Shown here in pieces: positions 1 to 64,000 of a stretch of 64,000 nt of DNA. The number at the start of each line of letters is the position of its first letter. Within the stretch, counting starts at the first letter, position 1. A program made the position numbers and the translations under genes. The stretch is from an uncultured Bacteroidales bacterium. Its GTDB lineage: Bacteria; Bacteroidota; Bacteroidia; Bacteroidales; UBA932. Where the stretch lies: NCBI GenBank assembly GCA_947306365.1, contig CAMZGD010000008.1, forward strand, positions 1 through 64,000, written 5' to 3'. Under the pieces are notes generated by a model, which saw nothing but the letters and a program-made list of their open reading frames with translations, made no database searches and had not been told where the DNA came from.

Positions 1-50
1 CAGACTGGTCCCTTTTTCTATTACAATCTGGGGGAAATCCAAATTACAGT
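1..50. other. Window edge, possible second insertion-element end
   Basis: No gene is visible in these 50 bases. Read on the minus strand, the IS3 orfA frame stops at 51-53 and the foreign sequence joined to it begins TGTAGACTGTAATTTGG. The IS3 remnant at 51-329 also begins TGTAG, so this could be the terminus of another element inserted into or joined with orfA. The rest lies outside the window, so this is only a suggestion. Confidence 0.2.
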
Positions 51-269
51 CTACACCGCATACATCTGCTTCAGCTTCCGATTCTCTTCCTCGAGTTCTT
101 TAAGACGCTTCACCTGACTCACGTCCATCCCGCTGTACTTCGACTTCCATTTGTACAAGGTCGTACGCGATACCCCGTGCTCACGGGCAACCAAATCTCC
201 GGATACTCCGTTTTCCAACTGCCTGACGGCATTGACCATCTCGGTCTCGCTGTGTCTGCTCTTTTTCAT
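51..269 (-). pseudogene. IS3 orfA fragment (HTH transposase subunit)
   Basis: The 72-residue product starts MKKSRHSETEMVNAVRQLE and contains the helix-turn-helix of IS3 OrfA (residues about 8-45, including the VSRTTLYKWKSKYSGMD segment) followed by the start of the leucine-zipper region (LKELEEENRKLKQMY). Intact OrfA proteins run on for roughly 15-30 more residues and then frameshift into OrfB. Here the frame ends abruptly after MYA with two unrelated codons and a stop, so the gene is truncated. The DNA-binding half could still fold, but there is no sign that it is used. Confidence 0.75.
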
Positions 270-329
270 ATGACAAAGTTAATCGTTTTTGTAAACTTTA
301 ACTCTGTCCGACTTTTAGGGAAGGCTACA
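51..329 (-). mobile_element. IS3-family insertion sequence remnant (left end plus 5' part of orfA)
   Basis: The minus strand carries a typical IS3-family left end: a terminus starting TGTAGCCTTCCCTAAAAGTC at 329, a short AT-rich leader, then an orfA start at 269. Only the first 72 codons of orfA remain before a stop at 51-53, and no orfB (DDE transposase) is present in the window. The element is therefore a fragment and cannot encode its own transposase. It sits at the outer edge of the AT-rich segment 330-4445, which fits a history of insertion and rearrangement at this locus. Confidence 0.75.
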
Positions 330-357
330 TATTATCGAAATTCCACTGCTAAAATAA

Positions 358-555
358 TACGCATCACCCGCAAGAAAAAACACGGATGTAAGATTAACCG
401 TTTTTCAAAAAAAGTCCCGTATCCGAGCACAATCCCGTTACAAACTTGCGGACCTACTCTGTCCGCAAATAGGCATCAGTGTCGTCGCCGGTATCGCCCT
501 TGTTGCACTTGGTTATTTCCTGATGCGATATATTCGGATTTATCGGTGTGATTGA
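358..555 (+). pseudogene. Orphan C-terminal fragment with one membrane segment
   Basis: An open frame without an upstream ATG ends with a hydrophobic stretch reading ISVVAGIALVALGYFLMRY and a short basic tail, then TGA at 553-555. This looks like the C-terminal transmembrane anchor of a protein whose 5' part was lost, probably during the rearrangements that left the IS3 remnant next to it. The only in-frame ATG comes inside the membrane segment. I do not recognise the family. It could also be a chance open frame. Confidence 0.25.
371..405 (+). repeat. 35-bp imperfect direct repeat, left copy
   Basis: This 35-bp segment begins CAAGAAAAAACACGG and contains AGATTAACCGT. It matches 4407-4441 at 31 of 35 positions in the same orientation. 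Together the copies bracket an AT-rich segment of about 4 kb with fic and an ECF sigma operon. They could be attachment-like or duplication repeats left by an insertion, or a duplicated upstream region. Confidence 0.5.
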
Positions 556-595
556 GGCGGGACCGTTAGCGTGAAAGCCCAAAAGTAACGAATGA

Positions 596-660
596 GTAGG
601 GAGAAAAATTTGAAAAGTGGGGAGAAAATATTATTTTCGCGCTGAAAAGTAGGGAGAAAA
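596..660 (+). promoter_or_regulatory. Helically phased 12-bp repeats in the fic leader
   Basis: Three copies of GTRGGGAGAAAA lie at 596-607, 617-628 and 649-660, so their starts are 21 and 32 bp apart, about two and three DNA turns. The third copy runs into the fic start codon (its last A is the A of ATG at 660), and its AGGGAG could act as a ribosome binding site. The phasing suggests an operator bound on one face of the helix. A translational role of the GGGAG elements is the alternative. The same repeat recurs inside fic. Confidence 0.45.
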
Positions 661-1664
661 TGGCAAAAATTGATAAGCTGATAGCTCTGATCGGGCGCTA
701 TAAAGAACTTGGGATTGATGCTCAGATAGATTACGAGAAGTTCTATCTGTACTCCATCATAACTCACTCTACCGCTATCGAGGGCTCCACCGTTACGGAA
801 ATTGAAAACCAGTTGCTGTTCGATGAGGGAATCTCTGCCAAGGGTAAGACCATCACTGAGCAGATGATGAATCTGGACTTGAAACGGGCTTACGAAGAGA
901 GCATCAAACTGGCAAAGTTAAAGACCCCGATTACTGTCGATGTGCTGAAAACTTTATCAAAGCTGGTGATGCAGAATACCGGTTCGATTTACAAAACGGC
1001 GCTTGGAGAATTCTCATCCGCAAATGGAGACCTGCGTTTGGTAAATGTGTCGGCTGGAGTAGGGGGAAAGTCCTATATGAGCTACCAGAAGGTTCCTGCC
1101 AGACTGCAGGAGTTCTGTGACTGGCTAAACGCTCAGCGAGGAAAGAAGATGTCCATGGCGGAGCGATATAACATCAGTTTTGAAGCGCATTACCGCTTGG
1201 TTACCATCCATCCCTGGGCTGACGGCAACGGCAGAATGGCCCGGCTCATGATGAACCACATTCAGTTTGAATTCTCTCTTGTACCGGCCAAGGTGTTGAA
1301 GGAAGACAAGGGTGACTATATCAACGCTTTGATTGCTACCAGAGAATCTGATGACATCACTATCTTCCAGGATTTCATGACGGAAGAGATGACAAAAACG
1401 ATTACTACTGATATCAATGCCTATCTCAAATCCACAGAAGAAAGTGGGGAGAAAACCGATATGGATAGGGAGAAAAAAGTGAAAAGTAGGGAGAAAATCC
1501 TCTTGCTGCTCCAGGTCCACCCCGAATACTCCGCAAAGAAACTATCCGCTGAGATTGGCATCACAGAGAAGGCCATTGAGAAACAACTGGCAAAACTGAA
1601 GGCTGAGGGGCGTGTCAAGAGAGAAGGCCCGGACAAGGGGGGAAGATGGATTATAGTTCGATAA
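660..1664 (+). CDS. fic: Fic family protein (AMP-transferase) with C-terminal winged helix
   Basis: The 334-residue protein has an intact Fic active-site motif H184-P-W-A-D-G-N-G-R192, in which the histidine activates a target hydroxyl for nucleotidyl transfer, normally AMP from ATP. The self-inhibitory motif of class II Fic proteins, S37-T-A-I-E41-G, lies in the N-terminal helix, so the enzyme is probably held off by its own glutamate. Residues about 255-280 form a charged linker of three SGEK/DREK/SREK heptads, followed by a winged helix-turn-helix of about 55 residues (SAKKLSAEIGITEKAIEKQL). The target is unknown. The DNA-binding tail and the repeats in the leader suggest autoregulation. 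It lies in an AT-rich accessory segment with no antitoxin gene beside it. Confidence 0.9.
   Translation: MAKIDKLIALIGRYKELGIDAQIDYEKFYLYSIITHSTAIEGSTVTEIENQLLFDEGISAKGKTITEQMMNLDLKRAYEESIKLAKLKTPITVDVLKTLSKLVMQNTGSIYKTALGEFSSANGDLRLVNVSAGVGGKSYMSYQKVPARLQEFCDWLNAQRGKKMSMAERYNISFEAHYRLVTIHPWADGNGRMARLMMNHIQFEFSLVPAKVLKEDKGDYINALIATRESDDITIFQDFMTEEMTKTITTDINAYLKSTEESGEKTDMDREKKVKSREKILLLLQVHPEYSAKKLSAEIGITEKAIEKQLAKLKAEGRVKREGPDKGGRWIIVR
1444..1497 (+). repeat. 21-bp tandem repeat in fic linker, same motif as the fic leader
   Basis: Three copies of the 12-bp motif (GTGGGGAGAAAA, ATAGGGAGAAAA, GTAGGGAGAAAA) start at 1444, 1465 and 1486, exactly 21 bp apart, and encode the heptads SGEKTDM, DREKKVK and SREKILL. 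The last copy shares the 19-mer TGAAAAGTAGGGAGAAAAT (1480-1498) exactly with 643-661 in the leader. Recombination between the two would remove nearly all of the gene. Confidence 0.7.
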
Positions 1665-1665
1665 A

Positions 1666-1701
1666 TTTGCGCCTATGGCCGTAATCGGGCAGTGGCGCAA
1701 A
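1666..1701 (+). terminator. Putative terminator downstream of fic
   Basis: Two bases after the fic stop codon an 8-bp perfect inverted repeat, TTTGCGCC (1666-1673) and GGCGCAAA (1694-1701), encloses a 20-base loop. The 3' arm is followed by AATACTACC rather than a strong T-tract, so it may be a weak terminator or an mRNA 3'-end structure. Confidence 0.4.
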
Positions 1702-2026
1702 AATACTACCGTTAGAATCCCCTCCAACACACATCGACTTGCGGCTATTTGGCAGAATAAACTTGCGTTCTTCGAGAGACTTGGCTCCATTCAGGATAGC
1801 AGAATGACGCGAGAATCCTATGCTTATAATACCGACAATCGGGTATTCTTCGTAATTCGTCAGTTACAACTGATGAATTTGCTTCATGCGCCTTCAAGTA
1901 AATCCCGGGGCCTGACACAATCCTGCCAAGGGAATGCGCAGCGCTGCGAACACAATCCCCGCAAATTAAGGTTATTTTTCATATTTTTATGTTGCGAAAT
2001 GCCATGCATCATCGTCTTATAAGTGT
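1702..2026. other. Intergenic stretch upstream of the ECF operon with two palindromes
   Basis: No convincing gene is present. Two inverted repeats stand out at 1829-1846 and 1854-1879 (annotated separately). The last 60 bases before the sigma-factor gene are very AT-rich and likely carry its promoter, but I cannot find a good TAnnTTTG box. Confidence 0.5.
1829..1879. promoter_or_regulatory. Two adjacent palindromes upstream of the ECF operon
   Basis: The first, ATACCGACAATCGGGTAT (1829-1846), is an inverted repeat of ATACCGA and CGGGTAT and resembles the palindrome upstream of the PAS-RidA ORF at 6396-6421. The second (1854-1879) is a 26-bp palindrome AATTC-G-TCAGTT-AC-AACTGA-T-GAATT with one mismatched pair. 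Both sit 150-200 bp before the sigma gene and could be operators; neither has a T-tract. Confidence 0.35.
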
Positions 2027-2500
2027 ATGTTTGGATATTCAAGGGACATCGATTCAGAATTCATAAATCGCGCATGCCGTTTTGCATACACGATTCTTAT
2101 GGATGAGGAGGAAGCCAGAGACGCCGTACAGGATGTCCTGTTAAAGATATACTCCAAACATCTATTCGTCATCAACATGGAGTCGTATATCATACGCTCT
2201 GTACGGAACAACTGCCTCGACAGAATCAGATGTCGGAAAAATTGGTGCTCCTTGGCGGACTTACGGGAAATGGAAGGATCGCCGAACGCGAATGACGATA
2301 AAAACCTGGTGCGATTTGCCATTGCAAAGTTGCCGGACAAACAAAAGATGGTGATTCATCTTAAAGATATCGAAGGATATTCCACAAAAGATGTTTCCAA
2401 ACTATTGGGCATTGATGAGAATCAAATTAGAACCATTCTTTCACGTGCCAGAAAAGCCATGAGAGTTATAATTGAAAAGGAAATGCAAGATGGAGAATAA
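2027..2500 (+). CDS. ECF-type RNA polymerase sigma factor
   Basis: The 157-residue protein has the two-domain layout of group 4 sigma factors: region 2 at about residues 10-70 (YTILMDEEEARDAVQDVLLKIY, which binds the polymerase and the -10 element) and region 4 at about 98-150 (ALPDKQ-like LPDKQKMVIHLKDIEGYS, then a helix-turn-helix ending ILSRARKAMR). It would direct polymerase to a small regulon in response to an envelope signal. Three genes follow in the same direction with overlaps or short gaps: a membrane anti-sigma-like protein, an outer-membrane protein and a DUF4252 protein, a common Bacteroidales arrangement. The initiating ATG at 2027 is the first in frame. Confidence 0.9.
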   Translation: MFGYSRDIDSEFINRACRFAYTILMDEEEARDAVQDVLLKIYSKHLFVINMESYIIRSVRNNCLDRIRCRKNWCSLADLREMEGSPNANDDKNLVRFAIAKLPDKQKMVIHLKDIEGYSTKDVSKLLGIDENQIRTILSRARKAMRVIIEKEMQDGE

Positions 2501-2912
2501 TATCGATCAGATACGAGCACTTATCCAGAAGTGGTATGAAGGGGAAAACTCTGTCAAAGAAGAAGAAATGCTTCGTGCTTTCTTTCTGTCTTCAGATACT
2601 TTAGACCTACCGAAGGATATGAAAACCGCAGCTTCTATCTTTCGCGGAGAAGCCGGCATTAGAAAAGAAAACTTCCCCGGAATAGAAAAGAAGAGTTCGC
2701 ATAGATTCAGTTATTTTAGTATGATAATGGCGTTAGCTGCATCTGTGGCCCTTATCTTTTTCATTTGGGGAAGGAAAGAAACCTTCGGCTTCAATTACGA
2801 CGGATCAAAGATAACCGAGAAATCTGATGCAATGGCAAGTGCAGAGTATATGCAATATCTCGATTTGCTGGAAGACAATTTAAATATGATAACATACCTT
2901 AAATTACCTTAA
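2490..2912 (+). CDS. Single-pass membrane protein, probable anti-sigma factor
   Basis: The 140-residue product overlaps the end of the sigma-factor gene by 11 bp, which suggests translational coupling. Residues 1-70 are soluble and charged and resemble the cytosolic N-terminus of short Bacteroidetes anti-sigma proteins; residues about 74-95 (FSYFSMIMALAASVALIFFIW) form one membrane segment; the last 45 residues would be periplasmic. A TTG start at 2472 would add six residues, but ATG at 2490 is more natural. The anti-sigma role is inferred from position and topology, since I see no zinc-binding HxxxCxxC motif. Confidence 0.7.
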   Translation: MENNIDQIRALIQKWYEGENSVKEEEMLRAFFLSSDTLDLPKDMKTAASIFRGEAGIRKENFPGIEKKSSHRFSYFSMIMALAASVALIFFIWGRKETFGFNYDGSKITEKSDAMASAEYMQYLDLLEDNLNMITYLKLP

Positions 2913-2923
2913 ATAACTATAAT

Positions 2924-3703
2924 ATGAAGAAAATCATCATTTTGGCATTATTTGCCTTACTTTTCAAATCTTTGGCCTTTGCTCAAGATTCGGAAGAAAT
3001 TGGAATCAGCTCAACCAAAGATGGCATGACGATTAATATTGCCGGGGTTAATATTCAGATTGGCTCACCCAAAGAAGATCAGTTCAGTTTCGGCAATAAA
3101 AGCAAAAGCAAATTTGAGTTTGATCTGATCGGCCCTTTTTATCATGGCTGGAGTAAACCGGTACAATCTCAGTATTACGGCGATTGGGCCGGTCACGGAG
3201 ACTTCTTACTTCCCAGCGACGCCTTCTCTTTCGGAATGACTTTTTGTCGTTTCTCTTTTGGATTAGACTGTAGTAATTCATTCAAATTGAATATCGCAGG
3301 AAGGTGGACATGGACAGATTATTATTTCAAGGAGGGTTTTATCCTTAAGGATGTTACTCCGGGACATACGATTCCGGTTTTCGAGAACACTGACATCCGT
3401 TCGAAATTCTACACGTCTTATATGGGAATACCTGTAGGGCTCTCCTATGAAATTGGAGATGTTAAAGTTGCCGCCAACATCTCTGCTGAATGGCTTTTAA
3501 AATCATACTCCAGATACAAGGGATCCAAGGAAGAAGAGCAAATATCCTGTATTAATGATTTCAGGAGTTCTGTGGACCTGATGGTCACTTATGGGTGGAT
3601 AGGGGCTTATGTCGGATATGGTCTTACGCCTATGTTCCTCCCTGATTCCGGCAATGATGCACACACCCTCACTTTTGGCTTTGTATTCGGGTTCTCATTA
3701 TGA
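2924..3703 (+). CDS. Outer-membrane beta-barrel protein, ECF-operon member
   Basis: The 259-residue protein has a clear signal peptide (MKKIIILALFALLFKSLAFA-Q). The rest is rich in alternating aromatic and polar residues and ends in VFGFSL, a terminal aromatic/hydrophobic beta-signal typical of outer-membrane barrels. After cleavage, about 60 residues precede the first likely strand (KFEFDLIG). No known enzymatic motif is visible. It lies 11 bp after the anti-sigma-like gene and overlaps the next gene by 4 bp (ATGA), so all four are probably one operon. Its role may be to sense or repair envelope change. Confidence 0.7.
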   Translation: MKKIIILALFALLFKSLAFAQDSEEIGISSTKDGMTINIAGVNIQIGSPKEDQFSFGNKSKSKFEFDLIGPFYHGWSKPVQSQYYGDWAGHGDFLLPSDAFSFGMTFCRFSFGLDCSNSFKLNIAGRWTWTDYYFKEGFILKDVTPGHTIPVFENTDIRSKFYTSYMGIPVGLSYEIGDVKVAANISAEWLLKSYSRYKGSKEEEQISCINDFRSSVDLMVTYGWIGAYVGYGLTPMFLPDSGNDAHTLTFGFVFGFSL

Positions 3704-4158
3704 AAAAGTTAGCAGTTATTTCCCTTATTTTGGCCATGTGCCTGCCGGCATATGCCAATACCTCCGATCTCGACGGTCTATTTGAAGCCTATGCTGCGGT
3801 CCCGGGATACAAGACGGTTATACTCGGTCCGAAGATACTTCAAACAATGGCGAAAAATGGTTCTGAAGAATCTGACATTATAAAAAACATCGAACAAATC
3901 AGGGTTCTCTCCACTTTGGAACCAGATGACAATTTGTTCCTTAAAGCCCAGTCAATCGCAGAGTCTGAATACGAGCAGGTTTCTATCAATATGGAAGGAG
4001 ATGATTATACTGGCTTTTATATCAAGGATTCTTATGACAAAAAAATGTCATTCCTCATGATAGCCAGACGGGAAGAACAAGATATTATAATGGAAATCTC
4101 CGGATATTTCTCAATCAAAGATATCTCAATATTGTCAAATATCGGTTCTTACAAGTAA
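3700..4158 (+). CDS. DUF4252 family secreted protein
   Basis: The 152-residue protein starts with a signal peptide (MKKLAVISLILAMCLPAYA) and matches the size and pattern of DUF4252 proteins, which in Bacteroidetes often accompany ECF sigma/anti-sigma pairs. Features include an early helical segment (LDGLFEAYAAVPGYKTVILG), a middle helix with IEQIRVLS, and a C-terminal beta segment (IIMEISGYFSIKDISILS). The biochemical function of the family is unknown. The gene overlaps the preceding stop codon by 4 bp and is followed at once by a strong terminator, so it closes the operon. Confidence 0.75.
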   Translation: MKKLAVISLILAMCLPAYANTSDLDGLFEAYAAVPGYKTVILGPKILQTMAKNGSEESDIIKNIEQIRVLSTLEPDDNLFLKAQSIAESEYEQVSINMEGDDYTGFYIKDSYDKKMSFLMIARREEQDIIMEISGYFSIKDISILSNIGSYK

Positions 4159-4179
4159 CAGGCATATCCGGTATAACTT

Positions 4180-4218
4180 AAAGGGGCATCGGCGCAAAAA
4201 CGCGACCGATGCCCCTTT
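4180..4218. terminator. Strong hairpin terminator after the ECF operon
   Basis: A perfect 13-bp stem, AAAGGGGCATCGG (4180-4192) with CCGATGCCCCTTT (4206-4218), encloses a 13-base loop. The flanking A and T runs let it work in both directions. It ends the operon 2027-4158. Confidence 0.85.
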
Positions 4219-4447
4219 GTCTTAAAACGTATCCCCAAAGTAGATATTCTTTCAAGACAAAGATTATAATATTTCTGGACACGTTCAACCATACGCCCTC
4301 CCTCGTTTTGAACTTGTGCATTATTTGCACAGGTTGAGCCCTCTTCCAGTTCCCCGCTCCAATAGATATTGCCTATATGCCGAACGATAACCGTACGCTT
4401 CATACTCAAGAAAAAACTCGGAAGTGAGATTAACCGTATTTTATAGT
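4219..4447. other. Gene-free stretch before the flavin reductase gene
   Basis: About 230 bp between terminator and promoter contain no believable gene. A minus-strand frame overlapping it has no recognisable family and crosses the terminator. The right copy of the 35-bp direct repeat is at 4407-4441. Confidence 0.5.
4407..4441 (+). repeat. 35-bp imperfect direct repeat, right copy
   Basis: This copy begins CAAGAAAAAACTCGG and contains AGATTAACCGT. It agrees with 371-405 at 31 of 35 positions and marks the right end of the AT-rich segment. GC-rich genes begin immediately downstream. Confidence 0.5.
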
Positions 4448-4455
4448 TATCTTTG
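4448..4455 (+). promoter_or_regulatory. TATCTTTG promoter -7 box, flavin reductase gene
   Basis: TATCTTTG matches the Bacteroidetes -7 consensus TAnnTTTG. Only four bases separate it from ATG 4460, so the transcript would have almost no leader. Confidence 0.6.
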
Positions 4456-4459
4456 GCGT

Positions 4460-5062
4460 ATGAAAAAGATTATCACCCTTTTATTCACTGCGATTGCTAT
4501 CATGAGCTGCAACAAGACACCCCAAACGACAGAGACAACCGGGACCCTGCGCGACAAGCCCTGGCAGGAAATAGCGCCTTCCCAGATTGAATTGAATCCC
4601 CTGCAGATGATTGACAAGGACTGGCTGGAAGTTTCGGCCGGAAAGGAAGGAAAGATGAACCTGATGACCATCTCATGGGGCAGCATCGGCGAACTGTGGG
4701 GCAAACCCGTCTTCACAGTTTACGTATCCACCAGTCGCTATACACACCAGTTTATGGAGGAGAACGAGTACTTCACCGTGACGCACTTCCCTGCTTCAAT
4801 GAAAGAAAAACTGGCCTACTTGGGGCGCGTTTCCGGAAGGGACGAAGATAAGGTAGCCGGCGCCGGGCTCACTGTAGAATTCACCGAACTGGGCAATCCC
4901 ATCTATGCCGAGGCCGACCTGGCCATCGAATGCAAAAAGATCTACGCCCAGCAATTCAATGCGGATTTGCTCCCCGCCGAGCAACGGGAATGGTATGAGA
5001 AGACCGGAATCGGCATCCACTACATGTATATCGGAGAAATCCTCCACGTCTGGAAGAAATAG
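4460..5062 (+). CDS. Flavin reductase-like split-barrel protein with lipoprotein signal
   Basis: The 200-residue protein begins with a lipoprotein signal peptide whose lipobox reads AIMSC, so it should be anchored outside the cytoplasm. Residues about 45-195 match the FMN-binding split-barrel fold of flavin reductase-like proteins (MNLMTISWGSIGELWGKP, the TVYVSTSRYTHQFM strand, then YFTVTHFP and LAYLGRVSGRDEDK). Family members bind FMN and reduce flavin or act in electron transfer. Most are cytoplasmic, so the lipid anchor is unusual. A GTG start at 4424 would add 12 residues and spoil the signal peptide, so ATG 4460 is preferred. Confidence 0.8.
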   Translation: MKKIITLLFTAIAIMSCNKTPQTTETTGTLRDKPWQEIAPSQIELNPLQMIDKDWLEVSAGKEGKMNLMTISWGSIGELWGKPVFTVYVSTSRYTHQFMEENEYFTVTHFPASMKEKLAYLGRVSGRDEDKVAGAGLTVEFTELGNPIYAEADLAIECKKIYAQQFNADLLPAEQREWYEKTGIGIHYMYIGEILHVWKK

Positions 5063-5100
5063 CCGGCACCGATCTCATTTGAATATCTAATCCTACCACC

Positions 5101-6033
5101 ATGAGAAACCATACCCTGGCGGCCGCCATAATCGCGGTACTTGCCCTGATGCTGACGGCATCGTGTTCACCCCGGGACGGATGGGTGAAAGTCAAAGGAA
5201 ACAAATTCATCGACCCGCAGGGAAATGAACTGATCCTGCGCGGACTCTGATTTTCGGATCCTGTCAAACTCGTCCGGGACGGGCAATGGAACGAGCGTTA
5301 TTTTGCCGAAGCCGCCGGCTGGGGTGCCAACGTCGTCCGTTTTGCCGTACATCCGGCCAATCTGAATTCCCTGGGCTGGGATGAAACCTTCCAGGCTATC
5401 GACCAAGGAATCGATTGGGCCAGACAGCACGGAATGTATGTCATCATGGACTGGCATTCCATCGGCAATCTCAAGGACGAACCGGCTGTGGCACTGTATG
5501 AGCTTTTTAACGAGTCGACGGTAACTGCACTCGGCGTGGGAAATTGCACCTGGACCGAATGGAAAGCGTTGCAGGAACAAATCATCGATACCGTCCGCAC
5601 TTATAACCCCAACGCGGTCTGTCTGTGTGCCGGATTCAACTGGGCCTATGACCTGACGCCGGTGGCAACGGAGCCCGTCGCCCGTGAAAACATCGCGTAT
5701 GTCTCCCATCCCTACCCCATGAAGCGGGATCAGCCCTGGGAAGAGCAGTGGGAAAAGGACTTCGGCTTCGTAGCCGACACCTACCCCGTCATCTGCACGG
5801 AAATAGGCTATTGCCTGGCAGACGAACCGGGCGCCCACATCCCGGTCATGTCGACCGACGTCTATGGGGAGCACATTACGAAGTACTTCGAGAAGAAAGG
5901 CATCTCGTTCACCGTCTGGTGCTTTGACCCCAACTGGGCCCCCATGCTTTTCAGCGACTGGGATTTCACCCCCACCACCCAAGGGCGTTTCTTCAAAGCA
6001 TACCTTCAGGGGAAACTGTACCTCTCCGAGTAA
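5101..6033 (+). pseudogene. GH5 cellulase/endoglucanase pseudogene (nonsense codon and internal deletion)
   Basis: The frame starts with a lipoprotein signal (lipobox LTASC) and reads into a glycoside hydrolase family 5 N-terminus, GNELILRGL, where codon 50 is TGA (5248-5250). The same frame then continues for 260 codons with clear GH5 segments: GANVVRFAVHP, GMYVIMDWHSIGNL, YELFNEST with the acid/base Glu (codon 138) and VICTEIGY with the nucleophile Glu (codon 234). Between IGNLKDE and AVALYELFNE about 30 residues normally present in the family (the FWRTIAERYK-type helix) are missing, in frame. Two independent lesions make this a decaying gene. The intact enzyme would cut beta-glucans at the cell surface. 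A restart at 5434 would give a fragment lacking the first strands. Confidence 0.8.
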
Positions 6034-6042
6034 TCCCGACGG

Positions 6043-6360
6043 CTATGACCGGGAGGCGATGCACTCAATCTCGACGAGCGCACCCTTGGGCAGGGTCTTG
6101 ACGGCGACGGCGCTCCGGGCCGGGAACGGCTCGGAGAAGAATTGCGCGTAAACGCCGTTCATCGCGGTGAAATCTCCCATATCGGCCAGCAACGACCGGG
6201 CCGGTTCCGGATGGCAGTCCAGCACATTTTTTCCGATAAGCTCTTCCGAGCCGGGCTTCAGGAACGTCCGGCGGGACTTGGCATTCATATCCAGGATTGT
6301 TCCATCCTTTGCACAGATGGTCACGGCCACATCGGCCCCTTCAAAATAATCGCGTTTCAT
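6043..6360 (-). CDS. Chimeric ORF: PAS-like N-terminus fused to RidA C-terminus
   Basis: The 105-residue product has two halves from different families. Residues 1-60 look like a small PAS sensor domain ([20 protein letters not shown], then [15 protein letters not shown]). Residues about 58-105 match the C-terminal third of RidA/YjgF enamine deaminases ([39 protein letters not shown]), including the Arg-bearing PARS segment. The RidA half lacks the N-terminal strands needed for a trimeric fold, and the PAS half lacks its C-terminal sheet. The join falls at LADM, which may have been common to both parents. I infer a deletion that fused two neighbouring genes; whether the product is stable is open. 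ATG 6360 is chosen because it begins MKRDYFE; the longer frame to 6423 runs into the operator. Confidence 0.6.
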
Positions 6361-6395
6361 GGTATGCTGCGTATTATTCTTCGAAGATAATATTT

Positions 6396-6447
6396 GATTT
6401 ATACCGAAACGGGTATAAATCAACCCGATATTTCCAATTTTATACCC
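6396..6447. promoter_or_regulatory. Palindromic operator upstream of the PAS-RidA ORF
   Basis: A perfect 10-bp inverted repeat, GATTTATACC (6396-6405) and GGTATAAATC (6412-6421), is separated by GAAACG. A third half-site, TTTATACCCG-like, follows at about 6438-6447. On the minus strand the palindrome sits just upstream of a TATCTTCG box (near TAnnTTTG) and about 36 bp before ATG 6360, so a dimeric regulator bound here would control that gene. The core resembles the palindrome at 1829-1846. Confidence 0.5.
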
Positions 6448-6489
6448 GATATGGCTGATAGAGGAATCGATGAAAAGGTTTCATAGGGA

Positions 6490-8025
6490 CTACTGCTCCA
6501 TCACCCACTTCCAGCAAGGGTTGACGCCGTTGCGAACATCTTCCCAGGTTACTGGCAGCGGGACATCCGGAACCAGGACGTTCTCGTTCCGTCTGGCGGC
6601 ATCGGCCCGGTAAAAAATCTTGTGACTTACAGAACCTTTCACGTGGGTGTTGGGCAACTCCCAATACAGACAGTCCCCGTAGTTGTTCGGCGAGTAAGTG
6701 CTATAATCCCCGATAACAATACCGATACCATTGTCGACAGCCGACGTAATCAGCTTACCGGCACTGCTGAAAGTGCCTTTGCCTTGCAGGAAAACGACCT
6801 TGCCGGTAAACAGGCTGTCGCGGCTTTCGTTCATCATAAACAATTCATCTATCTCATCTTCCTGATCGTCATCCTCGCTATTATCCAGGGGGCCTTGATA
6901 TAATTCACCCAAAGGATACGTGAGGCCGTTCCCTTCAAAATATGCTTTGACTTGCTTTGCGTATTCAGGGTACTGGGCTTCCCATAGTTTGGAGAAACGG
7001 ATTTTACCACCGCCCCAGCGGAATTCATCGATCGGTTTGAGCCACGAGAGCAACTGGTCGCATAGCCGGCTGTTTCCGCCTCCGTTGTCGCGCACGTCAA
7101 TCACAAGGGTGCTCACCTCGTTTTCGTTGATCTTTCCGAACATCTCCTTCAAGAACATTCCGAAATCCGGCATTTTATTGATTTGGGAAGTATCCTCGGC
7201 CATCCCCATTTTTGCGGACGCGAGCAACGTGTTGCGGTCGGAACATTCCGCAAAGTGAAGGCAGCAGAGTCGTTTTTCGGGTAAAATAGTGTAACTGAAT
7301 GGCATGCCGTCCTTTTCCCTTATGAAGTCCTTCATCTCCGTTTGATACCATGCATAGCTCTTGGTATTCCAGGTGGAAGGCAGCAGCACGGTATCCCCGT
7401 CCTCGAATTGAAGCAGCAGTTTGCCGTCGGAACGGTGATAAGGAGTATAATCCCAAAGGGCTCTCCACACCATGCATTCTCTCATCACATTGGCCTTGAA
7501 AAAATTGTCATTGTCACAACTCATCAAGGGGCGGAAACTATCGATAATCTCGCGGACGGGGGTATCATTTATGCTCATGACCCGTTTGCCAAGATGGTCG
7601 GCATACTTCTTTTTGATACCAAACAGGTAGAAGGTCGTATCGTTTTCGAAGAAAAGATAGAAAGGATACAGGCCTTTCCAATACAGTGACAGGTCCGTGG
7701 AGACGTGGGAATGTCCATCGTTGATACGTGACAGAACGGCTTGCAAATAATACTTAAGTTGCATCTTGCTTTTACAGTCTGCCAGATCCTGATAGCCCGC
7801 CCTTGTAAGGCTGTCCATGTCGAAATGCGGTTTGTCGGCTTCGGCAAACAGCGGATGGGTGTTTTCCAGCATGTCCGCAAAGAGCAGGAAGTCCCGTTGG
7901 TAGGAGTTGCCCTCGCGGTAGATGTCACTTGTCTCGATTTCGGGATTGGTCACAACGACACTGTAAGAATCATTGCAGGCCATGACACCCAGCAGCAACG
8001 GTATCAATAACAGATAATGTTTCAT
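6490..8025 (-). CDS. S41 family peptidase, lipoprotein
   Basis: The 511-residue protein opens with a lipoprotein signal peptide (MKHYLLLIPLLLGVMAC). The C-terminal half is a tail-specific protease (S41) domain: VSTLVIDVRDNGGGNSRLCD, KVVFLQGKGTFSSAGKLI with the probable nucleophile Ser in GTFSSA, then GIGIVIGDYSTYSP. The N-terminal part contains INDGHSHV and SINDTPV, typical of S41 proteins with a rudimentary PDZ-like region. An acidic insert (SEDDDQEDEIDE) lies before the catalytic segment. It should act on proteins or peptides at the periplasmic or outer face. The start at 8025 fits the signal peptide better than the upstream Met at 8046. Its GC content is lower than that of later genes. Confidence 0.85.
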   Translation of the reverse strand: MKHYLLLIPLLLGVMACNDSYSVVVTNPEIETSDIYREGNSYQRDFLLFADMLENTHPLFAEADKPHFDMDSLTRAGYQDLADCKSKMQLKYYLQAVLSRINDGHSHVSTDLSLYWKGLYPFYLFFENDTTFYLFGIKKKYADHLGKRVMSINDTPVREIIDSFRPLMSCDNDNFFKANVMRECMVWRALWDYTPYHRSDGKLLLQFEDGDTVLLPSTWNTKSYAWYQTEMKDFIREKDGMPFSYTILPEKRLCCLHFAECSDRNTLLASAKMGMAEDTSQINKMPDFGMFLKEMFGKINENEVSTLVIDVRDNGGGNSRLCDQLLSWLKPIDEFRWGGGKIRFSKLWEAQYPEYAKQVKAYFEGNGLTYPLGELYQGPLDNSEDDDQEDEIDELFMMNESRDSLFTGKVVFLQGKGTFSSAGKLITSAVDNGIGIVIGDYSTYSPNNYGDCLYWELPNTHVKGSVSHKIFYRADAARRNENVLVPDVPLPVTWEDVRNGVNPCWKWVMEQ

Positions 8026-8096
8026 ATTGTCAACTGATTGTTCCATCCATAACCGGTTCTCGCTATAACGTCATACAAATATTGGAATAAAGATGC

Positions 8097-8104
8097 TATC
8101 TTTG
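8097..8104 (+). promoter_or_regulatory. TATCTTTG promoter -7 box, thioredoxin-like gene
   Basis: TATCTTTG matches TAnnTTTG and lies 26 bp before the first in-frame ATG at 8131 (38 bp before the chosen ATG at 8143). Confidence 0.6.
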
Positions 8105-8142
8105 TAGTACGTTTATCGAAAAACAACGCAATGATTACGCCT

Positions 8143-8649
8143 ATGAAAAAACTGTACACCCTTGTCGTGCTGGCGATGGCCCTCCCGTTCCTTGCCGGAG
8201 CCCAGGAAGGCCTCAAAAAAGTGTATGACGAAAACCTCGACCAGAACGTCCAGATCGACAACGCCCTGAAACAGGCCAGGGCCGAAGGCAAGTTCGTCGT
8301 CTGCCAGGTGGGCGGCAACTGGTGCCCGTGGTGCCTCCGCTTCGCCGACTTCATCACGAAAGACGCCGAAATCAGGCAACTGATCGACCAAAATTTCGTG
8401 TACGCCCACGTGGATTACTCACCGCGCAGCTTCAAGGACAATCCCGAAAAGAAGAAACGGGCCGAAAAAATGATGAAGCGACTGGGCAATCCCGGACGAT
8501 TCGGCTATCCCGTTTTCGTCGTGCTGGACGCAAAGGGCAACGTTCTGCATACCCAGGACTCCAGTTTCCTCGAAGAAGGCCAGGGATACAGCAAGGAGAA
8601 AGTCGTCCGTTTCTTCAAGAACTGGACGCCCGCCGCACTTGATCAATAA
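8143..8649 (+). CDS. Periplasmic thioredoxin-like protein with WCPWC motif
   Basis: The 168-residue protein has a signal peptide (MKKLYTLVVLAMALPFLAGA) and a thioredoxin-like domain of the thioredoxin_7 / DUF255-related type. The redox motif GGNWCPWCLRF is intact, and the cis-proline region reads RFGYPVFVVLDAKGNVLHTQ. Such proteins reduce or rearrange disulfides, or serve as chaperone-like partners, in the periplasm. An upstream ATG at 8131 would add MITP. The downstream DUF2461 gene overlaps its 3' end by 11 bp, so the two are co-transcribed. Confidence 0.85.
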   Translation: MKKLYTLVVLAMALPFLAGAQEGLKKVYDENLDQNVQIDNALKQARAEGKFVVCQVGGNWCPWCLRFADFITKDAEIRQLIDQNFVYAHVDYSPRSFKDNPEKKKRAEKMMKRLGNPGRFGYPVFVVLDAKGNVLHTQDSSFLEEGQGYSKEKVVRFFKNWTPAALDQ

Positions 8650-9349
8650 GAATTTGAAAGAGATCATCCAGTTTCTCCAGGACCTGTCGGAGAACAACGA
8701 CAGGCAATGGTTCGAGGCAAATAAACAGCGGTATCTGTCCGCGAAGGCGCAAATCGACCGGCTGGCCGTCGAACTGGCCGGGGCTATCCGCGAATTCGAC
8801 GAGACAATCGGCCCCCTTATGCCCGGAGACTGCACCTGGCGGATCTACCGGGACACGCGCTTTTCCAAGGATAAGAGACCTTATAAGACCCAGATGGGCA
8901 TCTTCGTCGCGCCGGGCGGCAAGAAATCCGGAAATAGCGGATACTATTTCCAGATTGGCGTCCGCGACGCCGGGCATATGCTCGCTGTCGGCAATTACCT
9001 GTGCCCGCCGCCCGTACTGAAAGTCCTCCGGGAAGACATCCTGCTGGGCAAGGGCGACTTCCGGAGCATCCTGTCGCAGGTCGACCCGCGGATGAAGCTG
9101 GACCTTTCCGAATCGCTGAAACGCTCCCCTGCCGGCTTTCCGGCTGAAGGCCCCGACGCGGATTTCTACAAATTGAAAAACTTCTGCCTGGTCTGGATGC
9201 CCGACGACAGGTTCATGACCGGCAAGGGCCTCGTGGAACGGACGGCCGCCGTCTTCAAGACCACGAAACCCTTCCTGGACTATGTCAACCGGGCTATCGC
9301 CTACTGTAAAGAAGAAGGGCTGCTACGTCACATCAATACATCATCCTGA
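8639..9349 (+). CDS. DUF2461 family protein
   Basis: The 236-residue protein matches the DUF2461 (TIGR02453) family along its length: IIQFLQDLSENNDRQWFEANK at the N-terminus, then WRIYRDTRFSKDKRPYKTQMG and YYFQIGVRD in the middle. The family has no proven activity; it is widespread in Bacteroidota and cytoplasmic. The apparent start is TTG at 8639, which overlaps the preceding gene; alignment of the LKEIIQFL segment with the family start supports it. It converges with, and overlaps by 17 bp, the outer-membrane barrel gene on the other strand. Confidence 0.8.
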   Translation: MINKNLKEIIQFLQDLSENNDRQWFEANKQRYLSAKAQIDRLAVELAGAIREFDETIGPLMPGDCTWRIYRDTRFSKDKRPYKTQMGIFVAPGGKKSGNSGYYFQIGVRDAGHMLAVGNYLCPPPVLKVLREDILLGKGDFRSILSQVDPRMKLDLSESLKRSPAGFPAEGPDADFYKLKNFCLVWMPDDRFMTGKGLVERTAAVFKTTKPFLDYVNRAIAYCKEEGLLRHINTSS

Positions 9350-12305
9350 ACGTAGCGTTGGTGGCGTTACGGTTTTTCGCGGCGTTGAGCTTGCCGAAGT
9401 TCCACTTGACGGACAGGAAGACGCGACGGCCGAGTTGGTTCTGTATCGTGTCCTCCACATAGTTTTCGGTCGTGATGTGACGCGCATTGCGGGTGCTGTT
9501 GAGGATGTCTGCGACATGGAGGGAGATGGCCCAGGCCTTGATGTTCTTGGTAATGCCGGCATTCCAGCGCGTATAAGGCTCGTTGAAACCTTTCGGGTAA
9601 CCGTTGAAGAAAAAGTAGTAGGCGTCGGTCTCGAGTTCCCAGTCGTGCGGCAGGGACCATTCGACGGATCCGCCGACACTGTGGCGCCAGGTACGTGTGT
9701 CCGCCCGCGGGTCAAGCGAGTAATCAGAAGCACTCATGTAGAAACCGTAGCCCGCATCGACCGTAAAAGCATCTCCTTTATAGATAAGGTCTACATCCGG
9801 GCTGAACGAAATGCTGTTGGTCAGGCTCTCGCTGAACCCGCTTTTCCCGCTGTAAAACAGGTCTCCCGCCGCATCGCCCCAGAACCAGGCCATGAACTGC
9901 AGGTAATCGAACCGGTCGATGTCGAGGCCGTCGATCTGCCGGGTATTCTGGTAGCTGACCGCCCGGTCGTAGGAGAACGACGCAAAGACCTCGACCTGCA
10001 GCCGCTTGTCATTTGTCAAAGGTAAGCCGAAACCGGCATAAGCCATCGGGCTGAGGGACGGTTTCCGGGAATTGACCGGAATGCCGTACTGGATACCGTC
10101 GGCATCGAACCAGCTGGCCGTCACCATCGGACGCTGCGTCATCACGCCGGAGACCGACAGGCTGGCATTCCGCTGCCTGGACGGATTATTGAGATAGAGG
10201 CCGGCCGAGGCCGTATGCCGGAAAGCAGGCCGCAGATAGATGTTGCCGGTCCGAAGGCGGGTCGGCACCGAAATGTCGAGCAGCGGCAACAGGTTCGCGT
10301 TGGAAGGCCGTTGGGAACGGCCGTTGTAACTCACATTGAACCGCTTCTGATTCTTCGACCAGCGGATGTTCATATAGGGGCTCCAGTCGAACAGCCATTC
10401 CCCTTTGCCCGTTGTAACCTCGCGGCCCAGCGACCGGGTGTACGTCTCATTCAGGGTTTCCTGTGTCCGGACGCCCAGCTGGACGGAGGTCTGCTCCTTC
10501 TTGTACTGGAACTGCGCACTTTGGCCGACGACCACGTAGGTGTTTTTCGACAGTGTAGAATAGTATTCGTTGTGCTTCGTATAGTTGCCGCGGTCTGTGA
10601 TGACGGGCTGGAAACCTGGCGTGCCGCCCGTCCTGTCGAAGGCGTCCTTTCCGTTGTCACGCATCGTACCGTATGCCTCTGCTTCGAGGGAAAGCGCCCA
10701 GTGCTTGGCGATGGGCTCCACATACGTGATATCGGCGTTGAAGCCATTGGTACGATTGTCTGTCACGTAGAACAGGTCTTTGGTAGCGGGATCGGGGTCC
10801 GAGGCCAGCCAGGTCTGGGAAAACTCCCGGCTGTCCGCCTCATAGTCCTCCAGCGACAAGTTGCCGTAAAAGGTGAGATTGCGCCGCTCGTCGCCCAGGT
10901 TGCGGATGCCCAGCGTCAATGCGCCGTCATAATAAAACCGCTTCGATTCCGAATAGCTGCTGGACGAGGAAACATTGAGCAGCGTTCCGACATCCACTGC
11001 ACTGGCTTCGTTGTCGTTGTAGCGCTCCGCCTTGCCGCCGGTGAAGCGGAAGGTGGGTGTGAAACTGAAGAGGAACTTGTCGCGCCGGGTGTTTTTCAGT
11101 TCCAGCGACACTTTCGCCATGTCATCCGTCGTGAAATTCTTCACGTCACTGTACGAGCGGATGTCACTGCCGCCCTGCGCCCAGGTAGTCCGTTCGGCCC
11201 TGTTGCGGGCGTCGCGGAAAGAATGGCTGTAGCTGACCATGCCGGTGCTCTCCAGGCCATTGAGACGCGTCGTGTTGTAGTTCGCACCCAGCTGCCGGTA
11301 AGTCTGGATGCCGCCGTTGGCCGAACTGATCCGTTCATCTCCTTCATCGCTCCGGAAGACGACCGTCATGGTCCCTTCTCCCACCAACGGCGCATTGTAA
11401 GCATTGCCGATGACGACGAGCTGGTCCTTGTCGCTGTAACCGGAGACCATCGCACTTGTATTGTAAAGGAAACCCCGGTCGTCCACCATTTCGTCCTTGC
11501 GGTCGCCGGCCAGCGTGGTGCCGGCCCCTGCTTTCACGTTGCCGAACCAACCTTCCTGGAACTCCTTCTTGAACTCGAGATCCATCACCTTCTCGCGGTC
11601 GGTGGCCACGCCGGAGAACTGCTCGGAGTCGCTCACCTTGTCGATGACCTTCACTTTATCGACCACCTGCGCCGGCAGGTTCTTGAGCGCCATCTTCGGG
11701 TCGTCGAAGAAAAAGGTCTTGCCGCCGACGGTAATCTTCTGGATGGTTTCGCCGTTGTACTTCACACTACCGTCACTGCCGACATCCATACCCGGCATCC
11801 GCTTGAGCAGGTCTTCCAGCATTGCATTCTGGCCGAGTTGGAACGAAGCGGCATTGAAAATGATGGTGTCCTGCCGCACTTCGATGGGGTTGCCGATGGC
11901 CGAAACGTGGGCCGCATCGAGCATTTCGTGGTTTTCCTCCAGATGAATGACGCCCAGGTCCTTCTCTTCGCTGCTCCACGAGAAGTTGAAATACTGCTCC
12001 TTTGTAAAGGACTTGAATCCCAGCAGCTCCACCGTTAGGTCGTAGGTACCCCTCGTCACCTTTTCAATTCTCGCCAGACCCGTGGTGTCGGTCAGCGTGA
12101 AATTGGTGATGAGCGTGTCGTTCTTCGCTTTCAGGTACACGGAAGCGAACTCGACCGGCTTGTCGGTTCCGGCTTCCAGTACCTTCACCTTCACGGTGCC
12201 CTGTACCGTGAACATATCGCTCGAGATGGAATAAACCTGGGCATGCGCCGGACAGGCCGAAAGGCCCAGCAGGAACAGCGCGATGAAACAGCGGACTTTT
12301 TGCAT
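9333..12305 (-). CDS. Outer-membrane barrel protein with carboxypeptidase-like and plug domains (TonB-dependent receptor type)
   Basis: The 990-residue protein has a signal peptide (MQKVRCFIALFLLGLSACPAHA), a carboxypeptidase-regulatory-like beta-sandwich at about residues 32-120 (VQGTVKVKVLEAGTDKPVEF, then RGTYDLTVELLGF), and a plug-like region at about 140-230 (FNAASFQLGQNAMLEDLLKR, then ITVGGKTFFFDDPKMALKNL). The remainder is a large barrel rich in aromatic and Gly/Asn residues. This is the layout of Bacteroidetes TonB-dependent receptors without SusD partners. The substrate is unknown. It is the last gene of a four-gene operon with blaI, an M56 peptidase carrying its own TonB C-terminal domain, and a TPR protein, so energy transfer from that TonB domain is plausible. 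Confidence 0.8.
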   Translation of the reverse strand: MQKVRCFIALFLLGLSACPAHAQVYSISSDMFTVQGTVKVKVLEAGTDKPVEFASVYLKAKNDTLITNFTLTDTTGLARIEKVTRGTYDLTVELLGFKSFTKEQYFNFSWSSEEKDLGVIHLEENHEMLDAAHVSAIGNPIEVRQDTIIFNAASFQLGQNAMLEDLLKRMPGMDVGSDGSVKYNGETIQKITVGGKTFFFDDPKMALKNLPAQVVDKVKVIDKVSDSEQFSGVATDREKVMDLEFKKEFQEGWFGNVKAGAGTTLAGDRKDEMVDDRGFLYNTSAMVSGYSDKDQLVVIGNAYNAPLVGEGTMTVVFRSDEGDERISSANGGIQTYRQLGANYNTTRLNGLESTGMVSYSHSFRDARNRAERTTWAQGGSDIRSYSDVKNFTTDDMAKVSLELKNTRRDKFLFSFTPTFRFTGGKAERYNDNEASAVDVGTLLNVSSSSSYSESKRFYYDGALTLGIRNLGDERRNLTFYGNLSLEDYEADSREFSQTWLASDPDPATKDLFYVTDNRTNGFNADITYVEPIAKHWALSLEAEAYGTMRDNGKDAFDRTGGTPGFQPVITDRGNYTKHNEYYSTLSKNTYVVVGQSAQFQYKKEQTSVQLGVRTQETLNETYTRSLGREVTTGKGEWLFDWSPYMNIRWSKNQKRFNVSYNGRSQRPSNANLLPLLDISVPTRLRTGNIYLRPAFRHTASAGLYLNNPSRQRNASLSVSGVMTQRPMVTASWFDADGIQYGIPVNSRKPSLSPMAYAGFGLPLTNDKRLQVEVFASFSYDRAVSYQNTRQIDGLDIDRFDYLQFMAWFWGDAAGDLFYSGKSGFSESLTNSISFSPDVDLIYKGDAFTVDAGYGFYMSASDYSLDPRADTRTWRHSVGGSVEWSLPHDWELETDAYYFFFNGYPKGFNEPYTRWNAGITKNIKAWAISLHVADILNSTRNARHITTENYVEDTIQNQLGRRVFLSVKWNFGKLNAAKNRNATNATFRMMY

Positions 12306-12307
12306 CT

Positions 12308-13507
12308 TTATTTCTCCTCCATGAACAGTTCACCCTTGAGGTATTCGATACTTTTCTGGGCGAACGCATAGCCTTGGGAACCGGGTCGTGCGACCTTGAG
12401 ATACTTTTCGTAGTATTCGATGGCTTTCTTGTATTTCTTCTGCCGTTCGTAGCAATAGGCGATGGAGGAGAGCGCCTGGATGAAGGAGGGATTGTAGCGG
12501 TAGGCTTCCAGGTAGTGTTCGACGGCATTCTTGAAATCATCTTCCCGATAATACCCGAGCGCATACTGCTGATGGATGCGCGACACCAGCGAGGAGTCGG
12601 GCCGGATCATTTCGGAAGCCTTGTCGAGCCAGGGCTTGATGTCTTCTTCGAAGTCCCAGCCGCGCATATCGACCTTCACGGCAGCGATGGTCCAGGCCAG
12701 GTTGGCGTCGGTAGAATCAAGCGCCCAGGCGTTCATAAGTTCCCGGTAGGCCATATATGGGACATTCGTGTGCCAGTAGCTCTGTCCGAGGTAGTAGTGG
12801 AGCGGATAGCTGTCCTGCCCCAGTTTTTCCAACCGCTCGAAAACCACCAGCGAAGAATCATACTCCGCTTTCAGGTACCAGGCCAGCCCCCGGATGGGCG
12901 CCACCGTCGGATTGTCCGGATCGAGCGAGAGGTAATCGCCGGTCAGGGACAGCACACCGTCGTAATCCTTCGTGGCCAGCAGCAAGTTGGCGGCCTTGCT
13001 CACCACCGTTTCGTTCGCCGGCTTCAATGCCAGCGCCTTGTTGTAATAGACCAGCGCCGAATCGGACTGCCCGCACAGATTGTAGGCATCCCCCACGAAA
13101 GCCGCCACCGCCGGGATGGAATCCCGGCTCAGCACGTCCTTCCCCGCTTCCGCACTTTGCAGGTAATCTTTCATCCGGAACGCGGTCTGCATCTGCTTGA
13201 TCTTGTAGAGCAGGTTTTCCGGCGACCGGGCAGCCAGCAGGAAATAGGTGCCGGCCGCCTTCTCGTAGTCGCCGTTCTGGAAATGACAGTCCGCCAACGC
13301 GGCCAGCACCTCCTCGTCGAAGGACTCCGGCACGACCAGCGTCGAAAGCCGGGCGATAGCGTCGTCGGTCTTGTAAATGCTTTTCAGGTACTGCGCTTCC
13401 GCGAGAACGGCCTGACGGGCGACCGCGGCGGAATCTGCCGGCTGTGCCGGAAGGGCCTGTGCAACTGTCAGCAACAGGCAGGACAGAAAGGATAAGTGCC
13501 GGACCAT
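12308..13507 (-). CDS. Tetratricopeptide repeat protein, exported
   Basis: The 399-residue protein has a cleavable signal (MVRHLSFLSCLLLTVAQALPA) and a chain of TPR motifs from about residue 60 to the C-terminus, for example SALVYYNKALALKPANETVV, AVEHYLEAYRYNPSFIQALS and KAIEYYEKYLKVA. TPR proteins act as scaffolds for protein-protein contact; no catalytic motif is present. Only two bases separate it from the outer-membrane barrel gene and three from the M56 gene, so it is probably an assembly or signalling partner of one of these in the periplasm. Confidence 0.85.
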   Translation of the reverse strand: MVRHLSFLSCLLLTVAQALPAQPADSAAVARQAVLAEAQYLKSIYKTDDAIARLSTLVVPESFDEEVLAALADCHFQNGDYEKAAGTYFLLAARSPENLLYKIKQMQTAFRMKDYLQSAEAGKDVLSRDSIPAVAAFVGDAYNLCGQSDSALVYYNKALALKPANETVVSKAANLLLATKDYDGVLSLTGDYLSLDPDNPTVAPIRGLAWYLKAEYDSSLVVFERLEKLGQDSYPLHYYLGQSYWHTNVPYMAYRELMNAWALDSTDANLAWTIAAVKVDMRGWDFEEDIKPWLDKASEMIRPDSSLVSRIHQQYALGYYREDDFKNAVEHYLEAYRYNPSFIQALSSIAYCYERQKKYKKAIEYYEKYLKVARPGSQGYAFAQKSIEYLKGELFMEEK

Positions 13508-13510
13508 AGA

Positions 13511-14701
13511 CTATTTCAGCTGGAAAACGACCGGAAAGTTGTATGTCACCCGGACAGGTTTGCCGTTCATCAAGCCCGGCGACCAGCGGGGAGACTGGCT
13601 GATGACGCGGACCGCCTCGTCGTCGAGGATGGGATCGACGCCGCGAAGAACCTTGACCCCGGTGACGCTTCCGTCCGGTTCAACGGTAAACTGGAGCGTC
13701 ACGCGGCCTTCCAGTTCCTTTTCCCTGGCCGTTTCGGGATACGTCAGGTTCCGGTTCACCCAAACGGCAAAGGAATCGGCATCCCCATCCTGGAATTGCG
13801 GCTTGACATCGACAAGCTGGAAGGGAACCGCATCGGGCTTGCATTCCGCCAGCAGCAGCATCGTCCCCGCGAAGAGGGGGATCAGGAGCAGCGGCAGAAG
13901 TTTCTTCCACGCCGCCCGGGACTGGGTCTGCATCATCGTAATACGGTTTTTGAGCTGGGCGTGGTTGAAGCCGTTGGCCAGGAGGAACCGCTTTTCCCCC
14001 ACGGCTTTTTTCACGAGCAGAAGCTGGTACTGGGTTGCATCGATGCCCTGGTTGAGCACGAAGTCGTCCGCCTCGTATTCGTGGAGCAGCTTCAGTTCGG
14101 AACGGCAGAGCCACACCAGCGGATTGAACCACTGGAAAACGGCCAGGACGGAAGCGAGCAGCAAGTCATACGAATGTCCGCAGCGGACATGCGCCTTTTC
14201 GTGCGTCAGGATCGCCGGATAGCGTGCGTAGTCGCCGCGGCTCAGGACGATGTGCCGCAACCAGCTGAAGGAGGGCATGTCCCGGTCCAGGAGGTGCAGC
14301 GAATACCCGTCACGCCGTACAGCCGGCGTGTGCCGAAGCAGGCGGAACATCCGCCCATAGGAATAGACGAAGAAGCCCGACGTAACGAGGGCGCCGACGA
14401 GATAGACAAACAAAAGGAAAGCCGGCCAGGAGAGCGTGAGACCGCCGGCCGCGGTCACCACCGCACGTCCGGCGCCTTCGCCGGCCGATACGGCGACCGG
14501 TTCCAGCCATTCGGAATAGAGCGTCGGCCGGTTCACCCGAAAACGGACCAGCGGCAGCAGCAGGCAGAGCGCGCTGCCCGCGAGCAATGCCACGCGGTTG
14601 AGGCGGAAGTGCCCGCTGCGGCGCATCACCAGCAGGAAGAACGCCAGGAAAACCGACAGCAGCACGGAGCCCTTTAACAGATAGACAAGGAATGCATTCA
14701 T
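13511..14701 (-). CDS. BlaR1-like M56 metallopeptidase with TonB C-terminal domain
   Basis: The 396-residue protein has several N-terminal membrane helices (FLVYLLKGSVLLSVFLAFFL and others up to about residue 125), then a cytoplasmic zinc-peptidase segment with the motif HEKAH (AILTHEKAHVRCGHSYD) and the downstream EADDF Glu that completes the site. A further membrane helix (LLPLLLIPLFAGTMLLLA) leads to a periplasmic TonB C-terminal domain (YPETAREKELEGRVTLQFTV, then VRVTYNFPVVFQLK). M56 proteins cut their partner BlaI repressor on signal. Here the sensor is replaced by a TonB domain, which may contact an outer-membrane receptor such as the last gene of the operon. The start overlaps blaI by 4 bp. 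Confidence 0.85.
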   Translation of the reverse strand: MNAFLVYLLKGSVLLSVFLAFFLLVMRRSGHFRLNRVALLAGSALCLLLPLVRFRVNRPTLYSEWLEPVAVSAGEGAGRAVVTAAGGLTLSWPAFLLFVYLVGALVTSGFFVYSYGRMFRLLRHTPAVRRDGYSLHLLDRDMPSFSWLRHIVLSRGDYARYPAILTHEKAHVRCGHSYDLLLASVLAVFQWFNPLVWLCRSELKLLHEYEADDFVLNQGIDATQYQLLLVKKAVGEKRFLLANGFNHAQLKNRITMMQTQSRAAWKKLLPLLLIPLFAGTMLLLAECKPDAVPFQLVDVKPQFQDGDADSFAVWVNRNLTYPETAREKELEGRVTLQFTVEPDGSVTGVKVLRGVDPILDDEAVRVISQSPRWSPGLMNGKPVRVTYNFPVVFQLK

Positions 14702-15060
14702 TTCCGCTGGCTTTCAATTCTTGCAATCAAGGACTTGAGTTCGTCGAGATCCATCTTCTCGTCCTGGACGAAACGGGAGACGACGCTGCTGTAGGAATTC
14801 CGGTAGAACTTGTCCACCACGTCGTCGATGACCAGGTCGCCGAAGTCCTGCTCGCCCACGGCGGCATGATAGCGGTAGGCATTGGCGAACTTCTCCCGGG
14901 AGATATACCCCTTTTCCTCCAGGAATCCCAACTGGGTCGCCAGCGTGTTGTGGTGCGGTTTGGGATCGGGATAATGACTCGCCAGTTCCTGAATGAACAT
15001 GTCGCCATGCGTCCAGAACAGCCGCATGATTTCCTCCTCTTTCGCTGTCAGTTTCTTCAT
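14698..15060 (-). CDS. blaI: BlaI/MecI family transcriptional repressor
   Basis: The 120-residue protein is a winged-helix repressor of the BlaI/MecI family: KLTAKEEEIMRLFWTHGDMF at the N-terminus, the recognition-helix region PHHNTLATQLGFLEEKGYIS, and a C-terminal dimerisation part. It is expected to bind a palindrome as a dimer and be inactivated by cleavage by the M56 peptidase encoded next. A longer frame to 15093 is rejected, because it would run into the promoter, and MKKLTAKEEE matches the family start. The operator at 15096-15112 overlaps its own promoter, so the operon is probably autorepressed. Nothing here points to beta-lactam resistance. Confidence 0.9.
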   Translation of the reverse strand: MKKLTAKEEEIMRLFWTHGDMFIQELASHYPDPKPHHNTLATQLGFLEEKGYISREKFANAYRYHAAVGEQDFGDLVIDDVVDKFYRNSYSSVVSRFVQDEKMDLDELKSLIARIESQRK

Positions 15061-15090
15061 CCTTTTCCGTTGATTTCGAATATCCGGGGA

Positions 15091-15112
15091 CAAAGTTAGA
15101 AAATATTTCTAA
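15091..15112 (-). promoter_or_regulatory. Promoter -7 box overlapped by a BlaI-type palindromic operator
   Basis: On the minus strand TAACTTTG (15091-15098) matches TAnnTTTG, 30 bp before the blaI start. It overlaps a perfect 7-bp inverted repeat with a 3-base spacer, TTAGAAA-ATA-TTTCTAA (15096-15112). A dimer bound here would block polymerase, so this is the likely BlaI operator of the operon 15060-9333. Confidence 0.75.
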
Positions 15113-15127
15113 TAACAACTATTTTTT

Positions 15128-16078
15128 TTAGGAGTTTTTATTCCCTTTCAAGACACGGTGGATGAAGTCGTTGTTCCAGTCCAGAAGAGAAGGAAGCTCC
15201 GCCCACGACGTAATGGGCGGCAGCGGATCTTCCACCACCTTTCGCCGGGAAGGCACGAACGGCGGCTTTTTCAGCACGAGGGTCACCGCCTTGTCGGGAT
15301 CCAGGCGCGAATAGGCGGCATTCATCTTCTCCTCCGTGATGGTATAGCCCAGGTTGACGGGACGCATCTTGTCCTGGAGGTTGTGGGAGAAAAGCCACGT
15401 ATAGAGTTCCGGAAGATAGAACACGCGCGCCAGTTCCGCATGGCCGCAGGCAGGCTGGTCGTAGATCAGCCGTTCGCCCAGCCCGCTGTCGTAGAGCCGC
15501 TTCACCAGCCGCGCGGAATTCGACACGTGCGTCACCGTATCCAGGAATCCGTGAATGATCCAGAGCGGCACCTCCGGCAGGCCGGAGATGGAGGGATCCT
15601 CGTACCCGCCGCACATCGCAAGCGCCGCCGCGACCTTGTCGGGATACTGGTGCACCATCTTGAGCGTTCCCCACCCGCCCATGCTCATGCCGATGACGTA
15701 AAAGCGGTTGGTGTCGCAGGGGAACTTGTCGACGACGAACTCCACCACCCGGTTCAACCGGTCGGCCTTCCAGCCGACCGTCTCCGTCTGCGGCGCGATG
15801 ACGACGGCATCGAGCGGCATCCCCCGCCGGATCGCATCGAGCGTCCCGTAGCGCGTCACGTCCATCAGGTCGGTGCCGCAGAGGCTTTTTCCGTGCAGGA
15901 AGAGGATCAGCGGCAGCTCCTGTCGGCACGTATCCGCCCCGTCCGGCAGATACAGCAGGAAATTGTATCCGTCCTTGACAGAATCACGGTAGGCATACAG
16001 TTCCCGCTCGCTGGCGGCACAGGTAAACGACGACGCCGGAACGAGGACAAGCAGGCACAGGAGCAGAATTGTCAACAT
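15128..16078 (-). CDS. Secreted alpha/beta-hydrolase (esterase/peptidase-like)
   Basis: The 316-residue protein has a signal peptide (MLTILLLCLLVLVPASSFTCA) and an alpha/beta-hydrolase fold: LPLILFLHGKSLCG (oxyanion-hole region), FYVIGMSMGGWGTLKM with the nucleophile Ser in GMSMGG, PLWIIHGFLDTVTHVSNS with the likely catalytic Asp, and QPACGHAELARV with the catalytic His. This pattern is that of exported esterases related to feruloyl/acetyl-xylan esterases and prolyl-oligopeptidase-like enzymes; the substrate cannot be read. It is divergent from tRNA-Ser, with only 33 bp between them. Confidence 0.8.
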   Translation of the reverse strand: MLTILLLCLLVLVPASSFTCAASERELYAYRDSVKDGYNFLLYLPDGADTCRQELPLILFLHGKSLCGTDLMDVTRYGTLDAIRRGMPLDAVVIAPQTETVGWKADRLNRVVEFVVDKFPCDTNRFYVIGMSMGGWGTLKMVHQYPDKVAAALAMCGGYEDPSISGLPEVPLWIIHGFLDTVTHVSNSARLVKRLYDSGLGERLIYDQPACGHAELARVFYLPELYTWLFSHNLQDKMRPVNLGYTITEEKMNAAYSRLDPDKAVTLVLKKPPFVPSRRKVVEDPLPPITSWAELPSLLDWNNDFIHRVLKGNKNS

Positions 16079-16094
16079 TATTCAGAAAAATTAC

Positions 16095-16102
16095 TAACTT
16101 TG
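16095..16102 (+). promoter_or_regulatory. TAACTTTG promoter -7 box of tRNA-Ser
   Basis: TAACTTTG matches TAnnTTTG and lies 9 bp before the first base of the tRNA, the expected distance for a stable-RNA promoter. Confidence 0.7.
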
Positions 16103-16111
16103 CCTCCTCAG

Positions 16112-16196
16112 GGAAGGTTGGCCGAGTGGTCGATGGCGGCAGTCTTGAAAACTGTTAGGCGGCAACGCCTCAGGGGTTCGAATCCCTTACCTTCCG
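16112..16196 (+). tRNA. tRNA-Ser (anticodon UGA)
   Basis: An 85-base cloverleaf can be drawn: acceptor GGAAGGT (16112-16118) pairs with ACCTTCC (16189-16195), with G at 16196 as discriminator. The anticodon loop CTTGAAA carries TGA at 16146-16148. A long variable arm (TAGGCGGCAACGCCT) and a T-loop GGTTCGAAT follow, as expected for a class II serine tRNA. The CCA tail is not encoded and must be added after transcription. The last 10 bases overlap the 3' end of lspA on the other strand. Confidence 0.95.
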
Positions 16197-16780
16197 CTCT
16201 CCGATTCCTCTTTTCCCGCAAAGAATTTCCACTGGAAGACCAGCAGATAGATCGCGCCGCAGGTGATGCAGCTGTCCGCGAAGTTGAAGATCGGCCGGAA
16301 GAAGATGATGTGCCGTCCGCCCCAAAACGGGAAATTCGCGGGCAGCGTCGTGTCGATGAGCGGGAAATAGAGCATGTCCACCACCTTGCCGTAGAGGAAC
16401 GGTGCATGCGGCTCGAACAGCAGCCCGTAGAACATCGAATCGATCATATTGCCCATTGCACCGCAAAGGATGGCCGCAAGGCCGACCAGTACGCCATTGG
16501 GTGTATCCGGTTTCTTCAGCAGTTTCCGCAGGTAGATGATGATCAGTGCAATCAGGATGATGCGGCAGAGGCTGAGCGCCAGCTTGCCCCATCCATCGCC
16601 GAACTGCAGGCCGAAGGCCATGCCGTTGTTTTCGATGAAGAGAATCTGGAACCATTTGCCGAAGACGGGGATGCTCTGGCCGACGGTCATGTTCGTCTTG
16701 ACCAGGATCTTGATGACCTGGTCGATGACGAGGAGGAGAACAACGAGCAGCGTGATCCGGGTTCCCTTCGAGACTTTCAT
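16187..16780 (-). CDS. lspA: Lipoprotein signal peptidase (signal peptidase II)
   Basis: The 197-residue protein is the inner-membrane aspartyl protease that cuts signal peptides from prolipoproteins after lipid attachment. Four membrane segments are visible, and both catalytic aspartates sit in conserved contexts: GAMGNMIDSMFYG and FNFADSCITCGA. The FIENNGMAFGL segment is also typical (family E/NxGxAF). A longer frame begins at 16810, but MKVSKGTRITLL at 16780 fits better. Its stop codon lies inside the tRNA-Ser acceptor/T-arm region. It is transcribed after the DksA-like gene and probably ileS. It serves the many lipoproteins encoded in this window. Confidence 0.95.
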   Translation of the reverse strand: MKVSKGTRITLLVVLLLVIDQVIKILVKTNMTVGQSIPVFGKWFQILFIENNGMAFGLQFGDGWGKLALSLCRIILIALIIIYLRKLLKKPDTPNGVLVGLAAILCGAMGNMIDSMFYGLLFEPHAPFLYGKVVDMLYFPLIDTTLPANFPFWGGRHIIFFRPIFNFADSCITCGAIYLLVFQWKFFAGKEESESGR

Positions 16781-16787
16781 CGGACGG

Positions 16788-17183
16788 CTATCTCTTGTTC
16801 TTGGCTTCAACGCTGAGCGTGGCGTGCGGCACCAGCCGCAGACGCTCCTTCGGGATCAGCTTTCCCGTTACCCGGCAGACGCCGTACGTCTTGTTTTCAA
16901 TCCGGATGAGGGCGGCCTCCAGGTTCTGGATGAACTTGTACTGGCGCGCAGCAAGCTGGCTCGCCTCCTCCTTGGCCTGTGAAGCAGAGCCCTCCTCGAG
17001 GACCTTGAACGACGGGGACGTGTCTTCCGTGTCGTTGCTGCTGCTATGGTCAATCTGGGACTGAAGCATCTGATAGTCCCTCCGCGCCTTCTCCAGTTTC
17101 TGCAGGATCAGTTCCTTGAACTCCTGGAGTTCCTCGTCGCTGTAACGGACTTTCTCTACGGGTTCTTCTTTCTTCGTTGCCAT
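16788..17183 (-). CDS. TraR/DksA family protein
   Basis: The 131-residue protein has a DksA-like coiled-coil (about residues 15-90, SDEELQEFKELILQKLEKAR and QLAARQYKFIQNLEAALIRI) and the C-terminal globular region YGVCRVTGKLIPKERLRLVP. DksA proteins enter the secondary channel of RNA polymerase and adjust transcription with ppGpp. Only one cysteine of the usual zinc site is present (YGVCRVTGK), as in other Bacteroidetes members of the family, so the fold must hold without a full C4 finger. It lies between ileS and lspA on the same strand. Confidence 0.85.
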   Translation of the reverse strand: MATKKEEPVEKVRYSDEELQEFKELILQKLEKARRDYQMLQSQIDHSSSNDTEDTSPSFKVLEEGSASQAKEEASQLAARQYKFIQNLEAALIRIENKTYGVCRVTGKLIPKERLRLVPHATLSVEAKNKR

Positions 17184-17224
17184 GGCTATCCAAGTTTAAT
17201 TAACCAAAAACAAATTTAACCTTT

Positions 17225-20200
17225 TTATTTCAATTTCACAACAGCTATCGCCAGCATCCCCTCTTCCCACTCGACTTCCACCGCACCGGCCGGATCGGGC
17301 GCGAACCGGATGGCGCGCGCCAGCGTCTGGTTGCAGACATACGGTCCGAACTGCGACAGGGCCTCCTCCAGCGACGGATTCGGGGCGATGACCACTTCGA
17401 TGCGGTCAGTCACGTCGAAGCCGGCGGCCTTCCGGAGGTTCTGGATGCGGTTTACCAATTCCCGTGCCAGTCCCTCCTGCCGAAGCTCCGGCGTTATCTC
17501 GATGTCGAGCGCAACCGTCAGGGCGCCCTGCGAAGCGACGAGCCAGCCCGGCATGTCTTCCGAGGAAATCTGGCAGTCACCCGGATTGAGTTCCACTTCC
17601 CCGCCCGGGAGACCGAGCCGGTAAGGCGCTCCCGCCGTGTCCGCCCGCTGGATCTCCGAAATCACGGACTGGTCCAGCGCGGCGAAGGCCGCCGCGATCT
17701 CTTTCATCCGGGAACCATACACCTTGCCCAGCGTCTTGAAATTCGGCTTGATCTTCTTGACGAGGATGCCGTCCGTATTCTCCACGAACGCCATCTCCTT
17801 CACGTTCACTTCGGTCAGGATCAGATCCTTCACGGCCGTCAGCCGGGCGCGGACCTTGTCGGAGATGACCGGGACCAGCATCTTCGGCAGCGGCTGCCGC
17901 ACCGGAATCCCCACTTTCTTGCGGAGCGCCAGCACCATCGAGGCGGCCGCCTGGGAAAGGCTGACCCGTTCCTCGAGTTCGGAATCGATCGCCGCCGCGG
18001 AGACCTCCGGCATCTGCACGAAGTGCACGGATGCCTCGCCCCGGCCCGCCGTCAGGTCGAGATAGAGCCGGTCGGCGAAGAACGGCGCGATCGGGGCCAT
18101 CAGCACGGCGACGTCGCGCAGCGCGGTATAGAGCGTCTGGTAGGCGGCCTGCTTGTCGGCAGTCATCGCGCCGGCCCAGTAACGTTTCCGATTCAGATGG
18201 ACATACCAGTTCGACAGGTCGTCGCAGACGAAGCTCTCGATCAGGCGGCCCGCCGTCTTGATATCGTAGTCCTCATAGGCGGCGCGGACGGCGCGGACCA
18301 GGGAGTTGAGCCGCGAGATGATCCATCGGTCGATTTCCTGGCCGGATACCGGTTCGGAGCCGGGCGTCCATCCGTCGATGTTGGCGTACAGGGCGAAGAA
18401 GGCGTATGTATTGTAGAGCGTCCCGAAGAACTTGCGGCGCACCTCGTCCACCCCGCTCTCATCGAACTTCAGGTTGTCCCAGGGTTCCGCATTGGTGAGC
18501 ATGTACCAGCGGAGCGCATCCGCGCCATAGGTATCGAGCGCCTTGAACGGATCGACCGCATTGCCCAGGCGCTTGCTCATCTTGTTGCCGGCCTTGTCGA
18601 GCACCAGGCCGTTCGAAATCACGCGCCGGAACGCCGGCGTTCCGCTGACCATCGTATGGATGGCGTGCAGCGTATAGAACCAGCCGCGCGTCTGGTCGAC
18701 GCCCTCGGCGATGAAATCGGCCGTCACGCCGAAGCGGCTGTCGCCCAGATGCCGCAGTCCTTCCTGGGCATAGGGCATCGCGCCGGAATCGAACCAGACG
18801 TCGATCAGGTCGCTCTCGCGGACCATCCTGCGACCGGACGGGGAAACCAGGAAAATCTCGTCGACATACGGCCGGTGAAGATCGATCCGGGCAAAATTAT
18901 CCGCACCCGGGTCTGAAGGATCGAACCCCTTCTCCTTCATCGGGTTGGACTTCATCACGCCGGCGGCCACGGCTTTCTCGATCTCCGCATAGAGTTCGGC
19001 GGCCGATCCGATGCAGATTTCCTCCTTCCCGTCTTCCGTACGCCAGATCGGCAGCGGCGTCCCCCAAAAACGGCTGCGGCTCAGGTTCCAGTCCTGGATG
19101 TTCTCCAGCCACTGGCCGAATCGCCCGGTACCGGTGGAAGCCGGCTTCCAGGTGATCTGCCGGTTCAGGGCCACCATCTCGTCCTTCACGGCCGTCGCCC
19201 GGATGAACCAGGCGTCGAGCGGATAGTAGAGCACCGGCATGTCAGTCCGCCAGCTGTGCGGATAGCTGTGCACGTGCTTCTGCACCTTGAAGGCACGGCC
19301 GTCGGCCTTCATCATCACGCAAAGGTCCACGTCGAGGCTGGTTTCTTCCTCCACGTGTTCGAAGTACTGCTTATACCCCGCCTTCACATACCGGCCGGCG
19401 AATTCCCGGTAGGAAGGGTCCACGTTGTCCGCCACGTAGCCGGGATCCAGGTCTTCCAGCCGGCAGAAGCGTCCCTGCCGGTCCACCTGCGCCTGCGGAT
19501 TGCCGTCCCGGTCGACCGGGAGAATGCCCACGATGCCCGCGGCGGCGGCGACGCGCTTGTCGTCGGCGCCGAAGGTCGGGGCGATGTGCACGATGCCCGT
19601 TCCGTCTTCCGTCGTCACATAGTCGCCGGGAATCACCCGGAAGGCATCGCCCTGGGGCTTGAACCAGGGAATCAGCTGCCGGTAGCGCATGCCGGTCAGT
19701 TCGGAACCTTTGAAGGTCCCCGTCAGTTTCTGCCAGGGGACCAGCTTGTCTCCCTTCCTGTACGCGTCCAGGGGCAGGTTTTCGGCCTTTGGGTTGAACC
19801 AGGCGCCGACCAGCGCCTCCGCCAGCAGATACACGGCCGGCTCGCCCGAATACGGATTGAACGACTGCACGCGGACATAGTCGATGTCCGGTCCCACGCA
19901 GAGCGCCGTATTGGAAGGCAGCGTCCACGGGGTGGTGGTCCAGGCCAGGAAGCAGAGCCGCAGGCCGGGCGCGAAGAATCGCTCCGAAGCCGCATCCCGG
20001 ACAACCTCGAACTGCACCGTCGCCGTGGTATCGGTCACGTCGCGGTAACAGCCCGGCTGGTTGAGCTCGTGGGAACTGAGGCCCGTGCCGTCGGTCGGCG
20101 AATAGGGCTGGATGGTAAAGCCTTTGTAAAGAAGGCCTTTCCCATAGATTTTCTTCAGCAGGTACCACAACGTTTCGATGTAGCGGTTGTCGTACGTGAT

Positions 20201-20644
20201 GTACGGATCGTCCAGGTCCACCCAGTAACCGATCCGCTCGGTCAGGCTGGCCCATTCCGCCGTATATTTCATCACCTCCTTCCGGCAGGTGGCGTTGTAC
20301 TCCGCGATGGAGAGTTTCGTGCCGATGTCCGCCTTGGTGATGCCGAGTTTCTTCTCGACGCCGAGCTCGACGGGAAGGCCGTGGGTGTCCCATCCGGCCC
20401 TGCGCTCGACGTGGTATCCGGTCTGCGTCTTGTAACGGCACACCGCATCCTTGATGGAGCGGGCCATCACGTGATGGATGCCGGGCATTCCATTGGCGGA
20501 AGGCGGACCTTCAAAAAAGATGAATTCCGGAGCGCCTTCGCTCATTTTCAGGACTTTCCGGAACGTATCCTCCTTCTTCCACCTTTCCGCGATCTCATTG
20601 CCCGTCGCCACGAGATCCAGTTTCTTATACTCGGCAAAACGCAT
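17225..20644 (-). CDS. ileS: Isoleucine-tRNA ligase
   Basis: The 1139-residue class I synthetase charges tRNA-Ile. The HIGH-type signature lies in FEGPPSANGMPGIHHVMARS and the KMSKS-type loop in KAGNKMSKRLGNAVDP. RRAGWDTHGLPVELGVEKKL and LYKGFTIQPYSPTDGTGLSS mark the catalytic and editing regions. Length and motif style match the longer, eukaryote-like IleS2 form found in Bacteroidetes, a form that is often naturally insensitive to mupirocin. The chosen start gives MRFAEYKKLDLV; the longer frame to 20680 runs into the promoter. The promoter TATCTTTG is at 20678-20685 on the minus strand. Confidence 0.97.
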   Translation of the reverse strand: MRFAEYKKLDLVATGNEIAERWKKEDTFRKVLKMSEGAPEFIFFEGPPSANGMPGIHHVMARSIKDAVCRYKTQTGYHVERRAGWDTHGLPVELGVEKKLGITKADIGTKLSIAEYNATCRKEVMKYTAEWASLTERIGYWVDLDDPYITYDNRYIETLWYLLKKIYGKGLLYKGFTIQPYSPTDGTGLSSHELNQPGCYRDVTDTTATVQFEVVRDAASERFFAPGLRLCFLAWTTTPWTLPSNTALCVGPDIDYVRVQSFNPYSGEPAVYLLAEALVGAWFNPKAENLPLDAYRKGDKLVPWQKLTGTFKGSELTGMRYRQLIPWFKPQGDAFRVIPGDYVTTEDGTGIVHIAPTFGADDKRVAAAAGIVGILPVDRDGNPQAQVDRQGRFCRLEDLDPGYVADNVDPSYREFAGRYVKAGYKQYFEHVEEETSLDVDLCVMMKADGRAFKVQKHVHSYPHSWRTDMPVLYYPLDAWFIRATAVKDEMVALNRQITWKPASTGTGRFGQWLENIQDWNLSRSRFWGTPLPIWRTEDGKEEICIGSAAELYAEIEKAVAAGVMKSNPMKEKGFDPSDPGADNFARIDLHRPYVDEIFLVSPSGRRMVRESDLIDVWFDSGAMPYAQEGLRHLGDSRFGVTADFIAEGVDQTRGWFYTLHAIHTMVSGTPAFRRVISNGLVLDKAGNKMSKRLGNAVDPFKALDTYGADALRWYMLTNAEPWDNLKFDESGVDEVRRKFFGTLYNTYAFFALYANIDGWTPGSEPVSGQEIDRWIISRLNSLVRAVRAAYEDYDIKTAGRLIESFVCDDLSNWYVHLNRKRYWAGAMTADKQAAYQTLYTALRDVAVLMAPIAPFFADRLYLDLTAGRGEASVHFVQMPEVSAAAIDSELEERVSLSQAAASMVLALRKKVGIPVRQPLPKMLVPVISDKVRARLTAVKDLILTEVNVKEMAFVENTDGILVKKIKPNFKTLGKVYGSRMKEIAAAFAALDQSVISEIQRADTAGAPYRLGLPGGEVELNPGDCQISSEDMPGWLVASQGALTVALDIEITPELRQEGLARELVNRIQNLRKAAGFDVTDRIEVVIAPNPSLEEALSQFGPYVCNQTLARAIRFAPDPAGAVEVEWEEGMLAIAVVKLK

Positions 20645-20677
20645 AACTGAACGATCGTTTATTTCATTTTGAATTTG

Positions 20678-20704
20678 CAAAGATACGATAATTCACTAAT
20701 TTTG
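20678..20704. promoter_or_regulatory. Divergent promoters of ileS and cvpA
   Basis: On the minus strand TATCTTTG (20678-20685) stands 33 bp before ileS. On the plus strand TAATTTTG (20697-20704) stands 24 bp before cvpA. Both match TAnnTTTG. Confidence 0.65.
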
Positions 20705-20728
20705 GGAATGTAAAAGAATAGATTCCCA

Positions 20729-21229
20729 ATGGGTGCCGTTGATATCGTCATCGTCTGCTGTTTTCTCCCGGTCCTCTACTTCGGCATCAAGAACGGCCTG
20801 GTCAGGCAGCTGGTCGCTTTCGCTGTCGTCTTCTTCGGACTCAAGCTCTCCCTGAAGTTCGCCGCCCCCCTGGCCGAATGGGCGCTCCAGCACATCAAAT
20901 TCCCCGAATTCTGGGCAAAAGTCATTTCCTTCATCCTGATTTTTTTCGTAGTTGCGCTGCTTTTGAACGCATTGGGCAGGATTGTCGAAAAAATAATCAA
21001 GATTTCCATGCTGGGCTGGCTCAACAAACTGTTGGGAATCCTGATGACGTTCTGCCTGTTCGCCCTGGTGATTTCCGTGCTCGTCTATTTCGTGGATTCT
21101 GCCAATAACCTGCTGGAATTCATACCGAAAGAGAAACTGGAGGAATCCCGTTTCTACCCTGCCCTGCTCCAGCTCGCCCAGGACGTCTTCCCGCATTTCA
21201 AGGAGTTGTTCCAACAGGCGGAAATTTAA
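20729..21229 (+). CDS. cvpA: CvpA family membrane protein
   Basis: The 166-residue protein has four hydrophobic segments in the CvpA pattern: DIVIVCCFLPVLYFGIKNGL (the family signature for the first helix and the KNGLVRQL turn), VVFFGLKLSLKF, FWAKVISFILIFFVVALLLN and LLGILMTFCLFALVISVLVYFVD. CvpA homologues are inner-membrane proteins linked to colicin V production and envelope stress tolerance, with unknown chemistry. It precedes the peptide-export locus, but the 98-bp gap with hairpins suggests a separate transcript. Confidence 0.85.
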   Translation: MGAVDIVIVCCFLPVLYFGIKNGLVRQLVAFAVVFFGLKLSLKFAAPLAEWALQHIKFPEFWAKVISFILIFFVVALLLNALGRIVEKIIKISMLGWLNKLLGILMTFCLFALVISVLVYFVDSANNLLEFIPKEKLEESRFYPALLQLAQDVFPHFKELFQQAEI

Positions 21230-21326
21230 ATTTTCCTTTTTTCGCGGCCCCGGCAAAGTTTTGCCTTTCTGCAGGGCCGAAGTCGTTCGGCATGCTGATA
21301 TTTGCTCCCGGAAACAAACCGAGCAA
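21230..21326. promoter_or_regulatory. Spacer before the peptide-export locus: nested hairpins and a weak promoter box
   Basis: An outer stem CGGCCC (21245-21250) / GGGCCG (21274-21279) encloses GGCAAAGTTTTGCC, a second hairpin followed by TTTCT; this may end cvpA transcription. GATATTTG at 21297-21304 has one mismatch to TAnnTTTG and lies 22 bp before ATG 21327, so it is a candidate promoter for the locus. Confidence 0.35.
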
Positions 21327-21479
21327 ATGGAACCCGAGAACCGGATACGACAGTTGACCGACATGGATGTGGCAGCGGACATTCTTCTGCCCGATTCCAT
21401 TCTTTCTGGCTTTCTCTATGCACTTCTGCTTGCGGCAACCCTGTCGCTGTCCATCCTGTCGGTCATTTTTTTCCTGTAG
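21327..21479 (+). CDS. Small single-pass membrane protein at the head of the peptide-export locus
   Basis: The 50-residue product has a charged N-terminus (MEPENRIRQLTDMDVAADIL) and a C-terminal membrane helix of about 25 residues (FLYALLLAATLSLSILSVIF) that ends at the C-terminus. I do not recognise a family. Its place directly before a C39-peptidase ABC transporter and its size fit an immunity or accessory protein of a bacteriocin locus, but this is inference only. A longer in-frame start at 21261 is unlikely because it would begin within the hairpin region. Confidence 0.45.
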   Translation: MEPENRIRQLTDMDVAADILLPDSILSGFLYALLLAATLSLSILSVIFFL

Positions 21480-21489
21480 GACAAAACCC

Positions 21490-21555
21490 GGAGGGAGCGA
21501 GCGGGAGAACGTCTTGAAGGGCGAAAGACACGTGCGGGAGAACTCCCTCCTTTTA
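21490..21555 (+). promoter_or_regulatory. Structured leader of the C39 ABC transporter gene (hairpin plus T-tract)
   Basis: GGAGGGAG (21490-21497) can pair with CTCCCTCC (21543-21550), which is followed by TTTTATT; the ATG comes at 21567. Between the arms, GCGGGAGAAC occurs twice (21501-21510 and 21534-21543). The arrangement resembles an attenuator, or a structure that controls ribosome access, for the transporter gene. Confidence 0.4.
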
Positions 21556-21566
21556 TTGAAAGAACC

Positions 21567-23645
21567 ATGAAAACAGCCATCCGACAACACGACGTAACCG
21601 ACTGCGCGGCGGCCTGCATCGCCTCGATCGCCCGCTGGTACGGCCGATACGTTCCGTTGACGACCATCCGGGAGGCATCCGGCACGTCCACCGCGGGGAC
21701 CAGCATCAAGGGAATCCTCGACGCCTGCCGGGAAATCGGGTTCCGCGCCGTTGCCTATAAGTCGGAAGACAAGCAGCTCGAAAACTTGTACGGCCTTTCC
21801 CGGCCCGTCATCCTCCACGTCGTCAACAAGCAGGGAGACCTGCATTTCATCGTACTCCACGCCGTGTCCGCGCGCCACGCGCGCATCATGGATCCGGGCA
21901 CCGGGAAAATCACCCGGACAGACACCGCCGCGCTCCGGGACGCCTGGACCGGCTATCTGGTCACGATGGCTCCCGAAACCGACGCCCGGGAAACCGGGGA
22001 AAACGGCATGGAGGCACAGAAACCCCTGCAACATACCTTGTTCCATTGTCTTCGATTCCTTTCCGTCCGCGATTTCCTGCTGATGCTGGCCGGATCGGTC
22101 GTCTATATCGTGGCCGGCATCTGCACGGCCCTCTTCCTGCAGCACATCATCGACGGCATCCTGCCCGGGCACGACCTGTCCAGACTCTGGAAGACCTCGC
22201 TCCTGATGCTGGCCGTGATGGCGTGCACCCTGCTGGTCGGCTACGGCCGCATCCTCTATGCGCTCCGGCTGAGCATCTCGCTCGACAGCCGCCTGATCCT
22301 CGGCTATCTGCAGCACCTTTTCCGGCTGCCCGCCGCCTTTTTCACCCGGCGGGGCGCCGGGGAACTGCACGCCCGGATCGGCGACGCGGCCAAGGTCAGG
22401 CACTTCCTGATCGACGGCATCTCGACCCTGCTGACCAGCAGCCTGATCCTTATCGTCTCGTTTACCCTGATGTTCACCCTGCATTGGCGGCTGGCCCTTC
22501 TAATGCTGACATTCATTCCGATCTATCTGATCCTGTACCTGTTCGCCGACCGGGTGAACAGAAGGGTAAACCGGGACATTATCGAACAGTCCGCCGCGTT
22601 CGAGGAACGCACCGTGGAAGGCATCGTCGCCGTCCGGGTCATCCGCTACTACGGAAACGGCGAACGGCTGCTGCACAGCATCGAGCGGGAATACCGGCTG
22701 CTGGCGCAGAAACTCTTCCGGGGCGGACGGTGGGCGGACGGATTCGCATCGGCCGCCGACGGAATCGCCAAGACCCTCACGCTTACGCTGCTGACGGCCG
22801 GTTCTCTCTACCTGTTCTCCGGATCGCTCACCGTCGGCGTCCTGGTTTCCTTCTACTCCCTGACCGCCTGGTTCTCGGCGCCGCTCGAGGAGATCGTCAA
22901 GATCAGCGACTCGCTCACCGAGGCCCGGATCGCCTTCGAACGGCTGAACGACATCACGCAGCTCAGCCCCGAAGAAACGGGCATCAGCCACTTCCTGCCG
23001 AAAGCGGGCGACGACCTGGTCTTCGACCGCATCACCTTCTCCTACCCCGGCAGTCCGGAACTGCTCAAGGACTTCTGCCTCACGCTGAAAGCGGGACGCA
23101 TCACGGCCGTCCAGGGACCGAGCGGATGCGGGAAAAGCTCGCTTGCCGCCCTGCTGATGCGGGACTACGCCGTACAGAAAGGCGTCATCCGGCTCGGGGC
23201 GCACGACATCCGTCTCTTCTCGCTGGAAGCCTGGCGCCGATTCGTCTCGATCGTACCGCAGGAACCTCAGCTGCTCAACGCGTCGATTCTCGACAACATC
23301 GCGTGCCTGGACCCGGCACCTGACGTCGAACGGGTCGTGCAGCTGCTGGACGAACTGAACCTGCGTTCCCTGGTCCAGGGACTGCCGATGGGCGTCTTCA
23401 CCCGGATCGGAAACCGGGGCGGCCTCCTTTCGGGCGGACAGCGGCAACGGATCGCCCTGGCCCGCGCACTCTATCACCGGCCCGAGCTGCTCATTCTCGA
23501 CGAGGCCACCGCGTCGCTCGACGAGGAATCCCGACAGTGCCTCCTGCGGCGGGTATCCCGTTTCCGGGACGAAGGCGGCACCGTGATGATGATCACGCAC
23601 CTGGCCGACAACACCCGCATCGCCGACGCGGTCGTCAACCTGTAA
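21567..23645 (+). CDS. Peptidase-containing ABC transporter (C39 bacteriocin exporter)
   Basis: The 692-residue protein combines three parts. Residues 1-140 are a C39 peptidase: QHDVTDCAAACIAS with catalytic Cys13, His93 in DLHFIVLHAV and Asp109 in IMDPGTGK; Gln7 forms the oxyanion hole. This domain cuts leader peptides after a double glycine. Residues about 165-440 form the six-helix ABC membrane domain. Residues about 480-692 are the ATPase with Walker A GPSGCGKSS (from residue 517), the signature LSGGQRQR (about 621), Walker B LLILDEATAS and the switch His in ITHLAD. The enzyme should cleave and export the two small precursors encoded next, working with the TolC-like and HlyD-like proteins downstream. 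Confidence 0.95.
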   Translation: MKTAIRQHDVTDCAAACIASIARWYGRYVPLTTIREASGTSTAGTSIKGILDACREIGFRAVAYKSEDKQLENLYGLSRPVILHVVNKQGDLHFIVLHAVSARHARIMDPGTGKITRTDTAALRDAWTGYLVTMAPETDARETGENGMEAQKPLQHTLFHCLRFLSVRDFLLMLAGSVVYIVAGICTALFLQHIIDGILPGHDLSRLWKTSLLMLAVMACTLLVGYGRILYALRLSISLDSRLILGYLQHLFRLPAAFFTRRGAGELHARIGDAAKVRHFLIDGISTLLTSSLILIVSFTLMFTLHWRLALLMLTFIPIYLILYLFADRVNRRVNRDIIEQSAAFEERTVEGIVAVRVIRYYGNGERLLHSIEREYRLLAQKLFRGGRWADGFASAADGIAKTLTLTLLTAGSLYLFSGSLTVGVLVSFYSLTAWFSAPLEEIVKISDSLTEARIAFERLNDITQLSPEETGISHFLPKAGDDLVFDRITFSYPGSPELLKDFCLTLKAGRITAVQGPSGCGKSSLAALLMRDYAVQKGVIRLGAHDIRLFSLEAWRRFVSIVPQEPQLLNASILDNIACLDPAPDVERVVQLLDELNLRSLVQGLPMGVFTRIGNRGGLLSGGQRQRIALARALYHRPELLILDEATASLDEESRQCLLRRVSRFRDEGGTVMMITHLADNTRIADAVVNL

Positions 23646-23709
23646 ACCACATTCAAGCCATATCGAATCCGTGCGCACGGAACAAGGTCAATTCCAGACA
23701 CCTGTAAGG

Positions 23710-23934
23710 ATGGAACCACAAAAACCAAACAAACCGATGGAAGAAACAATGATGTTAGGACGGGGTTTGAGAGAACTGCATTCTTCCGAACTCCAGATGC
23801 GGGGCGGAGCCGCCAGCGGCTTTTTCGCCACCATCTTCGAAAAAATCCGCAACCTGATCGACACGATCGCAGACTATCTGCCGAATTTCCTGAAAGGGAT
23901 CAAAGACGGATTCCTGGGCAAGAACGGCGAATGA
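23710..23934 (+). CDS. Double-glycine precursor peptide 1 (bacteriocin-like)
   Basis: The 74-residue product carries a leader of the kind cut by C39 peptidases: LRELHSSELQMRGG ends at Gly33. The mature part of about 41 residues (AASGFFATIFEKIRN, then NFLKGIKDGFLGKNGE) is an amphipathic helix of nearly zero net charge with a GxxxG motif (G63-I-K-D-G67), a hallmark of two-peptide class IIb bacteriocins. The EL pair stands one residue closer to GG than usual, so cutting after Gly33-Ala34 is also possible. Starts at 23737 or 23749 would shorten only the leader. It lies 64 bp after the transporter and 15 bp before peptide 2. Confidence 0.75.
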   Translation: MEPQKPNKPMEETMMLGRGLRELHSSELQMRGGAASGFFATIFEKIRNLIDTIADYLPNFLKGIKDGFLGKNGE

Positions 23935-23949
23935 CGGGAGGACACGGCC

Positions 23950-24105
23950 ATGTACGAACTCAAGATGGAAGAAGCCGCCCAGGTATGGGGCGGCGTGGAC
24001 AAGAAAGCGCAGGACGCGCTCTACACGATCGGCTACATCCTCGGCGTCATCGCCCGCTATGTCGGCGCCCTGTTCCTTTTCAAGAAGGAACGGCCGACCG
24101 CCTGA
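23950..24105 (+). CDS. Double-glycine precursor peptide 2 (bacteriocin-like)
   Basis: This 51-codon gene is short enough to be missed by routine calling. Its leader MYELKMEEAAQVWGG fits the C39 consensus exactly in register: Leu at -12, Glu at -8, Val at -4, Gly-Gly at -2/-1. The mature 36-residue peptide starts VDKKAQDALY and has a hydrophobic helix (YTIGYILGVIARYVGALFLF) containing GxxxG (G28-Y-I-L-G32) and a basic tail (KKERPTA). A GGGAGGA ribosome-binding-like site lies 7 bp upstream, rare in this genome and consistent with strong expression. With peptide 1 it would form a two-component, membrane-active pair. It could instead be a signalling peptide. Confidence 0.75.
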   Translation: MYELKMEEAAQVWGGVDKKAQDALYTIGYILGVIARYVGALFLFKKERPTA

Positions 24106-24118
24106 AACCGCTCAATCC

Positions 24119-24145
24119 GGGTCTCTCTGCGGAGAGACCCCTTTT
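24119..24145 (+). terminator. Intrinsic terminator or attenuator between precursor genes and tolC-like gene
   Basis: A perfect 9-bp stem GGGTCTCTC (24119-24127) / GAGAGACCC (24132-24140) with the tetraloop TGCG is followed by CTTTT. The next ATG is at 24152. Most transcripts would stop here, leaving abundant precursor mRNA and limited read-through into the export genes. Confidence 0.8.
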
Positions 24146-24151
24146 GATTCG

Positions 24152-25450
24152 ATGAAAACGATTACGCTGACCCTGCTGCTGGCTTTCTCCGCCACCCTGT
24201 CTGCGCAGGAACCCTGGACATTGGAGCGGTGCATCCGCCACGGGCTGGAACACAATCCCGACATCCGGGCGCAACGCCTCGAGATCAGCGGACGGCAGCT
24301 GGAAACCACCCGCAAGACCCTCGCACATCTGCCGGTGGCCGGCATCTCCCTGGCCCGCGACTACAACTGGGGGCGCAGCGTCGACATGCAGGAACTGGTC
24401 ATTATCCGCAACCAGCTCACCCGCGCCAGCGGCATCCAGCTGCAGGCTTCCGTCGCGCTCTTCGAAGGCTTCACCCGGCACCTCGACCGCCTGGCTGCCC
24501 GGCAATCGGCGGAAACGGCCGCCATCGATGCCGAAGAGCTTGCCCGCACACTGACCCTCGACATCACCCGGGCCTATCTCCAGCTGATGCTGGCCGGACA
24601 GATAAGCACCTGCACGCAGGAAAACTACGCGACCATCGTCCGCCAGCGCGACCGGACCGCCCAGCTGGTAGAAGCCGGCAGCCAGCCCCAGAGCGCCCTG
24701 AACGAGATGCAGGCCCAGGTTGCGACGGAAAAGGCCGCCATGGTGGAAGCGGCCTGTCGCGTCCGGACGGCCCGGCTGGCCCTGATGCGGCTCCTGAACC
24801 TGCCATCCGAAGAACCGTTTGCCGTGGAAGGCCCGTCCGGCGATGAACAGCTGCCCGCCGGCCCGCCGGCCGTGTCCGCGGTCCGGCTGGAAGACGGCGT
24901 CTGCCGGGACCCCCGCATCCGGAGCGCCCGCTCGGCCATCGAGGAGATGCGCTACCGGCACGCTGCCGACAAGGGGTCTCTCCTGCCCGGTCTTTCCCTG
25001 GCGGCCGGCTACGGGACCTACTACAGCAGCGCAGCCGACGGGTCGCTGCGCACGCAGCTGGATGAAAACCGGAATCCGTCCCTGTCGTTCCGGCTGGAGA
25101 TCCCGGTCTTTCACGCCGGCGACCTGCTCATCCGGGTAAAGCGGAGCCGGCTGGACCTGGAACGGGCCCGGCTGAATGCCGAGAAGATGAAGCAGCAGGT
25201 CGAGGACGAGATCCGGAGTACGGCCATCGAGGCCGAAAACTGCTGCCAGAAGGTCCTTTCCGCGGAAGAGACACTGCACGCGATGCAGGACCTGCTCGCC
25301 ATTATGGAAGCCCGGTACAATCTGGGCGCCGCCACGGCGGTCGACTACATCACGGCCCGCAACCAACATTTCAAGGCAACCTCCGACTATCTCCAGGCCA
25401 AATGGCAGTACCTCTTCCAGCTCAAGCTGCTGGAACAATACAAACCCTGA
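24152..25450 (+). CDS. TolC-family outer-membrane efflux protein of the peptide exporter
   Basis: The 432-residue protein has a signal peptide (MKTITLTLLLAFSATLSA-Q) and the internal repeat of TolC-like factors: two long helical hairpins (residues about 25-200, TLERCIRHGLEHNPDIRAQR and LDITRAYLQLMLAGQI; and about 265-430, VCRDPRIRSARSAIEEMRYR and MEARYNLGAATAVDYITARN) with short barrel strands (VAGISLARDYNWGRS; LSLAAGYGTYY). It would form the outer-membrane channel through which the ABC exporter and HlyD adaptor push the cleaved peptides outside. The start at 24152 follows directly after the terminator hairpin; the longer frame from 24059 overlaps peptide 2. Confidence 0.9.
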   Translation: MKTITLTLLLAFSATLSAQEPWTLERCIRHGLEHNPDIRAQRLEISGRQLETTRKTLAHLPVAGISLARDYNWGRSVDMQELVIIRNQLTRASGIQLQASVALFEGFTRHLDRLAARQSAETAAIDAEELARTLTLDITRAYLQLMLAGQISTCTQENYATIVRQRDRTAQLVEAGSQPQSALNEMQAQVATEKAAMVEAACRVRTARLALMRLLNLPSEEPFAVEGPSGDEQLPAGPPAVSAVRLEDGVCRDPRIRSARSAIEEMRYRHAADKGSLLPGLSLAAGYGTYYSSAADGSLRTQLDENRNPSLSFRLEIPVFHAGDLLIRVKRSRLDLERARLNAEKMKQQVEDEIRSTAIEAENCCQKVLSAEETLHAMQDLLAIMEARYNLGAATAVDYITARNQHFKATSDYLQAKWQYLFQLKLLEQYKP

Positions 25451-25452
25451 AA

Positions 25453-26607
25453 ATGAACCGCAAGATAATCCGAAAATGGCTGCCCGTCGCCCTCGCCGGC
25501 GCCTTGCTGCTGCTGGTATTCCGTCCGGGACGCACGCCGCGTCTGGAGGTCCTCGTGCAACCGGCGGAACGCCGGGACCTCGTCGAGACCATTCCGGCAT
25601 CGGGCGTCATCCGGCCGGTCGTGGAAGTCAAGATCACGCCGGACGTCTCCGGGGAAGTCGTCGAACTGCGGGTACGCGAAGGCGATCCGGTGGAACAGGG
25701 CGACCTCATCCTGCGTATCCGTCAGGACCTCTACCTCTCGCAGGTGGAGCAGGCGGGCGCTTCGCTCGGAAGCCTGCGGGCCCAATACGCCCGACAACGG
25801 GCGGAAGTCCGGCAGGCACAGCTTATCTACGACCGGGACCGGAAACTCTTCGACCTCAACGCCGTGTCCGAAGCGGAGCTCCAGGCTTCGCGGACGTCGC
25901 TGGAAGTGGCCCGGAGCAGCCTCCGGGCGGCGGAATTCGCCATCCGCAGCGGCGAGGCGCAACTGAAGGAAGCACGGGAGAACCTCCAGAAGACCACGCT
26001 CTACGCGCCGATCAGCGGAACCGTGTCGCGCATCAACGTGGAAAAAGGCGAACGGGTGGTCGGAACCAGCCAGATGAGCGGCACGGAGCTCCTGCGGATC
26101 GCCGACCTGAGCCGGATGGAGGTTGTCGTCGAGGTGGGCGAAAGCGACATCGTCCGCATCGCACCCCTGGACAGCGTGGAAGTGGAAGTGGATGCCTATC
26201 CGCGGCAAAAATTCAGGGGCCGGGTGACCCAGACCGCAAATTCGGCAAAAAAACTGGAAGACCGCTTCGATCAAGTTACTAACTTTGCAGTCCGGATCGA
26301 GCTGCTGTCCGATTCGGTGAAGTTCCTGCCCGGCATGACCGCCGCCGTCTCCATCATCACGGAAAGACGCAACGGCTGCCTTACCCTGCCGGTCGAAAGC
26401 GTCTTCACCCGGAACAAGGAGGAGTTCGTCTGGATCGTCGGCCCCGGCAGCACCGCACAGGCAAGACGGGTCGTCACCGGCATCCAGCAGCAGGACCGCA
26501 TCGAAATCCGGGAAGGACTTTCCGAGGGCGACCCAGTCGTCGTCGGACCGCCCGACGCCGTCGGCAAGGGGATTGTCGAAGGACAGCGGCTCAAACCGTC
26601 GAACTAA
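25453..26607 (+). CDS. HlyD/RND-type periplasmic adaptor (membrane fusion protein)
   Basis: The 384-residue protein has one N-terminal membrane anchor (IIRKWLPVALAGALLLLVF), a biotinyl-lipoyl half (VKITPDVSGEVVELRVREGD), a long coiled-coil (about residues 95-180, LGSLRAQYARQRAEVRQAQL and LEVARSSLRAAEFAIRSGEA), the second lipoyl half (TTLYAPISGTVSRINVEKGE) and beta-barrel parts up to the C-terminus. It bridges the inner-membrane ABC exporter and the TolC-like channel. Two bases separate it from the tolC-like gene. No other ABC permease lies next to it, so the C39 exporter is its natural partner. Confidence 0.9.
   Translation: MNRKIIRKWLPVALAGALLLLVFRPGRTPRLEVLVQPAERRDLVETIPASGVIRPVVEVKITPDVSGEVVELRVREGDPVEQGDLILRIRQDLYLSQVEQAGASLGSLRAQYARQRAEVRQAQLIYDRDRKLFDLNAVSEAELQASRTSLEVARSSLRAAEFAIRSGEAQLKEARENLQKTTLYAPISGTVSRINVEKGERVVGTSQMSGTELLRIADLSRMEVVVEVGESDIVRIAPLDSVEVEVDAYPRQKFRGRVTQTANSAKKLEDRFDQVTNFAVRIELLSDSVKFLPGMTAAVSIITERRNGCLTLPVESVFTRNKEEFVWIVGPGSTAQARRVVTGIQQQDRIEIREGLSEGDPVVVGPPDAVGKGIVEGQRLKPSN
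26280..26287 (+). promoter_or_regulatory. Possible internal promoter in the hlyD-like gene for tsaB
   Basis: TAACTTTG inside the coding region is embedded in TTACTAACTTTGC, which is identical over 13 bases to the tRNA-Ser promoter region. It could start a transcript for tsaB about 330 bp downstream. The surrounding codons form a small AT-rich pocket. Confidence 0.25.
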
Positions 26608-26617
26608 ACACAAGAGG

Positions 26618-27295
26618 ATGAGTGAACGAATACTGATGATCGAGACCAGCACCGAATGCTGTTCAGTCGCGCTCTCTGACGGAGCACGGATCTGCGCCAG
26701 CCGCGTGAACGAGACGCCGCGGCAGCACGCATCGCAACTGGCCCCCTACCTGAAAGAAGTCCTGGACGAAGCCGGCATCACCGCCGCCGGTCTGGACGCC
26801 GTCGCCGTCAGCGAAGGGCCGGGATCCTATACCGGACTCCGCGTCGGGGTTTCGACGGCCAAGGGAATCTGCTTCGGGGCCGGAAAGCCCCTGATCGGCA
26901 TCGACACCCTCCAGATCCTCGCCCTGCAGGCCGATGCGGACTGCGACCGGATCGTCGCGATGATCGACGCGCGCCGGATGGAAGTCTACGCCGCCCCGTT
27001 CGACCTTTCGGGCCGCAAGCTCGGGGAGACGAAGGCCGTCATTCTCGACACCGACAGCTTCCGGCAGGAACTGGACGCCGGGCGCGTCCTGTTCATCGGC
27101 ACGGGTGTCGAAAAGTTCCGGCAGATCTGCACCCATCCCAACGCCCTCTTCCGCCCCTGCTTCCCGCTGGCCACCGCGATGCTCCAGCCTGCCAGGGAAG
27201 CCCTGCAAAAAAAAGGATTCAAAGACGTTGCGTACTTTGAACCCTTTTACCTGAAGGAATTCGTTGCCGGTATCAGCAAACGTTCCGTCCTGTAA
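26618..27295 (+). CDS. tsaB: tRNA threonylcarbamoyladenosine biosynthesis protein TsaB
   Basis: The 225-residue protein matches TsaB (YeaZ): ILMIETSTECCSVALSDG at the N-terminus (ASKHA actin-like fold), RQHASQLAPYLKEVLDEAGI and VSEGPGSYTGLRVGVSTAKG, the family signature. TsaB binds TsaD and TsaE in the complex that attaches threonylcarbamoyl to A37 of ANN-decoding tRNAs. It has no connection with peptide export and is only 10 bp after the hlyD-like gene, so it may be carried along or have its own internal promoter. The chosen ATG follows AGAGG. It converges with the next gene with a one-base gap. Confidence 0.92.
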   Translation: MSERILMIETSTECCSVALSDGARICASRVNETPRQHASQLAPYLKEVLDEAGITAAGLDAVAVSEGPGSYTGLRVGVSTAKGICFGAGKPLIGIDTLQILALQADADCDRIVAMIDARRMEVYAAPFDLSGRKLGETKAVILDTDSFRQELDAGRVLFIGTGVEKFRQICTHPNALFRPCFPLATAMLQPAREALQKKGFKDVAYFEPFYLKEFVAGISKRSVL

Positions 27296-27296
27296 C

Positions 27297-28433
27297 CTAC
27301 AGCAGCTTGCGGACCAGCTGCTCCAGCGCATCCTTGTCGAAGATGTCGCGTCCCGCGATGTCGCCGTCGCGTCCGATCACAAAGAGTGAAGGGACCTGTC
27401 CGACATTGTAGGCGGCCACCGACGGGGACTGGGCGCCATAGCCGTCATTGACGCTGATCCAGGGAAGCTGCTGGCTCCGCACGATCGACGCCCAGCTCGG
27501 CTTGTCGATATCCAGGCTCACCTGGTAGATTTCCAGCCCCTGGGCGTGATACTTCCGATAGAGTTCCACCAGGTCAACATTGAACAGCTTCTGCGCATCC
27601 TGGCTCACGCTCCAGAAGGAAAGCAGGATCACCTTGCCTTCCAGGTCGGACAGGGAACGGACATTGCCTTCGACGTCGGGCAGCGCGATGTCGGGGAAAC
27701 TGATGACCGATGCATCGCCGATACGCGTGTACAGTTCCAGGTCCTTGCTGCGGACATCGAGTTCATCGCGGATCGCCGTCAGGTATTCCGACTTCGGGTA
27801 GATGCCCGAAAGGGAATCCTGCACGGCCCGGAAAAGGACGGCGTCCGTCTCCTGCGCGAAGACCGGAAGGTTCTCCCCGAAACGCTGGAACAGGGCCACG
27901 GCCGACGTGATCGAATGCGGATGGCTGACGATATGACGGATGACCTGGCGCTTGTAGTCCACGTACAGCCGGCTCATCTCCCGGTTCAGGGCCTGGACCT
28001 CGGCATCGCTTCCGGCATCGTCCAGCGAAGCGGCCAGCGCCTGCATCCGGCCGGCGGCCTCCGCGTAAGCATCGTTCAACTCCTTCAAGAGCGCGGATTC
28101 TTCCGATCCTTCAATTTCGAAGCCGCCTTCGGCCGGAACCGTGACGGTCACCTGGTCGGAAGGCAGGAGGACCATCGATGCCACCGGCTTTCCGCCCAGG
28201 GCAAGATAGTAGAAATACGGTTCGTTTCCGGTCAGCTTCACCTTGTAGTTGAAATGGCCGGACTTGTCGAGCCGGATGGAGTCAACCGTAACGAGCCGGT
28301 TGTAATTCAGTTTCTGAAGGACGACGACGGAATCGGCGGCACCTTCAAGCGTCGCGCTGATCCGGGCGACGGGCCGCGGATTGCAGGCGGACAGGAAGCA
28401 GAGCACGAGGGCCCAGGTCATCAGTCTCTTCAT
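27297..28433 (-). CDS. TlpA-like lipoprotein with DUF4369 domain, lacking the CxxC motif
   Basis: The 378-residue protein is a lipoprotein (lipobox LSAC) with a DUF4369-type N-terminal beta domain (about residues 23-110, ISATLEGAADSVVVLQKLNY), a helical middle part and a C-terminal thioredoxin-like domain (about 235-378: FPDIALPDVEGNVRSLSDLE, GKVILLSFWS, VGQVPSLFVIGRDGDI). In TlpA-like proteins the active site reads WCxxC after FW; here it is FWSVSQDAQK, with no cysteine. The protein thus cannot do dithiol chemistry at that site and may be a structural or binding relative. It is in one transcript unit with HIT and greA genes by a 4-bp overlap. Confidence 0.85.
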   Translation of the reverse strand: MKRLMTWALVLCFLSACNPRPVARISATLEGAADSVVVLQKLNYNRLVTVDSIRLDKSGHFNYKVKLTGNEPYFYYLALGGKPVASMVLLPSDQVTVTVPAEGGFEIEGSEESALLKELNDAYAEAAGRMQALAASLDDAGSDAEVQALNREMSRLYVDYKRQVIRHIVSHPHSITSAVALFQRFGENLPVFAQETDAVLFRAVQDSLSGIYPKSEYLTAIRDELDVRSKDLELYTRIGDASVISFPDIALPDVEGNVRSLSDLEGKVILLSFWSVSQDAQKLFNVDLVELYRKYHAQGLEIYQVSLDIDKPSWASIVRSQQLPWISVNDGYGAQSPSVAAYNVGQVPSLFVIGRDGDIAGRDIFDKDALEQLVRKLL

Positions 28434-28849
28434 GGCCGTTCAGGGGTTGATGGTGCATCGAAAGCCGCGGCGATGGCGGCGGCGATTTCCGCAAACCGCG
28501 CCGGCGGGAGCTGTTTCTTCTCCTTGCGGAAATCCATGTCTCCTTCCGTCTGGAGCGGGACCAGATGGATGTGCGCGTGCGGGACTTCCATACCCAGGAC
28601 CGCCACGCCGACCCGTTTGCAGGGGATCGCGGCCCGGACGGCGGCGGCGACCCGTGCGGCGAACGCCCAGAGACCGGCATACGTTTCTTCGTCGAGATCG
28701 AAAATGTAGTCGACCTCCTGTTTGGGAATCACGAGGGTATGGCCTTCCGCAAGCGGATTGATGTCGAGAAAGGCGTAGAAGCGGTCGTCTTCGGCCACTT
28801 TCCAGGAGGGGATCTCGCCCGCCACGATTCTGCTGAAAACGGATGCCAT
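28430..28849 (-). CDS. HIT family nucleotide hydrolase/transferase
   Basis: The 139-residue protein has the histidine triad HAHIHLVPL (H-x-H-x-H) preceded by typical segments FSRIVAGEIPSWKV, FLDINPLAEGHTLVIPKQEV. HIT proteins of this Hint/HinT-type group hydrolyse nucleotide phosphoramidates or adenylates in the cytoplasm. The gene overlaps the TlpA-like gene by 4 bp and starts 2 bp after greA, so the three are probably one operon led by the greA promoter. Confidence 0.9.
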   Translation of the reverse strand: MASVFSRIVAGEIPSWKVAEDDRFYAFLDINPLAEGHTLVIPKQEVDYIFDLDEETYAGLWAFAARVAAAVRAAIPCKRVGVAVLGMEVPHAHIHLVPLQTEGDMDFRKEKKQLPPARFAEIAAAIAAAFDAPSTPERP

Positions 28850-28851
28850 GG

Positions 28852-29322
28852 CTAGATCGAGATTTCCAGGATTTCAAACCGGATGATGCCCGAAGGCACG
28901 GTGACTTCGACGACGTCGCCCTTGCGATGGCCCATCATCGCCTTTCCGATCGGCGTGGTCATTGCCAGCTTGCCTTCCAGGATGTTCGCCTCGCTTTCCC
29001 CCACGAAAGTGTAGGAGACGACGGCGCCGCTGCCTAGGTTCTTCAACTTGACCTTCGTCAGCATCTGGACCGTTTCCGTATTGATTTTCGACTCGTCGAT
29101 CACCTTGGCGTTCGCGATCAGGTCCTGCATCTTGTTGATCTTGAGTTCGAGCATTCCCTGCGCTTCGCGGGCGGCGTCGTATTCGGCGTTCTCGGAAAGG
29201 TCGCCTTTGTCGCGCGCTTCCGCGATGGCCCGGGAAATGACAGGACGCTCGGCGATCATCGCCGCGAGTTCTTCCCGCAGCTTGTCGAGCCCTTCCTGCG
29301 TTACATAGTGTGCTTCTCCCAT
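28852..29322 (-). CDS. greA: Transcription elongation factor GreA
   Basis: The 156-residue protein has the two GreA parts: an N-terminal coiled-coil with the acidic tip (ARDKGDLSENAEYDAAREAQ; the DxxxxE tip residues stimulate RNA cleavage in stalled polymerase) and the C-terminal FKBP-like domain (YTFVGESEANILEGKLAMTT, PIGKAMMGHRKGDVVEVTVP). It rescues backtracked RNA polymerase. A promoter and a leader hairpin are visible upstream. Confidence 0.95.
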   Translation of the reverse strand: MGEAHYVTQEGLDKLREELAAMIAERPVISRAIAEARDKGDLSENAEYDAAREAQGMLELKINKMQDLIANAKVIDESKINTETVQMLTKVKLKNLGSGAVVSYTFVGESEANILEGKLAMTTPIGKAMMGHRKGDVVEVTVPSGIIRFEILEISI

Positions 29323-29334
29323 GTTTCAAAAGTT

Positions 29335-29396
29335 AAAAAGAAAAGAATCCCATCCGATGTGGGACCCTTTCAATGTTCAATATATCTGCAAATATA
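29335..29396 (-). promoter_or_regulatory. greA promoter and leader hairpin with T-tract
   Basis: On the minus strand TATATTTG (29389-29396) matches TAnnTTTG. The leader then contains TCCCACATCGGATGGGA (29348-29364; 5-bp stem) followed by TTCTTTTCTTTTT (about 29335-29347) before the ATG at 29322. The structure could be the terminator of ribF or an attenuator of greA. Confidence 0.5.
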
Positions 29397-29407
29397 CGAA
29401 ATAATAT

Positions 29408-30298
29408 TTACAAAGCAAGTATCTCAGCTGCCTTTTGCCGATCCAGCACGAGCTGCTCCTTCAGCAGGTCGAGCGAGTCAAAGCGGCGCTCGTCGCGCAG
29501 CCGGGCGCAGAATTCGATGCGGAGGTCCAGGCCGTAGATGTCTTCGTCGAAATCCAGGATGTGCGTTTCGATGGTACGAGCATTCCCCATTCCGACGGTC
29601 GGACGCGTACCGATGTTGCAGACCCCCTTGTACCGGCTGCCCAGCACATCGACGCGCACGGCATAGACGCCGTTCCCGGGCACGAGCTTCAGCGGCTCGT
29701 AGAGTTGCATGTTGGCCGTCGGGAAACCCAGTTTCCGGCCGATCCGGTTGCCTGCCACCACCACGCCGCAGAGTTCGTAACGGTAACCGAGCATCCGCTC
29801 CGCCGCGGTCACGTCCCCGGCGAACAGCGCATTGCGGATCCGGGTGGAACTGATCGCGCCCCGCTCGGCCGTCAGTTCCGGCACGCGGACCGGCTCCACG
29901 CCGCAGCGCGCCACCACGTCCATCATCTGCTGCACGTTTTCGAAACGGTCGTGCCCGAGCCGGTGGTCATAGCCCAGGATCAGGGTCGTGACCCCGAACC
30001 GTTCCACCAGATACGTCCGGATGAACTGTTCGGCCGACAACGCGCTGAACGCACGGCTGAACGGCAGGACCTCAAAACGGTCCACGCCGCACGAAAGGCA
30101 GCGCGTCCGCTTTTCCTGCAACGACGTAAGCAGTCGCAGCCGGTCGGCGTCCTGCTGCAGGACGCTGCGCGGATGGGGCCAGAACGTGACGACCAGCGAT
30201 TCCTCCCCCTTTTCGCGGGCGATGGCGCACATCTGCCCGATCACGCGCTGGTGACCCAGATGCACGCCATCGAAGAAACCGGTCGCAGCTACAGCCAT
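29408..30298 (-). CDS. ribF: Bifunctional riboflavin kinase/FAD synthetase
   Basis: The 296-residue protein makes FMN from riboflavin and FAD from FMN. The N-terminal adenylyltransferase domain has GFFDGVHLGHQRVI, VVTFWPHPRSVL, GYDHRLGHDR and SSTRIRNALFAGD; the C-terminal kinase domain has RIGRKLGFPTANMQL, GVYAVRVDVLGSRYKGVCNI and THILDFDEDIYG. The N-terminus is about 15 residues shorter than in many RibF proteins, but all motifs are present. It overlaps the glycogen phosphorylase fusion gene by 10 bp and is thus probably its last operon partner. Confidence 0.95.
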   Translation of the reverse strand: MAVAATGFFDGVHLGHQRVIGQMCAIAREKGEESLVVTFWPHPRSVLQQDADRLRLLTSLQEKRTRCLSCGVDRFEVLPFSRAFSALSAEQFIRTYLVERFGVTTLILGYDHRLGHDRFENVQQMMDVVARCGVEPVRVPELTAERGAISSTRIRNALFAGDVTAAERMLGYRYELCGVVVAGNRIGRKLGFPTANMQLYEPLKLVPGNGVYAVRVDVLGSRYKGVCNIGTRPTVGMGNARTIETHILDFDEDIYGLDLRIEFCARLRDERRFDSLDLLKEQLVLDRQKAAEILAL

Positions 30299-33200
30299 TT
30301 CACCAGTTCGAAATCCTGACGGTGCGGCATGTTCGGATTCCGGGCATACAGGCGTCCCGCCGATTCAAAGGTGCCGGAGAATTCCGGGATGATGGTCGCC
30401 CGCCAGGTGGCGACGCCGTCCTGGAACGAGGCCAGCTTGAAATCGTAGAGCGCCACGATGTGGTGCTCGCCCTTGGCGTTCTGCTCGGTCAGGATGATTT
30501 CTGCGCCGAGGTCTTCCGGATCGAGGTCGCCGATCGACGCGACCAGCTCCGACGTGTATTCCTTGCCCAGGATCAGGGACGACTTCACGTTGTCGGGCTT
30601 GCTGAACGAATGGATTTCGATGTGCTCCCACTCGCGGCGCACACGCTTCTTCCAGAAGGCGATGTCGCGGGCCAGGCTGTAGTCGTCCTCCACCAGGCGG
30701 GCGGTGCGTTCCTTCAGCGGCTCGTAATACTTGTTGCAGTAGTCCGAAAGCATCCGGTTCGTCGTAAAGTTGCAGGCCACCTGCGCCACCGTGTTCTTGA
30801 TGGTCTCGACCCAGCTCTTGGAAATGCCGTATGCATCCTTGTCGTAGAAGCTCGGCACGATCTCGGTTTCCAGGATGTTGTAGATCGTAGACGAGTCGAG
30901 GTCGTCCTGGAACGACTGGTTGTCGTAGGTCCGCTCCATCTTGAGCGCCCAGCCGGCACCCGGCTTGTAGCCTTCCACCCACCAGCCGTCGAGCACCGAG
31001 AAATGCATCACGCCGTTCATTACGGCCTTTTCGCCGCTGGTGCCGGAAGCCTCCTGCGGCCGCGTCGGGTTGTTCATCCACACATCCACGCCCTGCACGA
31101 GCAGCTTGGCGATCGTGATGTCGTAGTTCGGGACGAACACGATCTTGCCCAGGAACTGCGGCATCTTGGAGATGTCGATGATCCGCTTGATCAGGTCCTG
31201 GCCAGCCCGGTCGGCCGGATGGGCCTTGCCCGCGAACAGGAACTGGACCGGATGCTGCGGATGGTTGACGATATCGTTGAGGCGGTCGAGGTTGCTGAAA
31301 AGCAGTGTGGCGCGCTTGTAGGTGGCGAAGCGGCGCGCAAAACCGATGGTCAGCACGTCGTCGCGCAGGGTCTTGCGGATCTTGACGATCTCGTGCGGCG
31401 AATAGTGGCTTGTAAGCCGCGTATCCGCCATCACTTCCTTCACCGTGTCGATCAGGCGCTTGCGCAGCGTCTGTCGCGTACGCCAGATCTTCTCGTCAGA
31501 CACTTCGTAGATACCTTCGAAGCAGCGCTTGTCGTAGTGGTGCGTCTGGAATTCCTCACCGAACACCTTGGCGTGGATCTCCTTCCATTCGGGCGCGGTC
31601 CAGGTGGGATAGTGCACGCCGTTGGTGACGGAGCTCACATTGAGTTCCTCCGGCAGATAGCCGGGCCACATCGGCGCGAAGATCTTCTGGCTTACGCGGC
31701 CGTGGAGCCAGCTCACACCGTTGATTTCCTGCGACAGGTTGGCGGCCAGGAAGCTCATCGAGAACTTCTCGTTCGGATTCTCAGGATGGATCTTGCCCAG
31801 GCTCATGAAGGTCTGCCAGTCGATCTTCATCCGTTCGGGATAATGCGAGATGTAAATGCGGAGCAAATCTTCCGTGAAGGCGTCGTGGCCGGCAGGAACC
31901 GGCGTATGGGTCGTGAACAGCGACGAGGCGCGGACCACTTCCAGCGCTTCCGGATACGACAGGTTGTCGTTCTGGATGTATTCGCGGAGCCGTTCGAAGC
32001 CGCAGAAGGCGGCGTGCCCCTCGTTGCAGTGATAGACGTCCGCCTCGACGCCCAGCGCGCGGAGGGCGCGGATGCCGCCCACGCCGAGCAGCATCTCCTG
32101 CTTCAGGCGGTTCTCCCAGTCGCCGCCGTACAGCTGGTGCGTCACCTGACGGTCTTCGGGCAGGTTGTCTTCGTAGTCGGTGTCGAGCAGGTAGAGGTCG
32201 GTGCGGCCGACTTCCACCCGCCAGATGCGGGCATTGAGGTTACGGCCCGGGAACGCCACGCTGACCTTCAGCCAGTTGCCCTCCTTGTCGCGGACGGGCG
32301 ACGCGGGAATCTTCGTAAAATCCTGCGGCTCGTAGTCAGCGATCTGGTCGCCGTAGGCGGAAAGGCGCTGGGTGAAATAGCCGTGCCGGTAGAGCAGGCC
32401 CACCGCGGTCATATTGACCTTCATATCGGACGCTTCCTTCAGGTAGTCGCCGGCCAGGATGCCCAGGCCGCCCGAATAGATCTTCAACGACGTGTCGATG
32501 CCATATTCCATGCAGAAATAGGCGACACGGGCGCCGGGACGGTTTTCTTTTTCGGCCATATAGGCCTTGAACTCGCCATAAACGGCATCGAGGTGGGCCA
32601 GGAAGGCCGGATCGCGCTCCAGCTTGCGATACTGCTTGAGCGGAATCTTGTCGAGGAACAGCAGCGGGTTTCCGCCGGTCTTCTTCCACAGGTCCGGATC
32701 GATGCTCCGGAACAGGTCGATGGCCGGCTGGTTCCAGCACCACCACAGGTTCTTCGCGAGCGCGTCGAGCGCCCAGAGGCGTTCGGGCAGTTCCCGCCCG
32801 ATGAAGACACTCGACCAGGAAGGCTGTCCGGCGGCATACTTGACATACGGCTGCATCCGGTCGTCCGGAATCTCGATGAAGTCCTTGCGGGTCGCTTTCA
32901 CCTTGCCGATGGCTGCGGTATAGGCTTCCTTGTAATAGACGATGTTGTTGCGCCAGAGCGCGACCTCCGAGACAGTCTTGGCGTTCTCCCGCCAGGCAGC
33001 GGCCTGCGCCCTGTCCAGCCCGGCCGCCTCGCGGATGCGGCCGGCCACCTGATCCACCACTTCGGCATAGTTGGCATCGTTGCGTTCGATCACCTGGATG
33101 CCGGGATGCGGCTCCGCGCAGTGTTCGCGGACCCAGAGGCCGAAGCCGGCCAGCGAGGTCGTGGTGGTAGGCACGCTGAAGGCCAGCGACTCGAGCGGCG

Positions 33201-34521
33201 TATAGCCCCACGGTTCGTAGTAGGACGGGAATACGGTGAGATCCATGCCGACGAGCAGGTCGTAGTAGCGCATATTGAAGATGCCGTCGTCCCCGTTGAG
33301 GTAGGTCGGCAGGAAGAACACGTTCACCCGGGCCCCGGTCCTGTTGTTGAGACGCAGTTCGCGGAGGCGGCGCATCACGATGTCGTAGTCGTCCATCAGG
33401 TAATGGCTGGTCTGGGTCGTATAGACGCTCCCGTTGCCGCCCAGCTTCGCGAGCAGTTCCTTGTCCGGGCCGTTGTTGCCGGAAGGGACCATGATGAACG
33501 CGAGGATCCGCCGGCCGTCGTAGCCGCCGGCATCGAGCTTGCCGAGCGCATCGAGAAAGACGTCGAGGCCCTTGTTGCTGTATTCGTACCGGCCGCCGAT
33601 GGACACCAGGACGCTGTCGGCCGCGAAGGACTCGCCCGCCATCGCGGAGGCCACTTCCAGCAACCGTCCGCGCGCGGCCTTCCGGCACGCGTCATAGTGC
33701 TCCGCGTCGGGCGTGAAGCTGTTTTCAAAGCCGTTGGGCGTGATCACGTCGCAGGGACGTCCCAGGAACTGCCGGCACTCGAGTGCGGTGATCTCGCTCA
33801 CCGTCGTGAAGACGTCGGACGCGAGGGCCGCCGCCTTCTCGAGCGAATGGCGGGCCACCACGCCGTATTCGTGGGCGAGCTGGTCCGCATCCAGGCCGGA
33901 AAGGCCGTCATAGAGCGGGATGTTCTTGCCCGCCACGCAACGGCCGATGACCGTGGCGTGCGTGGTGAAGATGGTACCGATGGGCAGGTTCGACTTCTTG
34001 AGGTAGAGCAGGCCGGCGCCCGTCATCCACTCGTGGAACTGGGCGACCACCTTGTCGTGCGGCTTCACGTTGTAGCGCACGAAGCTCTCGATGACCTTGC
34101 CGGCCGCATAACCGAACAGGGCCGACTCGACGTAATCCCAGTTTCCGCTGATGGAATCGACGCCGAAACGCGTCCACAGCTCGGTGAGGATTTCGTCCTT
34201 ATGGCTGATGAAGGTCGTGAAATCGACCAGGATGGCCACCGGCTCGCCGGCGACGTTCCAGTGACCGATCCGCAGACGGAGCCCCTCTTCCGCCGCGGCG
34301 GCGCGCCAGGATCGGAACAGGGTCGGATCTTCCGTAAACTCGGGATTCTGGGCTACGTCGCGCCAGACATCGGGACCGATATGTATATGATGGTTTTTCT
34401 TGAACGAAGTGCCCAGGTACAGGGCTTTGGTGGCAATGACGGTATGGATGCCGCCTACCTTGTTGCATACTTCCCAACTGGTCTCGAACAGGTAGTCGGG
34501 CATCGTGAATTTGTCTTCCAT
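30289..34521 (-). CDS. Glycogen synthase (GT3)-glycogen/alpha-glucan phosphorylase (GT35) fusion
   Basis: The 1410-residue protein joins two enzymes of opposite direction. Residues about 1-560 are a eukaryote-like glycogen synthase (GT3): FETSWEVCNKVGGIHTVIAT, FTTHATVIGRCVAGKN, SIGGRYEYSNKGLDVFLDAL and FPSYYEPWGYTPLESLAF. Residues about 580-1410 are an alpha-glucan phosphorylase of the short GT35 type: LWWCWNQPAIDLF, YFCMEYGIDTSLKIYSGGLG, YHCNEGHAAFCGFER and the pyridoxal-phosphate site GTSGEKAVMNG with Lys1165. Such fusions are known in Bacteroides and relatives. One polypeptide could both extend and break down glycogen, so its control is of interest. It is downstream of GH57, GT4 and GH133 genes. 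Confidence 0.95.
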   Translation of the reverse strand: MEDKFTMPDYLFETSWEVCNKVGGIHTVIATKALYLGTSFKKNHHIHIGPDVWRDVAQNPEFTEDPTLFRSWRAAAAEEGLRLRIGHWNVAGEPVAILVDFTTFISHKDEILTELWTRFGVDSISGNWDYVESALFGYAAGKVIESFVRYNVKPHDKVVAQFHEWMTGAGLLYLKKSNLPIGTIFTTHATVIGRCVAGKNIPLYDGLSGLDADQLAHEYGVVARHSLEKAAALASDVFTTVSEITALECRQFLGRPCDVITPNGFENSFTPDAEHYDACRKAARGRLLEVASAMAGESFAADSVLVSIGGRYEYSNKGLDVFLDALGKLDAGGYDGRRILAFIMVPSGNNGPDKELLAKLGGNGSVYTTQTSHYLMDDYDIVMRRLRELRLNNRTGARVNVFFLPTYLNGDDGIFNMRYYDLLVGMDLTVFPSYYEPWGYTPLESLAFSVPTTTTSLAGFGLWVREHCAEPHPGIQVIERNDANYAEVVDQVAGRIREAAGLDRAQAAAWRENAKTVSEVALWRNNIVYYKEAYTAAIGKVKATRKDFIEIPDDRMQPYVKYAAGQPSWSSVFIGRELPERLWALDALAKNLWWCWNQPAIDLFRSIDPDLWKKTGGNPLLFLDKIPLKQYRKLERDPAFLAHLDAVYGEFKAYMAEKENRPGARVAYFCMEYGIDTSLKIYSGGLGILAGDYLKEASDMKVNMTAVGLLYRHGYFTQRLSAYGDQIADYEPQDFTKIPASPVRDKEGNWLKVSVAFPGRNLNARIWRVEVGRTDLYLLDTDYEDNLPEDRQVTHQLYGGDWENRLKQEMLLGVGGIRALRALGVEADVYHCNEGHAAFCGFERLREYIQNDNLSYPEALEVVRASSLFTTHTPVPAGHDAFTEDLLRIYISHYPERMKIDWQTFMSLGKIHPENPNEKFSMSFLAANLSQEINGVSWLHGRVSQKIFAPMWPGYLPEELNVSSVTNGVHYPTWTAPEWKEIHAKVFGEEFQTHHYDKRCFEGIYEVSDEKIWRTRQTLRKRLIDTVKEVMADTRLTSHYSPHEIVKIRKTLRDDVLTIGFARRFATYKRATLLFSNLDRLNDIVNHPQHPVQFLFAGKAHPADRAGQDLIKRIIDISKMPQFLGKIVFVPNYDITIAKLLVQGVDVWMNNPTRPQEASGTSGEKAVMNGVMHFSVLDGWWVEGYKPGAGWALKMERTYDNQSFQDDLDSSTIYNILETEIVPSFYDKDAYGISKSWVETIKNTVAQVACNFTTNRMLSDYCNKYYEPLKERTARLVEDDYSLARDIAFWKKRVRREWEHIEIHSFSKPDNVKSSLILGKEYTSELVASIGDLDPEDLGAEIILTEQNAKGEHHIVALYDFKLASFQDGVATWRATIIPEFSGTFESAGRLYARNPNMPHRQDFELVKWL

Positions 34522-34527
34522 GCTTGC

Positions 34528-35733
34528 TTATTTGGTTTTCTTGTCCTTAAGTTTCTCCTTGATGCGGAGCTCGAAGTCCGCGAGCACGTTCATATAGTTG
34601 ATGAACGCCTCGTAGGGGGTGTCGTACGGGTTGAAATAACTGTGGACGCTGCCGTCGGAGAAGAATTTGGTGCACATATAATAGAAGTGGTCGCTCTCCT
34701 GCAGCTTGCGATAGACGCCGATCAGGTTCTCGTCCTTCGTCCGGTACACGTCGGCCTCCAGGGCATAGAGCTTGTTGAACGCCTCCTCCTGCAGCTCGTT
34801 GCCGAGCCAGGCGCTGGTGTCGCGCTCCTCGTCCGCCCAGGAAATCGGGAACGGCACGTGCAGCGGCGCCAACGGCTGGTAGCGCTGCGCCGCCTCGGAC
34901 GGCGTGCAGAAGTCGAGGTTGCGGGAAAGGATGGCGGCGGGCAGGGCGTTCATGAAGTCGAAGATGCCGCTTGCACTGCGCTGGTGCTCGCCGAAGGTCT
35001 CATAATCCATGAACAGGTTGAGCACGTCGCCCTTCTCCAGCGTGGAAACCGCCCAGTCGGCGAACTTGTCGGCCGTCAGCGGCCAGCCGCTCCACCCCTT
35101 GTCCGAGAAGCGGAAGGCGATGTCGTCGCTCAGGTTGAAATTGCGCAGCAGCAGCTTCAGCCGCGGGTTGATGGCGTTCACGTACACGAAATCGGGGCTC
35201 TTCCAGCCGAGGATGTGCTTGGCGCCCTCGGTCAGCATCACCTCGTAGCCCATATCGGCCACGGCGGCGCCGATGGCGTCGGAATACACGAGCTCCGTGT
35301 TGCGGAATACCACGGGCTTGACGCCGAACAGCCGGCGCACCAGGTCGGCGTGCTGCTTCACCTGCTTCTTGAACTCGGTCATCGACGCGAGCGAGGCGAG
35401 CGAATGGGAATAGGTCTCCGCCAGGAACTCCACGCAGCCGGTGGCCGCAAGCGCCTTGAAGCTGTCGATCACCTCCGGCGCATAGCGCTCGAACTGCTCG
35501 ATGGCCACGCCCGAGATGGAGAACGCCGCCTTGAAGGCGCCGTTGTGGCGCAGGATCAGGTCGTGCAGCATCCGGTTGGCCGGCAGATAGCACCGCTCCG
35601 CCACGCGGCGGACGATGGTACGGTTCGCGAAATCATCGAGATAGTGGTAGTCGTTGCCGATGTCGAAGAAGCGGAACTGCCGCAGACGGTCGGGCTGGTG
35701 GACCTGGAAGTAGAAACAAACTGACTTATTCAT
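34528..35733 (-). CDS. GH57 alpha-amylase / glucanotransferase
   Basis: The 401-residue protein belongs to glycoside hydrolase family 57. Family segments are visible: VCFYFQVHQPDRLRQFRFFD (motif with HQP), FSISGVAIEQFERYAP (second), VVFRNTELVYSD with the nucleophile Glu (third), LNLFMDYETFGEHQR with the acid/base Asp (fourth). It acts on alpha-1,4-glucans, here in the cytoplasm since no signal peptide is present, and probably trims or remodels glycogen. It starts 4 bp within the GT4 gene and ends 6 bp before the synthase-phosphorylase fusion. Confidence 0.92.
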   Translation of the reverse strand: MNKSVCFYFQVHQPDRLRQFRFFDIGNDYHYLDDFANRTIVRRVAERCYLPANRMLHDLILRHNGAFKAAFSISGVAIEQFERYAPEVIDSFKALAATGCVEFLAETYSHSLASLASMTEFKKQVKQHADLVRRLFGVKPVVFRNTELVYSDAIGAAVADMGYEVMLTEGAKHILGWKSPDFVYVNAINPRLKLLLRNFNLSDDIAFRFSDKGWSGWPLTADKFADWAVSTLEKGDVLNLFMDYETFGEHQRSASGIFDFMNALPAAILSRNLDFCTPSEAAQRYQPLAPLHVPFPISWADEERDTSAWLGNELQEEAFNKLYALEADVYRTKDENLIGVYRKLQESDHFYYMCTKFFSDGSVHSYFNPYDTPYEAFINYMNVLADFELRIKEKLKDKKTK

Positions 35734-37037
35734 GGTGTTACATTTTTATATTTTCCTGACACGGCCGATTCATAGACGCGACGGACCTTCACGGCGGCGC
35801 TGTCCCATTTCAGGTTGTCGACCTCTTCCCGACCCTTCTCCGCGGCCAGACGGGGAAGCGCAGGATAGTTGAGGAGTCCGTACATCGCGTCGGCGAGCGC
35901 GTTGACATCCCAGAAATCGACCTTGATGGCATATTTGAGCACCTCGGCGACGCCCGACTGCTTCGAGATGATGGTCGGGACGTCGGTCTTCATCGCCTCG
36001 AGCGGCGAAATGCCGAACGGCTCCGAGACGGAGGGCATCACATAGACGTCGGAAAGCGCGAACATCTTCTGCACGTCGTCGCCGCGCAGGAAGCCCGTGA
36101 AATAGAAGCGGTCGGCAATGCCGAGCTTCGCCACGTACCGGATGCAGCGGTTCATCATGTCACCGCTGCCCGCCATCACGAAGCGGGTGTCGGGACAGAC
36201 CTTGAGCACCTTGGCGGCCGCCTCGATGAAATACTCCGGCCCCTTCTGGAAGGTGATGCGACCCAGGAACGTGATGACCTTGTCCCTCACGCCGCGGTCC
36301 ACGGAGAGCTTCTCCCGGCCCGAAAAGTCGACGGCGTTGTGGACCGTCACGACCTTCGCCGGGTCGATGCCGTATTTGTTGATGACGATGTTGCGCGTCA
36401 GGTCGCTGACGGTGATGACCTTGTCGGCCTCGCGCATGCCGCGCTGCTCGATCTCGAACACGCGCGTGTCGATGTTGTCGGCGCTGCCGCGGTCGAAGGA
36501 GGTCGCATGGACGTGGATCACCAGCGGCTTGCCCGACACGCGCTTGGCGGCGATGCCGGCCAGATAGGTGAGCCAGTCGTGGGCGTGGATCACGTCGAAC
36601 GACTGTTCCGCCGCGATCGCACCGGCCACCATCGCGTAGCGCGCCACTTCCTCCATCAGGTTCTTGCCGTATTTCCCGGAGAACTTGTACTTCTGCCGGA
36701 AATAGAACTTGAATTCCTCGCTCTGGTTGCGCTGCTCTTCCTCGACCAGTTCCGTAAAATCGGTCGGGTCGATGTAGGGATGCAGGTTGGAACCCACGCG
36801 GAGGAACTGCACCTTGCCCAGATACTCGTCGATGTCGTGGAACGTGTCGTAAACCGCCACGTCGCTGGCATTGATGATGCGGACGGAGGACTGGTCCTCG
36901 TCGCCGCTCGCGGAAGGCATCACGAACAGCACTTCCACGCCCGCGTGGGCCAGGCCCTTGGTCATTCCGTAGCAGGCCGTTCCCAGACCGCCCGCGATAT
37001 GGGGCGGAAACTCCCAGCCGAACATCAGGACTCTCAT
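35730..37037 (-). CDS. GT4-family glycosyltransferase, glycogen synthase-like
   Basis: The 435-residue GT-B enzyme has GWEFPPHIAGGLGTACYGMT (glucosyl-donor loop KxGGL-like) at the N-terminus, DVIHAHDWLTYLAGIAAKRV in the middle, and GRITFQKGPEYFIEAA, RFYFTGFLRGDDVQKM and PSVSEPFGISPLEAMKTDVP in the nucleotide-binding C-terminal half. Family and context suggest that it transfers glucose from a nucleotide sugar in glycogen or maltooligosaccharide synthesis, but the acceptor is not readable. It overlaps both neighbours by 4 bp, so it is tightly coupled in the glycogen operon. Confidence 0.88.
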   Translation of the reverse strand: MRVLMFGWEFPPHIAGGLGTACYGMTKGLAHAGVEVLFVMPSASGDEDQSSVRIINASDVAVYDTFHDIDEYLGKVQFLRVGSNLHPYIDPTDFTELVEEEQRNQSEEFKFYFRQKYKFSGKYGKNLMEEVARYAMVAGAIAAEQSFDVIHAHDWLTYLAGIAAKRVSGKPLVIHVHATSFDRGSADNIDTRVFEIEQRGMREADKVITVSDLTRNIVINKYGIDPAKVVTVHNAVDFSGREKLSVDRGVRDKVITFLGRITFQKGPEYFIEAAAKVLKVCPDTRFVMAGSGDMMNRCIRYVAKLGIADRFYFTGFLRGDDVQKMFALSDVYVMPSVSEPFGISPLEAMKTDVPTIISKQSGVAEVLKYAIKVDFWDVNALADAMYGLLNYPALPRLAAEKGREEVDNLKWDSAAVKVRRVYESAVSGKYKNVTP

Positions 37038-38968
37038 AGCGATTCCTCCTTATATTGCTTGATCAGATATTTCACACGCAGGATTTCCGCGACGCTCATC
37101 GCCGAATTGATGGCGCCGTGCGGGATGTATGGCGGATCCCCGTCGTAGATTTCGGCCACGGCGGCGATGCCGTGGACGTTCAGGTCTTCCTGGAAACCGT
37201 CGACCAGCTCCCGCGCCTTCCGGGCGAACGAGGGGCCGAACAGCTTGAAGCTGGCCGCGACGTAGGCGCCGAGCAGCCAGGGACGGGTACAGCCGTTGTG
37301 CGTAGCGGTGTCTCGCTCGATCTGGTTGCCGTCGTACCGCGAACGGTAGAGCGGATTCTTCGGCGAAAGGGTGCGGATGCCCCGCGTGGTCACGAGCTCG
37401 CGCTCCACGGCGTGCAGGATATCCGCCTGGACTTCCTCCGAAACGGGGCTGTATTCCAGCGAGCACGCATACAGCTGGTTGGGCCGCGTAAAGACGTTCT
37501 GGCCCTGGTCGTCCACGTAATCCGCCAGATGGTGGCGCGCCTCCACCCAGAACAGGTCGAGGAAGCAGGCCTCGACCGCGGCCTTGACCTCCGCACAGCG
37601 CGCCGAGAGCCGTCCGGGCTTGCCGAAACGCCGCTCCCGGTCGAGGACATAGCAGACCGCATTGTACCAGAAGCAGTTGGTCTCCACCTGATAGCCGCGA
37701 CGCTCCGTCACCGGGCGTCCGTCGACATAGGCGTTCATCCAGCTCAGGGCGACACCGGGTTTTTCCGCCCAAAGGAGACCGTTCGCATGGAGTTTCACCT
37801 CGGGCCGGCCGTCGAGATAGCTGGCGACGACCCGCTTGAGGAACGGCCCGTATTTCTTCCAGGCGCCCGCCGCATCGCCGGTGAACCGTTCCAGCTGCTG
37901 GACGGCCTCGACCAGGCGGAGGGGCGACTCGACCTGGTCGCTTCCCCGGAGGAACGCGTCTTTGTTCTCGGTGATCAGGTCGGAAAGGATCTTCTCGAAG
38001 AGCGCCACGTTGCCCGTATTGCAGAGCGTCAGACCGGGCAGGGAGAGACAGGTCTCGCGCATGCCGCCGATCTCGTGCCAGGAGAAGCCCGTGCAGATCC
38101 GCGCGAACTTGCCCTTATAGGCAAACAGCTGCTCGGCGGCCGCCTTGAGGCAGTCGTCGTAATTGTCGCGCGGCATCCGGCGCTTCATCTCCCGCGTAAA
38201 CTGCGCTTTCAGGTTGCGGGGCGAAACCGCGGCGGTGGAGGCGGAGAACACGATGCTCTCCCCTTTCTCCATCGGCATCTCGAAGAAGCCCGGCACCAGC
38301 AGGTCTTCCCGGCAGTCGAACCCGCGCCGGTATTCTTCCTTGTACACGACATTGCGGTACCAGTCGGGCGCGTGGACATATTCGCAAGGCTTGGAGCACT
38401 GCAGGTGCAGCGTGGGGAAATCGCGGTAGAGGCAGAACGACACGCCGCCGTCGACGGGACGGTAGTGGGTGTCTGCATCGGCGTTGGCCACGGTCAGCGC
38501 GTGGATGCTGCGGAACGCCAGGTACGGCTTCAGCCGCAGCACCGTATGGGAATGGGCATCCAGCAGGGTGTAACGGATGAGCAGCTGGTCGCTGCCGACG
38601 ACGAAGAGGATCTCCTTCCGGAAGAGCATGCCGCCCACCCGGTACGTGATCACCGGATACGGATCCATCTCGAAGTCCACGATATACTTGTGTCCCCGCG
38701 GCTCGTAGATGTCCCCATAACAGTGGATGCCAAGGTTGAAGGGCATTCCGTGCTGCAGGAGGGTTTCGTCAAGCGCCGAGAGAAGCATGTAACGGTGACC
38801 GCCGAACTGTTCGATCGGAACCGCGAAGAGACCGTGATACTTGCGGGTGTTGCACCCCACGATGGTGGTGTTGCAGTAACCGCCCGTCCGGTTGGTCGCG
38901 AGCAACTCCCGCTTGAGGGCGTATTCGAGGTTCACGAGCTCCGCCTTGTTGAATTGCAGATAAGCCAT
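37034..38968 (-). CDS. Amylo-alpha-1,6-glucosidase (glycogen debranching enzyme, GH133)
   Basis: The 644-residue protein matches bacterial/archaeal glycogen debranching enzymes. The N-terminal part has LLATNRTGGYCNTTIVGCNT and RKYHGLFAVP; the C-terminal (alpha/alpha)6-barrel has GFSWHEIGGMRETCLSLPGL (motif with HE.GM.RDT-like residues), LHANGLLWAEKPGVALSWMN and VETNCFWYNAVCYVLDRE. It removes alpha-1,6 branches from glycogen. It is the first gene after the promoter TATCTTTG at 38992-38999, with GT4, GH57, synthase-phosphorylase and ribF following. Confidence 0.93.
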   Translation of the reverse strand: MAYLQFNKAELVNLEYALKRELLATNRTGGYCNTTIVGCNTRKYHGLFAVPIEQFGGHRYMLLSALDETLLQHGMPFNLGIHCYGDIYEPRGHKYIVDFEMDPYPVITYRVGGMLFRKEILFVVGSDQLLIRYTLLDAHSHTVLRLKPYLAFRSIHALTVANADADTHYRPVDGGVSFCLYRDFPTLHLQCSKPCEYVHAPDWYRNVVYKEEYRRGFDCREDLLVPGFFEMPMEKGESIVFSASTAAVSPRNLKAQFTREMKRRMPRDNYDDCLKAAAEQLFAYKGKFARICTGFSWHEIGGMRETCLSLPGLTLCNTGNVALFEKILSDLITENKDAFLRGSDQVESPLRLVEAVQQLERFTGDAAGAWKKYGPFLKRVVASYLDGRPEVKLHANGLLWAEKPGVALSWMNAYVDGRPVTERRGYQVETNCFWYNAVCYVLDRERRFGKPGRLSARCAEVKAAVEACFLDLFWVEARHHLADYVDDQGQNVFTRPNQLYACSLEYSPVSEEVQADILHAVERELVTTRGIRTLSPKNPLYRSRYDGNQIERDTATHNGCTRPWLLGAYVAASFKLFGPSFARKARELVDGFQEDLNVHGIAAVAEIYDGDPPYIPHGAINSAMSVAEILRVKYLIKQYKEESL

Positions 38969-38991
38969 TTTCTTCGATAAGTATTAACTTG

Positions 38992-38999
38992 CAAAGATA
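38992..38999 (-). promoter_or_regulatory. TATCTTTG promoter -7 box of the glycogen operon
   Basis: On the minus strand TATCTTTG matches TAnnTTTG and lies 23 bp before the GH133 start, in the 53-bp gap to glgB. Confidence 0.65.
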
Positions 39000-39021
39000 C
39001 TGAAAAATATCATTGATATAT

Positions 39022-40995
39022 TTATTTCTTGCACAATACCTGTACGGTACGGCTGGGGAGATAGAGATACAGCGTTTCCGCGCCGTCTTCGGTCACGGTG
39101 AAGTGGTCGACGGCTGCGTCGTTCCGGCCGAAACCGCCGAATTCCGCCGCGTCGCTGTCGAGCAGTACGGCGTACCGGCCGCCTTCCACGGCGAAGCCGT
39201 AGTGGTCGAACGACTGTTCGGGATTGAAATTGAACACGAACACCAGGCCGGCCCGCTCGAGGATCAGGATCTTCTTTTCCTCGTCGCAGCGCAGGCAGGC
39301 AGGCGGGACGGCCAGCAGCCCGTATTCCCGCGCCAGGGCGAGCATCGCCTGCTCAAAGCGCCACAGCCCGCGGTAGCGCAAGTCCGGGTTGTCCACCAGC
39401 GACCACTGCCGCCGGGCATAGAAGAACGACCAGTCGTTGCCTTCTCGCGGGAAGTCAATCCATTCCGGATGCCCGAACTCGTTGCCCATGAAGGTCAGGT
39501 AACCGTCGCCCGCCGTGGCGAGCGTCACCAGCCGGATCAGCTTGTGGAGCGCGATGCCCCTGTCCACCACCAGGTTCTGCGAACTGCGGTTCATCGCCGT
39601 ATACATCTCCTTGTCGATGAGCCGGAAAATGATGGTCTTGTCGCCCACCAGCGCCTGGTCGTGACATTCGGCATAGCTGATGGTCCGTTCATCGGCCCGT
39701 TTCCCGGAGAGTTCCCACCAGATCTCGCCCATGCTCCAGTGCCAGTCGTCCCGTTCCTTGATCCACTTGATCCAATGGTCGGCCACGCCCATGCTCATCC
39801 GGTAGTCGAAGCCGACGCCGCCGTCGCGCAGCGGCGCGGCGAGGCCGGGCATTCCCGACATGTCCTCGGCGATCGTGAAGGCGTTGCGGTTCATCTCCTT
39901 GACCAGGATGTTGGCCAGGCCGAGATACGTGATGGCGTCTTCGTCCTGTCCCCCGTCGAAGTAGCAGGGATAGCCGCTGAAATCGCGCTCCAGCCCGTGG
40001 TCGTAGTAGAGCATGCTGGTCACGCCGTCGAAACGGAAGCCGTCCAGGCAGTATTCTTCCATCCAGTACTTCAGGTTCGAGAGCAGGAAATGCAGGGTCT
40101 GGCCCTTCCCGTAGTCGAAGCAGCGCGAGCCCCAGGCCGGATGCTGTCCGCGCGGTCCGGCGTGGAAATAGGTGGTCTCGGTGCCATCGAGCCGGCTGAG
40201 GCCTTCCACCTCGTTGCTCACGGCATGGCTGTGGACCACATCCATGATAACGGCGATGCCGGCCCTGTGCGCGGCATCGACCAGCGCCTTGAATTCTTCC
40301 GGAGTACCGAAGCGGCTGCTCAGCGCGAAGAAATTCGACACCTGGTAGCCGAAGCTCCCATAGTAGGGATGCTCCTGCAGCGCCATGATCTGCAGTGTGT
40401 TGTAGCCGGTCTCGATGACCCGGGGCAGCACCTGCTCGCGGAACTCGTCGAACGAGGCGACCTTCGGTTCTTCGGAGCTCATCCCGATATGGACCTCGTA
40501 GATGAGCGGGTTGTCGATCTTCGGACCGCGCTTCTTTCGCCAGCGGTAGGGCTTCTCCGGCTGCCACACCTGGGCGCAGAACACCTTTGTCTCGGGGTCC
40601 TGCACGCAGCGGGTGGCATAGGCGGGGATGCGCTCTCCGCCGCCGCCCGGCCATTCTACATACCATTTGTAGAGGTCGCCGTGCGCGATTTTCGCAGCCG
40701 GAACGCGCAGTTCCCAATTGCCTTCGCCCATCGGCTGCAACGCCCATTCCTCGCTGCGGCGCCAGCCGTTGAAGTCGCCGGTCAGGAAAACTTTCGTGGC
40801 ACCCGGCGCCCACTCGCGGAACACCCAGTCGCCTTCTTCCTGATGAAGGCAATAATACAAGGCGCCGTTGACGGCGTCCTTCAGCGGCTTCCCATAGCCG
40901 GCGATCTGCTGCTTCCGCAGCAGGATCTGCTGGTTGCGACGCTCGACGACCTTTCCGTACGGCTCGAGCCACGGGTCTTTCTTCCAGATTTTCAT
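39022..40995 (-). CDS. glgB: 1,4-alpha-glucan branching enzyme
   Basis: The 657-residue GH13 enzyme makes alpha-1,6 branches in glycogen. It has the CBM48-like N-terminal domain (WVFREWAPGATKVFLTGDFN) and the catalytic barrel: IAVIMDVVHSHAVSN, LDGFRFDGVTSMLYYDHG with the nucleophile Asp, FTIAEDMSGMPGLA with the acid/base Glu and SYAECHDQALVGDKT with the third Asp. Motif style is that of the eukaryote-like GBE1 branch (GH13_8), common in Bacteroidetes. The start MKIWKKDPWLEPYGK at 40995 overlaps xseB by 4 bp; the longer frame is rejected for that reason. It is transcribed with xseA-xseB. Confidence 0.95.
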   Translation of the reverse strand: MKIWKKDPWLEPYGKVVERRNQQILLRKQQIAGYGKPLKDAVNGALYYCLHQEEGDWVFREWAPGATKVFLTGDFNGWRRSEEWALQPMGEGNWELRVPAAKIAHGDLYKWYVEWPGGGGERIPAYATRCVQDPETKVFCAQVWQPEKPYRWRKKRGPKIDNPLIYEVHIGMSSEEPKVASFDEFREQVLPRVIETGYNTLQIMALQEHPYYGSFGYQVSNFFALSSRFGTPEEFKALVDAAHRAGIAVIMDVVHSHAVSNEVEGLSRLDGTETTYFHAGPRGQHPAWGSRCFDYGKGQTLHFLLSNLKYWMEEYCLDGFRFDGVTSMLYYDHGLERDFSGYPCYFDGGQDEDAITYLGLANILVKEMNRNAFTIAEDMSGMPGLAAPLRDGGVGFDYRMSMGVADHWIKWIKERDDWHWSMGEIWWELSGKRADERTISYAECHDQALVGDKTIIFRLIDKEMYTAMNRSSQNLVVDRGIALHKLIRLVTLATAGDGYLTFMGNEFGHPEWIDFPREGNDWSFFYARRQWSLVDNPDLRYRGLWRFEQAMLALAREYGLLAVPPACLRCDEEKKILILERAGLVFVFNFNPEQSFDHYGFAVEGGRYAVLLDSDAAEFGGFGRNDAAVDHFTVTEDGAETLYLYLPSRTVQVLCKK

Positions 40996-41189
40996 TCCGT
41001 GTCCTCCTTCATCAGCTTTTCGATTTCCTCCTGGCTGCCGCGGATGTAGTCGCGGCACCAGGCAATCAGGTCCATCGCCTTCCTGACATCAGCCCCGATG
41101 GCCGAAAGGTCCCGCTCGGGATCCTCTATCCCGGCGACCAGCGCCTCCAGCTCAGCGAAGACTTCTTCGTATTTTCTGTTTTCTTCCAT
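40992..41189 (-). CDS. xseB: Exodeoxyribonuclease VII small subunit
   Basis: The 65-residue protein matches XseB: MEENRKYEEVFAELEALVAG followed by a coiled helical hairpin ending EIEKLMKED. With XseA it forms the enzyme that cuts single-stranded DNA from both ends. It starts 1 bp after xseA and overlaps glgB by 4 bp. A longer frame upstream would enter xseA. Confidence 0.9.
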   Translation of the reverse strand: MEENRKYEEVFAELEALVAGIEDPERDLSAIGADVRKAMDLIAWCRDYIRGSQEEIEKLMKEDTE

Positions 41190-41190
41190 A

Positions 41191-42381
41191 TTATTCTTCT
41201 TTGACGATCTTCTCGACTTCCGCCTCGACGCGGCCGTCACGGAACAGGAGTGACAGGCGGTCGCCGGGACGGAAAGCGGCGGCGCAGTCAGCGCGGCGGC
41301 CGTCCTTGAGGGCGATCAGGAAGCCGCGTTCGAGCGCACGACGCGGATCGGCTGCGTCGAGGCGCCGCTCCAGCAGGTCGAGCGCGTGCAGCGCGGCGGA
41401 ATGCCGGTCGGCGACCGCATAGGAAAGCCGCTGCACGAGGGCGTCGAGCGTTCCCGCCTGCCGCAGTGCCTTGGAACGGACGGCGAGATGCAGCCGCTGC
41501 AGCAGCAGCTCCACCTGCCAGTCTTCGCCCGTGAACCGGTCGATCAGCCAGTCGGCCAGGGCCGTCGGCGTCTTGACGTGCGTGTGCGCCACCCGGTCGA
41601 TGATGTGGTAGTCGTGGTCGTGCCCGATGGCCGTCAGCACCGGCAGCGGGAACTGCGCCACGTTGACGGCCAGGTCGTAGTCGTCGAAACACACCAGGTC
41701 CATCGCACCGCCCCCGCCCCGCAGGATCAGCACGGCGTCGAAGCCGTCGGCTTCCGCCGCGATGGCATCGAGCGCGGAAATGATGCTTTCCGGCGCCGCA
41801 TCGCCCTGCATCACGGCCGGAAAGAGCCGCATCCGGAAACGGAATCCATATTCATTTTCTTCTATATGACGCCGGAAATCGCGCCAGCCCGCCGCCGTTT
41901 CGCTTGACACCACGGCCAGCCGCCGCGGCAGCGCCGGAAGGGGCAGCGATGCATTCATTTCGAACATCCCCTCAGCTTCGAGCCGGGCGATCGTCCGCTG
42001 GCGGGCCAGTTCCAGCTCGCCCACCGTGAACGAAGGATCGATGTCATAGACCACCAGCGACAGGCCGTACAGCGCCGAATAGGACACCTGCACCCGGACC
42101 AGCACCGCCATCCCGGGCGCCAGGGCCCGGCCGGTCTGCGCCTCGAACCAGGGACGTACCATCCGCCAGGTGGAAGCCCAGACGACGGCCTGCGCCCGGG
42201 CCAGCAGCTGGCTCGACTGCGGATCCTTTTCCACGAGCGTCAGGTAGCAGTGACCGGAAGGATTCTGCTTGAGTTCGCTGATTTCCGCCTGCAGCCAAAG
42301 CGTCTCCGAAAACGCGTTTTCCAGCGCGCCTTTCACCCGTTCCTGCAATTCCACGAGACCGATCCGGGGCTTCTCTTCCAT
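41191..42381 (-). CDS. xseA: Exodeoxyribonuclease VII large subunit
   Basis: The 396-residue catalytic subunit has an N-terminal OB fold (ALENAFSETLWLQAEISELK) and the nuclease core (LAVVSSETAAGWRDFRRHIE, DAVLILRGGGGAMDLVCFDD, LTAIGHDHDYHIIDRVAHTH with conserved His/Asp, and KTPTALADWLIDRF), followed by a helical tail. It degrades single-stranded DNA during repair. The start at 42381 is fixed by the family N-terminus; a promoter box lies only five bases upstream (minus strand). Confidence 0.93.
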   Translation of the reverse strand: MEEKPRIGLVELQERVKGALENAFSETLWLQAEISELKQNPSGHCYLTLVEKDPQSSQLLARAQAVVWASTWRMVRPWFEAQTGRALAPGMAVLVRVQVSYSALYGLSLVVYDIDPSFTVGELELARQRTIARLEAEGMFEMNASLPLPALPRRLAVVSSETAAGWRDFRRHIEENEYGFRFRMRLFPAVMQGDAAPESIISALDAIAAEADGFDAVLILRGGGGAMDLVCFDDYDLAVNVAQFPLPVLTAIGHDHDYHIIDRVAHTHVKTPTALADWLIDRFTGEDWQVELLLQRLHLAVRSKALRQAGTLDALVQRLSYAVADRHSAALHALDLLERRLDAADPRRALERGFLIALKDGRRADCAAAFRPGDRLSLLFRDGRVEAEVEKIVKEE

Positions 42382-42386
42382 ATTCA

Positions 42387-42425
42387 CAAATATACGAAAA
42401 GTTATCGATATTTTTCTTACTTTTG
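42387..42425. promoter_or_regulatory. Divergent promoters of xseA and engB
   Basis: TATATTTG on the minus strand (42387-42394) stands five bases from the xseA start. TACTTTTG on the plus strand (42418-42425) stands 21 bases from the engB start. Both match TAnnTTTG. Confidence 0.65.
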
Positions 42426-42446
42426 TTCTGCCAATCATCCGCCACC

Positions 42447-43043
42447 ATGATCATCAAGCAGGCCCTCTTTGCCGGAAGCAGCCAGCGCACCGACCAGAAG
42501 CCGAAACCCGCCCGCCCGGAATTCGCCTTCATCGGCCGGAGCAACGTCGGAAAGTCGTCGCTCATCAACCGGCTCTGCGAGAAAAAAGGCCTGGCCCACA
42601 CTTCCTCGACGCCCGGAAAGACCCAGCTCGTGAACCATTTCCTGATCAACGACGCCTGGTATCTGGTGGACCTGCCGGGATACGGTTACGCCCGGATGGG
42701 CAAGAAGGGCCGCGAGAAACTGCAGGACATCATTGGCGACTACATCCTGCACAGCGAAGAGCTGGTGCTGCTCTTCGTGCTGATCGACGCGCGGCACGAC
42801 CTGCAGCGGATCGACCGCGACTTCATCACGGAACTCGCCGAAGAGGGCATCCCCTTCGCCCTGATCTACACCAAATGCGACAAGCTGGGCGTCAACGCGC
42901 TCAAGGCCCAGGTCGCGCGCAACGAGGAAGTCCTGCGCGAAACCTGGGAAGTACTGCCGCCCGCCTTCTGCAGCTCGGCCGAGACCGGCCAGGGCCGCGA
43001 AGAAATCCTGGACTATGTGGAATCCATCCTCAACAACCTATAA
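42447..43043 (+). CDS. engB: Ribosome biogenesis GTPase EngB (YsxC/YihA)
   Basis: The 198-residue GTPase has all G motifs: G1 GRSNVGKSSL, G2 region TSSTPGKTQ, G3 DLPGYGYA, G4 YTKCDK and G5 CSSAETGQG. EngB acts in assembly of the large ribosomal subunit. The start MIIKQALFAGSS at 42447 is preferred to an upstream TTG, because the promoter lies between. The prs gene follows after 28 bp. Confidence 0.95.
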   Translation: MIIKQALFAGSSQRTDQKPKPARPEFAFIGRSNVGKSSLINRLCEKKGLAHTSSTPGKTQLVNHFLINDAWYLVDLPGYGYARMGKKGREKLQDIIGDYILHSEELVLLFVLIDARHDLQRIDRDFITELAEEGIPFALIYTKCDKLGVNALKAQVARNEEVLRETWEVLPPAFCSSAETGQGREEILDYVESILNNL

Positions 43044-43071
43044 AAACCTATAAAAACTTCTCGATAGACTT

Positions 43072-44022
43072 ATGGAAGAATACGATCACAAACTGAAGAT
43101 CTTCGCCTGCAGCGAATCACGCTCCTTCGCGGAGAAGATTGCAGAAAAACTGAACACCCGTCTCGGCGATTCCGAGCTGACCGTCTTCAGCGACGGAGAG
43201 TTCCAGCCGCAGTTCACGGAAAGCGTCCGCGGCGCCACGGTATTCATCGTCCAAAGCACCAATCCGCCGGCAGACACGCTGTTCGAACTTCTGCTGATGA
43301 TCGACGCCGCCCGGCGCGCTTCGGCCTACAAGGTGATTGCCGTGATCCCTTACTTCGGATGGGCCCGCCAGGACCGCAAAGACCGTCCCCGCGTCTCCAT
43401 TGCCTCGAAACTTGTGGCCAACATGCTCACTGCGGCAGGTTGCGACCGCGTGATGACCTGCGAACTCCACGCCGCCCAGATCCAGGGCTTCTTCGACATC
43501 CCCGTCGACCACCTCTGGGCCAGCTCGATCTTCATTCCGTACATCCAGGCCATGAATCTGGACAACCTGTCGATCGCTTCCCCCGACATGGGCGGCGCCA
43601 AAAAGGCCAACGTCTACGCCAAACACCTGAACGCCCCGCTGATCATCTGCCACAAAGACCGTTCGAAAGCCAACGTCATCGGCAGCATGACCGCCATCGG
43701 AGAGATCGAAGGCCGCAACGTCGTGATCGTCGACGACATGGTCGACACCGCCGGCACCATCACCAAGTGCGCCGAAGTGCTGATGGAGCGCGGAGCGCTC
43801 AGCGTCCGTGCTGTCTGCACCCACCCGATCCTCTCCGGACCGGCCTACGACCGCATCAACGCCTCCCCCATCCAGGAGTTCCTCGTGGCCGACACGATTC
43901 CCCTGAAACCGGACAAGGACAATTCGAAGTTCACCGTGCTCTCGATGACCGGCATGTTCGCCGACGTCATCGACCGCATCTACCATAACGAACCGGTCAG
44001 CGACCTGTTCATTCGCTGCTAG
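43072..44022 (+). CDS. prs: Ribose-phosphate pyrophosphokinase
   Basis: The 316-residue enzyme makes PRPP from ribose 5-phosphate and ATP. Visible motifs are FSDGEFQPQFTESVRGATVF, the flexible loop PYFGWARQDRKDRPRVSI, CDRVMTCELHAAQIQGFFDI with the catalytic His, and the PRPP-binding loop VVIVDDMVDTAGTI. A tandem 10-bp repeat CCTATAAAAA (43037-43056) precedes it. nadE follows after 2 bp; both enzymes serve nucleotide and NAD synthesis. Confidence 0.97.
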   Translation: MEEYDHKLKIFACSESRSFAEKIAEKLNTRLGDSELTVFSDGEFQPQFTESVRGATVFIVQSTNPPADTLFELLLMIDAARRASAYKVIAVIPYFGWARQDRKDRPRVSIASKLVANMLTAAGCDRVMTCELHAAQIQGFFDIPVDHLWASSIFIPYIQAMNLDNLSIASPDMGGAKKANVYAKHLNAPLIICHKDRSKANVIGSMTAIGEIEGRNVVIVDDMVDTAGTITKCAEVLMERGALSVRAVCTHPILSGPAYDRINASPIQEFLVADTIPLKPDKDNSKFTVLSMTGMFADVIDRIYHNEPVSDLFIRC

Positions 44023-44024
44023 CC

Positions 44025-44870
44025 ATGATCCTGGAACCCGGCCTCGCGATCGCCGACGTACACGGCCTGCTCGTCGGCAAGATCAAGGACTACTTCGCCT
44101 CCGCGGGCAAGCAGCGGGCCGTGCTGGGCCTGTCCGGCGGCATCGATTCCGCCCTCGTGGCCGCCCTGGCCGCCGATGCCCTCGGGCCGGAAAACGTCCA
44201 CGGCATCCTGATGCCCTCGGAGTTTTCTTCCCTGGGTTCGGTGACCGACTCGATCGAACTGGCCAACAACCTGGGCGTGGGCTACGACATCGTCCCCATC
44301 GAGAAGATCTACAAGCGGTCGATGATCGAGATGATCCGGTGGTTCGAACTGGGCAAGTGGTCCGTGGCGCAGGAGAACATCCAGGCCCGCATCCGCGGCA
44401 TGATCCTGATGACCTGGTCGAACCGCTTCGACGCCCTGCTGCTCAACACGTCGAACAAGAGCGAGCTGTTCACCGGCTACGGGACCCTCTACGGCGACCT
44501 CTGCGGCGCCATCATGGTGATCGCCGACCTCTACAAGCTGCAGGTCTATGAGCTCGCGCGCTACGAGAACACCCTGCACGGAAAGGAAGTGATTCCGGAA
44601 TCGATCCTGGTCAAGGCGCCGTCCGCCGAACTGCGGCCGAACCAGAAGGACAGCGATTCCCTGCCCGAGTACGAGCAGCTCGACCCGGTGCTCCACGCCC
44701 TGTGCGAGGAGGAGCTGCCGCCCGAGGAAGTGGTGGCCCGCGGCACCGACGCGGAACTGGTCGAACGGATCGTCCGGCTCAAGAAGGGCGCCGCCTTCAA
44801 AGTGATGCAGATTCCGCCCGTCCTGACCGTCGGCAGCCATCCGATCGTACCCGCATTCAAACAGCTCTGA
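44025..44870 (+). CDS. nadE: NH3-dependent NAD+ synthetase
   Basis: The 281-residue enzyme adenylates deamido-NAD and replaces it with ammonia to give NAD+. The ATP pyrophosphatase loop VLGLSGGIDSALVAAL is intact, with MILMTWSNRFDALLLNTSNK and ELFTGYGTLYGDLCGA as further NadE signatures. There is no glutaminase domain, so it depends on free ammonia. It follows prs by 2 bp and precedes a small membrane protein gene by 5 bp. Confidence 0.95.
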   Translation: MILEPGLAIADVHGLLVGKIKDYFASAGKQRAVLGLSGGIDSALVAALAADALGPENVHGILMPSEFSSLGSVTDSIELANNLGVGYDIVPIEKIYKRSMIEMIRWFELGKWSVAQENIQARIRGMILMTWSNRFDALLLNTSNKSELFTGYGTLYGDLCGAIMVIADLYKLQVYELARYENTLHGKEVIPESILVKAPSAELRPNQKDSDSLPEYEQLDPVLHALCEEELPPEEVVARGTDAELVERIVRLKKGAAFKVMQIPPVLTVGSHPIVPAFKQL

Positions 44871-44875
44871 TCCCT

Positions 44876-45145
44876 ATGCGCGTCTTCCTCCTCACCGTGC
44901 TCCTGCTCCTTGTCGGCGTCGCCGGGCTGGCCGTCACCATCCTCCTGAAGAAGGACGGCAAGTTTCCGGACGGGGAAATCTCCCACAACCGGGAGCTGCG
45001 CCGCCGGGGCATCGTCTGCGCCAAGGAAGAGGAACTGCGGCTATGGAAGAAGCGCCATCCGAAAGCTGCCGCCGAAGGCCGCCGGCCGGACACCTGTCCC
45101 ACCGGCGGCTGCGACGGCTGCGCCTTTTACGAAACAGAATCATAA
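44876..45145 (+). CDS. Small conserved membrane protein with C-terminal cysteine cluster
   Basis: The 89-residue product has one N-terminal membrane helix (VFLLTVLLLLVGVAGLAVTI) and a cytoplasmic or periplasmic tail with GKFPDGEISHNRELRRRGIV-CAKEEE and a closing cysteine cluster (DTCPTGGCDGCAFYE). Similar small proteins occur in Bacteroidales (GKFP ... N ... GI.CA pattern), with no known function; the cysteines could bind metal. It is in the operon engB-prs-nadE-scpB. Confidence 0.65.
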   Translation: MRVFLLTVLLLLVGVAGLAVTILLKKDGKFPDGEISHNRELRRRGIVCAKEEELRLWKKRHPKAAAEGRRPDTCPTGGCDGCAFYETES

Positions 45146-45157
45146 CGATCCTCCAAT

Positions 45158-45964
45158 ATGCTGGTAAAGACAACCATCAAAGACCGCATCTGCTTTATCG
45201 AGATGCAGAACGCCGCGCATTTCAACTGCCTGAGCCAGGAGATGTGCCAGGAACTGACCGACGCCGTCCAGGAAGCCTATAAACAGGAATGCGTAGGCAT
45301 CGTCCTGAAGGCCCAGTGCAGCAAGGGCGTGTGGAGCGCCGGGCACGACATCCGGGAACTTCCCCAGGGCGGAGAGGACCCGCTGGCCTACGACGTCCCG
45401 ATGGAGAAACTGCTCCGCAGTGTCCAGGAGGTCGCCATTCCCGTCATCGCCTGTGTGGACGGAACGGTCTGGGGCGGCGCCTGCGACCTGTGCCTCTCGT
45501 GCGACATGATCGTGAGCGCCGATACGGCCACCTTCGCCATCACGCCCGCCAAGATCGGCATCCCGTACAATGCCTCGGGCATCATGCACTTCATCAATCA
45601 GCTGGGCATCAACAAGGCCCGCGAGATGTTCTTCCTGGCCACGCCCATCACCGCCCAGGATGCGCTCAACGTCGGGCTCATCAACCGGATTGCGACGGCC
45701 GAAGAGCTGGAAAACGTGCTCGAGGAGCAGTTCCTCGCACCGCTCCGGCGCAACAGCATCGTCTCGATCAGCGCCATCAAGCGGCAGTTCCGCAGCCTCA
45801 GCAAGGCGGCCGCCTCGATTCCCTCGGAGAACTTCGAGCGGATCAATGCCTACCGCACCCGCGTCTATCAGGGGGCGGACTACCTGGAAGGCATCCGCGC
45901 CTTCCTGGAAAAGCGTCCTCCACAGTTTACGGGGAAGGCTTCCGACCTCGACACCGACAATTAA
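45158..45964 (+). CDS. scpB: Methylmalonyl-CoA decarboxylase (crotonase fold)
   Basis: The 268-residue protein is an enoyl-CoA hydratase/isomerase family member closest in motif to ScpB/YgfG. WSAGHDIRELPQGGEDPLAY matches the AGHDIHELPSGGRDPLSYD segment of that enzyme, VDGTVWGGACDLCLSCDMIV forms the second oxyanion-hole strand, and IGIPYNASGI carries the conserved Tyr. It should convert (R)-methylmalonyl-CoA to propionyl-CoA and CO2, consistent with propionate-forming succinate metabolism of gut Bacteroidales. A strong terminator follows at once. Confidence 0.88.
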   Translation: MLVKTTIKDRICFIEMQNAAHFNCLSQEMCQELTDAVQEAYKQECVGIVLKAQCSKGVWSAGHDIRELPQGGEDPLAYDVPMEKLLRSVQEVAIPVIACVDGTVWGGACDLCLSCDMIVSADTATFAITPAKIGIPYNASGIMHFINQLGINKAREMFFLATPITAQDALNVGLINRIATAEELENVLEEQFLAPLRRNSIVSISAIKRQFRSLSKAAASIPSENFERINAYRTRVYQGADYLEGIRAFLEKRPPQFTGKASDLDTDN

Positions 45965-45965
45965 A

Positions 45966-46001
45966 ACAGAAGCCCGGCCGCACACAGCGCCGGGCTTCTG
46001 T
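45966..46001. terminator. Bidirectional hairpin terminator between scpB and mscL
   Basis: A perfect 13-bp stem ACAGAAGCCCGGC (45966-45978) / GCCGGGCTTCTGT (45989-46001) with a 10-base loop lies between convergent genes. Flanking A/T runs are short, but stem stability is high. Confidence 0.85.
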
Positions 46002-46019
46002 ACGTATGTTCCGTACCGA

Positions 46020-46442
46020 TTACTTCTTCAGCGCGTCGCGGATTTCGCGGAGGAGCTGGATGTCTTCGGGAACGACCGGTTCGGCCGGTTCCGGAGCGGG
46101 TTCTTCCTTCTTCTTCGTCATCTTGTTGATGCCCTTCAGCACAAAGAAGATGCAGAGTGCGATGATGCAGAAGTCTACGGCGGCCTGGATGAAGTTGCCG
46201 TATGTGAGGTTGACAGCGGGCTTGATGACTTCTCCGGCCGCATTCACGACCTCGTGACGGAGCGTGCAGGCCAGCTTCGTGAAGTCCACGTTGCCGAGCA
46301 GGGCGCCGATGAGCGGCATGATGATGTCGGCGACCAGCGAAGAGACGATCTTGCCGAACGCGCCGCCGATGACCACACCGACAGCCATGTCCATCACGTT
46401 GCCCTTGAGCGCGAATTCCTTGAATTCCTTGATGAGTCCCAT
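46020..46442 (-). CDS. mscL: Large-conductance mechanosensitive channel
   Basis: The 140-residue protein matches Msc[21 protein letters not shown] at the N-terminus, first helix [20 protein letters not shown], periplasmic loop, second helix [20 protein letters not shown] and a charged cytoplasmic helix ([14 protein letters not shown]). It opens under membrane tension and protects cells from osmotic shock. Promoter TATCTTTG is on the minus strand at 46479-46486. Confidence 0.96.
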
Positions 46443-46478
46443 AGTGATATAGATTTTAGTGAACGATTATCATCCTTA

Positions 46479-46486
46479 CAAAGATA
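46479..46486 (-). promoter_or_regulatory. TATCTTTG promoter -7 box of mscL
   Basis: On the minus strand TATCTTTG matches TAnnTTTG and lies 36 bp before the mscL start, just beyond the O-methyltransferase stop codon. Confidence 0.6.
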
Positions 46487-46487
46487 G

Positions 46488-47117
46488 TCATTTTTTCCGG
46501 ATGATGTTCAATCCGTCCCGCAAAGGAAGGATGAAACTGTCCACGCGGCTGTCGCCCGCCACCAGGTCGTTGAAAGCGTGCAGGCCGACGGTCTGGCGGT
46601 CGCGGGGCATCGGGTCGGCGTAGACTTTCCCGCCCCAGAGGACGTTGTCGGCCAGGATCAGGCCGCCCGGGCGGACATCGTCGACGACGGCCTGATAGTA
46701 GGCCACATAGTCACGCTTGTCCGCGTCGATGAACACCAGGTCGAAGGGCTTTTCCAGTGTGGGAATCACCGCAAGTGCGTCACCGATGTGGAGCCGGACG
46801 CGGTCGGCCACGCCCGCCCGGGCGAAGCCTTCGCGGATGAGGGGTTCCATCTCGTCGTTGATCTCGACGGTGTCGATGCGGCCGTTCCCGGGAAGGGCGC
46901 CGGCCATCCACACGGTGGCGTAGCCCGAAAAGGTGCCGATTTCCAGCACACGCCGGGGCTGCAGCAGCAGGACGAACTGCCGCAGCAGCGCACCGACCGT
47001 CGGCCCCGAGACCTGGCGGCCGTGGCTGGTGCGCAGCCACGATTCGCGCTCCAGCCAGGCGAGCGCCTCGCCCTGCGGCGTCGAACAATCCAGCACGTAG
47101 CGTTCCTGCGCGTCCAT
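46488..47117 (-). CDS. Class I SAM-dependent O-methyltransferase (COMT-like)
   Basis: The 209-residue protein has the catechol/caffeoyl-CoA O-methyltransferase pattern: RVLEIGTFSGYATVWMAGAL (SAM loop), IDTVEINDEM (acidic ribose contact), FDLVFIDADKRDYVAYYQAV with metal-binding Asp residues, and ADNVLWGGKV (the DN metal ligand pair). It transfers methyl groups to a small hydroxylated molecule that cannot be identified. It follows the M16 peptidase gene by 4 bp on the same strand. Confidence 0.9.
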   Translation of the reverse strand: MDAQERYVLDCSTPQGEALAWLERESWLRTSHGRQVSGPTVGALLRQFVLLLQPRRVLEIGTFSGYATVWMAGALPGNGRIDTVEINDEMEPLIREGFARAGVADRVRLHIGDALAVIPTLEKPFDLVFIDADKRDYVAYYQAVVDDVRPGGLILADNVLWGGKVYADPMPRDRQTVGLHAFNDLVAGDSRVDSFILPLRDGLNIIRKK

Positions 47118-47121
47118 GGTA

Positions 47122-48363
47122 TTATTTGAAGATCAAGGTGGAGAGACGGTCTTCGGCCAGCACGTCGGCCGCCGCACGCTGCAGGCTCTGCGGCGTGATG
47201 GCTTCGATCCGGCGGCGGACCTCCTCGTCGGAGAGGATCTCGCCGAAGACCAGCATGCTCTTGGCCATTGAAAGGGCCTGCGCCTCGCCGTTGTCGGCCG
47301 CGACGGCCAGCTGGCCGAGCAGCTGTTTCTTGGCCGTACGCAGCGCCTTGTCCGTCAAAGGCTTGTTCCGGAGCTGCGCCAGTTCCTCACGCACAAGGGC
47401 GATGCAGCGTTCGAGGTTCGGTTTCTCGCAGCCGAAGTAGATCAGGAACGAACCGTTGTCGGCGAACTGGGTGAACGAGGCTTCGACGGAATAGACCAGC
47501 GCATTCTTCTCGCGCAGCTTCTGGTTGAGCCGGGAGTTGGCGCCCGGGCCGCCGAGCAGGTTGGCCAGCAGGATCAGGTCCATCCGCCGCCCGTCGTAGT
47601 ACGAGTAGGCCGTCGTGCCGATGATGCAGTTGATCTGATGGTTCTTGCGGGCCATCTCCTTCTCGAACCGGGGCGGAACCGGCAGCACGTCCGGGACGGC
47701 GGGACGTACGGGTCCTGCAGACGGCGCGTATCCTGCCGGGATATATTTCTCCGCCGCCTGACGGGCGATCCGCTCGGCCCGCTGGGGCGTCAGGTTGCCC
47801 ACGATGGCGATGCACATGTTCTCCGGCCGGAAGTTCTCCCGGACATAGGCCTGCAGGGCGGCGGCGTCAATCTTCCGAAGGCTTTTCGTCGTGCCGAGGA
47901 TGGACCGGGAAAGCGGACTGGGGTCGAAGAGCAGCCGTTCGAATTCCTCGAAGATGCTTTCCGACGGCGAGTCCTTGTACATATTGATCTCGTCGATGAC
48001 GACGCAGCGCTCCTTGTCGAGTTCCTTCTGCGGGAACGTGGAAGTGAAGGCCAGCTCGAACAGCAGGTCCACGGCCTTGGCCGTATCTTCCTTCAGCACG
48101 GTGGAATAGAGCACGGTCTCCTCCTTGGCCGTATAGGCGTTCAGCTCGCCGCCCAGCATTTCGAGGCGGTTGCTGATCTGCTGCGGCGTGCGCTTCGCCG
48201 TACCCTTGAACAGCATGTGTTCCGTCATATGGGCGATGCCGCTGTAGGCTTCGGGTTCGTTGCGCGTGCCCGACCGGATGGCCAGCGCCGAATAGGCCAC
48301 TTGCGACCGGGTGCGCCGGAAAGCGAACTGCAGGCCGCATTCGAAAGTCTTTGTATAAAACAT
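47122..48363 (-). CDS. M16 family zinc peptidase (pitrilysin/processing-peptidase type)
   Basis: The 413-residue protein has the inverted zinc motif HMTEH (GIAHMTEHMLFKGTAKRT) with the downstream Glu in the NAYTAKEETVLYS region, and a second, inactive half (AYSYYDGRRMDLILLANLLG, GPGANSRLNQKLREKNALVY) as in mitochondrial-processing-peptidase-like proteins. There is no signal peptide, so it probably acts in the cytoplasm on small peptides. Its promoter lies only a few bases from the ATG, back to back with that of dnaX. Confidence 0.92.
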   Translation of the reverse strand: MFYTKTFECGLQFAFRRTRSQVAYSALAIRSGTRNEPEAYSGIAHMTEHMLFKGTAKRTPQQISNRLEMLGGELNAYTAKEETVLYSTVLKEDTAKAVDLLFELAFTSTFPQKELDKERCVVIDEINMYKDSPSESIFEEFERLLFDPSPLSRSILGTTKSLRKIDAAALQAYVRENFRPENMCIAIVGNLTPQRAERIARQAAEKYIPAGYAPSAGPVRPAVPDVLPVPPRFEKEMARKNHQINCIIGTTAYSYYDGRRMDLILLANLLGGPGANSRLNQKLREKNALVYSVEASFTQFADNGSFLIYFGCEKPNLERCIALVREELAQLRNKPLTDKALRTAKKQLLGQLAVAADNGEAQALSMAKSMLVFGEILSDEEVRRRIEAITPQSLQRAAADVLAEDRLSTLIFK

Positions 48364-48367
48364 GGGG

Positions 48368-48396
48368 CAAAAATAGACATTTTATTCTTACCTTTG
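48368..48396. promoter_or_regulatory. Divergent, nearly leaderless promoters of M16 peptidase and dnaX
   Basis: On the minus strand TATTTTTG (48368-48375) is four bases from the M16 start. On the plus strand TACCTTTG (48389-48396) is six bases from the dnaX ATG. Both match TAnnTTTG, so both transcripts should begin at or very near the start codon. Confidence 0.6.
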
Positions 48397-48402
48397 TGAG
48401 TT

Positions 48403-50088
48403 ATGGAACAATTCATCGTATCCGCCCGGAAGTACCGGCCCAACAGTTTCGGAACGCTGCTGGGACAGGAAAATATCGCCCGCACGCTCAAGAACTCGAT
48501 CCAGCGGGGCCAGCTGGCGCACGCCTACCTGTTCTGCGGTCCGCGCGGCGTCGGCAAGACCAGCGCCGCCCGCATCTTCGCCAAGACCATCAACTGCAGC
48601 GATCCCGGACCGGACCTGGAGCCCTGCGGCGTGTGCGAGTCGTGCCGGTCCTTCGCGGAAGGCCGTTCCTACAGCATCCACGAGCTCGACGCCGCCTCCA
48701 ACAACTCCGTGGACGACATCCGCGCCCTGACCGACAAGGTACGGATCCCGCCGCAGATCGGACGCTACAGCGTCTATATCATCGACGAGGTGCACATGCT
48801 CTCGCAGCAGGCTTTCAACGCGTTCCTCAAGACGCTCGAGGAGCCCCCGGCACACGCGATCTTCATCCTGGCCACCACCGAGAAGCACAAGATCCTGCCG
48901 ACCATCCTCTCCCGCTGCCAGACCTACGACTTCAACCGCATCAGCGTGGAAGACATGGTGCGCAACATGAAAGCCATCGCGGAAAAAGAGGGCGTTTCGA
49001 TGAGCGAGGATGCGATGCACGTCATCGCCCAGAAAGCCGACGGCGCGATGCGCGACGCGCTCACCCTGTTCGACCAGACCGTGGCCTTCTGCGGCAAGGA
49101 CGTGTCCTACGAGCAGGTGATCCGCAACCTGGGCGTCCTTGACTATGAATACTATTTCCGGCTCAACGACTGCTTCCTCGGCGGCGATTACGCCGGTGCG
49201 ATGCTGGCCTTCGACGAGATTCTGTCCAAGGGCTTCAACGCGCAGAGCTTCATCGGCGCGCTGAGCAGCCACTTCCGCGACTTGATCGTCTGCAAGAACG
49301 AAGCGGCGCGCACGCTGCTTGAGCTGGCGCCTTCCGTGGCGCAGCGCTACAAGGACTATGCGCCGCGCTGTTCCCTCGGCTTCCTGTTCGAGGCCCTCGG
49401 CATCACTTCCGCCTGTGAATCGGCCTACAAGCAGAGCGGCAATCCGCGCCTGCTCATCGAGTTCGCGCTGATGAAACTCTGCAACCTCTCGGTCAAGTTC
49501 GCCGAAGCGCAGCCGGCCGCTGAAGCGGCGGGCGGTTTTCGGGCCCGCGAGCATTTTTCTGCGAGCGAAACGAAAACCGGAGCCGCGGAACCAAAGCCGG
49601 CGGAACCAAAGCCGGAGCCAAAACCCGCCCGGAAGCCGACAGGGCTCTCGCTCAAGGCAATGCTTGAAGAGGCCCGCAACGAGCCGGTCCCCGAAAGCAG
49701 CCCGAAAGCCGGAACGGCCGAAAAGCCCGCTCCCGATGCAGACAGCCTGAAGGCCGCCTGGACGGCGCTGGCCGCCAGCGAGACGCAGATGCCGCGCCTG
49801 GCCTCTGCCATCGCCCAGTCCGTCCCGACGCTCGACGGCAAGGACATCCACTTCGAAGTCGGAAACGTGGCCCAGAAGGAATGGATCGACCGCGGCTGCC
49901 GGCCCCGGCTGGAGGCTTTCCTCCAGAAACGGCTGGACGACGCGGCCATCCGGCTCGTCATCGACGTCAAGAAGGCGGAAGAAACGGAGCGCGGCATGTA
50001 CATGCCCTCCGACAAGGCAAAGTATTTGCAGGAAAACTCGCCCGAATTCAACGCACTCCAGAAGGACTTTGATTTGGAGATCGAATAG
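48403..50088 (+). CDS. dnaX: DNA polymerase III gamma/tau subunit
   Basis: The 561-residue clamp-loader ATPase has Walker A GPRGVGKTSAARIF, a zinc-binding set of four cysteines (INCSDPGPDLEPCGVCESC), DEVHMLSQQAFNAFLKTLEE (Walker B) and sensor region ATTEKHKILPTILSRCQTYD. Domain III and a Pro/Ala/Lys-rich linker (residues about 385-450) lead to a C-terminal part that may bind the polymerase. I see no slippery A-run with a stem that would make a short gamma form. lptB follows by 2 bp. Confidence 0.95.
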   Translation: MEQFIVSARKYRPNSFGTLLGQENIARTLKNSIQRGQLAHAYLFCGPRGVGKTSAARIFAKTINCSDPGPDLEPCGVCESCRSFAEGRSYSIHELDAASNNSVDDIRALTDKVRIPPQIGRYSVYIIDEVHMLSQQAFNAFLKTLEEPPAHAIFILATTEKHKILPTILSRCQTYDFNRISVEDMVRNMKAIAEKEGVSMSEDAMHVIAQKADGAMRDALTLFDQTVAFCGKDVSYEQVIRNLGVLDYEYYFRLNDCFLGGDYAGAMLAFDEILSKGFNAQSFIGALSSHFRDLIVCKNEAARTLLELAPSVAQRYKDYAPRCSLGFLFEALGITSACESAYKQSGNPRLLIEFALMKLCNLSVKFAEAQPAAEAAGGFRAREHFSASETKTGAAEPKPAEPKPEPKPARKPTGLSLKAMLEEARNEPVPESSPKAGTAEKPAPDADSLKAAWTALAASETQMPRLASAIAQSVPTLDGKDIHFEVGNVAQKEWIDRGCRPRLEAFLQKRLDDAAIRLVIDVKKAEETERGMYMPSDKAKYLQENSPEFNALQKDFDLEIE

Positions 50089-50090
50089 CC

Positions 50091-50843
50091 ATGAAACTGT
50101 TCTGTACGAACCTGGTCAAGAAATACGGCAAGCGCACCGTGGTCAAAGGCGTTTCCATTGAAGTGGAGCAGGGAGAGATCGTCGGCCTGCTCGGCCCGAA
50201 CGGCGCCGGCAAGACCACCAGCTTCTATATGATCACCGGCCTGATCAAGCCCAACGACGGCCGCATCTTCCTCGGGGAAGAGGAGATCACCGACCTGCCG
50301 ATGTACCGCCGGGCCCAGAAGGGAATCGGCTACCTCGCCCAGGAAGCCTCCGTGTTCCGGAACATGAGCGTGGAAAACAACATCCTCTCCGTGATGGAAA
50401 TGGCCGGATTTGAAAAGGCGTACCGGCTCCAGCGTCTCGAAACGCTGATCGACGAATTCGGCCTGCAGAAAGTCCGCAAGAGCCTGGGCATCCAGCTCTC
50501 CGGCGGCGAGCGTCGGCGCTGCGAAATCGCCCGGGCGCTGGCCATCAACCCCAAGTTCATCCTCCTCGACGAACCCTTCGCCGGCGTCGACCCGATCGCC
50601 GTGGAAGACATCCAGCACATCATCGCCAAGCTCAAGACGATGAACATCGGCGTCATCATCACCGACCACAACGTCCACGAGACGCTGGCCATCACCGACC
50701 GCGCCTACCTGCTCTACGAAGGTTCCATCCTCGAAAGCGGCACCGCCGAACAACTGGCGAACAACCCCGAGGTCCGCAAGAAATACCTGGGCCAGAACTT
50801 CGAACTCCGCAAGGCGGTCCTCCACGAACGCGCCGGAGAATAG
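50091..50843 (+). CDS. lptB: LPS export ABC transporter ATP-binding protein LptB
   Basis: The 250-residue ATPase matches LptB: Walker A GLLGPNGAGKTTSFYMITGL, the Q-loop segment GIGYLAQEASVFRNMSVENN, signature LSGGERRRCEIARALA, Walker B FILLDEPFAGVDPIAVEDIQ and switch His ITDHNVHETLAITDRAY. It powers transport of lipopolysaccharide from the inner membrane through the Lpt bridge. It abuts the convergent lipoprotein gene without a gap. Confidence 0.95.
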   Translation: MKLFCTNLVKKYGKRTVVKGVSIEVEQGEIVGLLGPNGAGKTTSFYMITGLIKPNDGRIFLGEEEITDLPMYRRAQKGIGYLAQEASVFRNMSVENNILSVMEMAGFEKAYRLQRLETLIDEFGLQKVRKSLGIQLSGGERRRCEIARALAINPKFILLDEPFAGVDPIAVEDIQHIIAKLKTMNIGVIITDHNVHETLAITDRAYLLYEGSILESGTAEQLANNPEVRKKYLGQNFELRKAVLHERAGE

Positions 50844-53357
50844 CTAATTGTCAAGCACGGGACGGACGGGCAATGCGTAGGCCCGGCTATTGCTGCTCAG
50901 CTTGTCCAATGTCGATTGGGAGTAGAACAAATGATAGCCGTAACTATCACTCAGCGGGACCGCATACCACGCATAGCCTCTTTGATTTACATCACCCAAT
51001 TTGCCCGTATCACATCTGCGCAGGCCGGCGCCAGGGAAGAACAGCGAATCGCTGGCCGACCTGTAGAATCGCCCATAGTTGCCATCCTTCAATTCATACG
51101 TGCAATTGCCCTCATTCAAAACATTGACGACCGACTGCGGAGGCACCTTGAACCCAACCGGCGAAGGGTCATAGATGGTCTTGGCGACAGGCGTGGCAAG
51201 CTGGCCGATCCCATATCCCGCAAGTGCGGTATTCCAATTATTGAAATAGGTATTGATGCACCAGTCCTCATAGTTTTCTACACCTTCCCTTCCTGCAAAA
51301 TGCTTCCAGGGGTTCCGGATCGCTTCACCCAGGGTGACGCCGGTCGTCGCACCGAATTGCGGCGCATAATCGCTGACGGTGCAGTAGTAACGCTTGTTCG
51401 TGTTGGCCGTTCCCGTAGCAGGCAGGAGCGGATCCTTGCGCCCCCACTGGTAGTAGGTGCAGTTGCCGGGGACGTCGATTCTTCCCTCGGTCTGTTTCAC
51501 GGTCACGGGAGCGGACGTCTCTCCGCCCGTCTGCACGGCACGGACCTGGAATTCGCGGGCATCGTAGATATGGGGGATTCCGTCGCACCAGCCCAGGTTC
51601 ACCTGCGGCATCCTGTAGCCGTCTCCGACCTCGGTCAGGACGGATAAGTCCTCATCCGTAACCCAGATGTGCCAGCTCCAGGCGACCACGCCGTCGACCA
51701 GCACCGCCAGGATGGCGTTGCCCTGGCAGATTGTCTCGGCCGGCACAGTGAAGGTCATGCAGGCATCGGCAAGGTTCAAGGGAGTGGACAGGGCTACGTC
51801 GGTCACCAGGCCCGGCGCATCCTGCCAGACCAGCGCGGCCGTGAGTTCCCGGGCGGCGAAGCGCTCGGCGATGTAAATGCTGTTGACATACTGAACGGAA
51901 CCGGCCGTGACGAGGCTTCCGCTGTTGTCAATCGGTTCATCATTGTGGTCGAGGAGATACGCCAGGTATTGGCTGCCGGTCGCCGTCGTCTGCTGCCGAT
52001 GGTAGGCGGCGTCGTTGGCCGCCCCGTTCAACAGGGCGTTGCCATAGACCAGCGGGAACCGGTAGGTTCCGGGAGCCTGCACCACATAGCAGTTGGCCGT
52101 GGTGCGGGCCACGGTCGCACCGGTAGCCACGTTGATCGTGGAAAGGTCTGCGTCTTCAGCCGGCGTACGTCCGCTCAGTTTCGCCGTATGCGCGTTGTAG
52201 CCGGATTCCGTCCTGGCATCCAGGGTCAGCGTAAGCGCTTCGCCTTCGATGCTGCCGGCAAAGCCCGTCTCCGAGGTGGCGGCCGTCAGCCACGACGGCG
52301 CCGTCGTGCTCCAGTTGACACCGTCTTCGGAATACTCCAGATGGTAGGCGACAGGTTCCTCGACAGAGGGACTGCCGGCGTCTCCCTTGTAGCGGTAACT
52401 CCTGAATGCGGTACCCAGCGATCCCTCGCCGCCCGTGTACGCGACCTCCACCGCATCCGGCGTGCTGATCACGTACGTCCAGGGCGCATAGAACTTCTTG
52501 CCGTGGGCGCGTTCAAGGTCCCAGGAGAATTCGGACGACGGGAACGTGAAGGTCTCCGGACTGGGATCATCATCGCCCGCGAACTTCCGGACGGTTATCT
52601 CCGTGTAGGCGCCCGTCGGAACGGGAAGGTTCAGCACCGTACGGCCGGCGGTGACGGTGAACCCCGTGAACGTCACATACGTCTGGCCGGCACTCGAAAC
52701 GTCATCCGTGGTGATGACGCAGGTCGCCGCACCCGGATTCCCCGCATCCGCCACCTGGAACGAACCCGTGATCCGGTGCCCAAGGTCGACCTCGATCTTC
52801 GTCGTTGCGGCCGTCATGTCTCCCACCGTCAACCGCAGCAGGCCACCCACGTGCTTGAAGTGCAGGTCTTCGCCTTCGTTGTTGAGCGCGATCATCGGCA
52901 GCGGCGACCAGTCGGCGTCCGCCACCTCCGACAGGTCGTAGGAGGCAGGAAGCGTCACGCACAGGTCGGTCTCCGAAGCGTGGCCGCCGTCCGCGGCCAA
53001 TGCCGGATATACGGCATAGCCGCTCCGCGTCCCTGCCAACGACACCGAAAACTGGTTGCCCGAAACGTAAGGCGCGGAATTATAGAAGGCTCCGCCCGTT
53101 TCGCCGACGGCCCAGACGGCGATCGAGTCGCCGGCCGACCAGCTGAATGAAAGATCGTCAGCGATGGCCGCTTTCGTGGCGGATGCCTCGCACGAAGCGG
53201 ACAAGGTTATCGTTCGCAGTCCTGTATTCGACTCATTGTCAGGCGAATAAACTATCTCCTCCGGCGTGCAGGCTGTCAGGAGAAGCGCCGCAAGCGCCGA
53301 AACGGCCAGGACCGGAAGGCCCGGAAAACGATGATGACGGAAGAGACGTGTGTCCAT
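50844..53357 (-). CDS. Large surface lipoprotein, fimbrillin-like
   Basis: The 837-residue protein has a lipoprotein signal (AVSALAALLLTAC lipobox) and an N-terminal region typical of fimbrillin-like Bacteroidales proteins (SCEASATKAAI, SFSWSAGDSIAVWAVG, FKHVGGLLRLTVGD). The middle has Ig-like or repeat beta segments. The C-terminal part (YYQWGRKDPLLPATG, YDPSPVGFKVPP, ending YALPVRPVLDN) resembles the FISUMP-type paralogous domain of surface proteins. It is probably exposed on the cell surface and used in adhesion or carbohydrate contact; no enzyme motif is visible. Met at 53357 begins a better signal peptide than the TTG at 53375. Confidence 0.75.
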   Translation of the reverse strand: MDTRLFRHHRFPGLPVLAVSALAALLLTACTPEEIVYSPDNESNTGLRTITLSASCEASATKAAIADDLSFSWSAGDSIAVWAVGETGGAFYNSAPYVSGNQFSVSLAGTRSGYAVYPALAADGGHASETDLCVTLPASYDLSEVADADWSPLPMIALNNEGEDLHFKHVGGLLRLTVGDMTAATTKIEVDLGHRITGSFQVADAGNPGAATCVITTDDVSSAGQTYVTFTGFTVTAGRTVLNLPVPTGAYTEITVRKFAGDDDPSPETFTFPSSEFSWDLERAHGKKFYAPWTYVISTPDAVEVAYTGGEGSLGTAFRSYRYKGDAGSPSVEEPVAYHLEYSEDGVNWSTTAPSWLTAATSETGFAGSIEGEALTLTLDARTESGYNAHTAKLSGRTPAEDADLSTINVATGATVARTTANCYVVQAPGTYRFPLVYGNALLNGAANDAAYHRQQTTATGSQYLAYLLDHNDEPIDNSGSLVTAGSVQYVNSIYIAERFAARELTAALVWQDAPGLVTDVALSTPLNLADACMTFTVPAETICQGNAILAVLVDGVVAWSWHIWVTDEDLSVLTEVGDGYRMPQVNLGWCDGIPHIYDAREFQVRAVQTGGETSAPVTVKQTEGRIDVPGNCTYYQWGRKDPLLPATGTANTNKRYYCTVSDYAPQFGATTGVTLGEAIRNPWKHFAGREGVENYEDWCINTYFNNWNTALAGYGIGQLATPVAKTIYDPSPVGFKVPPQSVVNVLNEGNCTYELKDGNYGRFYRSASDSLFFPGAGLRRCDTGKLGDVNQRGYAWYAVPLSDSYGYHLFYSQSTLDKLSSNSRAYALPVRPVLDN

Positions 53358-53389
53358 ATGATCAGTGTGTGTCAATCGATTGTAACCTG

Positions 53390-53397
53390 CAAATATA
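53390..53397 (-). promoter_or_regulatory. TATATTTG promoter -7 box of the surface lipoprotein gene
   Basis: On the minus strand TATATTTG matches TAnnTTTG and lies 32 bp before ATG 53357. Confidence 0.6.
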
Positions 53398-53492
53398 CAA
53401 TTATTTTAGAAAAATAAAAAGTTGCCGCGCAAGGCGGGGCATGACGCGAAAGAGCGACAGATACAACGTTTTCCCGCCTGTTGATAACTTTT

Positions 53493-53545
53493 GTGGAAAA
53501 AATTGGAAAAATTTGTAAGAAAGTGGAAAAATTATCTTACCTTTG
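53493..53545 (+). promoter_or_regulatory. MraZ operator (10-bp-periodic repeats) and dcw promoter
   Basis: GTGGAAAAA, TTGGAAAAA, TTGTAAGAA and GTGGAAAAA start at 53493, 53503, 53513 and 53523, a strict 10-bp period. This is the spacing of known MraZ boxes (TGGGN repeats separated by 5 bases). The promoter -7 box TACCTTTG follows at 53538-53545, 32 bp before the mraZ start. Autorepression of the dcw cluster by MraZ is expected. Confidence 0.75.
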
Positions 53546-53577
53546 CTCCACACATCACTAAACGCATATAGGATTCG

Positions 53578-54024
53578 ATGGCGAAGTTTATCGGTTGCTA
53601 CAAGGCAAAGGTCGACGACAAGGGAAGGCTCATCTTCCCTTCCGCCTTCAAGTCCAGTATGGGCGAGGGTGCGAGCCTTCGCTTCGTAGTCAAAAAGTCT
53701 CTCTTCGCAGAGTGCCTCGAAATGTATGCCTACGACCAGTGGGAGCAGGATTCGGAAGCCGTGCGCGGCCGTCTGAACTTCTTCAACAAGGAGCACGCAG
53801 CCTTCTGGCGGGAATATATGAGAGGCACTGCGGATGTAGAGCCTGACAGCAAGCTTGGACGGATGACGATTCCCAAGGCTCTCCTCGAGGAGGCGGGCAT
53901 CGGGAAGGACGTCGTCTTTGCCGGCAACAACCATCTGATCGAGATCTGGGACAAGGAGAAGTATGAAGCCCGGGCGATGAAGAGCGAAGACTTCGTCGCG
54001 CTGGCCGAAAAGATTCTCGGTTAG
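53578..54024 (+). CDS. mraZ: MraZ, transcriptional regulator of the dcw cluster
   Basis: The 148-residue protein has two AbrB-like MraZ/SpoVT domains: FIGCYKAKVDDKGRLIFPSA (with DKGR) and DVEPDSKLGRMTIPKALLEE (DxxGR). MraZ forms ring oligomers that bind direct repeats before its own gene; such repeats are present at 53493-53530. It leads the division and cell-wall cluster; rsmH follows after 17 bp. Confidence 0.95.
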   Translation: MAKFIGCYKAKVDDKGRLIFPSAFKSSMGEGASLRFVVKKSLFAECLEMYAYDQWEQDSEAVRGRLNFFNKEHAAFWREYMRGTADVEPDSKLGRMTIPKALLEEAGIGKDVVFAGNNHLIEIWDKEKYEARAMKSEDFVALAEKILG

Positions 54025-54041
54025 CGGAAGGAGGACCGTCC

Positions 54042-54929
54042 ATGTCTGCTTACCACACGCCTGTCCTGCTCCAAGAGAGCATCACGGCGCTTTCCATCCG
54101 CGAAGACGGGGTCTACGTGGATGCAACCTTCGGGGGCGGCGGCCACAGTCGTGAGATCCTGCGCCGCCTCGGGCCGGACGGACGGCTGATCGTCTTCGAC
54201 AAGGACGAAGAAGCGCTGGCCAATGCGCCCGACGACAGAAGGTTGACCATTGTGCACAACGACTTCCGCTTCGTGCACAATTTCATCCGTTACCACGGAT
54301 ATGAGACCGTGGACGGAATTCTGGCGGACCTGGGAGTGTCCTCCCATCAGTTCGACACCGGGCAGCGGGGATTTTCCTTCCGGTTCGAGAACGCGCCGCT
54401 GGATATGAGAATGAACGTACGCGCCGTACAAAGCGCTGCGGATATAGTAAATAGTTATAGCGGGGATGAGCTGGAACGGATCTTCCGCCTTTACGGGGAG
54501 TTGGACAACAGCAGGCGGCTTGCGGAACTGATCGTTTCAGAAAGGGAACGTGGAGCGTTGAGGACCACGGACGATTTAGGCAGAGCGATTGCACCTGTTC
54601 TGCCTAAATTATTAGAACACAAGTATTTAGCTAAAGTATACCAAGCGTTGAGGATTGAAGTCAATGGCGAGATGACTTCTTTGGAGGGGTTTATGAAAGG
54701 GGCCGTCCGGTCACTCGGGCAAGGAGGTATCCTGGCGGTCATTACGTACCATTCTTTAGAAGACCGTATCGTCAAGAACGCAATCCGGGAGGGTTGCCTG
54801 CAGGGACGGCTGAGACGCGTGACCAAGAAACCCGTTCTTCCTTCCGAGGAAGAGATTTCTTTGAATACGCGCGCGCGAAGCGCAAAACTGCGGGTTGCCG
54901 GAAAGCTGCAAGACGAGCATGAGCGGTAA
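54042..54929 (+). CDS. rsmH: 16S rRNA (cytosine(1402)-N(4))-methyltransferase
   Basis: The 295-residue enzyme methylates C1402 of 16S rRNA. Family motifs: YHTPVLLQESITAL, YVDATFGGGGHSREILRRLG (SAM loop), GILADLGVSSHQFDTGQRGF, SFRFENAPLDMRM and VITYHSLEDRIVKN. AAGGAGG lies seven bases before the ATG, a rare strong ribosome site for this phylum. Codons between about 54420 and 54780 are markedly AT-richer (TTA, TTG, AGT) than the flanks, which may reflect recombination. It overlaps ftsL by 11 bp. Confidence 0.96.
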   Translation: MSAYHTPVLLQESITALSIREDGVYVDATFGGGGHSREILRRLGPDGRLIVFDKDEEALANAPDDRRLTIVHNDFRFVHNFIRYHGYETVDGILADLGVSSHQFDTGQRGFSFRFENAPLDMRMNVRAVQSAADIVNSYSGDELERIFRLYGELDNSRRLAELIVSERERGALRTTDDLGRAIAPVLPKLLEHKYLAKVYQALRIEVNGEMTSLEGFMKGAVRSLGQGGILAVITYHSLEDRIVKNAIREGCLQGRLRRVTKKPVLPSEEEISLNTRARSAKLRVAGKLQDEHER

Positions 54930-55257
54930 AATCAAAGGCATCGTTAACAAACTGATCAGCTACCTTAGCGGGGACAAGCTGATCCAGTGGGGCGTCGACC
55001 GCCAGCTCGGTTTCATCTTCTACATTTTCGTCCTCATCTGCGTCAGCATCGCCTGGAGCCTGCTCGTCGAGCAGAGCCTGGTCAAGGTCCAGAAGAACGA
55101 ACGCGAACTGCAGGAACTGCGCATCAGCTACCAGCAGCGCACCCTCGACCTGGTGGGAATGAACAACCGGACCCGGATCGACGGGATGCTCAAGTCGCAG
55201 GGCTCGAAACTGCACGCACCCGAGAACCCGCCGCAGCGGATCATCCTAGAAAAGTGA
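54919..55257 (+). CDS. ftsL: FtsL-like cell division protein
   Basis: The 112-residue bitopic protein has a short cytoplasmic part (MSGKIKGIVNKLISYLSGDK), one membrane helix (LGFIFYIFVLICVSIAWSLL) and a periplasmic coiled-coil (VKVQKNERELQELRISYQQR). Its place between rsmH and ftsI and its topology are those of FtsL, which with FtsB and FtsQ activates septal wall synthesis. Sequence conservation in this family is low, so the name rests largely on position. Confidence 0.8.
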   Translation: MSGKIKGIVNKLISYLSGDKLIQWGVDRQLGFIFYIFVLICVSIAWSLLVEQSLVKVQKNERELQELRISYQQRTLDLVGMNNRTRIDGMLKSQGSKLHAPENPPQRIILEK

Positions 55258-55262
55258 ACGGC

Positions 55263-57314
55263 ATGCAGGTGAACATCCGGAAAGTCGGCTTCTTCTATTT
55301 TGGCTTCGTGCTGCTCGCCCTCCTTGCGGTCGGACAGATCATAAACCTGCAGTTCATCCACAGGCCGGGGCGGGACTACACCCAGAAGACGACCCGCAAC
55401 GACAACCTCCCCTGCACCCGCGGCAGCATTCTGGCCGACGACGGCCGCTACCTGGCCTTCTCCATCCCCGAATACAGGATGGGCATGGACTGCGTCCAGC
55501 CCGATTCCGCCGTGTTCGCCCGGGGCATCGACTCGCTGGCCATCTGCCTGGCCAACTTCTACAAGGACAAGAAGGCCGCCCAGTACAAGAAAGAAATCGT
55601 GGAACGGCGCAAGGAAGGCCTCAAGGGCGGGCGCCGGTACATGTTCCTCAACCGCCGGCTGCTCACCTACCAGGAAATGAAGGAAGTCTCCTCCTTCCCC
55701 ATCCTGCGGGAAGGACGGGGCCGCGGCGGGCGCGACGAGGTGAAGGTGGACCACCGCACCTACCCCTACGGCCGGCTCGGCTTCCGGACGCTCGGCTACA
55801 TCAAGGACCAGAGCGAGATTCCGACCATCGGCATCGAAGGCAGCTGCGATTCGATCCTGCGCGGCACCGACGGCCTGCAGCCGATGCGGCTGACCGAAGG
55901 ACGCAACTGGATCGTGGACACCGACAAGGAGACCGTCCAGCCGGTGGACGGGCTCGACGTGCAGCTCACCCTCGACATCGACATGCAGGACATCGCCCAG
56001 AACGCCCTGGTCAGCGTCCTGAGCAAGACCAGCGAGGTCCACGCCGGCACCGTGGTGGTGATGGAAGTCGCCACCGGAGAGATCAAGGCGATGGTCAACC
56101 TCGAAAAGGACGGCAAGGGCGGCTTCGACGAAACCTACAACTATGCCATCGGCCGGAAAGGCGAGCCCGGCTCCGTGTTCAAGTGCGCCACCCTGACCAC
56201 GCTGCTCGAAGACAAGAAGGTGACGCTCGACACCGAGATCCCGGCCGTCGTCACCTGGAACTACGGCGGCGGCAAACCCTTCGTGGACCATTACCTCGAC
56301 CGTTACAGCAAGATTTCCGTGAAACGCGGCTTCGAAATCTCCTCCAACAACGTGTTCCGCATCCTGGCCGCCCGCAATTACGACAAGAATCCGAAGGAAT
56401 TCCTCGACAAGCTCACCAACGAACGCCGCATCACGCACGACTTCCCCTTCGAACTCAAGGGCATGGCCGGTGCCAACCTCAAGGATCCGTCCGTGACGAC
56501 CGGCCGCAGCGCCTGGAACCCGAAGGACCTGCCGCAAATCGCGATGGGCTACACCGTCGAGATCACCCCGCTCCATACGCTCAACTTCTACAACGCCATC
56601 GCCAACGAAGGCGTGATGATGCGTCCCCACCTCGTCCGGAACTACCAGAAGGAAGGACACGTCGTCCGTTCGTTCGAACCGGAGACGCTCGGTACGGTGT
56701 GCAGCCGCGAAACGGCGCACGAAGTGTGGAAAGCGATGCGCGGCGTGGTCGAATCGGAAGGCGGAACGGGCTACCGCGTGTTCAAGGACTGCCCCGTGGC
56801 CGTGGCCGGCAAGACGGGCACGGCCCGCATCGTGTTCCCGAACACCGGCAAGTATGAAGACCGCGCCGGGCACAAGATGCACCAGGCCACCTTCGTCGGG
56901 TTCTTCCCCTACGAAGCGCCGAAGTACTCGATGATCGTGGTGGTCTATTCCGAACCGACCTTCGGCAACTTCTACGGCGCCACCTGGTCCGGCCCGGTAT
57001 TCCGCCAGGTGGCGGAACAGATCTACGCCTCGGCCATCGACTGGCAGGCGCCGCTCGCCCGCAAGGGCTCGCTGCCCGAAACGGAGAATTACAAGCAGCT
57101 CCAGGCCGGCGAGGACCTGCAGCGCGGGCTGGTGCCCGACGTGACCGGAATGGGCCTGCGCGAAGCGCTGAACCTGCTCGAGGCTGCCGGCTACACGGTC
57201 TCGTTCGAAGGACACGGCAACGTGGCCGCACAGACGCCCGCCGCCGGCGACTCGGCGCACAGCAAGACGGTCACCCTCAAACTCAAGGAACATTATGGCA
57301 ATGAAACTGACTGA
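55263..57314 (+). CDS. ftsI: Division-specific peptidoglycan transpeptidase (FtsI/PBP3) with PASTA domain
   Basis: The 683-residue protein has one N-terminal membrane helix (VGFFYFGFVLLALLAVGQII), a dimerisation region (TTRNDNLPCTRGSILADDGR) and the transpeptidase domain: SxxK in GEPGSVFKCAT, SxN in FEISSNNVFRI and KTG in VAGKTGTARI. The C-terminal 65 residues form one PASTA domain (LVPDVTGMGLREALNLLEAA), usual for Bacteroidetes FtsI. It crosslinks septal peptidoglycan. ATG at 55263 is chosen; a GTG at 55254 overlaps the ftsL stop and is also possible. Confidence 0.95.
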   Translation: MQVNIRKVGFFYFGFVLLALLAVGQIINLQFIHRPGRDYTQKTTRNDNLPCTRGSILADDGRYLAFSIPEYRMGMDCVQPDSAVFARGIDSLAICLANFYKDKKAAQYKKEIVERRKEGLKGGRRYMFLNRRLLTYQEMKEVSSFPILREGRGRGGRDEVKVDHRTYPYGRLGFRTLGYIKDQSEIPTIGIEGSCDSILRGTDGLQPMRLTEGRNWIVDTDKETVQPVDGLDVQLTLDIDMQDIAQNALVSVLSKTSEVHAGTVVVMEVATGEIKAMVNLEKDGKGGFDETYNYAIGRKGEPGSVFKCATLTTLLEDKKVTLDTEIPAVVTWNYGGGKPFVDHYLDRYSKISVKRGFEISSNNVFRILAARNYDKNPKEFLDKLTNERRITHDFPFELKGMAGANLKDPSVTTGRSAWNPKDLPQIAMGYTVEITPLHTLNFYNAIANEGVMMRPHLVRNYQKEGHVVRSFEPETLGTVCSRETAHEVWKAMRGVVESEGGTGYRVFKDCPVAVAGKTGTARIVFPNTGKYEDRAGHKMHQATFVGFFPYEAPKYSMIVVVYSEPTFGNFYGATWSGPVFRQVAEQIYASAIDWQAPLARKGSLPETENYKQLQAGEDLQRGLVPDVTGMGLREALNLLEAAGYTVSFEGHGNVAAQTPAAGDSAHSKTVTLKLKEHYGNETD

Positions 57315-58767
57315 CATACTCCAAGGCATCGACATCGTGGCCCTTTCCGGCACGCCCGACCGGGACATCTGCGGCCTGACCTTCGACTCGCGCACCTGTA
57401 CCCCGGGTTCGCTCTTTATCGCCGTCCCCGGGACCGCGGTGGACGGACACGCCTTCATCGGGAAGGCCGTCGCCGCCGGCGCCGTCGCGGTCATCTGCCA
57501 GAACGACGTGCCCGATCCGGCCGGCCTCGGCGACGTGACGCTCGTGAAGGTGGCCGACAGCCGCCGCGCCCTGGCGCTGGCCGCCGACAACTGGTACGGA
57601 CATCCGTCGGGCAAGCTCAACCTGGTGGGCATCACCGGTACCAACGGCAAGACCACCACCGTCACCCTGCTCTACAACCTGTTCACGAGCCTGGGATGGA
57701 GCTGCGGCCTGGTCTCCACCATCGCCAACTACATCGACGGAGAGCGGATGGAGACTTCGCACACGACACCCGATCCCATCGAGCTCAACCGTCTGATGGC
57801 GGAAATGGTCCGGAGGGGATGCAGCTACTGCTTCATGGAAGTCAGTTCGCACGCCGTGGACCAGGAACGCATCGCGGGCCTGGAATTCAAGGTGGCCATC
57901 TTCTCCAACCTGACCCACGACCACCTCGACTACCACAAGACCTTCGCCGCCTACCGCGACTGCAAGAAACGGTTTTTCGACACGCTGCCGGAGACCGCCT
58001 ACGCCCTGGTCAACGTGGACGACCGCAACGGCGAAGTGATGGTGCAGAACACCCGGGCGCAGGTCCGCACCTTCGCCTGCAGGCGGATGGCCGACTTCCG
58101 CTGCAAGATCGTCGAGGAGAGCCTCGAAGGGATGCTGGTCAGCATCGACGGCACGCAGGTCTGGACCCGTTTCATCGGCGCGCACAACGCCAGCAACCTG
58201 CTGGCGGTCTACGGAACCGCCGTGCTGCTCGGCGCGAAACCCGAGGAGGTACTGGTCAAGATGAGCACGCTCGGCCCGGTGGCCGGCCGGCTCGACTTCC
58301 TGCGCGGCGGCGACGACCTGACCGCCGTGGTGGACTACTCCCATACGCCCGACGCCCTGGAGAATGCGCTCCGTACCCTTCGGGAAACCGCCCGTGACCG
58401 GACCCTCGTCTGCGTGTTCGGCTGCGGCGGCAACCGTGACCGCACCAAGCGGCCCGAGATGGGCGCGATCGCGGCCCGCTACGCCGACCGGGTGGTCGTC
58501 ACTTCCGACAACCCCCGCCACGAGGATCCCGAAGAAATCATCCGCGAGATCCGCGCCGGAATGGACGTCGCGGCCCGGGCCCGCAGCCTGTTCATCACCG
58601 ACCGGCGCGAGGCCATCCGCACCGCCCTGACGACCGCGCCGAAAGGCGCCGTGATCCTGGTGGCCGGCAAGGGGCACGAAGACTACCAGATCATCGGCGA
58701 CACCAAGATCCACTTCGACGACAAGGAAGTGATCGCGGAAACCTTTGAAGAAATGAAACTAAGCTAG
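57295..58767 (+). CDS. murE: UDP-MurNAc-L-alanyl-D-glutamate-2,6-diaminopimelate ligase
   Basis: The 490-residue ligase adds meso-diaminopimelate to the peptidoglycan precursor. ATP loop GITGTNGKTTTVTLLYNLF, FMEVSSHAVDQERIAGLEF, NLTHDHLDYHKTFAAYRDCK with the carbamylated-Lys region, and DNPRHEDPEEII, whose DNPR motif marks the DAP-adding type. It overlaps the end of ftsI by 20 bp; a start at 57301 is equally possible. mraY follows by 6 bp. Confidence 0.96.
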   Translation: MAMKLTDILQGIDIVALSGTPDRDICGLTFDSRTCTPGSLFIAVPGTAVDGHAFIGKAVAAGAVAVICQNDVPDPAGLGDVTLVKVADSRRALALAADNWYGHPSGKLNLVGITGTNGKTTTVTLLYNLFTSLGWSCGLVSTIANYIDGERMETSHTTPDPIELNRLMAEMVRRGCSYCFMEVSSHAVDQERIAGLEFKVAIFSNLTHDHLDYHKTFAAYRDCKKRFFDTLPETAYALVNVDDRNGEVMVQNTRAQVRTFACRRMADFRCKIVEESLEGMLVSIDGTQVWTRFIGAHNASNLLAVYGTAVLLGAKPEEVLVKMSTLGPVAGRLDFLRGGDDLTAVVDYSHTPDALENALRTLRETARDRTLVCVFGCGGNRDRTKRPEMGAIAARYADRVVVTSDNPRHEDPEEIIREIRAGMDVAARARSLFITDRREAIRTALTTAPKGAVILVAGKGHEDYQIIGDTKIHFDDKEVIAETFEEMKLS

Positions 58768-58773
58768 CAGGCC

Positions 58774-59964
58774 ATGCTCTATCACCTCTTTGAATACCTG
58801 AACACCGCCGGCATCGACTTCCCGGGCGCCGGCCTGATGCACTACATCTCGTTCCGTGCCATCTGCTGCGCGGTGGCGGCCATCCTCACCTCGATGCTCG
58901 TCGGCAAGCGGATCATCGCGCTGCTGCAGAAGAAACAGATCGGCGAGACCATCCGCGACCTCGGCCTGGAAGGCCAGCTGCAGAAGAAGGGAACGCCCAC
59001 GATGGGCGGCGTCATCATCCTGATCTCGATCCTGCTGCCGATCCTGCTCTTCGGCAACCTGACCAACACCAACGTCCTGCTGCTGATCCTTACGACGGTC
59101 TGGCTGGGCGCACTGGGATTCATCGACGACTATATCAAGGTATTCAAGCACAACAAAGACGGACTCAACGGGAAATACAAGATCGTCGGGCAGGTGATGC
59201 TCGGCCTGATCGTGGGCCTCACGCTCTACTTTACGTCCGAGCAGGGCGTCAGCTACAGCCGCACCACCATTCCCTTCTTCAAGGGGAACGAATTCGACTA
59301 CAAATGGCTGATCCCTTTCTCCGGCCAGTTCGTACGCGCCCTGCAGGGCGGCCTCTACGTGGTGGTCATCACGTTCATCATCACCGCCTGCTCGAACGGA
59401 ACCAACCTGACCGACGGCATGGACGGCCTGGCGGCAGGCGTCTCGGCCATCGTCGGCGCGACGCTCGGCGTCCTCGCCTACCTCTCCGGCCACGCGGGCT
59501 TCGCACAGTACCTCAACATCATGTACCTGCCGAACATCGGCGAGGTGACCGTCTACGTCTGCTGCTTCGTGGGCGCACTGCTTGGCTTCCTCTGGTACAA
59601 CGCTTTCCCGGCCCAGGTGTTCATGGGCGACACGGGAAGCCTGGCGCTGGGCGGCATCATCGGCGTGATCGCCATCATCATCCGGAAGGAGCTCCTGCTC
59701 CCCATCCTGTGCGGCGTCTTCCTGACGGAGAGCCTCTCGGTCATCATCCAGCGGGCCTATTTCAAATACACCAAGAAAAAGACGGGAACGGGCGTCCGGG
59801 TATTCCGGATGTCGCCGCTCCATCACCATTACCAGAAGGAGAATCCCGATGCGCTCATCCAGAAACCGAGCCGGATCCATCCTGAGAACAAGATCGTCGT
59901 ACGGTTCTGGATCGTATCCATCATCCTGGCGGTCGTAACCATCGTAACCTTGAAAATCAGATAG
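58774..59964 (+). CDS. mraY: Phospho-N-acetylmuramoyl-pentapeptide transferase
   Basis: The 396-residue, ten-helix membrane enzyme makes lipid I from UDP-MurNAc-pentapeptide and undecaprenyl phosphate. Motifs: [36 protein letters not shown] with the Asp pair, [37 protein letters not shown] and the HHH loop PLHHHYQKE. An insertion-rich central part makes it somewhat longer than the E. coli enzyme, as usual in Bacteroidetes. murD follows by 3 bp. Confidence 0.96.
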
Positions 59965-59967
59965 AAA

Positions 59968-61302
59968 ATGAAGAAAGCAGTCATCCTCGGCGGCGGCGAA
60001 AGCGGCGTAGGCGCGGCAGTCCTGGCGAAAGTCAAGCAATTCGACACCTTCCTGTCGGACAGCGGCTCCCTCAAACCGCATTTCCGCGAAGAACTGCAGA
60101 AATGGGACATCCCTTTCGAAGAAGGCGGACACACCGCCGAACGGATCCTCTCGGCCGACCTCGTAATCAAGAGCCCCGGCATTCCGGAAAACGCGCCGCT
60201 CGTGGCCAAACTGCACGCGCAGGGCACGCCGGTCATTTCCGAGATTGAATTCGCCGGCCGCTACGACACGGCGAAGAAGATCTGCATCACGGGCAGCAAC
60301 GGCAAGACCACGACGACCTCGCTGATCTACTACCTGCTGCAGAACGCCGGCCTCGACGTCGGCCTGGGCGGCAACATCGGCAAGAGCTACGCCATGCAGG
60401 TGGCCACCGAGCGCCACGACATCTACGTGCTCGAGCTCAGCAGCTTCCAGCTCGACGGAATGTACGACTTCAAGGCCGACATCGCCGTGCTGATGAACAT
60501 CACGCCCGACCACCTCGACCGCTACGACCACTGCTTCCAGAACTACATCAACGCCAAGTTCCGCATCACCCGCAACATGCGGCCGGAAGACTGCTTCATC
60601 TTCTGCTCCGACGACGAGGTGACCATCGGCGAACTCAACAAGATCGTGGTCCAGGCCAAGAAGCTCCCGTTCACGCAGAACGGTGTCGTGGAAGAGGGCG
60701 CCTGGCTCGACGACGACACGGTGCGCGTGCGCTACGAAGGCGACGAGTTCGACATTCTGGTGCGCGACCTCTCGCTGGAAGGCCGGCACAACGTCTACAA
60801 TTCGATGGCGGCGGCCATCACCGGCAAGATCATGAACGTCACCAACGAAACGATCCGCCGTTCGCTGACCACCTTCGAAGGCGTGGAGCACCGGATGGAG
60901 AAAGTGATGACCGTCGGCGGCGTGCTCTACGTCAACGATTCGAAGGCAACCAACGTCAACTCCACCTGGTATGCGCTCGAGAGCATGACCACGCCGGTCG
61001 TGCTGATCCTCGGCGGCACCGACAAGGGCAACGACTACGCCCCCATCGCCGACCTGGTCCGCGACAAGGTGAAGGCCATCGTCTGCCTGGGCGTCGACAA
61101 CCGGAAGATCCACGACTTCTTCGGCGGCATCGTGCCGGAGATCTACGACACCCTTTCGGCCGAAGCCTGCGTAAACAAATGCGCGGAGCTGGCCGTCCCG
61201 GGCGACACCGTGCTGCTGAGCCCCTGCTGCGCCAGCTTCGACCTGTTCAAGAACTATGAGGACCGCGGACGCCAGTTCAAGGAAGCGGTCAGGAGGCTGT
61301 AA
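59968..61302 (+). CDS. murD: UDP-N-acetylmuramoyl-L-alanine-D-glutamate ligase
   Basis: The 444-residue ligase adds D-glutamate. Motifs: VILGGGESGVGAAVLAKVK (Rossmann part), ITGSNGKTTTTSLIYYLLQ (ATP loop), LELSSFQLDGMYDFKADIAV, NITPDHLDRYDHCFQNYINA, and the C-terminal NDSKATNVNSTWYALESM and LLSPCCASFDLFKNYEDRGR. It is three bases upstream of ftsW. Confidence 0.96.
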   Translation: MKKAVILGGGESGVGAAVLAKVKQFDTFLSDSGSLKPHFREELQKWDIPFEEGGHTAERILSADLVIKSPGIPENAPLVAKLHAQGTPVISEIEFAGRYDTAKKICITGSNGKTTTTSLIYYLLQNAGLDVGLGGNIGKSYAMQVATERHDIYVLELSSFQLDGMYDFKADIAVLMNITPDHLDRYDHCFQNYINAKFRITRNMRPEDCFIFCSDDEVTIGELNKIVVQAKKLPFTQNGVVEEGAWLDDDTVRVRYEGDEFDILVRDLSLEGRHNVYNSMAAAITGKIMNVTNETIRRSLTTFEGVEHRMEKVMTVGGVLYVNDSKATNVNSTWYALESMTTPVVLILGGTDKGNDYAPIADLVRDKVKAIVCLGVDNRKIHDFFGGIVPEIYDTLSAEACVNKCAELAVPGDTVLLSPCCASFDLFKNYEDRGRQFKEAVRRL

Positions 61303-61305
61303 GCG

Positions 61306-62604
61306 ATGAAGGCCTTCTGGAAGCTCAAGGGAGACAAGGTGATCTGGATCATCGTCGTCATCTTCGCGATGATCTCGATTGCCGCCGTCTTCTCGTCCAG
61401 CAGCTTCCTTGCTTCGTCGCGCGGCATCAGCAAGGTCGCCATCTTCATGGAGCAGACCAAGTCGGTGCTGCTCGGCTTCGTGGCGCTCCTGGTCTGCTAC
61501 CTCATCCCGCTGCGGTTCTACCGCACTTTCTCGTTCATCATCTTCGGTCTGTCCGTCCTGATGCTGATCCTGCTCTATGTGCCGGGATTCCAGGTCAAGG
61601 TCAACGGCGCCATCCGGGGCATCCGCCTTTTTGGAAAAGGACCCACCATCCAGGTCTTTGAAATCGCAAAAATCGGCATCATCCTCTATCTGGCCAAGGC
61701 ACTGGAACTATGGGGCGATAAACTTGACAGCTTCAAGGAGTTCGCACTCCGGATCCTCCTGCCGGTCGGCGTGGTCTGCCTGCTGATCCTGGCCAACAGC
61801 TTCTCTTCCGCCGTGCTGATCGCGTTGATCAGCTTCCTGATCCTCTTCTTCTTGGATGTGAGCTGGAAGAACCTGGGCATCACCGTGGGGGGTGTCGTCG
61901 TGCTCATCCTGCTGCTGTTCGGCATCTACCACGCGTTTTTCGCGGGCCGGCCCGAGCGGCTGGCGACGCCTGTCGGAAAGATCTTCAACCGCTTCGGCAC
62001 GGTGGAAGGCCGCCTTACCGCCCATTTCGACAAGGAGGAGGAAGAGAGCCTGGAAGGCCTCACCCGAGACGAGATCCAGCAGCTCAAGGACAAGGACCGC
62101 CAGAGCGAAAACGCCAAGGTGGCCATCTCGGAAGGCGGCATCTTCGGCAAGGGACCGGGCAAGAGCACCCAGCGCTATTCCCTGTCGATGGCCTTCTCCG
62201 ACTTCATCTACGCCTTCATCGTGGAAGAATACGGCATGCTGGGCGGCGTTCTGGTCATCTTCCTCTACCTGATCTTCCTGTTCCGGTGCATCCGGCTGTG
62301 CCAGCGCTGCAAGGCCACCTATTCGAGCGTTCTGATCGTCGGACTCTCCTTCCTGATCGTCACGCAGGCGTTCCTCCACATCCTGGTCAACGTACGCCTG
62401 TTCCCGATCACCGGACATACCCTGCCCCTGATCAGCCACGGCGGCACCGCCTACCTCGTGCTGTGCGGCGCCTTCGGCATGATCCTGTCGGTGAACCGGC
62501 AGCTCGACAAGCAGGACGAGCAGGAACGCCTGCAGCGCGAAGCGGAGGCGGCACGGCTCGCCGAATCCTACAACCCCGATACAACCACTTTCTCCCATGA
62601 ATAA
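61306..62604 (+). CDS. ftsW: FtsW, septal peptidoglycan polymerase (SEDS family)
   Basis: The 432-residue protein has the many membrane helices of SEDS glycosyltransferases. Conserved positions are GAIRGIRLFGKGPTIQVFEI, NSFSSAVLIALISFLILFFL, VEEYGMLGGVLVIFLYLIFL and LPLISHGGTAYLVLCGAFGM. Between helices 7 and 8 a charged loop (about residues 240-280) is longer than in E. coli. It polymerises septal glycan strands with FtsI. Its 3' end overlaps murG by 8 bp. Confidence 0.95.
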   Translation: MKAFWKLKGDKVIWIIVVIFAMISIAAVFSSSSFLASSRGISKVAIFMEQTKSVLLGFVALLVCYLIPLRFYRTFSFIIFGLSVLMLILLYVPGFQVKVNGAIRGIRLFGKGPTIQVFEIAKIGIILYLAKALELWGDKLDSFKEFALRILLPVGVVCLLILANSFSSAVLIALISFLILFFLDVSWKNLGITVGGVVVLILLLFGIYHAFFAGRPERLATPVGKIFNRFGTVEGRLTAHFDKEEEESLEGLTRDEIQQLKDKDRQSENAKVAISEGGIFGKGPGKSTQRYSLSMAFSDFIYAFIVEEYGMLGGVLVIFLYLIFLFRCIRLCQRCKATYSSVLIVGLSFLIVTQAFLHILVNVRLFPITGHTLPLISHGGTAYLVLCGAFGMILSVNRQLDKQDEQERLQREAEAARLAESYNPDTTTFSHE

Positions 62605-63703
62605 TCCTCGCATCATCATCAGCGGCGGCGGCACGGGCGGACACATCTTCCCGGCGCTTTCCATCGCAAACTCGATCCGCGAACTTTGTCCCGAAGCGGA
62701 AATCCTCTTTGTCGGCGCCATCGGGAAGATGGAAATGGAACGGGTGCCCGCGGCCGGCTACAAGATCATCGGACTGCCCGTGGCCGGGCTCCAGCGCTCG
62801 CTTTCGCCCAAGAACCTCGCCCTCCCCTTCAAGGTCATCAGGAGCGTCCGCAAGGCCGGCGACATCCTGAAGGAATTCAAGCCCGACGTGGCCGTCGGCG
62901 TCGGCGGTTTCGCCAGCGCTCCGCTGCTCTGGAGCGCGTCGCACAGCGGCATCCCCTGCCTCATCCAGGAGCAGAACTCATATGCGGGCCTGACCAACAA
63001 GATCCTGGCGAAGCGGGCCGCCCGCATCTGCACGGCCTACGAAGGGATGGAACGCTTCTTCCCGGCCGACCGCATCCTGCTGACGGGAAACCCGATCCGG
63101 AAGGAGATCGCGCCGGCCACGGCGGCCCAGCGCGAAGAAGGCTACCGGTTCTATGGGCTCGATCCCGACCGGAAGACCCTGTTCGTCGTGGGCGGCAGCC
63201 TGGGCTGCGGCACGCTGAACCGCGTGATGCAGGACTGGGTGGAACACCGCGCCGCCGGCGCGGACTACCAGGTAATCTGGCAATGCGGGAAGTATTATAA
63301 GGAAGGTGTAGACGCCTTCATGGCCGGACGCAACGTCCCGAACCTCTTCTACACCGATTTCATCAAACGGATGGACCTGGCCTACGCCGTGGCGGACCTG
63401 CTGGTCTCGCGGGCGGGCGCCGGTACGATTTCCGAGCTGTGCGTAGCGGGAAAAGCCACGATTTTCGTACCTTCGCCGAATGTGGCGGAGGATCACCAGA
63501 CGCACAACGCGATGGCGCTCGTCGAAAAGAACGCTGCACTGATGGTCCGCGACGCGGAAGCCGATACCAGGCTCCTCGACACCGTCGAGGGCCTGCTCAC
63601 CGACGAGCCGCGGCTGGCCGACCTCGAGACGAACATCCTGAAGCTCGGCCGCAAGGACGCATCGGAAGTGATCGCCAAAGAAGTACTGAAACTTGTGAAA
63701 TAA
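62597..63703 (+). CDS. murG: Undecaprenyl-PP-MurNAc-pentapeptide GlcNAc transferase
   Basis: The 368-residue GT-B enzyme makes lipid II from lipid I. Motifs: IISGGGTGGHIFPALSIANS (G-loop 1), VGVGGFASAPLLWSASHSGI, LIQEQNSYAGLTNKILAKRA, FVVGGSLGCGTLNRVMQDWV and LVSRAGAGTISELCVAGKAT, then PSPNVAEDHQTHNAMALVEK. It is a peripheral inner-membrane protein. murC follows by 2 bp. Confidence 0.96.
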   Translation: MNNPRIIISGGGTGGHIFPALSIANSIRELCPEAEILFVGAIGKMEMERVPAAGYKIIGLPVAGLQRSLSPKNLALPFKVIRSVRKAGDILKEFKPDVAVGVGGFASAPLLWSASHSGIPCLIQEQNSYAGLTNKILAKRAARICTAYEGMERFFPADRILLTGNPIRKEIAPATAAQREEGYRFYGLDPDRKTLFVVGGSLGCGTLNRVMQDWVEHRAAGADYQVIWQCGKYYKEGVDAFMAGRNVPNLFYTDFIKRMDLAYAVADLLVSRAGAGTISELCVAGKATIFVPSPNVAEDHQTHNAMALVEKNAALMVRDAEADTRLLDTVEGLLTDEPRLADLETNILKLGRKDASEVIAKEVLKLVK

Positions 63704-63705
63704 AA

Positions 63706-64000
63706 ATGAACTACACGCATTACTATTTCATCGGAATCGGGGGGATCGGCATGAGCGCCATCGCCCGGTACTTCCACCACCGGGGATTCGCCGTCTCCGG
63801 CTACGACCGGACGCCGTCGGCCCTGACGCACGCCCTGGAAGCGGAAGGCATCGCCGTCCATTACGACGACGACGTGACCGCCATCCCGCAGGACATCGCA
63901 CATACGTTCGTCATCTACACGCCCGCCATCCCGGAGGAACTCGGCGAACTGCAATACGTGCGCGCACACGGCTATGCCCTGTGCAAGCGTTCGAAGGCCC
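63706..64000 (+). CDS. murC: UDP-N-acetylmuramate-L-alanine ligase, 5' part (cut by window end)
   Basis: The frame starts MNYTHYYFIGIGGIGMSAIA, the typical MurC Rossmann N-terminus, and stays open through the last base (98 codons), including VSGYDRTPSALTHALEAEGI and TFVIYTPAIPEELGELQYV. The family is about 450-480 residues long, so more than three quarters lies outside. It adds L-alanine, the first residue of the stem peptide. The order murG-murC continues the dcw cluster. Confidence 0.93.
   Translation, partial: MNYTHYYFIGIGGIGMSAIARYFHHRGFAVSGYDRTPSALTHALEAEGIAVHYDDDVTAIPQDIAHTFVIYTPAIPEELGELQYVRAHGYALCKRSKA

Follow-up and report, generated by a model that had tools for sequence, protein, structure and literature searches.

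Our analyses have identified, in a group of gut Bacteroidales, a peptide exporter and two small paired peptides that occupy one fixed chromosomal site. In the window (the whole stretch of 64,000 nucleotides that was analysed, from Candidatus Cacconaster, family UBA932), the cassette lies between cvpA and tsaB in the order orfX, C39 ABC exporter, pepA, pepB, TolC-like channel and MacA-like adaptor (Table 1), and every gene of the complete, same-direction export path that had been predicted is present on the plus strand. The locus is beyond chance, its peptides being conserved, syntenic and under purifying selection, and the cassette is a core element of the genus, with vertical inheritance seen in 11 genera. 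Inheritance of this core, vertical and constrained kind is unlike that of most bacteriocins. These results are best read as a pair of class IIb-like peptides that has become fixed in the core genome and may have been domesticated; that it is a two-peptide secretion system working in the manner of a class IIb bacteriocin, passed on vertically in UBA932, appears to us on balance to be just on the probable side.

Table 1. Features of the cassette and its flanks in the window.
Feature	Position	Strand	Basis or remark
ileS (isoleucyl-tRNA synthetase), conserved flank	17225..20680	-	Named from sequence; flank kept in relatives
cvpA, left flank, colicin V production family	20729..21229	+	PF02674, 83.2 bits; syntenic in relatives
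orfX, 50 aa, accessory or immunity candidate	21327..21479	+	One hydrophobic segment
C39-peptidase ABC exporter	21567..23645	+	C39 domain at residues 4-138; C13/H93/D109; Pfam
RNA element (P1 hairpin and pseudoknot)	23668..23715	+	Covariation
pepA precursor, 65 aa	23737..23934	+	24-aa GG leader; 41-aa mature peptide, 23809-23931
pepB precursor, 51 aa	23950..24105	+	15-aa GG leader; 36-aa mature peptide, 23995-24102
TolC-like outer-membrane channel	24152..25450	+	OEP, 144.0 bits (Pfam)
Periplasmic adaptor, MacA/RND-MFP-like	25453..26607	+	HlyD_D23, 76.2 bits; TIGR01730 above cut-off
tsaB, conserved right flank	26618..27295	+	TIGR03725, 179 bits; syntenic in relatives

The exporter of the window matches the Pfam families Peptidase_C39 (92.2 bits), ABC_membrane (125.7) and ABC_tran (94.1), and the catalytic residues named in the original prediction (Cys13, His93 and Asp109) are invariant in 76/76 aligned exporters, as is Q7. 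Its best solved relatives include C39 ABC bacteriocin transporters (e.g. 4ry2) and also ComA. The identification of a TolC-like channel is upheld by Pfam, while the supposed HlyD-like adaptor does match HlyD_D23 but is of the MacA/RND type and not a classical HlyD, scoring 196 bits against TIGR01730 (cut-off 95) and 71 bits against the type I HlyD model TIGR01843, below its cut-off of 209. The peptide pair had further been described as wired to a tripartite exporter. All of the genes concerned are adjacent in the window, but their coupling is something that we infer, because in relatives the TolC/adaptor block can occur apart from the exporter/peptide block: two genomes of g219 carry the exporter and the pair at the locus with TolC and adaptor absent, and in three other genomes of the family TolC and adaptor adjoin tsaB with exporter and pair absent.

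Two tiny precursors with C39-type leaders were part of the original prediction, and two adjacent GG precursors, pepA and pepB, are found on the same strand at 76/76 loci where the stretch is assembled. The leaders end in GG at these loci except for an AG reading in two pepB genes of g225, and both leaders and gene order are kept across 11 genera. The start of pepA, placed earlier at an upstream GTG, is most likely the ATG at 23737 (MEE...), since that start is conserved in the genus. Homologous precursor pairs beside C39 exporters, the lack of which in relatives had been named as grounds for dismissing the locus, do exist; the other such ground was a lack of purifying selection on the two frames, and dN/dS, from 18 sister or near-sister pairs taken together, is 0.129 for mature pepA, 0.138 for mature pepB and 0.149 for the exporter.

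The mature peptides are 28-51 residues long across the loci, and both of them carry GxxxG or a one-letter variant of it at 76/76 loci (pepA: GxxxG in 74/76 and GxxxA in the other two, against 25% of shuffled peptides; pepB: GxxxG in 70/76 and AxxxG in the other six, against 21%). Net charge is positive in 67/76 pepB and 38/76 pepA, and its sum over the pair is positive in 65/76. Cysteine occurs in 6/76 pepA and 18/76 pepB; the window peptides have none, and show one amphipathic and one hydrophobic stretch. It was rightly predicted that they belong to no recognised family, as window pepA and pepB match nothing in Pfam or NCBIfam. The class IIb model TIGR03949 (cut-off 21.5 bits) found 0/35 pepA and 0/29 pepB of the core locus at E 0.1, 0/26 core-locus pepB at E 1 and 0/4 core-locus peptides scored singly; it was passed by 4/6 non-core peptides scored (viz. 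G477 pepA, 25.1 bits; the G255 peptides, 27.0 and 42.0; and one G343 peptide, 24.2). The lactococcin G-beta model NF038034 gave weak matches to 2/35 pepA (best E 0.0012) and 1/26 pepB (E 0.009), the matching pepA that was identified, from g222, scoring 15.1 bits against a cut-off of 37.

The best-known two-peptide bacteriocins come from Gram-positive bacteria and are usually traits of patchy occurrence. The likening of the pair to class IIb bacteriocins (viz. lactobin A/cerein 7B, TIGR03949, and lactococcin G, NF038034/NF038035) stands as regards the two adjacent GG precursors, the C39 exporter and the GxxxG or similar motif of both mature peptides, to which may be added the PF02517 gene that follows the pair in some UBA932 genera and the non-core relatives that pass TIGR03949. 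It does not extend to the family models, since the window peptides and the core locus gave no class IIb match beyond the weak NF038034 hits of a few peptides, and the UBA932 locus differs in being Gram-negative, core and vertical, in having an RNA pseudoknot ahead of the pair, and in that most of its genera show no clear immunity gene. Bacteroidetocins (Coyne et al., 2019), as outlined in PMC6671954, resemble it in coming from Bacteroidetes and in having a GG leader, an ABC exporter with a double-glycine peptidase domain and no obvious immunity gene; they are, however, single class IIa-like peptides with at least 2 cysteines, encoded next to a five-TM protein and, in most cases, a thiol oxidoreductase, whereas the UBA932 locus has two peptides, mostly cysteine-free, and other neighbours. 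The Bacteroidales clusters presented in PMC10352776 likewise associate C39 PCAT exporters with GG-motif precursors, but those portrayed there are of the RiPP kind and include modifying enzymes; Pfam and NCBIfam showed no such enzyme in the window cassette.

Within the genus, pepB was found in 37/40 genomes. Loss of the locus in three Cacconaster genomes (G007, G012 and G020) was considered and rejected: they have no cvpA match, nor a complete tsaB (in G012 a tsaB fragment lies at a contig start, and G020 gives only a weak partial match), and the region is therefore missing from those assemblies. In the family, the exporter is linked to tsaB in 46/99 sampled genomes and 11/25 genera; there is no tsaB-linked exporter in 53/99, a few of these being contig breaks, and the clean empty sites of 4 genomes in 3 genera indicate that the cassette is dispensable. 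In an exporter tree of 76 rows, a single branch sets off each of 8/9 genera with at least 2 rows from the rest, in a quick build without a mixture model that gave long-branch warnings, reached support of only 75 for the g28 branch and 84 for the g27 branch, and did not recover g208 as one group. Correlations of between-gene distances were modest, blurred by saturation and partial IleS rows. Carriage as plasmid cargo was rejected, as a search of 72,556 plasmid records gave no match for either peptide, the cvpA-tsaB position is fixed and the tree clusters by genus. A regex scan for adjacent pairs had no control for chance matches and included one clearly spurious pair (L211).

Two genes are candidates for immunity. 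PF02517 is described in PMC10059821 as an Abi type linked to bacteriocin self-immunity, and a PF02517 gene directly follows pepB in 6/6 g225 loci and in the g221 genome G477; outside UBA932, G206 and G223, from two other families, have one next to a pair. In a regex scan of 84 stretches, PF02517-like genes occurred within UBA932 only in g225 and G477, with none at the locus in the genus of the window; six further regex matches look like spurious frames. The other candidate, orfX, appears single-TM by hydrophobicity and has a pooled dN/dS of 0.36 over 12 pairs. It was not seen at g28 and g219 loci, and a profile found it nowhere in three draft genomes of one clade (G004, G008 and G027), in which both peptides are retained.

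The gap between exporter and pepA holds a P1 hairpin (23668-23681) followed by an H-type pseudoknot with stems S1 (23685-23688/23700-23703) and S2 (23692-23696/23711-23715). Hairpin and pseudoknot covary, in alignments from which 9/28 rows (A4) and 3/28 rows (A5), largely MAFFT-shifted, were omitted by hand, the count for A3 being taken on 55/56 rows. The pseudoknot ends 21 nt before pepA in the window and 16-29 nt (median 21) before it overall, in a scan that allowed 15-32 nt and whose limits were tuned on these data (loop widened, ATG distance fixed), with shuffles under the same limits. The window element and five relatives fall below the gathering threshold of every Rfam family, and the element may, as far as this search shows, be an uncatalogued regulatory RNA. 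A role in frameshifting was rejected, as its position relative to the exporter stop varies while its distance from the pepA start is steady. So was a riboswitch-like regulon: the best model site is at the locus in 37/40 genus genomes (E 0.003 or better in 35/40), with one strong copy per genome, the best off-locus matches reaching E 3e-4 and 1e-3. Pairs outside the family lack the pseudoknot, except perhaps G255.

If the pair works like a class IIb bacteriocin, the C39 domain would cut both precursors after GG and export the mature peptides, the probable route being the adjacent adaptor and TolC channel. To judge from their sequences, window pepA would be a neutral amphipathic helix-former, whereas pepB would be cationic, with a stretch resembling a membrane span, and the two would pair via their GxxxG motifs in a target membrane, permeabilise it and so kill. 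The cassette would have joined the UBA932 chromosome between cvpA and tsaB and then been inherited vertically, the hairpin and pseudoknot probably setting the output of the pair relative to the exporter.

A related account keeps class IIb-like descent but gives the pair a constitutive role in its producer (envelope, kin contact or niche conditioning) in place of killing rivals, for which reason the immunity gene would have been lost in most genera. The core, vertical position in the genus, the strong purifying selection, the restriction of the PF02517 gene within family loci to g225 and g221, the absence of orfX without loss of the peptides and the single-copy RNA element all agree with it; against it are the 53/99 family genomes without a tsaB-linked exporter and the clean empty sites, and also the bacteroidetocins, which according to the portion of PMC6671954 concerned with them lack immunity genes and kill nonetheless. 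We regard this account as unlikely. Its fullest form, a domesticated bacteriocin-type pair that is core, mostly free of immunity genes, governed by a new cis-acting RNA class (GCGC hairpin plus H-type pseudoknot) and needed by the producer without killing, is a tentative proposal with a slightly better chance.

Peptides with GG leaders and C39 exporters also serve as pheromones, and one or both mature peptides might convey cell density or target a sensor elsewhere. This signalling role, with which ComA among the solved exporter relatives, the conserved, core and fixed position, and an HTH gene in the divergent G477 locus are in keeping, is nevertheless improbable: among the cassette genes of the window, Pfam and NCBIfam reveal no receptor, kinase or regulator, the mature peptides are of the length given above and show amphipathic and hydrophobic stretches in the window, and both partners keep GxxxG, a motif suited to helix pairing. 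Surface-retained, contact-dependent glycine-zipper toxins like those of the Caulobacter Cdz system, also a Gram-negative, type I-secreted system of two small GxxxG proteins (PMC5380434), are quite improbable. Compared by description, Cdz has extended zippers in CdzC/D, surface aggregates and a three-TM immunity protein, CdzI, whereas GxxxGxxxG occurs in 3/76 pepA and 1/76 pepB; moreover, many Cdz-like systems are presented in that source as horizontally acquired, and the UBA932 locus is vertical. Chance conservation of small frames, abundant as short frames are, is refuted by the selection test (dN/dS 0.13-0.14), with leaders and order kept across 11 genera, and has negligible probability.

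UBA932 is known from MAGs, and a constrained, syntenic pair in 11 of its genera provides ready natural variants for testing the way GxxxG peptide pairs work; the same variants could show why a core genome retains such a pair. Because empty sites exist and immunity candidates are patchy, the choice between weapon and housekeeping function is testable by comparison. The UBA932 locus may represent an antibacterial system that has become a standard part of the genome.

Our analyses confirm the single-direction export locus that had been proposed for the window: orfX, a C39-peptidase ABC exporter, the paired double-glycine (GG) precursors pepA and pepB, and genes encoding a TolC-like channel plus a periplasmic adaptor. 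It lies between cvpA and tsaB. The catalytic residues of the exporter named in the original prediction (viz. C13, H93, and D109) are unvarying in 76/76 aligned relatives, and the window's pepA and pepB, described there as lacking a recognised family, have no Pfam or NCBIfam matches. The HlyD-like adaptor is indeed a periplasmic adaptor, but one like MacA/RND and not a classical type I HlyD. The exporter/peptide block and the TolC/adaptor genes are separable in relatives, so that the proposed wiring of the peptides to a tripartite exporter, with the exporter coupled to this TolC/adaptor, is putative. Two genomes of genus g219 (L152 and L153) carry the exporter and pair at the locus without TolC/adaptor there, a TolC and MacA-like adaptor that may serve another pump as well adjoin tsaB without the exporter and pair in three family genomes (L222, L223, and L224), and TolC alone is left beside tsaB in L219 and L220. 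Elsewhere in the window, the initial low-GC stretch is possibly an acquired segment, and a single tRNA was found.

Coordinates of the features in the window
Feature	Position	Remarks
Low-GC stretch	1-5000	GC 0.40-0.47 vs. about 0.60 over most of the window
Fic-like protein	660-1664	name based on sequence appearance alone
Sigma-factor-like/anti-sigma-like pair	2027-2912	named likewise
tRNA-Ser (tga)	16112-16197	
cvpA	20729-21229	left flank of locus
orfX	between cvpA and tsaB	50-aa single-TM protein
RNA element	23668-23715	exporter-pepA gap; GCGC-loop hairpin, then H-type pseudoknot
pepA leader	23740-23808	
tsaB	26618-27295	right flank of locus

Homologous precursor pairs beside C39 exporters are present in related genomes. 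The DNA around the exporter shows that it adjoins tsaB in 46/99 genomes and 11/25 genera of the family UBA932, and two adjacent GG precursors lie by the exporter in each of these 46 loci (L152, L155-L157, L161, and L167 were completed from a separate reading of the loci). The named relatives with pepB are MAGs of the Bacteroidales, many of them of ruminant or horse origin. Among them are five species of Candidatus Cacconaster, which we take to be the window's genus and which is placed in GTDB family UBA932 (PMC8957277); pepA is directly upstream of pepB in all 31 named loci. Within the genus, pepB is present in 37/40 genomes; the other three (G007, G012, and G020) have no cvpA match and never a complete tsaB, hence the locus region is absent from those assemblies. 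The genus-level pepB profile had no matches in the other 392 order-sample genomes. The genus-level pepA profile matched in 28/99 family genomes (8/25 genera). A family-wide pepA profile recovered, from the order sample of 393, four family genomes (the window's included) and, weakly, four others (E 6e-4 to 0.009).

The locus is not mobile. Neither pepA nor pepB was found in the plasmid collection, and in the exporter tree (76 rows) 8/9 genera having at least two rows each make up one side of a branch. The genus labels need 10 changes, which is the minimum and was reached by 0/200 shuffles; the ninth genus, g208, needs two changes, and the branches of g28 and g27 have weak support (75 and 84). 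Empty sites, where cvpA directly adjoins tsaB without the cassette, occur in four family genomes from three genera (L198-L201).

Both peptide frames are under purifying selection: pooled over 18 sister or near-sister pairs, dN/dS is 0.129 and 0.138 in the mature parts of pepA and pepB, respectively, and 0.149 in the exporter. High synonymous divergence (pS 0.55-0.59 for the mature parts and exporter) makes these values approximate. For the same pairs the leaders are looser (0.397 for pepA and 0.260 for pepB), and orfX has a dN/dS of 0.36 (12 pairs). Synonymous divergence in the pepA leader is unusually low (pS 0.23 vs. 0.56 in the mature part, 18 pairs pooled), which hints that the start of the coding region carries an additional signal at the RNA level.

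The RNA element before pepA formed no part of the original prediction. The last arm of its pseudoknot ends 16-29 nt 5' of the pepA start (median 21; 21 in the window). A fixed-limit scan of 72 loci (the 76 minus L155, L156, L157, and L172), allowing distances of 15-32 to the pepA start and free of row-selection bias except for its tuned limits, gave scores of at least 20 in 66/72 loci vs. 97/3600 dinucleotide shuffles, and of at least 24 in 53/72 vs. 29/3600. All aligned rows were picked for having a structure, so that the covariation counts lean towards structure: 55 of the 56 distinct elements holding both parts, aligned by sequence only, had 86.2% of cells paired and scored 0.488 for covariation (with the structure slid, no more than 47.3% and 0.178), with both sides varying in 12/14 pairs, which 41/500 shuffles also attained; 19 hand-picked genus rows gave 96.9% paired, 9/14 both-sided pairs and covariation 0.388 (slid, at most 0.145); and 25 hand-picked rows from other genera gave 84.3%, 13/16 and 0.462 (slid, at most 0.141), with one of five measures (further pair types) no higher than in shuffles. 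No Rfam family matches the element. The best match of a covariance model lies at the locus in 37/40 genomes of the genus, although in G013 and G009 that match is weak, with one strong copy per genome and weak matches only elsewhere; hence the element looks specific to the pepA/pepB pair. Its simplest role would be to tune the peptide:exporter ratio through translation or mRNA stability.

In the window, mature pepA has 41 aa, net charge 0 and a high hydrophobic moment, and mature pepB has 36 aa, charge +3 and a 19-residue hydrophobic stretch. Two-peptide bacteriocins are characterised by GxxxG or GxxxG-like motifs (PMC6957408). A GxxxG is found in pepA in 74/76 loci (GxxxA in the other two; 25% of shuffled peptides) and in pepB in 70/76 (AxxxG in the other six; 21% of shuffled peptides), and the genus alignments of both peptides have few invariant columns, among them those of these glycines.

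PF02517-type (CAAX/Abi) membrane proteins have been tied to bacteriocin self-immunity (PMC10059821). One is encoded directly 3' of pepB in 6/6 genomes of genus g225 (two scanned proteins scored 57.7 and 54.5 vs. a cut-off of 22.4), and another (28.7 bits) between pepB and TolC in G477 of genus g221 (UBA932), a divergent locus with a second adaptor 5' of the exporter, an HTH gene after it and tsaB on another contig. Outside the family, related exporters occur in 43 genomes; among the 26 whose stretches were analysed, 17 extending just 1.5 kb past the exporter gene, five have an adjacent GG pair (by regex, without a chance control), and in two of these (G223 and G206) a PF02517 gene lies beside it. 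TIGR03949, the class IIb bacteriocin model, was passed by 4/6 non-core peptides submitted to NCBIfam (loci G182, G255, G343, and G477) and by none of the core-locus peptides given. The out-of-family pairs are possibly accessory class IIb systems. In L122, L179, L180, L175, and L247, from other Bacteroidales families, adjacent GG-peptide pairs lie by C39 exporters; some pass TIGR03949 and two have a PF02517 neighbour. No PF02517 gene was present at the locus in the window's genus. The other immunity candidate is orfX, which was not seen in g28 or g219 loci, nor anywhere in draft genomes G004, G008, and G027 (78, 60, and 89% complete). A missing immunity gene is not decisive, because the producers of bacteroidetocins likewise have none and are self-inhibited (PMC6671954).

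Among the matches listed from the open-licence literature on two-peptide/class IIb bacteriocins, and on double-glycine peptides or microcin-type exporters, in Bacteroidetes/Bacteroidales, no title or abstract start describes this locus, and 'Cacconaster' appears there in a single, taxonomic paper. Of the known kinds, class IIb two-peptide bacteriocins come closest, and the locus resembles them in architecture, motifs and an Abi-type gene in four lineages; we do not claim membership for the window's pair, since it matched none of the curated models tested and the immunity genes are candidates. What is unusual here is the core, vertical and constrained state, together with the RNA element. The pair may be antibacterial and retained in the core genome as a weapon, or it may have been domesticated and given a new role; both readings are live.
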